Part shown: positions 1-64,000 of the stretch, piece by piece | How the letters are laid out: the number at the start of each line of letters is the position of its first letter | Numbering within the stretch: the first letter of the stretch is position 1 | Source: Sycon ciliatum | Lineage: Eukaryota > Porifera > Calcarea > Leucosolenida > Sycettidae | DNA length: 64,000 nucleotides | Assembly (NCBI RefSeq): GCF_964019385.1 | Contig: NC_088654.1 | Coordinates: 7,805,946 to 7,869,945 of the forward strand | Direction of reading: 5' to 3' | Made by a program: the position numbers and the translations under genes | The notes under the pieces: model-generated | The model's database searches: none | Told to the model about the DNA's origin: nothing | The model's input: only the letters and a program-made list of their open reading frames with translations

Positions 1-15
1 CCAACCGAACTAGCT

Positions 16-18
<3 letters not shown>

Positions 19-68
<50 letters not shown>

Positions 69-235
69 ACACACAATCGCACAGACAGATGCTTACATGA
101 TCTATCAGAACAATGCGAACACACACACACACACACACGTACACACACACACACACGTATACACACACACACACGTACACACACACATGTGCAGACACGT
201 GCAGACACACACGCACACACGTACACAAAATCACC
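19..235. repeat. (CA)n microsatellites at the left edge
   Basis: Two CA-rich tracts (19-66 and about 119-227) stand just beyond the donor of the last LRRC40 exon in the window. Confidence 0.95.
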
Positions 236-240
236 CTTAC

Positions 241-14060
<13,820 letters not shown>

Positions 14061-15549
14061 TTTGTTGCTATATTATTATTCACTACAGTGAGTGGGCCTG
14101 GCCTGGTCAGTTTCTCTTGCTAAAGACGGTCTGGAAATCGTCTGGAAACGAAGAAAGAAGGGTGGAATTTCTTTTTTGTTCTGCACGAACTAACATTTTT
14201 GTCTGTGTCTCCGCCGAAGGTTTTTCAAACCAATCCGTCGTAGACCGCGCGAAGCATGACATCATTGACATGCACGTGGCACAGGGATTTTCCTGACGTC
14301 AGCAATGACGAGTTGTTCTGGCAACAGTGCGCCGTGCACCTGTCCGGCGATGAACAGTCACCGAAACGGAAGGGTGGAAGCCTGGAAGGCGGTACGTAGA
14401 TCTACGTGGCCTTGGCGAATGCTAGCTAGCTAGCAGCGTACAAACTATTAGTATTATTACTAGTCTGACACTTGTTTTTCGATTTTGACAGCATACTTGT
14501 ATTGGCGGTATCAGGCACTTCCTTGTGCTTGATTTCTTTATCCACAAGGTTTTTTGTACACAACTGATATCAGATCATGACTGTACATCATGTATGCGAG
14601 TCTGGAGGTGACTGTGAGTGAGCGAAGTGGCCAGACTGCCTCTGAGAACCATCATTCTATGTAGTATTCCTGTGGAGAGGCGCGCTAGGATTATTACAAA
14701 GTCAAAGAAGGGTGGATTCGGGACTCTGTGACCCCGGGCCGGAGCAGAGCAGGAAGTGGTGAGAAGTGGTTCACTCCCTTCATCGATCATCTACGAACTC
14801 AGATCAGCTGAGCTGAGCTGGAGCCGGATGGGACCATCATATTCATAACGAGATTAAAGTCATGATTCTGCTCTATAGTCTAGATCTGCAGTGCCAACAC
14901 TGCCAACAGGAGATGATGACGTGCAAAGACAAGTGACAGATGAAGTGAGACTCCAAAGCAGGAGTAACAGCCGAGACGCATGATAGAAAGGAAAAAACTG
15001 TCTTGCGCAAACAAGTCACAAGTGCTCAAAAAATCGACGCTCGATCCGACCTCGACCTCAGGCTCAGCCTCAGGCTCAGGTCCGACTGAGCGCGTTGATC
15101 TACGTGCGACGTGTCTGGGCACCAGATGCCTTCACTTCACTTCAGTCAAACAGCCAGTAGATCTACAGTCATGTCATGCAGTGTATCTACCCTCGCGGTC
15201 ACCAGCTCCACTTCTACTTTTCTAGTTATACCTCTTTGCAGCAGGCCATGCATGTGACTTCTGACTCCTATGTGAATCGTGATAAATGGAAACAATCATC
15301 TACAGTCAGTATTTGGAAAGAATGAATTGTGCGCACAATCCCAACAATCCAGCAAAATAATCTAGCTTGATTTCTTCGCCGATTGCAGTGCAACTCGCTA
15401 GTCAGATACTAATAGCCGCTTGGAGAACGCGGCATGTCCCCACGATGGATATAAAAAGGCAACACGAGCCCGATTTCGCTCTCAGGTAGCTGCTTTTAAA
15501 AGTGTTACAGCATCGAAGGGACAATCATTAATTTTGTGAGCAGTCCGGG
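14061..15549. promoter_or_regulatory. Shared upstream region of divergent LRRC40 and AGC kinase genes
   Basis: The LRRC40-like start codon (14060, minus) and the kinase start codon (15550, plus) face away from each other across 1489 bases. No coding region, clear repeat or mobile element was seen between them. A sequence like TATAAAA stands at about 15451-15457, roughly 95 bases before the kinase ATG, and could be its core promoter. An AGCT-rich short repeat lies at 14420-14432 and 14805-14820. The region probably contains both promoters; how much is transcribed 5' UTR cannot be told from sequence. Confidence 0.5.
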
Positions 15550-26750
<11,201 letters not shown>

Positions 26751-28389
26751 CAGCGTCGCTGTCAGCAAGTACTGCGTTGAGTCTTGGTATTTTGAATCAT
26801 GAAAACTACCCAAGAGGTACCACCGGGGAAACTAGGGGCTTAGTTGTTGAATTACAACATGTATGCCCCGTGCTTTGTGTGCAGCGTGTGTTCTGCGCTC
26901 TGCCCATCATATGAGCTGGCATTGATCACTCTAGCTGGGATATAAGAGCCACTGCCGCTGTGCATACTGACACTACAGATACGTGGCAGTGGTAGTTCCA
27001 CCGGAGCCCGGCCGGCTACTCAGCGACCCGTGGCGGTGCCGATGCCTGGCTTCGGAAACGAGTGCATTACATTGCGCTCCGCAGTGCCGCTCGTTCACTA
27101 GACGAATGGCAGCATGCATTGTTCCTTGCCTGCAGCAACAACACTAGCTTGACGGCTTGACATGCTCGTTTCCAAACATAACCAGTGTAAGTACGAGAAG
27201 AAATTCCAACTGTCCGGCCTGACAATCTATTCATTTCCGTAAACTCTTCAGAGTTATGAAATTGCAACTGTCCGTAATTCCGCTTGTGCGCGATTGGAGT
27301 TTGTAGAGTGGTTAAACTTCGGCACCATGTCCACTGGGTCTGACATTCTTTTCTCTTTGCATCCGCCGTAACAACTTTCTGTTTTGAATGCGAGCCTGTA
27401 CTATATGGCTCGCCGTTTCCAGTTATTTCATCAATCATATTTACAATATGGTATTACATAGTGTGCCTTAGTAGTGAAGCACTTGTTTTTAGGTCCCCGA
27501 GATGCCTGTCACTAGATATACTGGTGTCTGACGGTGAGATTCGGCCGCGTGCCGGAAGGTCTAGGTGAAAGCTGGTCTTCTTGCATACCGGTAGCCGCAA
27601 CAACGCCTTTGCAGTTCGCGGTGCGTTTCATTGTTACTACATTTTACGTAAAAAAACGCGTGTATTCATTTTCTTGATCGCCTACACGGCATTGCTGGCA
27701 CAGGTAGTTTTCGTGGACTCTGCTGTGCTCAATCCCGAATCATTTTTCTCGTTTCGACGTGTACCTGATCTTAATTTTTTTTTACAATGATCACAGCTCA
27801 CAGGCAAAGACAACAAAATTGCATAGTGGGAGCATGCATAGTGATTTAATACTTCATTACTAAAGTAACGCCAGTTACTCACACAGCAGCTCTCCGCTTT
27901 CTTCAGCTTTATTAGCCTAACTCCGGCCACGTATTGTGAGAAATGTCACGCGAGTGTGTGTGAAAAGTTCTGAAAACACTGTATGATTGTGAGAAATGGC
28001 AGTACGTGCACCATTCCTCCTGATGAGAGACCACACGTTCCGCTGCAAGTTTCTCTCAACTGTTAACAGCTACACGTAGACTCACGCCACTCATTTTTGC
28101 TATGCTGCTGATCGAGTTTAGAAATCTATACAAACTTACAAAGTTAGGGGAACCCTACCCTCTCGTAGTACATTTTCAACATCATGCACTGCTTCTGCTT
28201 CCTTGTTCATTCCCATGGATAACGTGGGTTTTTATGCAAAAATTCTCGAAAACACGGATGAAAGACAATACATGTAGCGGGGAAAATTGCGCCTCCGTGG
28301 ATTCTCGGTATCGTGTGGGGACAGGAACAAGAAACAACACAATAGACACCCTGAGCAAAAAACGTTATGTTGTATCGGTGTTACCGTAA

Positions 28390-28916
28390 GGCCACCCTTT
28401 GTTAATTCATTGTTTAACGTCCTTTTTTTCGCGAAAAGGTACGCGGGAGGGCGGAAAAAAAACAAAAGCCCATTCCAAAAACTGGAAACCCCAATCAAAC
28501 ATTTTGACCAGTAAAGCATGTGATATATACAATATATCTGGGTCTAACGGCACTTGCAGGCATAGAACAACACTCTTTGATGGTACATTGGAGCACATGC
28601 CTGATGAATCCAACAAAACAGGTACATAGCATGGAGTTAGCATGTCATGAATTCATTACATCTGGATTTTTACTAGGACACACACCGTACGATATTTAAA
28701 AGCCAACAAAAAAAGAAAAAGAACACAAGACAAAGGCATGCCCGGGAGGCAAGATTATAAGTTTAAGGTCATGATCGGCACACTGTGAAACTACACAATC
28801 ATGTATTTACAACTTCGCATATTATTGGTACTACTACTTTCTTGTTTTTTTTTCAGGTCGGAGGCAAAAAGGTAAGCGGGCGCGGACGTTAAACAACGAA
28901 AAAAGAAAGGGTGGCC
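28390..28916. mobile_element. GGCCACC inverted-repeat element, copy 2 (PIF/Harbinger-like)
   Basis: 527 bp, the same family as 12113-12704 in opposite orientation, with GGCCACCCTTT ends and TAA on both sides (28387-28389 and 28917-28919). The two share several hundred bases, including the GCCCGGGAGGCAAG region in complement. It lacks the internal palindrome seen in copy 1. Confidence 0.82.
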
Positions 28917-28968
28917 TAAGGGGAAAAATACCGAGATTTGGGTTCGGCCTTTAGCAAGATGCACTCTA

Positions 28969-29296
28969 CCGTTAAAGTCCGTAAATAAGTACGTATTTAC
29001 TTTCGAATTTAGTGACCGCACCCGTACTAACTTTCGGGCGGGTACTGACTTTCGGGCACGAGCTAACTTTCGGACCTGACTTGTGTGTAGTGGAGAAGTT
29101 GTTGTTGTTGTTGTATACTTTATTTATAGAAGTCATTTTCATGTCGATGTACATGCTACGTGCTGCATGTGCGCACCGTACCGGTACTTATTCCGGGCAG
29201 TATGTTTATCGGGCTTGACTTGACTTCAACAGACAGAGCCAAAAGAATGAAAGGGGTATTTCTTTCGGGCAGGTACTTATTTACGGACTTTTACGG
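28969..29296. mobile_element. CCGTAAAAGTCCG inverted-repeat element, copy 2
   Basis: 328 bp, inverted relative to the copy at 22.8 kb, with TA on each side (28967-28968 and 29297-29298). It carries an extra (GTT)n and a TACTTTATTTATAG segment that copy 1 lacks. Confidence 0.82.
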
Positions 29297-30170
29297 TAAT
29301 TTTAGTACACTGTTGCCATGAGTGTGCATGTAGCTTATAGGTCGTGCGGTATAACCATCTATGGCGCCATATACACGATACAAGGCGAAATGGGCACACT
29401 CTGCGCAATATTTGGCCTAAAAACGTACCGTTTGCAACAACGATAAATCGGCCCCCGTAACGTTTTACTCTGCAGCTTCAACGTTATTTGGGTGATCAAG
29501 GTACGAGAACCGTAAAAAAAAAAGCATTGCCGTCGCTTGCTAAGGGTGTCTAATAGCTTTGATCCCGGTCAGTACGAACGTCCAACCCACAACACAACAC
29601 GATCATGGCACTTTGTCCATTCCTGCTTTTGATTACACACACCTGTCATGTTCTGTAGAGCCACTGCCACAAGGGTCACGTGGGCTCCAGAGGATCATCA
29701 TGCAGAGAGGAAGACGGAGCACGCAGCCTGATGGTGACATCGGAGGTGGTGGGTGAACGAATCACGCGGCTAGGCAGTCGGGCGGGGACCAGTCTTCGAG
29801 CACTGGTGACGACCGCGGTCTTGCGCAGTTCGATATCAGTGGGCACACACAGCACAGTGCGCAGCAACCAATGCCCACGATCCCCGCAGTGGCAAGCCCC
29901 TCGCTGCTCAGCAATCGGCTTGGCCCGCTCAGCCAAATGTGCCCCCCCCCACACACACACACACGCGCGCGCGTGCACACATACACACAAACATTTTTTG
30001 ACACCCGTCGCCGGAGGCAATGATAGCGATGCTACAGCCGAAGCCATAGCAACTTGTGCCGGGATTGCACCATTCAACAGCTTGCAAGGCTGAAGAATTG
30101 ACTGCCACTATTCAGCCTGGTCTACACCACACAGCTATGAAGTGGCTTTTTTTCTGGCCAGTGAATCCCT

Positions 30171-30264
<94 letters not shown>

Positions 30265-30606
30265 CCCGCCAGTTAAGAAGCATTAAAAGTCGTTGATTAA
30301 AAAGACAGTATAATAGCAGAACACCTTCTCAGTTCTCAGTGCACTCAGGCACTAAGGTTAGTTTTCAAATGGCGAAAGCAATAGTAAGCCGACAAAAACA
30401 CAAAAAGGCAACCACAGCGGAAGCAATGGACCCGCCACTGCCAAACTGGACCAGCCGTGAGAGAATACAAAAAAAGTTGGTTCAGTACCGACACGAGATC
30501 TCGCACGACACCCTAGATAAACCGGACACCAATGAGTTTGGAACACTGATGTTTTTTGTTTGTTTGAGAGAAAGAGGGAGAGAGCGAGAGAGAGAGAGAC
30601 ACACAC

Positions 30607-30637
<31 letters not shown>

Positions 30638-30731
30638 AAGGGAAAGACACGCACACACACACATACAAACACAGGGAGAGAGGCACAGAGAGAAAGAGAC
30701 AGAGAGAAAGAGACAGAGAGACAGAGAGCGG

Positions 30732-32702
30732 CTAGGGAAGACCACGTCTGAGAACCGCCTGTTGCATATACTTCGCGCCCAATGCTAGAAGAGACAAGTC
30801 GGAACGAGAACAGCGGTGAATCACGTGCGTCTGCATGGTGGCGACAATCCAGCCACGCGACTGCAGGTAGCTTTGCTGCGCAGCCCAGGGTCCGCCAAAG
30901 ATCGGCGCGATGTCCGGGTAGAGCCACCCGAGAGCCTGTTTATCGGCTTGCGGACGGAACGGATCATTAGAGAACGCCTCGGATGACGACGATGACGACG
31001 ACGACGACCAGGGTGTTTCCCAGGGAGCAGTGGTGCCTTCGTTGGACACTTGTACCGAGCGCGGCTCCGAGAAGAACTTCAGCAGATTGTGCGGCGCGTA
31101 CGTGATGAGCGCCACTGGCACCACGTCGCCAAACACGTGCGCCGTTTCCATGGTGACGTCATGCGGCTCCGGGTACTCGTCGCTCCACGGCACCAATCGA
31201 CCCGACGTGGAGTGCAGCAGAGCGGCAAGTAAAACCGAACCGTGCATGTGAATGCAAGCGTGACAGGAGAAGTTTTGATCGCGCAGCTCCTTGGTGAGTC
31301 TCGTCTTGACGGCGGTCACCCGCGGCATGAGTGATTCAACGCACGCCCTGGCGCTAGGCAGATCCACATGCAGCTGCGGCAGCGCCTGGTGCAGATGATA
31401 CAGAGTCGCTAAGGACAGAGCGTGGACATTCTGCTCCACCCCGTCCCTGATCACTGGCCGGCTGAACATGGGCGAGGCCGACATCGTGCCGCCCTGCTGG
31501 TTGGAGATCGCCTCGACGATGTGCGTGCGGACGGCGCGCGTGACGCGCGATGGGGCGGCATGGCCCAGGCAAGCGTAGGCCCACGCAACCATGACCAGCG
31601 ACGGGAGACTTGCTCCGGCGCTGCAGACGTCCGCGAGCTGCTCTCCGAGGCGATCCAGCAGAGCGGTGGGACACTGAACGCGCAGATTCGCGAACAAGCA
31701 CAGGATCATTTCTGCGCCGGCGACGTCCCGGATCGGATTGTCTGCCAGCACAGACAGCAAATCGTTGGAGAACGCACAGAGCGAGTCGGCGTGACGAATT
31801 CGCAGCAGATCCATTCCCTGCGCGAAGCCAAGAACGCACGCCCATTGTTCGGCCGGATCGGTCATTCTGGAAAGTGCTCCCTCGTTGAACATGCTAGCAA
31901 GCTGGTCCAGTACTCGACTGACGATAGGACTGTCCCGCCAGAATCGTTGATCCTCTATTCGGCTGGCCAACACAGGTAGCAGCTCGGTCAGCAGGTGAAC
32001 GTCACCAACTTGAGCGATATGCAGCGTGATTATCGTCTCCGCCCGGTCCAACAGGACGGTGATCGTGCGCGGCACCCAGCGAAGGTGACGCACCAGGACG
32101 AGAACGTTGCGCACGTCGGCTGCGGTAGCGCTCTCCGCCCTCGCGCCCAGACCCTCCGCGGCCAGCAGTGCCAGCCGAGTCAGGCCGCGGGAATTCCCCT
32201 CCCGCAGTGTGCGCAGCAGCGGGTCGCGCCCGTCGACTATCGTCTGGACGACGTCCCACTCGAAGTACTCGCACACCTTGTCCAGCACACGCTCGCAATG
32301 CTTGACATGCTGGCTGTCCGCGGGAAAATCCACGTCTGGCCGTCGACTGTCGTGTACCAGCAGGCGTGCCAGGTCGTTGCCGCGGAAGCGAGCCTTTGCC
32401 CCGGGCGCCGCTACACCACGCGGAATGGTCCCTGTGTCTGGGCCGTTCCCACAACCAGGGTCGGTGTCCCCGTACTGGGATCTGGGGAGGCTGTCGCTCT
32501 GCATTCGGGTAGAACACGCAGCAGTAGATTTGCCATCTAGGCCGCGTGCCAGTCTACACGCTCCAAGGTACCGATCACCGGATAGGGTATGGAATGTCTG
32601 TCGTTGCTGGCGGCATTGCGGGCTCGCCGTGCAGGTCGATGCCCGACTTAGCGCTGTCGTGCAGCGCTCGAGCACGCCCAGGAGCCTCAGTTTCGCCGCC
32701 AT
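30732..32702 (-). CDS. FASTK/RAP-domain-like protein, probably mitochondrial
   Basis: An intronless frame of 656 residues with GC-rich coding sequence unlike the flanks. The N-terminus (MAAKLRLLGVLERC and an Arg-, Ser- and Thr-rich stretch to about 60) has the character of a mitochondrial presequence. Residues about 130-470 are helical repeats rich in Leu and Ala, with phrases such as LLTELLPVLASRI, LVMVAWAYACLGH and LSLATLYHLHQALPQL; these resemble the FAST_1/FAST_2 region of FASTK-family proteins. The C-terminus resembles a RAP domain: VPVALITYAP, then after a nine-residue Ser run, LGWLYPDIAP and QQSYLQSRGWIVATMQTHVI. FASTK proteins bind mitochondrial RNA and act in its processing or translation; that role is inferred. 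It is convergent with the kinase gene, with repeats between them. The family assignment rests on pattern only; another mitochondrial helical-repeat protein is possible. Confidence 0.55.
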   Translation of the reverse strand: MAAKLRLLGVLERCTTALSRASTCTASPQCRQQRQTFHTLSGDRYLGACRLARGLDGKSTAACSTRMQSDSLPRSQYGDTDPGCGNGPDTGTIPRGVAAPGAKARFRGNDLARLLVHDSRRPDVDFPADSQHVKHCERVLDKVCEYFEWDVVQTIVDGRDPLLRTLREGNSRGLTRLALLAAEGLGARAESATAADVRNVLVLVRHLRWVPRTITVLLDRAETIITLHIAQVGDVHLLTELLPVLASRIEDQRFWRDSPIVSRVLDQLASMFNEGALSRMTDPAEQWACVLGFAQGMDLLRIRHADSLCAFSNDLLSVLADNPIRDVAGAEMILCLFANLRVQCPTALLDRLGEQLADVCSAGASLPSLVMVAWAYACLGHAAPSRVTRAVRTHIVEAISNQQGGTMSASPMFSRPVIRDGVEQNVHALSLATLYHLHQALPQLHVDLPSARACVESLMPRVTAVKTRLTKELRDQNFSCHACIHMHGSVLLAALLHSTSGRLVPWSDEYPEPHDVTMETAHVFGDVVPVALITYAPHNLLKFFSEPRSVQVSNEGTTAPWETPWSSSSSSSSSEAFSNDPFRPQADKQALGWLYPDIAPIFGGPWAAQQSYLQSRGWIVATMQTHVIHRCSRSDLSLLALGAKYMQQAVLRRGLP

Positions 32703-33232
32703 GATAGTGGCTGAGCACCGTCACTTCACCCACACTTGCTTATTGGTCAGCCATTTCTATATCTGCGAACGGCCATCGAAACTGCATTCTGACACAGATT
32801 GTCCGAAAACGCGTTCCTCTTGCTCGAGAAATCCATCTGGCCATTGGCAACTCTTCCCAGGTTACTCACATGCCTGAACAATGGAGAGCTATTGTTTGAT
32901 GATGATTATGTTTCTTGCAGAAACATCTTCCTTTCATTTCAAATCCTACGATTTTATGAGTATTATCGCATTTTTGTCTCAGAGGAAACTATTTTATGAA
33001 CAGGGCCTTTTTTGCACGAGCACACACGTCACGTGTGTCATCAAAGGACTGTACTCTGTAATCTGTATACCAGTAGTCAATGTGTGTAGTATCCATGGTA
33101 TCAAGAGTAGATAAATGTTTATCTACTCTTGGTAGTATCAGTAGTCTGTATTCTGTTGGCACCTATGAATTCAGGGGATGTAATGGCCCACGCCTGGTAA
33201 AAAGAAAAAAGAATGTCTGGCACATACCTATG

Positions 33233-33288
33233 CTATGGATCATCAGGGAGTAGTACAATACCGTATTGTACTACTCCCTGCTATGGAT
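33233..33288. mobile_element. Tiny hairpin with 8-bp duplication, copy 1
   Basis: A 40-bp insert (33241-33280) is mostly a perfect palindrome with 17-bp arms (CAGGGAGTAGTACAATA) and a 3-base loop. It is bordered by CTATGGAT on both sides (33233-33240 and 33281-33288). The duplication fits the hAT pattern nTnnnnAn. Confidence 0.65.
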
Positions 33289-33430
33289 GGCCCACGCGTG
33301 CACGCCTGGTAAAAAGAAAAAGAAAAAAAGAAATCATAACAAAGAAAACTAAAGAAAAAAGAATGTTTGGCACCTATGATGAATTCAGGGGATGGCCCAC
33401 GCCTGGTAAAAAGAAAAAAAGAAATCATAA

Positions 33431-34209
33431 GGCCAAACTAAAGAAGGTGTGTGGTTCGACTCACCCGACCGACCGTACAATTTCAGCCCGACCGTAACTT
33501 TTTTTCGGCGGGCTGTCGTGTGACTGACGTACGTGGACTGAACACGTCCACGTCTACGTGCTGTGCTGCGTGAGTCTGCGCCTGAGTCCATTCAGAAAAA
33601 AATGAACTTCTAGCTTTTGGCCATAAATGGGTCAAACGTTGAGTTTTTTTAGAATTTTTTTCTGCAATCCCATATGGAATCCTCTTCCAATTATGTTTCT
33701 GAAGTTTTTTTGTCCAAAAAGCAAGCCATAGCAAGAATAGGATTTCGGCCAGGTTTTGCCCCAAAAGCACTGAATTGGGAAAAACCATCAAAATCCAGGC
33801 CGTTTGACCCCCGCCTGCAACAGTGCATTCTGCGGTTCGAACCCCAGTTCAGGCACCCTTTTTGGACCCTTTTTCAAATTTCAAAGTTCGCAGCACTGCA
33901 CTGTGTACGATGAAATCACAAAAAATCGCCAAATACGGGAGCTCGCCAGAGCCAGGACCCATTTTTTTATGAATGGACTGTAGTCTGCGGACGCAGGCGG
34001 CTCCTTTTGGACTTGACTTGTAGTTGTACTGCAGTGCAGTGCAGTGAGTGGTACGACTGCTGCCTTGTGCTGGTAGTAGAGTCTACTCGATACGCGTATA
34101 CAGTGTATTTACATGTACTAAAAAATATATTAAAAAAAAAAAATCCGCCCGCCCGCCCGTAAAAAAAATGTCCATGTTAGTCGAACCACACACCTTCTTT
34201 AGTTTGGCC
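33431..34209. mobile_element. GGCCAAACT inverted-repeat element (PIF/Harbinger-like)
   Basis: 779 bp with 31-bp terminal inverted repeats that match exactly by eye (GGCCAAACTAAAGAAGG at each end in complement). TAA lies on the right (34210-34212) and the left flank ends TAA (33428-33430). It contains no recognised coding region. Confidence 0.75.
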
Positions 34210-35862
34210 TAACAAAGAAAACTAACTAGGCCAAAACAAAAAATAGGCTTGTTTCCGGTCGGCAACCCCTCAAAAAGGAGACTCGGTCGGCCGGAATGAA
34301 ACTTTTTTTGGATATTTTATTTTGGTTCCTCAATTGTTGTGGTATTGATGGACAAGAGCACCTACACATGTACATTATACATATATCACGGCAAGGATCA
34401 ATGTCAAAGTTAGTTGACTGCGTACTGACTCACTGTTCTTGTACAGCATGTGGTGTATTCCTGTTTTCGTACATCCTGAGAAATCAAGCAAACAGTTCGA
34501 GTCCTTCCAGCTCCGTTATTCTAGCTCGTATCGACCCCGGAGGTTTTCGAGCCGACAGCTGAGAATCTTTGCTACCTAGTAGGTCTTTTGATTGTGGAAT
34601 TCGGTTGAGATTTGACTGAGTTATGACTCGTTGAGTGCACTTGCACACATGGCATTGCCACCGTTTGTATACATTTGGCACCAAAAAAAAGTTTCAGAAT
34701 TTGGGAAAAAGTGGCCCGGTCGGGCGACCGGAAACAAGGTCATTATTTGTTTGGGCCCTATTAAATTAATAGTAGTGAGGTTTTGCATTCCGAAATTCGG
34801 CAAAAAGATTCGGCACGCGGGAGCGAGGTCGAAAATGCACACGAAGATTCGGAGTGTTTGTTCGGAAAAAGCTCACTTTGCCGAAAATATTTTTCGGATG
34901 CATTTTCTTGTAGAAGAGCGCTAGCGCGTGATTTATTCAAAGAGGTTTCTTATCTCGGCATCGCTTGGCAGGCGTCTTTGGCGACATAGCATCGTCAGCT
35001 ACCTCTGATTGCTCCTCTGTCTCCGCTGCCTGTCGACTCTCTTTCGCCTGGAGTGTCCTCACCGTCATCTGTGTGGCTGAAAAGACTATGGCGACACGCA
35101 TAAAATTTGACTTGGCCATGGAGTTGGTTTTTCTGAGGCGACTGAGGAGGCAGGTTTGGCCCTCGACTCTTTGGGCGATCAAAGTTCGTTGTAATCAGCA
35201 AGAAAAGGAGCACTTGACAGGACGTTGCTGATGCTGGGGCTCACGAAATGAAAACACATCATTTTCGACTTGCAAAACAAACGTTGGTGCGAAAATTCGA
35301 CATTTTGATGTTTGACAAATGACCGAAGAACGCTGTACTGAAATTGGGAATGCAAAACCTCACTAGTAATAGCGAAAACAATACAGCCATATAACAAGAG
35401 TTGAGGGTTAAAGGGGAAGTTAAGGCAAAAATCAAAATTTCACCAGTTGTAGTCTTCGGGGTGCTGAGTCGAATGGTCTTGGTCCGAGGAAGCTGAGACG
35501 CTCCCTTCCTACTTGAATCCCAATCGAACTCGCGCACTTCCACCGAAACTGGGTGACTGCGCCCTACTAGATGGGGATTTGTATGCAAAATGTCACTAAA
35601 AGCGCCATTTCATTCTTATAAAAACACGGATGACCGCGATTGGCCCATATGTTGTAGTCTTTTGGACGCTGAGTCGACTGGTTTTGGTCCGAAAAGGCTG
35701 CGATGCAGCGTTCCTCCTTTATTCCCAATCGAACATGGTTGAACAAGTGGTCACGTGGTCCTGGGTGCCCAAATCACCTGGTCACCACGCCAGCAGGTGA
35801 CAACTTTCACACCAAGGTTCAACTCGAGTTCAACTCGAGTGACAGGACTGCACCCAAAAAAG

Positions 35863-36323
35863 TGTAGCAGTGCGCTACGTAATTCTATACAAAAGTCTGG
35901 ATTCGTGAATTTAGAACTAACTTCGAACGATTGAATCTGGTGTCATAACTAATGTTACTTTGTAGATTACAGAGAGGACAGAAACATTACTGTTCGGCTC
36001 ACAACCAGAGAGAGAGAGATAATGGAAGCAAGGCAAAAGGCAAGGAGCGGCGAATTCTGCTCGCCTGCTGAATACGGTGTACGGTACAACTATACCAAAA
36101 GGGAAGGCCAGCGGCGCACTGGAATCTAGTTGTACACAGCTGTAGTACGCATGCAAATAAGGATAATACGGTGCGGAAGTGAACGGCGCATGCTGATACG
36201 GTAAAGCGGTCGTAATACATATATAAGTGTGACCGCGAGACCGGAGAATTTCATGAAGCCAATAATATGAGAATTTCATTGAAACCGAAGTAAATCAGGT
36301 CATGTGACCGAGAATCCGCTACA
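35863..36323 (-). repeat. 3' LTR of the Ty3/gypsy element
   Basis: 461 bp, same sequence as the 5' LTR. It follows a purine-rich stretch (36324-36336, GGCAGGGGAGTAA on the minus strand) that is the likely polypurine tract for plus-strand priming. Open frames inside both LTRs are coincidental duplicates, not a gene. Confidence 0.93.
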
Positions 36324-36508
36324 TTACTCCCCTGCCAGTGTACAAGCCGGAGGCAGGAAACGATAACTTTGGAAAGGAGAGAAACGGCAACCGCAACGTA
36401 GTAGAAGAAGAAGCGTATAAAGGAAGAAGAAAAAATGAAAACCGCACGGCAACCAGAAAAGGTCCGACATAAAGCCCACGGCGACAAAGAACGGAGGAGC
36501 CCAGCCGA

Positions 36509-39500
36509 TCAGGTAGCAAAGCGAACAGCACGTGCAGGGGGTGGGGCAGCAGCAGCAACCGGCGGGACAATCAGAGAAAGAGCAGAAGCAGCAGCAGCTG
36601 TAACAGGCAGAGCATATGCGGGCTTCAAGCGGTCAATGCTTACCTGGTCGGCCTTGCCCTTGACGTCGACCGTGAAATGCTTGTCAGCACGCTTGAGGAC
36701 ACGGAACGGACCAGTGTACGGTGGTTGGAGCGGCTTGCGGACACTGTCGGTACGGATGTACACAAAGTCGCACGTTGACAGATCCTTCGGCACGTATACT
36801 GGGCGGTTGGACTGGCGAGGGCCAACGGCTGAGGGCCGGATGTTTTGCAATACATCCCGGAGGAACTGAACGTAAACGGGCACCGACGGCATAGATGGCG
36901 GTGGCTGGAAGAACTCAGATGGCAAGCGGAGAGTGGTGCCATAGACCAGCTCCGCGGAACTGCACTGGAACTCCTCGCGCAGGCTAGCGCGAATGCCCAG
37001 CAACACCAGGGGCATCATTGCATTCCAGGCACCAGGATGAGGGTGGCACTTCAGAGCAGCCTTTAGGTGGCGGTGGAAACGCTCGACGAGGCCATTGCAT
37101 TGTGGACGGTAGGAAGTTGTCCGAGTCCGGCAGGTGCCGAGCAGGGCCAACAAGTGGCGGAAAAGCGCGGACTCAAACTGGGCGCCACGATCTGTGGTGA
37201 CGACAGATGGGACGCCGAAGCGGGCAATCCACCCAGCGATGAAAGCGGTGGCAACTGTTTCCGCGGCGGCGTCCTTGATCGGAATGGCCTCTGGCCAGCG
37301 GGTAAAGCGATCCACGCAGGTCAGCAGATAGGTGCAACCACCGGAGGGAGGCAAAGGGCCGACCAAATCAATGTGGATGTGGTCAAAGCGCTCATCGGGT
37401 GGCAGAAACTGGCCAAGCGGAGCCTGGGTGTGGCGGGTCACTTTGCTCAGCTGACAGGAGGGGCAGCAGCGGGTCCATTCCCGGACGTCCTTTTGCATGC
37501 CGGGCCAGACGTAGCGTGCCGAAACCATACGCTGAGTGGCACGAATACCCGGATGTGCAAGGGAGTGCAGGCTGTTGAAGACGGTCTTGCGAAAGGACAA
37601 CGGTACAAACGGGCGGGCAGTGCCGGTCGACATGTCGCACACCACAGGCTGGGTAGCGGAACCGTACGGGATTGGCTGAAGCTTCAGAGACGACTGCGTG
37701 TCTTGCTGAGCGGAGAGTAGCTCGGGATCAGACTGCTGGGCGGCTGCCAGAGCCTGAAAGTCGACAGCGGCCGGCGGCGCGGTTACTGCATCAACAGTGG
37801 CGCGAGACAGAGCGTCAGCAACAACATTGTCAGCCCCACGCAGGAAGCGGAGATCCGTCGTGAATTCAGCCACGTAGGACAGGTGCCGGAGCTCACGAGG
37901 TGAGTGGCTAGTACCAGCAGCTTGCATGGCGAACACTAACGGGCGATGGTCCGTGAGAATGTGGAAGCAGCGGCCTTCCAGGTGATGCCGGAAATGCTTT
38001 ACTGCCAGGTACGCAGCTAGCAATTCTCGACCGAACGTGCTGTAGCGACTCTGAGCTGGTTGCATTCGTTTGGAAAAGAAAGCGAGCGGCTGCCATGCCC
38101 CATCAACAAGCTGTTGAAGGGCCCCGCCAACTCCGACATCTGATGCATCCACAACGAGCTGGAGGGGTGCATCCGGGTTGGGGTGGATGAGCAGCGTTGC
38201 TGCAGCAAGCGCGTCCTTGGCAGCATGGAATGCCGTGACAGCGGCAGTGCCAAGTTTCAGGGGACAGTTCTTCGGACGCTGAGGTCCACCAAGCAGATCC
38301 GTCAGTGGTTGGAGGATGTCGGATGCCTGGGGAATAAAGCGCCGGTAAAAGTTGACCATGCCCAGAAACTCGCGAAGCTGGCGGCGAGATGTTGGAAGGG
38401 AGTACTGAGCCACGCCGTCGACTCTTGCCGGTAGCGGGCTGATGCCCTGGGCGTTAACCAGATGGCCCAGAAACGTCAGGGACGGCTGGCCGAAAACGCA
38501 CTTAGCGGGGTTGATCACCAAACCATGCTGCTGCAGGCGCTCAAACACCAGGCGCAGATGTTGCAGGTGCGTAGCGTGGTCGGAGCTGGCGATTAGGAGG
38601 TCATCGAGGTAGACGTAGCAGAAATCCAGGCCATGCAATACTGAATCGATAAACCGCTGGAATGACTGTGCTGCGTTCCGGAGGCCGAAGGGCATCCTGA
38701 TGAACTCAAATAACCCGAACGGAGTCGTGATGGCAGTCTTGGGAATGTCGGCTGGGGTTACTGGTATCTGGTGATACGCTCTGACCAGATCCAGTTTCGA
38801 AAACACTGTAGCACCATGGAGACTGCTGGTGAAATCCTGAATATGAGGAATCGGATACCGATCCGGTTCGGTGACTTTATTCAGGAGTCGGTAGTCTCCA
38901 CATGGCCTCCAGTCTCCATTGGGTTTAGGAACCATGTGGAGAGGGCTGGACCAGGGCGAGGAGGATGGCCGAATGATGCCCAGGGACAGCATATGCTGGA
39001 ACTCAGCTCTGGCCGTTGCCAGGCGGTCTGGAGCCAGCCGACGAGTGCGGGCATGCAGTGCCGGGCCGGTAGTCACAATATGGTGCTCCACCGAGTGCTT
39101 GACCGGCAGGTCATAACAGCATGGTTTGGTGAGGCTTGGGAACTCGGCAAGCAGGCCGGTGAATGCTGGTGCTGTGGCCACCGGGGCGGAAACCAAGGAG
39201 CAGCTGAGCGATGCGGTTTCGGCAGGAATGCAATTGACCTGGAGGTCAGTGGAGTTGTCACGGATGGTGCGTCCATGAAGGTCGACTTGGAGACTGAACC
39301 GATGGAGGAAATCAGCCCCCAGGATCGGCTCCTTCACTTCAGCAACGACAAATATCCAAGGGAATGTTCGTCTAAGACCAAGGTCAAGGGTCAAACACCT
39401 CTGCCCGAAAGCCGGAATAGCAGAGCCATTAGCAGCACGGAGCTGACACTGACCAGTCGGATCGACGTGGCGGCGGTGTTCAGAAGTGGCTGGCAGCAGG

Positions 39501-39637
39501 CTGACGTCAGCACCGGTATCCACTAGGAAACGGGTTCCGCTGGTGACGTCACGGACATAGAGGCGGCGGGAGGTAGGTGGGCCAGACACAGGAGCCGCTA
39601 CTGGCTGGCCGGGGCATTTCCCGACGACCAGGAGCAC
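36509..39637 (-). CDS. pol: Pol polyprotein of the Ty3/gypsy retrotransposon (PR-RT-RNaseH-IN)
   Basis: 1042 residues counted from the first Met (39637), though translation probably enters by frameshift at about 39622, so the Met need not be used. Domains in order: aspartic protease with DTGAD at residues 40-44; reverse transcriptase with YLDD at 343-346; RNase H beginning near VVDASD (about 495-500) with a TDHRPL motif; integrase with the HHCC zinc finger (His691, His695, Cys724, Cys727) and catalytic Asp757, Asp816 and Glu852. A C-terminal extension of about 190 residues ends Pro/Ala-rich. All catalytic residues named are present and there is no internal stop, so the copy may be active. Pol is in the -1 frame relative to gag. 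Confidence 0.93.
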
Positions 39638-40482
39638 GGGGCTTCACACCGCCGGGCTTGCACACCAAACTTGCGGTGAAAATGGCATAAACCACTGCTA
39701 TGCGGTGAAACCGAGCGACTGCGGGGTTGGCTGCGGAAGCGAGAGCGGCCGTGCTGCTGTTTCAGCTCGGTTACAGTGGTCGTCAGGGCGGCAACTTGGT
39801 CCCGGAGAGCTGCAATGGCGGCCATTGCCTCTGACTCGCCAGTGTTGCGAACTGCATGTACTGCCGCACTGGGACCAGCTGCCTCCACTATCCTGTCAGC
39901 CATTTCTGCCAGATCCTGCAGCGACAGTGATGCAGGGCAGGATGCTACTATTGACTTGGCCGATCGGGGCAACCGGCTGACAAACAGCTCGCGCAATAGT
40001 TTTTCAGGCATGGCGTTCTCACCTACCAACTGCTGCAGCTTGCGTAAAAGCTGGGTAGGCTTCTTGTCGCCCAGCTCCTCGTCCGAAATCAGCAGGCGCA
40101 AACGCTGCTGTGCTGACATCTGCGTGCGGTGAATCAGACGCTCGCGGAGGGCGTCGTACGGCTGTTGAGCTGGAGGATCCAGGATGATGTCACGCACCTC
40201 TGCCGCATACTCGGGTGTCAGAGATCCCACCACATACTGATATTTGGTCACCTGGCTGGTGATGCGACGGGTGGAAAACAGGGATTCCACCTGTGCGAAC
40301 CAAACCTGGGGGTCAGCAGCCCAGTAAGGTGGCAGCTTGACGTTCAAGCTGACCGCGGCCACCTCACTGTCGCGGGCTGTACCGCCTGCTGCGGAAGTTC
40401 CAGCGCCCGTGATTCTGGACAGCAGTTGGCCACGACCTACGCTGCGGATAGGTGTGCTAGCTGCGGAGTTTGATGTATTCAT
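39598..40482 (-). CDS. gag: Gag of the Ty3/gypsy retrotransposon
   Basis: 294 residues. The body (residues about 45-210) reads as a retrotransposon capsid: [20 protein letters not shown], then helical segments with [19 protein letters not shown] and [10 protein letters not shown]. Residues about 215-240 are a short coiled-coil-like stretch ([19 protein letters not shown]), followed by an Arg/Ser-rich basic region suited to nucleic acid binding. The tail carries CHFHRKFG...RRC...PC, the C/H motif typical of one Ty3/gypsy Gag group in place of a CCHC knuckle. Gag packages the element RNA into particles. The frame stops at 39598, a few codons after a slippery heptamer leading into pol. Confidence 0.9.
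39616..39622 (-). promoter_or_regulatory. -1 ribosomal frameshift heptamer at the gag-pol overlap
   Basis: On the minus strand the sequence is GGGAAAT, read in the gag frame as (..G) GGA AAT. This fits the X-XXY-YYZ slippery pattern. A one-base slip back gives GGG AAA and continues in the pol frame. It lies about 15 bases before the gag stop. A downstream stimulatory structure was not modelled. Confidence 0.75.
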
Positions 40483-40560
40483 ACTGTACCAGTGCTCGTA
40501 AAATACTAAAATTCAATGCTGCGTGCAGACCACTGAGCGATCGCGAGTGATCGAACACTA

Positions 40561-40573
40561 GACGGGGTCACCA
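40561..40573 (-). other. Putative tRNA primer-binding site
   Basis: Two bases inside the 5' LTR, on the minus strand, the sequence TGGTGACCCCGTC begins. It starts with TGG, the complement of a tRNA CCA end, at the position expected of a retrotransposon PBS. The priming tRNA was not identified. Confidence 0.7.
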
Positions 40574-40575
40574 AT

Positions 40576-41036
40576 TGTAGCAGTGCGCTACGTAATTCTA
40601 TACAAAAGTCTGGATTCGTGAATTTAGAACTAACTTCGAACGATTGAATCTGGTGTCATAACTAATGTTACTTTGTAGATTACAGAGAGGACAGAAACAT
40701 TACTGTTCGGCTCACAACCAGAGAGAGAGAGATAATGGAAGCAAGGCAAAAGGCAAGGAGCGGCGAATTCTGCTCGCCTGCTGAATACGGTGTACGGTAC
40801 AACTATACCAAAAGGGAAGGCCAGCGGCGCACTGGAATCTAGTTGTACACAGCTGTAGTACGCATGCAAATAAGGATAATACGGTGCGGAAGTGAACGGC
40901 GCATGCTGATACGGTAAAGCGGTCGTAATACATATATAAGTGTGACCGCGAGACCGGAGAATTTCATGAAGCCAATAATATGAGAATTTCATTGAAACCG
41001 AAGTAAATCAGGTCATGTGACCGAGAATCCGCTACA
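40576..41036 (-). repeat. 5' LTR of the Ty3/gypsy element
   Basis: The 461-bp repeat upstream of gag in the element's reading direction. It has TG...CA ends and a TATATA sequence (about 40931-40936) that could serve as its TATA box. By eye it is identical to the 3' LTR. Confidence 0.93.
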
Positions 41037-41502
41037 AAAGGTCAAACAGGCTAGTAAGTTGTACCCTGCAGGCACGGTGACCAGGTGACTGGTGTACGCA
41101 GGAGCACGTGACCGCTTGTTCAACCATGTTCGATTGGGAATAAAGGAGGAACGCCGCATCGCAGCCTTTTCGGACCAAAACCAGTCGACTCAGCGTCCAA
41201 AAGACTACAACATATGGGCCAATCGCGGTCATCCGTGCTTTTATAAGAACGAAATGGCGCTTTTAGTGACATTTTGCATACAAATCCCCATCTCGTAGGG
41301 CGCAGTCACCCAGTTTCGGTGGAAGTGCGCGAGTTCGATTGGGATTCAAGTAGGAAGGGAGCGTCTCAGCTTCCTCGGACCACGACCATTCGACTCAGCA
41401 CCCCGAAGACTACAACTGGTGAAATTTTAATTTTTGCCTTAACTTCCCCTTTAACCCAGACGACACTCAGCATTCTGTACTCTGTAGACTGTAGAGTGTA
41501 GA

Positions 41503-41549
41503 CTATACACCAGGGAGTCGTAAATTTTTTACGACTCCCTGCTATACAC
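41503..41549. mobile_element. Tiny hairpin with 8-bp duplication, copy 2
   Basis: A 31-bp insert (41511-41541) with 14-bp arms (CAGGGAGTCGTAAA) and a 3-base loop, bordered by CTATACAC on both sides (41503-41510 and 41542-41549). The duplication again fits nTnnnnAn. It shares CAGGGAGT/ACTCCCTG ends with the hairpin at 33.24 kb. Confidence 0.68.
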
Positions 41550-41699
41550 TGACTGTACTAGACTGTGTGACTGGTGACTCGGTGAGTGTCACGTGACTCA
41601 CGTCATGATGTCAAGAACTGTTACTATTTTTTTGAACTTTTTTTCGTGCGGCACGCGCGGTTCGACTCGAGCATGCATGCTACCAGAGAGTACACACAC

Positions 41700-43560
41700 T
41701 GGACGATATCCAAGAGGCTGCAGGCAGTCTGCAGGTCTGCGCTGGACATGAGAGTGGCATTGAGGCAGCCGTTCATGCCATGACGACTGTTTTCGACGAT
41801 GACGACACAGAGGCGCTGTTGATGGCGGATGTTTCCAATGCGTTTAACCGTTTAAACCGCGAAGCACGGTCTTCACAACATCCAGCACCTCTGCCCGGCT
41901 ATGTCTGCTATCGTTATCAATACGTACCGGCACCCTGCCAACCTAATTGTCGGCAGAGCCTGAGGTGATACGGTCCCGTGAAGGTACAACGCAGGGAGAC
42001 CCTATTGCGATGCCACTCTCAGCGCATGCTCTCGGTGTCCTACCCCTGCTGCGGTCTGTGGCGACTGAGGGGACGGTGCAGGCTTGGTTTGCTGATGACT
42101 CAAGTGCTGGTGGAAAGTTCGTGAAGGTACGGGCTTGGTGGGATGCGCTGACCACCAAAGGTCCCTTGTACGGATGCCACCTGGACACGAGTAAATCTGT
42201 CCTCCTCGTCAAACCGGCAGTCCTCGGGCTGGCGCAGGAGCTATTCAGGGACACTGGGGTGACCATTCGTGTGGATGGGTGTCGCTACCTACATGTAGGT
42301 GCTGCAATTGGTACTGCTGAGTTCCTCCAATCCTATGTCGAGGGCAAAGTCGAATCTTGGATAGGCCAGCTAGTCTAACCGTCATTGCGTCGTCTCAACC
42401 GCAGGCTGCCTTCTCAGCATTCACCAGTGACTCGAAACACAAGTGGTCCTTTCTGTGCCGCACCATGTCCAACGCTGCTCAAAGCTTTGGGCCACTGGAG
42501 AGTGCTATCCGGGACAAACTGATCCCTGCGATCACCGGACGTCAGATCTGCGAGGAGGACCGCGCTGTGCTTGCCCTGCCCTGCCGTTACGGGGGCCTTG
42601 GTATCATTGACCCGACCCAGCTGGCCTCTCAGTATCAGTCATCGAAGCAAATCACCAGCACCCTGCAACACAACATCATCCAGCAAGTGATGCCGCTTGG
42701 CGATGCTATCTGTGATGGACAAGCAGCCAAGAAGGCAGTTCAGACGTCAGCTCGCAACGCTCTCCGAACCCACGCTGCCACTGTATGCTCTTCACTGGGT
42801 GCAGACCAACATCGCACAGTTGAGCTTGCAGCGGAGAAGGGAGCCTCAGGGTGGTTGACATGCCGACCCCTGAAACGCCATGGCTTTGCTATGGCGAAGG
42901 CGGAGTTTCGGGATGGTTTACATCTCCGCTACAACTGGAGACTACCGCACATGCCGTCTGCGTGCTCTTGTGGGAGCCAGTTCACCATCGCCCATGCCTC
43001 GAGCTGTCCAACGGGTGGGTACCCCAGTATTCGCCACAATGAAATTCGAGATGTGACAGCTGGCCTTCTGAAGAGAGTAGCTACCAATGTCTCCGTTGAG
43101 CCGCACCTCGAGCCTCTGTCGGGTGAGCAGCTGTCTCTTCGCACTGCCATTCGTGCCGATGCTGCCAGATTGGACGTGGCCGCTAACGGGATATGGGGAG
43201 GACGATTTGAACGCACATAAATTTATTGATGTCAGGGTTTTCAACCCATTTGCGCCCTCAAATCGCTCCTCCTCCGTCTCCGCAGCCTACACCCGCCATG
43301 AGAAGGCAAAGAAGCGTTCGTACGAACAGCGCTTGCGTGATGTAGAGCATGCCTCGTTTGTCCCGGCCGTGTTCTCTACGACGGCGGCATGAGCAAGTGT
43401 GCGTCAGCTCTGTACAAGAGAATTGCTGTGTTGCTTGCAGAGAAGACCGGTGAGCCCTACTCCCTCACCATGGCGTTCATCCGGTGTCGTCTTAGCGTAG
43501 CGCTAATACGGGCCAGTGTAATGTGTGTGCGTGGTAGCCGATCCATTTTTCTGCCCATGC
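41700..43560 (+). pseudogene. Decayed reverse-transcriptase retroelement
   Basis: Reverse-transcriptase phrases appear in order but in changing frames: [18 protein letters not shown] (41807 on), EGTTQGDPIAM (about 41983), QAWFADDSS with the FADD box (about 42080), KGPLYGCHLDTSKSVLLVK and a long C-terminal part to about 43540, including a CSCGSQFTIAHASSC zinc-like region, RHNEIRDVTAGLL and a DVRVFNPFAPSN block. At least three frame changes and one stop near 41962 show it is broken. The C-terminal pattern matches a reverse-transcriptase family common in cnidarian genomes, which I recognise but cannot name exactly. The start was not found. Confidence 0.75.
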
Positions 43561-43729
43561 TCCTGTCGCGTCATCTGCAGCTGTGGTCGCTGCGGACGCA
43601 TCCATTATGGCTGACTGAATATTGTCATATAGACTGTTTTCACAGCCATACTAGCTCATTTTCACTACTTATTATTTGCCATGGCGGCCCCCGTAAGTCC
43701 AAATACCTGGCCGGGCAGGGTTGGGCCTT

Positions 43730-45080
43730 TTTTCTTTTTCTTTCGCGAAACCGGGAAAACCCCAAATCGCAGCCATGTCGCACCCCACGCAACTGCCGCA
43801 ACTGGGCCATCGCAGGCCATCGCAGAAGTTGAGCTTGGCTCAACTTTTGCGATGAATCCCGCTTAAAGGGGAAGTATACCCTAAAATCAAATTTTCACCA
43901 GTTGTAGTCTTCGGGGTGCTGAGTCGATTGGTCTTGGTCCGAGGAAGCTGAGACGCTCCCTTCCTACTTGAATCCCAATCGAACTCGCGCACTTCCACCG
44001 AAACTGGGTGACTGCGCCCTACTAGATGGGGATTTGTATGCAAAATGTCACTAAAAGCGCCATTTCGTTCTTATAAAAGCACGGATGACCGCGATTGGCC
44101 CATATGTTGTACTCTTTTGGACGCTGAGTCGACTGGTTTTGGTCCGAAAAGGCTGCGATGCAGCGTTCCTCCTTTATTCCCAATCGAACATGGTTGAACA
44201 AGTGGTCACGTGCTCCTGCGTACACCAGTCACCTGGTCACCGTGCCTGCAGGGTACAACTTACTAGCCTGTTTGACCTTTTTTGGGTGCAGTCCTGTCAC
44301 TCGAGTTGAACCTTGGTGTGAAAGTTGTCGCCTGCTGGCGCGGTGACCAGGTGATTTGGGCAACCAGGACCACGTGACCGCTTCTTCAACCATGTTCGAT
44401 TGGGAATAAAGGAGGAACGCTGCATCGCAGCCTTTTCGGACCAAAACCAGTCGACTCAGCGTCCAAAAGAGTACAACATATGGGCCAATCGCGGTCATCC
44501 GTGCTTTTATAAGAACGAAATGGCGCTTTTAGTGACATTTTGCATACAAATCCCCATCTAGTAGGGCGCAGTCACCCAGTTTCGGTGGAAGTGCGCGAGT
44601 TCGATTGGGATTCAAGTAGGAAGGGAGCGTCGCAGCTTCCTCGGACCAAGACCATTCGACTCGGCACCCCGAAGACTACAACTGGTGAAAATTTGATTTT
44701 AGGGTATACTTCCCCTTTAAAGCGGGATTCACTGAAGCTTTTTTGCGATGCGACACGCGATGCGACGTGATCTGCGACGGATGCGTGCGATGCGAACTCG
44801 CGAAATACCATTCACAGAAGAAGTCAGCGATGCGACAACATCTTGCTGATTTGGCTACGTCACCATGATATTCGCGCGGTTTGATACAACTTGTACACAT
44901 TTATAGGCAACTCTTGAACCTTTGTACAACTTTGCTGTAGAAAAGGTCAAATCGTACGCCAAATGATAATCGCTTGTCGCATCGCATCGCATCGCAACAA
45001 TGCAAAAGTTGCGTGGGGTGCGACATGGCTGCAATTTGGGGTTTTCCCGGTTTCGCGCCTGTCGCATCGCGTGTCGCATC
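43730..45080. repeat. Outer fold-back repeat surrounding TTAA-element copy 2
   Basis: The sequences 43742-43800 and about 45010-45062 are inverted copies (both include GAAACCGGGAAAACCCC and a GTCGCACCCCACGCAAC block). Near the centre the flanks also pair: GAATCCCGC on the left and GCGGGATTC on the right of the TTAA element. The right arm has many GCGATGCGA-type short repeats. It looks like an older palindromic element that received the TTAA element at its centre. Confidence 0.6.
43867..44716. mobile_element. Palindromic TTAA-target element, copy 2, uninterrupted
   Basis: 850 bp made of two inverted arms of about 415 bp meeting near 44280, with the same AGGGGAAGT ends and TTAA on both sides (43863-43866 and 44717-44720). 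It is the uninterrupted relative of the copy at 35.4-41.45 kb and shows the empty site of the LTR element at 44272-44290. Confidence 0.88.
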
Positions 45081-45841
45081 TTCTACAAAACTGTCTGAAA
45101 AACTCAGAGCAGGAACTACTACTTGTAATACTTCCACTCCACAGTCTCCAGTTCCACTTCCACTCTTGGTATATTTTACATGTCCCAAAATTGATCCCGC
45201 GTCTGGCCTACAGGACATACATTATTAAATCAGTTGGAGATGCTTGGGACGAGAAAAGAAGTACATCTCTGCGATCTGTGGAGTCGGACTCGGAGATGAT
45301 CGATGTGCAGCCAAGAGTACATAAAATAATGAACCTCTTGATGCAGCTAGCTGGTGCGTGACAGTCGTGACTGCCTGGCGTGATTCTCGACATGGCAACA
45401 CCGGCCGTAGATCTACCGTGGAGTCTACGAGTACGAACACGAACAGCATGCAGTATCTACGGGGTATGGATACGGGACCCCGCCAAACGGTTATGGAGGG
45501 ATGGTGAGGCGCGAAAACGCCCATATTGGCCCTTTGAGTGTGAGCTCATGTACCATATCGTGCACGAAAGGCACGGTTTTGTCATGATCAGACTGATGAT
45601 ACGGAGTGTTGCAAAACTTGCACAAGGCAACACGAGTAGTACAAATGTGCTCGCACAGCTGCGGTCACATTCGCGTTACATGCTGGAGGCGCGAGGGATT
45701 TGAATCGGACCACCAGTATTGCCATACTGGGTCAGACAAAACGCGCAACCTTGGCATGTCCAGGTTCACTTTTGCTTTGTACTTGTAGTCGACTTGACGT
45801 GTGCAGGAGAAAGAATTTGCAGGTCCTGTAGAACCACAGTG
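45081..45841. other. Upstream region of the NPC2-like gene
   Basis: Unique-looking sequence between the fold-back repeat and the NPC2 start. A stretch at 45225-45361 (SVGDAWDEKRSTSLRSVESD in one frame) could be an exon but has no supporting partner. A splice acceptor candidate stands at about 45807. Confidence 0.4.
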
Positions 45842-46351
45842 ATGAGGTCTGTGGCGTTTGCTCTCTTCCTTGCTGGCCTGTCCCAGGCGTGGGCGGCAAC
45901 GAGCTTGGACATCAAATTCAAGCCTTGCCCCAGCTCTGCAACTATTCACTCGGTGAATGTCGACCCGTGTGTTCAGTTTCCTTGCCCACTCAAGCCCAAC
46001 ACCTTCTACAATGTCACCATCAACGTCACGGTCGGTGAAGATGTCACTTCTGGCGACGTGTCGCTGTCCGCCGTTTTCCACGGTGTTCGCCTGCCGTATC
46101 CCGGCTTCAGTCAGATTCATATGTGCAAGGAATTGTCTGGCGCTGAGTGTCCGTTGAAAAAAGGACAGACGGTTATCTACAAATCGGTGATGTCCATCCC
46201 CAAGAACACGCCGCTTATAATTCTACCTAAGGAGATTCCCTTCAGATGGTCGGTGAAGGACAAGTCAGACAACGAAATTCTCTGCTTCGACTCGCTCATC
46301 GGCGTGGATAAGAGTGGCGTAGAGATCAGAAGGCCCATCATTGCAGTGTAG
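45842..46351 (+). CDS. NPC2: NPC2-like secreted sterol-binding protein (ML domain)
   Basis: 169 residues in one exon. The start is the ATG at 45842, chosen because it begins a clear signal peptide (MRSVAFALFLAGLSQAWA) cleaved near residue 18. The mature part has the six ML/NPC2 cysteines in the right order: KPCP, DPC and FPC four residues later, MCK and AEC, and ILCFD. NPC2-type phrases also match: NVTINVTVGEDV, VFHGVRLPYPG, the lysine-rich KKGQTVIYKSVMSIPKNTP and the RWSVKDKSDNEILCF strand. NPC2 binds cholesterol in lysosomes and hands it to NPC1; in invertebrates ML proteins also bind other lipids. A possible 3' splice site at about 45807-45808 suggests an intron in the 5' UTR. Upstream in-frame codons lack a signal sequence and are probably not used. 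A (TC)n tract lies about 800 bases downstream. Confidence 0.88.
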   Translation: MRSVAFALFLAGLSQAWAATSLDIKFKPCPSSATIHSVNVDPCVQFPCPLKPNTFYNVTINVTVGEDVTSGDVSLSAVFHGVRLPYPGFSQIHMCKELSGAECPLKKGQTVIYKSVMSIPKNTPLIILPKEIPFRWSVKDKSDNEILCFDSLIGVDKSGVEIRRPIIAV

Positions 46352-48022
<1,671 letters not shown>

Positions 48023-48627
48023 AATTTGATAACCGCAATCAGTAATACAAGCTGGATCGACATTTGTGTACACTGTATTCATGTATTGTAAAACTGTGGA
48101 GACAATGTGCAATAAAACGATGAAAATGTAAAGAAATTGTGTAGAGAAAGAAAGGGATTCAAACAAGTTTTCGTACAACACTCTTCAGGAATCTTCGTTG
48201 TACTAAAGGACACTGAAAACAAAATTGAACTATTATAGAAAATCTAAGTTAGAGAAATAACACTAAGAACAGCAGTGAAATTTACAAGTGTGAATTTTGC
48301 AAGTTTAGTGTTAGTACACACATTCGTTATTGCTCTCGCTTTCATTGTTAAAATTCACACTTGTAAATTTCACTGCTGTTGTTCTTAGTGTTATTTCTCT
48401 AACTTAGATTTTCTATAATAGATCAATTTTGTTTTCAGTGTCCTTTAGTACAACGAAGATTCCTGATGAGTGTTGTACGAAAACTTGTTTGAATCCCTTT
48501 CTTTCTCTACACAATTTCTTCACATTTTCATCGTTTTATTGCACATTGTCTCCACAGTTTTACAATACATGAATACAGTGTACACAAATGTCGATCCAGC
48601 TTGTATTACTGATTGCGGTTATCAAAT
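48023..48627. repeat. Large fold-back repeat, arms about 278 bp
   Basis: The arms 48023-48299 and 48349-48627 are near-exact inverted copies around a 49-base spacer; only scattered differences are visible, such as an inserted base near 48383. No coding capacity or clear target duplication was found. An AT-rich 3'-UTR-like flank precedes it. Confidence 0.88.
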
Positions 48628-49795
48628 TATTATTATTATTATTTTTTTAATAAGTACGAGGTGATTTGGCTTTTTTAACATGTTTGTAAAATGACGTTTT
48701 TTCAGCCACTTCTAGGCAAGCTACGTCCAAATAAATTGTTGCAAGTGGAAGTGCTATCCTTCATGCTTGTTGTCTAAAAAAATGGGAATGATCCCACTTT
48801 GGAAAGTGTCTTGAATCATGTCCTACTTTCATAGTATTCTCAGGGTTCAAATAATTGGTGTGTCATTTTTTAACAAATTTGTAAAATGGCATCACAAACT
48901 GGGATATTCGGTCATCAATGTTCTGAAGTTGATAGATATCACTTCAAGGAATGCCAGTGGATGAAAATTAATCTGTCAACTGCATTGTATGCTGCCGCAA
49001 AACCGTGTTTTTATATTTGTAACTAGTGGCTGTGTCATACGGTAGAATTGGGTAGATAGCATAGCATCGAAGCCATGTTTTCGTTCTCACAGAGTGTATT
49101 CCGTGACCTACTGTTCTTCATTGTTGTCTTTAGTGATGGGAGGATGGCCTGACGTCGTCCAAAGGCTCTGCGGAAGCAATTCACTGCCCTCCTTGTCCAT
49201 TCAGGGGCTTATTTTACACATTTTACACAAAACAGCGAAGCACCCACCACTAGGTATACCGACGTGGCAGGGAGAATTAAATTATATGCACCAAATTTTC
49301 TGGTCAATGTTGATCTACCATAAACTGGCTCTCATTTGCCACCACCCATGTTTCGATACAGCCATCCGGAGCAGAAAAACAGCCAGAAGAAAAGCAAATT
49401 TTACAGATTTGTTAAAAAAAGCCAAATCACTTCGTACACAACCTACTCGTCAGAAGGAGAGAAGGCAACAGAGTATACAATAACAAAACAGCAGGGAGAG
49501 TAGGGGCTGCGAAGCAAGCCCGAGCTGGTGAGAGAGAGAGAGAGAGCGAGAGCTNNNNNNNNNNNNNNNNNNNNNNNNNNNNNNNNNNNNNNNNNNNNNN
49601 NNNNNNNNNNNNNNNNNNNNNNNNNNNNNNNNNNNNNNNNNNNNNNNNNNNNNNNNNNNNNNNNNNNNNNNNNNNNNNNNNNNNNNNNNNNNNNNNNNNN
49701 NNNNNNNNNNNNNNNNNNNNNNNNNNNNNNNNNNNNNNNNNNNNNNNNNNNNNNAGGAGAGAGAGGAGAGAGAGAGAGGGGAGCTGAGAGTGGAG

Positions 49796-49863
<68 letters not shown>

Positions 49864-50232
49864 CGATAGCTCATCTTTTCGCCGAATACGCAATTTTCGC
49901 ACTTAATTCGCCGAAAATCGATGTTTAGGTGCCTCAACAGAATGCAAATACAATTTCTGTAACCATTACCTGTGAAAGGTGACTGCGACTTTAGGCATTT
50001 CCGAAAACGGTCAGCAGGAAAAAACGCCGAAATCAATGGCTGTCAAGAAATCGCCGATAATTGCGTCGAATTTACAAATTTCGCGCTGAATTCGCCGGAA
50101 ATGGATGTGTTAATGCCTCGACAGCGTGCAAGTAAATGGATGACCTCCCCTCCAAAGTTTATTGCGGGGATAGGCCAAGGCTGCTGTCGATGGCAGGAGA
50201 TGCGTAGGAGCTGCGACTTGGATGGTTCAAAA
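48628..50232. other. Region around the assembly gap
   Basis: AT-rich sequence without a recognised gene. A frame at 49094-49483 contains ILHILHKTAKHPPLGIPTWQ but no motif I know. GA repeats flank the gap, and 49866-50110 has TTCGCCGAA-type words. Confidence 0.5.
49555..49754. other. Assembly gap (200 N)
   Basis: 200 undetermined bases between two (GA)n-rich flanks (49529-49554 and 49755-49865). The round length suggests a gap of unknown true size within a GA microsatellite. Confidence 0.97.
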
Positions 50233-51290
50233 TTAACATGCCACTTTGTTCCCCATGCATGTAAAGCATTGACGGAAGCTTGGAGTGTCAGCTTGGTGTA
50301 TGGCATCGTCGCGTGTATTGAAGCAGGCATACAGCGTGGTGTCGTCTGCAAATGTTCCCATTTCAGACCCTGGACCCAGGCAGCTATCAGCATCATTTAC
50401 ATATACTAGGAACAGGGACGGTCCAAGGATGCTGCCTTGTGGCACTCCTGCAGAGATCGGATAGCGATCAGAGCTCTTGTCGCCAATGACCACTTCCAGT
50501 GAAAGACCTGTTAAGTAGTCTCTAAGCCAGTCCAGGAGGGCGCCCTTCACACCGATGTTCCGCAAATTGTGCAGTACACCTGTGTGGGAGACTTTGTCAA
50601 AAGCCCCGGCGGTGTCGACAGAAGGACCTTTGAAGGACCTTTTGTACACTCACTGGAATTACTCGGGCAACCTTCAATGCCTGTGGTTGGTGGCCAGTAC
50701 TGAAAGACAGAAAGAAGAGGCGTGCTAGGGACCCCGCAAGCTCAGTTGCGCATTCCTTGAGTACCCTAGCTGGGATATTGTCCGGTCCTGTGGCTTTGGA
50801 GGAATCCAGTATTGCCAGATGTCGTCGTACTGTGTCAGCCCGGAAATGGATCCTTGTGACTGCTGGAGTTTCACTGTTGTCAGAGGCAGCCGGCAGGCTG
50901 TCCACTGATATGTCGGACGCAAGACTGCATTTCTTGGAAAAGAAAGAGCCAAAGCAGTTTGCCTTTGCCAGGTTGGTTGCGCATTCTTGCCCATGTGCAT
51001 CAATCAGGGTTGGGATATCAGAGGAGCACTTCAGAGGCTCAGAAGATGGAAATCTCCTCCAGCGCCGCCAGGCCTGTTCCTTGAGAACTACTGCATCCAG
51101 ACACTCTGGGTTCCACCATGGAGGGTCAGAGGGTGTTGTAGTGTATTGCTTGCACCAGATAAATTGGTGCATCCCCACTAGAATTGTCTCTGAGATGACA
51201 TCCCAGACCTTGTTGCAGTCGGTATGGGAGCAGTGACTGACAGCCAATCTACAGATCGGAAGTAAAAGTGAGCGTGTGTGGGCAGGCATG
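50233..51290 (-). pseudogene. Truncated non-LTR (LINE) reverse transcriptase fragment
   Basis: The minus strand encodes, in two frames with a break at about 50630, the linker after the endonuclease (PPWWNPECLDAVVLKEQAWRRWRR), SSKATGPDNIPARVLKECA, AGAFDKVSHTGVLHNL, GVPQGSILGPSLFLVYVND and GTFADDTTLY. These are CR1/Jockey-type reverse-transcriptase motifs. The endonuclease N-terminus and the region after FADD are missing or decayed, so the copy is dead. Confidence 0.85.
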
Positions 51291-51783
51291 CGTTTACTGC
51301 CATATTGCCGGGTGTGTCGTTACCACCATATTTATCGACTACACGTACTGTCATGATTACGTACGGGCCATGCATGCATGCATGCATGCCTGGGTTGCTA
51401 CAATGACGTAGTCTACTATAATTATGCATTATATGCTCATAGCTCGTGCAGGATCCCATTCAGATGGTTCACGTCAGACGTCAGACTTCTTTTTTTTGGT
51501 TCCGAGAGCTAGAAATTTTAGTTTGTGCGCCGAGCTAGCTAGCTAGTAGACCCGAGAAGATAACACAGGAGAGGACTTGTAGAGTTGTGGAGAAAGGCTG
51601 GTCGCTGTGAGACGTGTGGAGTATAAGCAACGTATCTGACCATACCGTAAAAGCCCGTGTATAGGCCCGGGGCGTATAGAATAGCAGCCTCGATTTCCTG
51701 GTAGGCTCCGGCGGATTATGCTCGTGAAATCATGGAATTGTGTTTCCTGGATTCTCGCACTATTTTCGCAAAATCGTCATATA

Positions 51784-52729
51784 CAGTCGTCCCTCTCTAA
51801 TCCGGCACCTTTTGCTACGGCGTTTTCTGCTGGATTAACGAGGGTGCTGGATTAAGAAATCCTGCCCTCTGACCCGGCCCTACCCAATTGCATGCATGTG
51901 TCATACGTCAAAACGCAGGGTTTTTCCGTGTCGATCCAAGTATTTGATGCACAACTTTATATTCTCAACTGTTCTCCAGGAATATACACAGTGATAAAGT
52001 GATAAAGTAAAACAGAGAACATGTTCACATGTACTCTTGCACACACACGCACACACACACACAGACCTGAAAATTGGCAGGACACTACTCCTTGCTAAAA
52101 TAAGAAAGTATGGTTGACTGCTTAGCAGTTGTCTCCTGGACAACATTGACCCTCTTGAGAAGGCCACGCAAGCAGTCGACATCATGCAGGTCGAACGACG
52201 GATGTCCTTCGAAGCAAACAATTGCATCAGCAAGTGCGCGGGATGCTTGTGCCAGAGTTGGAAGGCTGTTGGAGTGCGCATCCAAGATGTGCCAGAGCTG
52301 TTAGCCAGTTAGTTGTAGAACGTCAGTACCGTCGGTCAGTGTCGTGCATCGTCGCTGATTGTTTTGTAACTGGTGGTGTTAGTGGACAGTATAGCGTAAC
52401 TTGTAGTTCCTTGGTCTTTCTGAGTGTATAAATTGAGTTCGGGTTCGGAAAAGTCCTGAGAACCAACCGAACTGAACTCTCCCGCGCGAGGTCGAGTACA
52501 GTTGTCAACTGAATTCGATCGATAACTGAACGCGATTTACGACTGCCGGATTATGAAATCAAACTACGTGCAGTTTGAGCGATTCGTTTCAAAAAGTCAC
52601 TGCCGGAGGCGGAATTCAAGTGCCGGATTACGATGTAGGAATTGAACGAAAAAAATCGGTTTCATCAGAAAGTGCGCCGGTTGGCAAGGGTTCCGGATTA
52701 ACAAGTGCCGGATTAGAGAGGGACGACTG
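51784..52729 (-). mobile_element. Internally deleted pogo/Tigger-like DNA transposon
   Basis: 946 bp with ends CAGTCGTCCCTCTCTAATCC and its complement, and a TA duplication (51782-51783 and 52730-52731). On the minus strand, 52085-52285 encodes a C-terminal tail like that of CENP-B/Tigger transposases (FEGHPSFDLHDVDCLRGLL, then TTAKQSTILSYF). The DDE core is absent, so it cannot move itself. Confidence 0.82.
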
Positions 52730-53408
52730 TAATGCTTTGGCACGCGGGGATACACATTCACTTTGTTGTACTTATGGAGCCTCAAAGTTTGGAAATTTGT
52801 GCGTTTTTCGTACATGTACTTGCAAGTGGCCATAAGTACAACAAGATACATGAGTATCCCCATACCAAGGTGTCCATGCGCGCATGCTAGAGATCAACAA
52901 AGAAAAGAGAAAACATTGCATCTTCTATTCACTAGTTGACTTCTTTTGTAAAAAGATTTTTCATTGCTAAATTTTGTTTGAGTTACAAGTACCTTTCAAA
53001 ATTATCATGTTCAACTGACTGTTTTCGTAATCGTCACACTCGTCCAACCGATGTCAACCTCACCCTGCGAATAATCAGCTCATCTCTCTCGTAGCTCCAC
53101 CTCTCCTTCCATCATTATCGAACATCAACAATACCTCACTGGATATCAAGTTTTTAATTATTAGAGCACTATCCATAGCCTGCACAGCCACGGCTGCTAA
53201 AATACCGAGGTCACGACTTCGTATCATGAATATTGAATAATGTACATGTACGCAGAGTACGTTTGCGGACTACCCGTCACTATCTCGTCCACCTCGGGAA
53301 CCCTGAAGCGCTTTTCACTGAAAACACTATCTGCATGACCTCCAAACCCTTTACCAAGCAGATCACTAGCACTGGTCAGGTGCATTGCACACAATTCTGT
53401 AGCCTACA

Positions 53409-53604
53409 CAGGGGCGTGCTCGGCCCCCCAACTAGGGGGGTGCACGGGAGCCGAGGGGAGCCCCCCCCGGCAATTTTCTGCAATTTGTTTGCAACCTTTC
53501 TTGAATTTTAGAGCATATTTGCATACATTACAATTGCAATTACCCAGATTGAAAATTTTGGGGGGTGCACGTGCCCCCCGTGCCCATCGCCGAGCACGCG
53601 CCTG
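53409..53604. mobile_element. CAGGGGCG inverted-repeat element with 5-bp target duplication
   Basis: 196 bp, starting CAGGGGCGTGCTCGGC and ending GCCGAGCACGCGCCTG, flanked by CTACA (53404-53408 and 53605-53609). It lies inside the 2.3-kb TA element. The CAGGG ends resemble hAT elements, and a 5-bp duplication would fit the hAT5 group. Confidence 0.75.
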
Positions 53605-54162
53605 CTACATACTAGAACTGTGGTACAATCATGCTGGTTATGCTCCTACCTCCGAAAGGATGCCAAATTATGCTCCAAATTTTCAACCACGCAATTATGC
53701 CAATAATTATGCCGGCATAATCCGCCGGTGCCTATTTCCTGGGCGTATACAAAGGCACGGGCGTTATTTTGGAACGGGACATATACTTGGAATATGGATA
53801 GCAGTAAGTATTTCATAATTGGGTATCAGTACCGGTACATGTACTGGTGTTTCCGGCATACCTGGGCGTGTACATGGGCATGGGCGCTATTTCGAAACAA
53901 AAGTGTTGACTTCCCCTGACTGGGCCTGTACACGGAGGGTGGGCGTATACAGGGGCTTTTACGGTAGCTGCTAGCAATGGCTAGTGCGATGGATGATGAT
54001 TTCCACTTCAAGGATCCCGAGAACAATGCTAGTTTTGTGGATGTAGTCCAGAAAACCGTGATAAAAGTGAGACGCTGTGGATGGAGACGCTGAAGCAGAC
54101 GCGGCAGAGCCTGGAAACGGTGCCGAAATAGAGACGAGCGACATGTCCCTTGTGAACATGCT

Positions 54163-54324
54163 CAGGGGCGTAGGAGGGCTTTTGAAAGGGGTACGACCAA
54201 AGGTCGGCGCGGCCAAAGGCAGTGTTAGAGGGGGGTGCGGGGATTGCATGTTCCGGACGGACCACACTTTTCGAAAAGTGGTACGGCCATGGTCGTACCA
54301 GTCGTAGCGGGTGCTACGCCCCTG
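54163..54324. mobile_element. CAGGGGCG inverted-repeat element inside gene copy A
   Basis: 162 bp with ends CAGGGGCGTAG and CTACGCCCCTG, flanked by ATGCT (54158-54162 and 54325-54329). Sister copy C (about 56755) has the site with one ATGCT and no insert. It contains the sequence GGTACGGCCATGG, shared with the element at 17514-17796. Confidence 0.82.
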
Positions 54325-54728
54325 ATGCTAATCGCAGTTGTGGGGGATCTAATCCGCGACCATCGCCAGCAACTGGAGGAGGCTGTGGCCGCACTCATGA
54401 ACTATCGCGTCGACGAGCTGAAAGACACATCGAGAAAATCCGGAATAGGTTCAAAGGAACTAACTTTCGTTGGTACCACCTGATCTGTTTCTTAGCCTTC
54501 TGTGCTCTGCTCATATTTCGCAAGTCGGGCGCCGGCGCTGACGTGTTGCAGTTAGCGAGGACTGTGGCTGTATATGTGTACGAGTGGATTGTGACAGAGT
54601 GGAAGAAGGGGTTCATCAACCTAGGCGGATGGGTAAGTGATATACTGTCAGCTGTTGCAATTGTTTTGTTTCTAGACTGTGGCGGCGCTGGTGCTGGTGC
54701 CATTGAATGTTGTTACGCTGCTTGCGTG

Positions 54729-54830
54729 CGTGTGTGTGTGTGTGTTTGTGTTTGTGGTGTGCGTGAGTGTGTGTATATAATTATATGTATGTGTGTGTGT
54801 GTTGTCTGGTGTGTGTGTGTGTATGTGCCC
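54729..54830. repeat. (GT)n tract in gene copy A
   Basis: A GT-rich tract between the core exon and the C-terminal piece. The matching position in copy D has a longer CA tract (57727-57990); copies B and C lack it. Confidence 0.9.
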
Positions 54831-55199
54831 GCAGACGCCCGCACAGGCGCGAGCGTGAACGAACGACTCACAATAAGGTTTTGAGGGGGGGGGGGGGGTA
54901 GTTTATGCGCCTTGTGTCTCTCGCAGCCAAAAAACTGCTTATCACATGCGAGTAGTCGGAAGGGCTGCTGTCGCTGAATTTGTGGACGTTTCAACCGTTG
55001 CAACTTGCAATGAAGCACAGCTTCGACTGGGATGGTTGCCGACAAGAAATTTGCAAGCAGCCAAAAGCAGGTTTGCACCACTGACCTCCTGGTCACCTAT
55101 GGGAGCACGTGTATCATGTTCCTTTTATTTTTAATTTTTTAATTTTTTAACTCCGGCTGTGGATACACGCGCGAAACATAGATAAAAAAACCGGTGTGG

Positions 55200-55735
55200 G
55201 CCTAACATCTCAAGATGCATACCCGGTATTCAGAAAACTGCTGCAAACCGTGGGTTCTGCAAACCCTGGGCAGGAAAATCTTCAATTCGGCCACAGAGTA
55301 ATGGTACTGGGTTTGCTCTGCACCTTCCATAGGTGACCATGATGTCAGTGGTGCAAACCTGCTTTTGGCTGCTTGCAAATTTCCTGTCGGCAACCATCCC
55401 AGTCGAAGCTGAAATGTCCACAAATTGAGCGACCGCCGCCGCCACAGTCTAGAAACAAAACATTTGCAACAGCTGGCAGTATTTCACTTACCCGTCCGCC
55501 TAGGTTGATGAACGCCTTCTTCCACTCTGTCGCAATCCACTCGTACACACATACAGCCGCAGTCCTGGCTAACTGCAACACGTCAGCGCCGGCGCCCGAC
55601 TTGCGAAATATGAGCAGAGCACAGAAGGCTAAGAAAGAGATGAGGTGGTACCTTGTGTTATCTTCTCGGGTCTACTAGCTGGCTAGCTCGGCGCACAAAC
55701 TAAAATTTCTAGCTCTCGGAACTTTATTGCATTCC
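55200..55735 (-). pseudogene. Copy B of the hydrophobic-helix gene family, internally deleted
   Basis: On the minus strand the leader (GCGCCGAGCTAGC, GACCCGAGAAGATAACACA, about 55735-55655) runs straight into the middle of the conserved exon at the WYHLIS codons. The start and linker are therefore missing. The rest (FLAFCALLIFRKSG, VYEWIATEWKKAFINLGG) and the following C-terminal piece are present, then the sequence runs to about 55200. It is inverted relative to copies A and C. Confidence 0.65.
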
Positions 55736-56589
55736 CAACTCATCACAACCTAGCGCTCTCACCGTGTTTTTGTGTGTGTAGACATGGCATTTTGCAGTTC
55801 ACGCGCTAGATCGGCACTCGTACCCCAAACCCAAAATACCGTCGGTTTGGTACCGTTTCGACGATAGAAAGCTCTTTTTAGCGGGAGAACGAAACGGTAA
55901 GATTCCAACTAGGGTTACCTTATAATTACACGTCTATCGTTGCGTCAGGAGTCAGGACTCAGAAGCCGAACTGCTAACCGTGTCTCGAAAACACATCAAA
56001 AACAGTAGACTCGCCCTCTACGCGCCGACCGTCGAAAATAGCGTGAACGGTAAAATGCTAACCATGGCTACAGTTGTAGTAATGATGCCACTGAGTGGAA
56101 AGTACATGACTTGTATGTTGTTTACTATGATGATGTGCGGACAGGTCGGTGTGAATCCTGAACGGCAACCGAGCATGTCGCGTCGGGGGATCTCGGCGGT
56201 GAGTCTCGCCTCGCCTGCACACAATCATCATCATAGTAAACAACACAATCATCTGATCATGTACATACATGTACTTTCCAGTGGCATCAGTATTCCGCGT
56301 AAGATTTTCGTCGCCTGTGTGGTGTGTTCCTCCACCAATGTGCGCGTGTTATAAATATTTATCGCTGTTCTCACACTTTACCTTTTAGCACCTAATCCTT
56401 GCATATGCCATTGTTATGTGTGGAAAACGCGCACTTGCGCCATTTCTGGTGTATAAGAATGATCATTCCTCCGTTATCATCATTATCATCCTCTACTGGT
56501 GAGCTCCGACAGGGAGCGAAACAGCTGTCCAGAGGCGTGGAACAATATTATCTCTCAACGGAAGTGTCCTTGCAGGTATCTGTTTGGTT

Positions 56590-57272
56590 CAGCTGGGAGC
56601 GCGTAGTTGTGATGAGTTGGGAATGCAATAAAGTTCCGAGAGCTAGAACTTTTAGTTTGTGCGCCGAGCTAGCTGTGTAATGGAGACGAAGCAGACGCGG
56701 CAGAGCCTGGAAACGGTGCCGAAACAGAGACGAGCGACACTTACCTTGTGAACATGCTAATCGCAGTGTGGGTCTAATCCGCGACCATCGCGAGCAACTG
56801 GAGGAGGCTGTGGCCGCACTCATGAACTATCGGGTCGACGAGCTGAAAGACACAATCAGGAGAATCTGGAATAGGTTCAAAGGAACTAACTTTCGTTGGT
56901 ACCACCTCATATCGTTCTTAGCCTTCTGTGCACTGCTCATATTTCGCAATTCGGGCGCCGGCGCTGACGTGTTGCAGTTAGCCAGGACTGTGGCTGTATG
57001 TGTGTACGAGTGGATTGTGACAGAGTGGAAGAAGGCGTTCATCAACCTAGGCGGATGGGTAAGTGATCTACTGCCAGCTGTCGCAATTGTTTTGTTTCTA
57101 GACTGTGGCGGCGGCGGCGGTCGCTCAATTTGTGGACATTTCAACCGTTGCAACTTGCAATGAAGCACAGCTTCGACTGGGATGGTTTCCGACAGGAAAT
57201 TTGCAAGCAGCCAAAAGCAGGTTTGCACCACTGACATCGTGGTCACCTATGGGAGGTGCAGAGCGCGTGTAA
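56590..57272 (+). pseudogene. Copy C of the hydrophobic-helix gene family, best-preserved core exon
   Basis: The leader (56605-56675) jumps by deletion to the acidic linker at about 56680, so the start is lost. The core exon 56774-57058 is 285 bases with no stop: RDHREQLEEAVAALMNYRVDELK, then WYHLISFLAFCALLIF and VYEWIVTEWKKAFINLGGW. A GTAAGT donor and a TTTCTAG acceptor 43 bases later join in phase to 57102-57272, a further 56 codons (AVAQFVDISTVATCNEAQLRL, GNLQAAKSRF) and a TAA. If this exon pair is used, the protein is a small one with one strong hydrophobic helix and amphipathic helices. The function is unknown. Confidence 0.6.
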
Positions 57273-57469
57273 CATGTTCTGTTTTTTTTATTTTTTATTT
57301 TTTTAACTCCGGCTGTGGATACACGCACGCAAACATAGATAAAAAAACGATGTGGCCTAACACCTCAAGATGCATATTCAGAAAACTGCTACAAACCCTG
57401 GGCAGGAAAATCTTCATTTCGGCCACAGAGTCATTGTACTGGGTTTGCTCTGCGCCTTCCATAGGTGAC

Positions 57470-57852
57470 AATGAGGTAAGTGGTGCAAACCTGCTTTTGG
57501 CTGCTTGCAAATTTCCTGTTGGCAACCATCCCAGTCGAAGCTGTGCTTCATTGCAAGTTGCAACGGTTGAAACGTCCACAAATTCAGCGACCACAGCCCT
57601 TGCGATGTGATAAGCAGTTTTTGGCTGCGAGAGACACAAGGCGCTAATTACCGCCCCCCCCCGCCCCCCCCCCCCCCCTCAAAAACTTATTGTGAGTCGA
57701 GCTCGCGCCTGTGCGGGCGTCTGCGGGCACACACACACATACACCACACACAGCACACACAGCACACATACCACACACAGCACACACAGCACACACAGCA
57801 CACACACGCATACCACACGCATACCACACACAGCACACACACACACACACAG

Positions 57853-57883
<31 letters not shown>

Positions 57884-58850
57884 ACACACACACACACACA
57901 CACACCACTAACACACATAATTATATTATATACACACACGCACTCACGCACACCACACACACACATTTATGCACACACACACATGTGCGCACGCACGCAA
58001 GCAGCGTAACAACATTCAACGCCACCACCAGCGCCGCCACAGTGTAGAAACAAAACAATTGTACACACATACAGCCGCAATCCTGGCTAACTGCAACACG
58101 TCAGCGCCGGCGCCCGACTTGCGAAATATGAGCAGTGCACAGAAGGCTACGAACGATATGAGGTAGTACCAACGAAAGTTAGTTTTGAACCTATTCCAGA
58201 TTCTCCTGATTGTGTCTCTCAGCTCGTCGACCCGATAGTTCATGAGTGCGGCCACAGCCTCCTCCAGTTGCTGGCGATGGTCGCGGATTAGACCCCCCAG
58301 AACTGTGATTACCATGTTTCACAAGGAAGGTGTCGCTCGTCTCTGTTTCGGCACCGTTTCCACGCTCTGCCGCGTCTGCTTCCGGCATCTCCATCCACAG
58401 CGTCTTGTCCATCGCCACTACCACCAGCAGCAGCAGCACTTTCAGCACGTCCACCACCAATTTGACCTCCGGCGACTGGCTGCCTCGCAATCTCCTCCAC
58501 CGAGTCGAAGAGTCTTTTCGTGATCACTTAAAAGTGTCTTTTATCAAGGATTTCTGGACTACATCCACAAAGCTAGCATTGTTCTCGGGATCCTTGAAGT
58601 TGAAATTATAACCCATCGCACTAGCCATTTCTAGCAGCTATGGTCAGATACGTTGCTTCTACTCCACACGTCTTCCAGCGACCAGCCTTTCTCCACAACT
58701 CTACAAGTCTTCTCCTGTGTTATCTTCTCGGGTCTACTAGCTAGCTAGCTCGGCACACAAACTAAAATTTCTAGCTCTCGGAACCAAAAAAAAGAAGTCT
58801 GACGAGAGACGTGAACCATGTGAATGGGATCCTGCACGAGCTATGCCCAT
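57470..58850 (-). pseudogene. Copy D of the hydrophobic-helix gene family
   Basis: It has the most complete 5' part. The leader (58850-58630) is uninterrupted, then ATG at about 58625 (MASAMGYNFNFKDPENNASF, then VDVVQKSLIKDTFK), where a frame break occurs near 58527. The next frame reads KRLFDSVEEIARQPVAGG with an Ala/Gly linker. The acidic linker and core exon follow, with a 3-base loss and then a deletion after VCVYN (about 58062) that removes the second helix and the donor. A GT/CA-rich segment and the C-terminal piece lie at 57640-57470. The copy shows the empty sites of both the 2.3-kb element and, in part, the 162-bp element of copy A. Confidence 0.62.
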
Positions 58851-58854
58851 ATGT

Positions 58855-61010
58855 CATTGGGTACAAGTATTACACAGCAATGAATCAAACAAGTCTCCTT
58901 CCGCTGTTACTCCGAATTTCGTGTCAAAACACGAAACTGGAGTAACAGCGAAAAGAGACTTGTTTGATTCATTGCTGTGTAATATTTGTATTACTGGCTC
59001 TGTCCACTGGACATTCACTGTAAGCAGCCTAGGGACTTTAGACAACTGTGTATACCATTGGGTATATATAACCTCGGCTTCGCCTCGGCTTGTGTATGTA
59101 TAATTATATGGGCCGCGATCAGCTAAAACATGTCTTTGGGGTTTCGTAAAAAAGTTGGGAAATGACGAAATGAAAAAAAATGTTTTTTTGGAGCGCGTTT
59201 ACTCTGCACTTCATTCAAATGATTCATCATGTGGCGATCATCTTCTCAAATTTTGTTCAAACACTTGTTTGGCTTTCTACTTCAAGTAGCTGGCGAGCAA
59301 AGACTGACAATGTCCGCATCTAGTGATACTAGAGCAGCTCGCAGGGCCAGACGATCGCTGTGCATGGCCCAGGTTTGTTCAGGTGTCTGCAAGTCCGTGG
59401 CGGCGGGTCTGCAGAGCGACGGTGACAATTTGTTGGGATCTCATTGATGTTGATGTCGACGGCGAAGCTGAATCGTCCCCGTCGTCTCCAGTAGCAAAGA
59501 GGCACAAGTTGTGGGCTAGTACATAATCATTTAGGCAGCGAACCGGCTGCCTTACGACGTTACTTGCGTTCAGCTCTCATGAGGCGTCTGACGCAGTCTC
59601 GGAAACGCAGGCGACGATCGAAAGTGTCACTGGCAGAATCGAAAGAGTATGCAAGAGCAACGCCGCCCAGCGCATCGTGTTGCTTTCCAGGAAGAACTTG
59701 GGCCATGCCTTTGAACTGATGTCGTTGACATGCTCAAGTCGGTGTCAACATCTATAGTTCCGTTGTATTGTGCTCCGCCACAAAAGCCACTAAGTAATAG
59801 TTTGTCTCTTTGTGTCAGACTGTGCGAAAACTGTAATTTTCTATTTCAAAGTACATATTTTGAGAGCGGTGTTCGGGGCACTTGTAGACTACTTTTCTGC
59901 CCTGTATCACCTTCAGGAGGTCAAGTAAGGTCCCAAGAACTGTTTTCTGGAAGAAAACAAAATTTGAAAGTTATCACCCTCTAAGACATGTTTTAGCTGG
60001 TTGTGGCCCATATTATAACAAGGGACCAAGTGTATATCGAGAAATATACACCAGTATAACAACCGAGGCGAAGCCGAGGTTTTTATAACTGGTCGATATT
60101 TCTCGATATACACGAGGTCCCTTGTTATAATAAATTTATACCTCTCCATGCGCAAGCTGAAGAGCAAAAAGGAGTGAATATAGCTTTCTTTCCCTAAAAA
60201 GGAGTGAATATAGCTTTAGAAAAAGAAAGCTATATTCACTCCTTTTTAGAGAAAGAAAGCTATATTCGAAACTTGGATGTTGAAACCATAAACCTTTGGG
60301 ACTGTAGCTTTTGCTCGTTTTCGTTGCGCTTGCCTTCCCCTCTTTGGTCTTTCCATAACCTTGAACCTTCCAAGTATCCATATGTCCTTTTCCTTTCTAC
60401 ATAAAGCTATATTTTCTCCTTTTTAGAGAAAGAAAGCTTCCCAGTGGGTTTGTTTTAATGGTTTTCCTCAGTGGTGTATATACCTCCTTAGTGGTGTATA
60501 TTGAACAGTGTATATGGAAATTTATACCTCACTCCATATACAATTACAATCTTAGGCATGTTCTCCCTTAGTGGTGTATATATCTCCATATATACCGCTA
60601 AGGGAAATTGGCAGTAGTTGTCAGCGAGGAACAAGTCATTAGGAGGTCACACACGGTGAATATGGAGAGGTATAAATATATTACAACAAAGGAACCTCGT
60701 GTATATCGAGATATATACACCAGTTATAAAAACCTCGGCTTCGCCTCGGTTTTCATACTGGTGTATATATCTCTATATACCCGGGAGGCGACACGAGGCC
60801 TTCCGGGCCGACTATGATTGACTCGCGGCACTTTCTCCCACTTTTCCCTCAGATATCCTCGGTGCGCGCCCCGAGTTATAAACCAACTACTCCGCATACT
60901 TATGCCATGGGAGTGTGCACTCCTTGGGGAACAGACTCGTGCAGGATCGTGGGAAATTGTAGCTCGAAAAGAAAAGAAGAATGAACTACTTTTCCAAGTT
61001 ACATTTGATC
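58855..61010. repeat. Repeat-rich region with palindromes
   Basis: 58862-58993 is a palindrome (ACACAGCAATGAATCAAACAAG and complement). CCTCGGCTTCGCCTCGG or its complement occurs at about 59072, 60064 and 60732, near sequences like GTATATCGAGA. 60165-60260 has repeated AAGGAGTGAATATAGCTTT in both orientations. No gene was recognised before 61011. Confidence 0.7.
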
Positions 61011-61659
61011 ATGATGGTCGTAGAGAGTGCTGCTGATCGCGATCCAGATCCGGGTCAAGAATCACCTCCTGATCCTAAGGAAACTTCAGCTGACGTAGAT
61101 CTACGTTCTCTTCGTGCGAACGCTCAGTCTGTGTTGGCTTGGGCCACAGGTATGGTTTGAATCCTAATTTTCTATGTTATTATGTTTTTGAATTTGTCTT
61201 GAAGCTTTCAACCTGTTACTTAGCGGCTTCTGATCTGGTGCGCGTACTGCATAAAAAGTTGCGAATAATCATGAATTGGAAGAAATACTTGTGGGTTGAG
61301 AGTACAGTACTTGTTCAATGGTTTCTACAGAGCGTTCCGAATCCCAGCCGCTAAGGACCCACAGAAGGCAAGAAGCCTGCGTTGCAAAGCTGCTGTCCCG
61401 CCTGACTGCGGAGAAAGAGGACTCGTTTATGGTTGTTCTACAGCCGCTGCTGGCGTCCATCAGCTCTGTCCTGCTCCCAGCAGCAGATAGGCCTGGATTT
61501 CAACGAGTCGTGTCCCAACTCCGGTGTGAACGATTTCCCGACGTCAAGACGAAGTGGGGTCAAGTCATGGGTGTTGCAAGGAAGCTGTCACAAGATGATC
61601 CAGTATTAAAGGGTAGGTTTTGTAAAGCTGCTCTAACATTTGGATACTATAAATTATAA
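61011..61659 (+). CDS. Possible two-exon gene, unrecognised
   Basis: Exon 1, 61011-61149, starts with two Met codons and is acidic and Pro-rich (ESAADRDPDPGQESPPDPKE), then SLRANAQSVLAWAT. A GTATGG donor and a TTTCTACAG acceptor join in phase to exon 2 from 61331, which encodes ACVAKLLSRLTAEKEDSFMV, ISSVLLPAADRPGF and FPDVKTKWGQVMGVARKL. The frame continues to a stop ending at 61659, or splices out near 61612 (GG|GTAGGT). Composition and splice signals look gene-like, but I know no matching family. It could also be part of a mobile element, since repeats flank it closely. Confidence 0.4.
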
Positions 61660-62317
61660 CATTAAATTAATATATGTATTCACGAAGCCATGCCCAAGAC
61701 GTGCGACATAGCGTGCGTTAATGTGTATGTGTGTGTGTGCGTGCGTGTGCATATTGTGTGTGTGTGTGCGCACATGCGCGCTTGTGTATGTCGTAAAATC
61801 CCGCCACAGCACCCCTACCTCCGCAACCATTCGAGTAGATCCATTTGCGGAGGGGCGGATGGGCGAGTTCTGCTTGCCGCATTCAGTACTACATGAAAAA
61901 GTACTCACCCTACGAAAACTGTGCGTGCGTATCGTACACCCAACAAAAGTCAAGCTGGGAGTCGTACAAACCCATCAAAACCCTAGGGTGTGTGCGATCT
62001 CTGGTCAAGAGGGTGGGAACTGTTGCGTACATTTCCAACCAGGTCGAGGACGCGTCTGCAGTACGGCATCACACTTCACATAGTCCTACATGTACGAGGA
62101 TACAACTCTATTGATAGATCAGATAACGTGCTTGTAGATCTCTGCCATGCCGAAGTTGCATTCAGTAGAGGTAGTAGTCTCTGTCAAACGTGTTTGCCAT
62201 TGGCTCTCGGCACTTGTAGCAGCTGATCGGACGATGCAAATGGACTCCCAGTCCACACTAGACAGGTTCAGTGATTCGTTGTCAACACGTAAACGAAACG
62301 AGATCGATTTCGTTATG

Positions 62318-62525
62318 TACTGTAAACTGCCTATTATTCGCGACGGATTAATGTTCGCTATTTTCGCGAGAAGAGCTTATCGCGAATATTAACCAGCGTG
62401 AAATCAAGCTTCAACAGTGGGTGTATGTAGGTGGCCCCGGTGCTTCGCGAGCTTTTGCCGTCGCAAATTTGCTGGTTCTAAGAAATCGCGAAATTTAGTG
62501 ACGCAAATATTGGGCGGTTTACAGT
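62318..62525. mobile_element. TACTGTAAACTGCC inverted-repeat element
   Basis: About 208 bp with ends TACTGTAAACTGCC and GGCGGTTTACAGTA, containing TTCGCGA-like words. Similar ends occur in the 11.08-11.30 kb element. Confidence 0.6.
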
Positions 62526-62689
62526 ATTCGGCTCGTGCTGTGCCCAAAATAGGTTCAGTGACTCTTGCACGAGAAGACAGCGAGTTGCATCATGATTGCC
62601 ATGGTAAATTTGGCGGAGAGAAAATTTGAAAGACCTTTCTGAAAACTTTCTTCGCGCAAAGACTTTGTGAAGTATCCCTGCCTTGCTTG

Positions 62690-62945
62690 ATTGTAGCGTA
62701 TCCACGTACGTTAGCGTATCCACGTACGTTAGCGTATCCACGTACGTTAGCGTATCCCCGTACGTTAGCGTATGTGGTCTGTTGCCTATAAAAGCTGCTG
62801 CGCATTTCTGTTTCCATTATATTAATTTTTATTACATAATAATCCAGGTGTGTACCTGAGGAAGAATAAACAGTTAATTAGAGTTAAGCACCGTGCCTCC
62901 ACTCGGCTACCATTACATTGGTGGCAGCGGTGTAGTTTAAAATAA
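62690..62945 (+). repeat. Possible LTR end with primer-binding-like sequence
   Basis: A TATAAAA (62788) is followed by AATAAACAG (62862), then CCATTACA (about 62911-62918) and TTGGTGGCAGCGGTG. The last resembles gypsy-type PBS sequences just after an LTR. No matching second LTR and no gag were found downstream, so it may be a solo or truncated remnant. An 18-bp tandem repeat lies at its start. Confidence 0.4.
62696..62775. repeat. 18-bp tandem repeat
   Basis: About 4.5 copies of GCGTATCCACGTACGTTA, with one A-to-C change in the fourth. Confidence 0.9.
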
Positions 62946-63251
62946 AACGACGTGATTCGACCCCAGACTGAGAATCATGTGTCTTGCCTTCCTGGGCTTG
63001 GCCCTGCTTCTCTTATTTATTTATTATTTTTATTTATTACAGCATCTCATAGCACAATGAGAACACCGGCCAATGCAAAGAGAGAGAGGGTGTTAGCCAA
63101 CCACGGCAAGGAAGGGAGAAGGGGAGGAGAAGAAAAAGGAACCGGCATGGATAAGCAGTGATTGCAACAAAATGAGAAACACAAAATCAAAGTCAAGGCG
63201 CGACAAGGCTCTTAAAAAGGCAGAGGGAAGAAAGGTCCTTAGCTTCTTGGT

Positions 63252-63881
63252 AGGGATATCAGCGAACGCACTGCGCAGCCCATCTGCGCAGGTCAGCCTG
63301 GCCCATCTACGCGCGGCCGACAAAACTCATGAACACTCTCATTTTTTTGCAAAATAAATCGTGCGAAGAAGATGCACGGTATGGCTGAAAACTAGGCTGA
63401 GGAATAGTAGCATCCAGAGACTCTCAAACAAATTCATGGTCCATCGCTTCTGACAATGGCAGCGAAGACATCAGGGAGCTGATTGCAGCAACTCTCTACC
63501 AAGCGCGATGCTGGTTACTCACCAGGGCAGGGCGCTTCCATCGCGCAAGAAATGGCCGCGAGCGAGAAATGGAAGTCCGATTTTGGAACGATCCAACCAG
63601 GGAAATTCCTTGAAAATTGGCCTGAACACCTCTCATACTGGTGTTTCACGATGTGCAAACTTTCAGAGAAATCGACCGGGGAGAACGTGGTGAGTTCGTG
63701 GGTCCTCGAGTATCGCGTATGATTTGAATGGTCGCGGGGACAGAAGAACAGTAATTTTACGACTCCCAGCGGTGCAAACAGACCGCGGCCATGTTTTCTC
63801 TGTCGGCCGCGATCACGTTCAAAAAATCGATGACGCAATGCATGCGCAGAGGCCTGCGCAGTGCGTTCGCTGACATCCCTA
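63252..63881. mobile_element. Inverted-repeat element with 26-bp ends
   Basis: About 630 bp with ends AGGGATATCAGCGAACGCAC and a near complement at 63855-63881; the pairing runs on to TGCGCAG. No transposase and no clear target duplication were seen. A short open frame inside (63483-63722) has no recognised match. Confidence 0.65.
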
Positions 63882-64000
63882 TTCTTGGGGAAGTGCCAGC
63901 CACGCAGAGTACGCAGTGAAGAAGGGAGAGTGAAGTAGAAAGGAGGACTTAGGTTTCGGAAGGGAAAGGGAGTTTCTCGTGCTACGGGAAGAGAACCAGT

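Follow-up and report, generated by a model that had tools for sequence, protein, structure and literature searches.

The block at positions 51431-58852 of the window, by which we mean the whole 64,000-nucleotide stretch of Sycon ciliatum DNA analysed here, raises the question of what gene its repeated copies derive from and how they came to lie in alternating orientation. We conclude that the block very probably consists of four pseudogene copies, all derived from a divergent Bcl-2-like gene of a calcareous sponge and all corresponding to its first coding exon, which were arrayed by an inferred fold-back duplication and then decayed.

Layout and decay of the four copies

An earlier note, made from the letters alone, described four alternating inverted copies, A(+), B(-), C(+) and D(-) (Table 1). 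This layout was borne out by inverted arms that align without gaps over 214-221 nt at 94-95%: the outer arms of copies A and D (51431-51644 and 58639-58852; 214 nt, 95%), 54472-54692 with 55432-55652 (221 nt, 94%), and 55433-55652 with 56898-57117 (220 nt, 95%). Gapped inverted matches among the copies extended to 393 nt at 81%. As a control, the region 51000-59800 was shuffled 100 times (first-order); the longest inverted match that arose was 52 nt, with a mean of 18. Both tail-to-tail axes (A/B and C/D) fall in the same segment, and the two spacer regions match in direct orientation (89.3% over 206 positions) as compared with 51.2% over 121 positions when one is reversed. The B/C axis lies at 56177.5, with inner arms centred at 56180.5-56188. 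Decayed arms in the middle flanks of the B/C spacer were considered and rejected, as no similarity was found there (local score 15, shuffle mean 17.7). Further long palindromes occur in the window at 43853-44731 and 48020-48631.

Table 1. Positions of the parts of copies A to D, their insertions and spacers
Feature	Position	Strand	Remarks
Copy A leader (5' region)	51431..51644	+	94.9% to 58639-58852 reversed over 214 nt
Insertion between copy A leader and ATG	51645..53964	.	inverted-end element (CCGTAAAAGCCC...), TA duplicated; uninterrupted junction seen in D
Second element, nested in the 51645-53964 insertion	51784..52729	.	TA duplicated; presumably Tigger/pogo-like
Copy A exon start, MASAMDDDFHFKDPENNASFVDVVQK...	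53977..54067	+	ATG at 53977
Short inverted-end element (CAGGGGCGTAG...CTACGCCCCTG) in copy A linker	54163..54324	.	5-bp ATGCT duplicated; uninterrupted site in C
Copy A core exon (putative BH3-BH1-BH2 region)	54325..54632	+	internal frameshift; predicted GT donor 54633 directly after GGW
Copy A inner palindrome arm (tail), past intron repeats	54956..55105	+	94% over 150 nt to 57456-57605 reversed
Spacer, A/B symmetry axis	55106..55323	.	orientation matches C/D spacer
Copy B inner palindrome arm (tail)	55324..55411	-	
Copy B core fragment YHLISF...INLGGR	55492..55650	-	predicted GT donor retained; BH2 Trp to Arg
Copy B leader fragment (55654-55722) plus 39 nt	55654..55761	-	39 nt common to C, absent from A and D
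Spacer between B and C	55762..56593	.	short inverted arms within 56080-56135 and 56226-56292
Copy C leader fragment plus 39 nt common to B	56594..56674	+	
Copy C linker and core exon	56679..57058	+	core 56774-57058 open, 86% to P0002; predicted GT donor 57059 after GGW
Copy C inner palindrome arm (tail)	57113..57264	+	92% over 152 nt to 57447-57598 reversed
Spacer, C/D symmetry axis	57265..57446	.	
Copy D inner palindrome arm (tail)	57447..57598	-	
Copy D core exon (low end approximate)	58062..58318	-	BH2, GGW and donor deleted
Copy D N-terminal coding part	58390..58628	-	two frames (MASAMGYNFNFKDPENNASF... and KRLFDSVEEIARQPVAGGQ...)
Copy D leader	58639..58852	-	

The copies have a leader and a core exon in common, as the earlier note stated. 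The ATG start that it assigned to all four (MASAM...FKDPENNASF) was found in A (53977) and D (58628) and not in B or C, and the acidic linker was found in A, C and D. The leader ends of A and D differ from those of B and C.

Every copy is damaged, and comparison of the sequences confirmed that each bears different lesions. Copy A is interrupted by two insertions (51645-53964 and 54163-54324), has lost an internal stretch, carries a stop and shifts frame after KDT; the element nested in the first insertion shows a 27-nt perfect inverted match (51782-51808 and 52705-52731, TA included). Copy B has lost the entire stretch from the leader to YHLISF and reads GGR in place of GGW. Copy C has lost its N-terminus and is frameshifted between the linker and LIRDH. 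Copy D carries a stop, changes frame after SLIK and again within the linker, and has lost BH2, GGW and the donor to a deletion; its leader runs directly into the ATG region, like an ordinary 5' flank. Synonymous and non-synonymous differences (2/6 for A-B, 4/5 for A-C and 3/4 for B-C) are too few for a selection test. Most likely, the copies themselves make no working protein.

If the block were an assembly artefact, haplotypes would have been collapsed or stacked close to the gap of 200 bases at 49555-49754, which lies about 1.7 kb to the left of the block. Alternating inversion, core divergence of 5-12% between copies, and differing lesions and insertions are unlike two stacked haplotypes, and P0001, a further copy-like protein at 95% to copy C, is an exact match to none of the four. 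We therefore consider an artefact extremely improbable.

Relatives and family assignment

The closest full-length relatives of copy C are two uncharacterized Sycon ciliatum proteins, LOC135812239 (P0002) and LOC135827820 (P0003), which match its open reading frame at 86% and 84% identity, respectively, over 60% of the query. P0004 and P0005 are further relatives carrying scpid/scgid identifiers, which we take to denote Sycon gene models. P0001 could be an allele in another assembly. Protein searches requiring shared 5-residue words, one of which scored 7999 candidates, returned no relatives beyond P0001-P0005. In the intact relatives the exon encodes first an N-terminal segment, then an acidic loop and lastly a region resembling BH3-BH1-BH2 that stops at GGW; the copies carry parts of this exon. 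P0002 and P0003 share with the copies the start, the acidic loop, the core exon and the ending at GGW; they are open throughout and possess a C-terminal segment ending in a long predicted helix, whereas the copies are broken and lack that segment. In P0002 this terminal helix spans residues 214-250 in a low-confidence model and is partly hydrophobic by eye.

The earlier note recognised no family, a statement that fails because profile and structure searches point to Bcl-2. The profile PF00452 matched P0002 (E = 7.3e-6), P0003 (1.1e-4), copy C (8.4e-4), P0004 (0.079) and P0001 (0.091), all below the gathering score, and gave no match for P0005; P0002 also carries a precomputed PF00452.25 label. 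Sequence matches in the PDB, every one of them weak, belonged to the Bcl-2 family in 10 of 12 cases for P0003 and in 45 of 47 for the family profile. Among the fold matches listed, which rest on a poor model, Bcl-2 family members numbered 46 of 50 and 47 of 50. A PDB search with copy C alone gave no match, one with A1 returned nothing useful, and a structure model of the core only was uninformative.

The BH2 motif GGW is invariant in copy C and P0001-P0005 and present in A; it reads GGR in B and is deleted in D. In A and C a GT donor comes directly after GGW, and in B after the GGR that replaces it; in the relatives GGW is followed by V or L and then a new segment. An exon boundary at GGW is reported in PMC8998228 to be conserved in Bcl-2 genes, and is stated there for Amphimedon. 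The copies' exon, ending at GGW with a predicted splice site, fits this Bcl-2 gene boundary. The BH3 motif (hydrophobic-x3-GD) reads IAVVGD in P0002, P0003 and A, with GG in D and GN/GK in P0004/P0005, and is interrupted in C. In BH1, NWGR is a hallmark, though not a universal one. It is absent here, with RWYH in P0002, P0003, A and C, RWYY in D, RWFH in P0004/P0005 and only the YH end left in B. BH3-groove binding may be altered, since RWYH stands in place of the usual NWGR.

Amphimedon is a demosponge, and the demosponge Bcl-2 proteins of Amphimedon and Geodia were not recovered as relatives by word-based protein searches. Those of Amphimedon queenslandica and Geodia cydonium (BHP1, BHP2) are similar in that they are encoded by sponge multi-motif Bcl-2 genes (PMC8998228). 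For Bcl-w, Bax, Mcl-1 and Bcl-2-like 10 (PF00452), the likeness is that the BH3-to-BH2 span aligns and the exon ends at the BH2 GGW, the latter going by PMC8998228. They differ in BH1 (NWGR versus RWYH/RWFH in the Sycon family), scores are weak, and any BH3 binding by the Sycon proteins is putative.

With sub-threshold scores, a missing NWGR, poor models and no PDB match for copy C alone, the family might instead be a sponge-specific helical membrane protein that resembles Bcl-2 by chance. We find this highly improbable, because one family is indicated both by two profile libraries and by sequence matches to solved structures, and mostly also by fold matches, and because the exon ends at GGW, as it does in Bcl-2 genes. 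Taken together, the sequence comparisons indicate that the core exon is very probably a divergent Bcl-2 homologue. We infer that the intact relatives would be predicted helical-bundle, tail-anchored proteins of an intracellular membrane, probably mitochondrial, acting in cell-death control.

Origin of the inverted array

There is no convincing last exon within the 64 kb. Using tblastn, the last-exon segment of P0002 gave a best E of 0.27 in the window and 0.51 inside the block, and that of P0003 gave 0.033 in the window (22 residues, 36%, at 61181-61246, outside the block) and 20 inside the block. A common "C-terminal piece" had been claimed earlier; the segment in question is the inner palindrome arm and not a protein C-terminus. 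Coding by this segment was rejected: the ORF at 57295-57678(-) had no Pfam match at 0.1. The ORFs at 57164-57610(+) and 57614-58009(+) had a sole Pfam match each (DNMK, E 0.012, and PRIMA1, 0.095), which we took as chance.

We propose that an inverted repeat lying downstream of the exon formed a fold-back hairpin, which primed copying of the upstream exon in inverted orientation. Such a fold-back would leave the last exon out and would yield the A/B and C/D axes, and B would be joined to C about an axis of a different type, which lies on the 5' side near 56180. Arm-to-arm recombination would afterwards have blurred the order, and deletions, frameshifts and transposon insertions would have come later. 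Fold-back inverted duplications as described in PMC7999016 (see also PMC3907307) likewise leave copies in opposite orientation on either side of an axis that coincides with, or lies close to, short inverted repeats. Those in PMC7999016 belong to cancer amplification via dicentric chromosomes, in contrast to a decayed 7-kb block with an inferred mechanism.

Unequal exchange could also have produced independent head-to-head and tail-to-tail gene duplicates, without any fold-back, that were truncated later. The family does have several members, and birth-and-death of gene families is common. However, no copy has a recognisable last exon, and with both tail-to-tail axes in one segment a single truncating fold-back is simpler; we regard unequal exchange as rather unlikely.

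The block could, alternatively, be a fold-back mobile element with long terminal inverted repeats and a captured Bcl-2-like exon, moving as A-B or as a whole. The 214-nt outer arms at 95%, the palindromic A/B and C/D units with like spacers, and the other long palindromes of the window are in keeping with this. Yet no target duplication was seen at the outer ends, which are defined only by the extent of the inverted arms; no flanking duplication stood out, the best shared word being the 5-mer ATATG located in those arms. Moreover, the A/D leaders end differently from the B/C leaders, the D leader passes without a break into the ATG region, which is how an ordinary 5' flank behaves, and none of the 12 block-overlapping ORFs of at least 120 aa has a transposase-type Pfam match. 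A mobile element is thus very unlikely, and the suggestion that the copies are cargo of a mobile unit found no support at this locus. A viral source was also rejected: a scan of viral contigs with A2 gave 51 pattern matches, none confirmed by tblastn. Rfam gave no matches in the window at the gathering score.

Heads, anchors and the wider family

What had been proposed as an undescribed system looks instead like a decayed Bcl-2-like family cluster, and a named, testable family replaces it. The companion proposal of a lineage-specific family in a birth-and-death cluster was supported, the relatives P0002 and P0003 being from Sycon ciliatum. We did not find a description of this divergent calcareous-sponge family among the papers retrieved for Sycon ciliatum and Bcl-2, nor in the titles and opening abstract lines of further papers listed. 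The main text of PMC8998228 names Sycon once, as a source searched by BLAST, and its supplements may list sequences.

P0002, P0004 and P0005 have 58 identical C-terminal residues, beginning one residue after GGW, whereas their heads match at 108 of 188 aligned positions (P0002-P0004) and 95 of 171 (P0002-P0005). One speculative reading, which we consider unlikely, is that the sponge maintains a stock of duplicated first exons of Bcl-2-like type, which supply intact genes through recombination or become linked to a shared membrane-anchor exon. If so, anchors and heads would be modules that evolve separately, and the broken inverted copies would be donors or by-products. The unusual BH1 and the seemingly shuffled heads and anchors offer a useful, modest lead on early animal cell-death evolution.

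Bcl-2-like identity of the copies

We conclude that the block at 51431-58852 is real but ordinary: it holds inverted, decayed copies of a Bcl-2-like first coding exon, A(+), B(-), C(+) and D(-). Copy C matched the Pfam Bcl-2 profile with an E-value of 8.4e-4; at 20.3 bits, the match does not reach the gathering score of 31.4. Searched with copy C, 5.8 billion proteins yielded three relatives: P0001, a copy-like protein (104 aa, 95% to the query), and the intact P0002 (LOC135812239; 257 aa, 86%) and P0003 (LOC135827820; 261 aa, 84%), both named as uncharacterised Sycon ciliatum proteins. Using P0002 as the query added P0004 (61%) and P0005 (57%), whose scpid/scgid identifiers we take to denote Sycon models. 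A profile of four relatives found no more members at E <=10 among the 7999 candidates sharing most words. Against Pfam Bcl-2, P0002 scored 7.3e-6, P0003 1.1e-4, P0004 0.079 and P0001 0.091; P0005 gave no match, and the copy A ORF gave none at 0.1. TIGR00865 (bcl-2) matched P0003 (1.9e-4) and P0002 (5.7e-3), both far under its cut-off, and did not match P0004 or P0005. BH1 is unusual, reading RWYH or RWFH rather than the NWGR usual in Bcl-2 proteins.

The interest lies in this divergent family itself and in an identical C-terminus carried on different heads. The last 58 residues of P0002, P0004 and P0005 are identical, and the heads agree at 108 of 188 (P0002-P0004), 95 of 171 (P0002-P0005) and 145 of 173 positions (P0004-P0005), suggesting that the last exon is shared or converted, or that the transcript models are chimeric.

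Exon boundary and last exon

In copies A and C the donor GT comes immediately after GGATGG, and in B after GGACGG. The relatives switch at GGW to a different segment, whose end is a long predicted helix. PMC8998228 describes an exon boundary at GGW as a conserved trait of Bcl-2 genes, and this anatomy is an independent argument for Bcl-2 gene identity. The earlier note had called a segment shared by the copies a C-terminal piece. By tblastn, neither P0002 nor P0003 had a convincing match to its last-exon segment in the 64-kb window (best E 0.27 and 0.033) or inside the block (0.51 and 20), and therefore the shared piece is not the protein C-terminus; it represents the inner arms of two palindromes. 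The best P0003 match lies some 2.3 kb to the right, outside the block, and is probably due to chance.

Lesions in the four copies

Comparison with P0002 as the intact reference confirmed that each copy carries a different lesion, as noted earlier. Copy A has the start, has lost the stretch after VVQK, and contains a stop and, after KDT, a frameshift. It is also interrupted by insertions, the nested second element being presumably Tigger/pogo-like; the first insertion site is uninterrupted in D and the third in C. Copy B retains only the core end, with GGR in place of GGW. In copy C the acidic linker and an open core remain, with the frame shifted between them. Copy D still has the start and the acidic part, split between two frames, and the core as far as VCVY; BH2 and the donor are gone.

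Axes and proposed origin of the array

Self-comparison upheld the earlier description of four alternating inverted copies, one sequence being present four times. The A leader (51431-51644) matched reversed 58639-58852 at 94.9% over 214 nt, and the A core matched C directly at 93.7% (364 nt); the C core matched reversed D at 92.6% (336 nt). Core identity was lowest for A-D (87.6%, 121 nt) and highest for A-B, with B reversed, and B-C (94.9%, 216 nt). The ungapped inverted arms span 214, 220 and 221 nt at 94-95% identity. Because 100 first-order shuffles of the region gave inverted matches of at most 52 nt (mean 18), the arms are not due to chance.

There are three symmetry axes, A/B (~55214) and C/D (~57355), placed from the tail arms, and B/C (~56178). 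Indels place the centres of the A/B and C/D core arms 150-180 nt away from these axes. A/B and C/D both fall beyond the exon and its repeats, on the downstream side. An inverted repeat there could have folded back, so that the upstream exon would be copied inverted and the last exon left behind; absence of the last exon from all four copies fits this model. A fold-back mechanism is described in PMC7999016, and we infer that the array arose this way. Two short pairs of inverted arms belong to the B/C axis and are centred 3-11 nt from it. B and C have both lost the intron repeats and share 39 nt outside the leader, and the outer leader is common to A and D, both of which retain the repeats; these common features suggest that an A-B unit underwent inverted duplication. 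Both spacers, A/B and C/D, point the same way (89.3% in direct alignment), and a later flip between arms would be needed to square this with such a duplication. Site patterns among the copies are few and mixed.

Features in and around the block
Feature	Position (strand)	Details
Inverted-end element, copy A	51645-53964	TA duplicated
Second TA element, nested in the first	51784-52729	
Third, short element, copy A	54163-54324	ATGCT duplicated
B/C axis arms	56116-56135 / 56226-56245	perfect
B/C axis, second arms	56080-56108 / 56268-56292	83%
Palindrome	43853-44731	886 aligned positions, 92-93%; arms common with 35405-35862 and 41036-41457
Palindrome	48020-48631	616 aligned positions, 92-93%
Hairpin-like palindrome	58862-58990	129 nt, 89%; directly right of block
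Inverted pair	12112-12705 / 28389-28917	96.7% over 392 and 150 nt
Palindrome within 12112-12705 arm	12493-12638	146 nt
Weak match to part of P0003 last-exon segment	61181-61246 (+)	22 residues, 36%, E 0.033
Reverse transcriptase fragment	50233-50649 (-)	RVT_1, E 6.7e-15; just left of block
Open stretch	30732-32720 (-)	662 aa; no Pfam match at 0.001
ML-domain ORF	45704-46351 (+)	PF02221, E 9.5e-18; presumably NPC2-like
Ty3/gypsy-like LTR retrotransposon	35860-41036	direct ends 464 nt, 99.8% identical
Its pol ORF	36509-39643 (-)	RT, RNase H, integrase
Its second ORF	39598-40512 (-)	DUF7041

Palindromes are not confined to the block, and the neighbourhood is therefore prone to them. The Ty3/gypsy-like element looks young.
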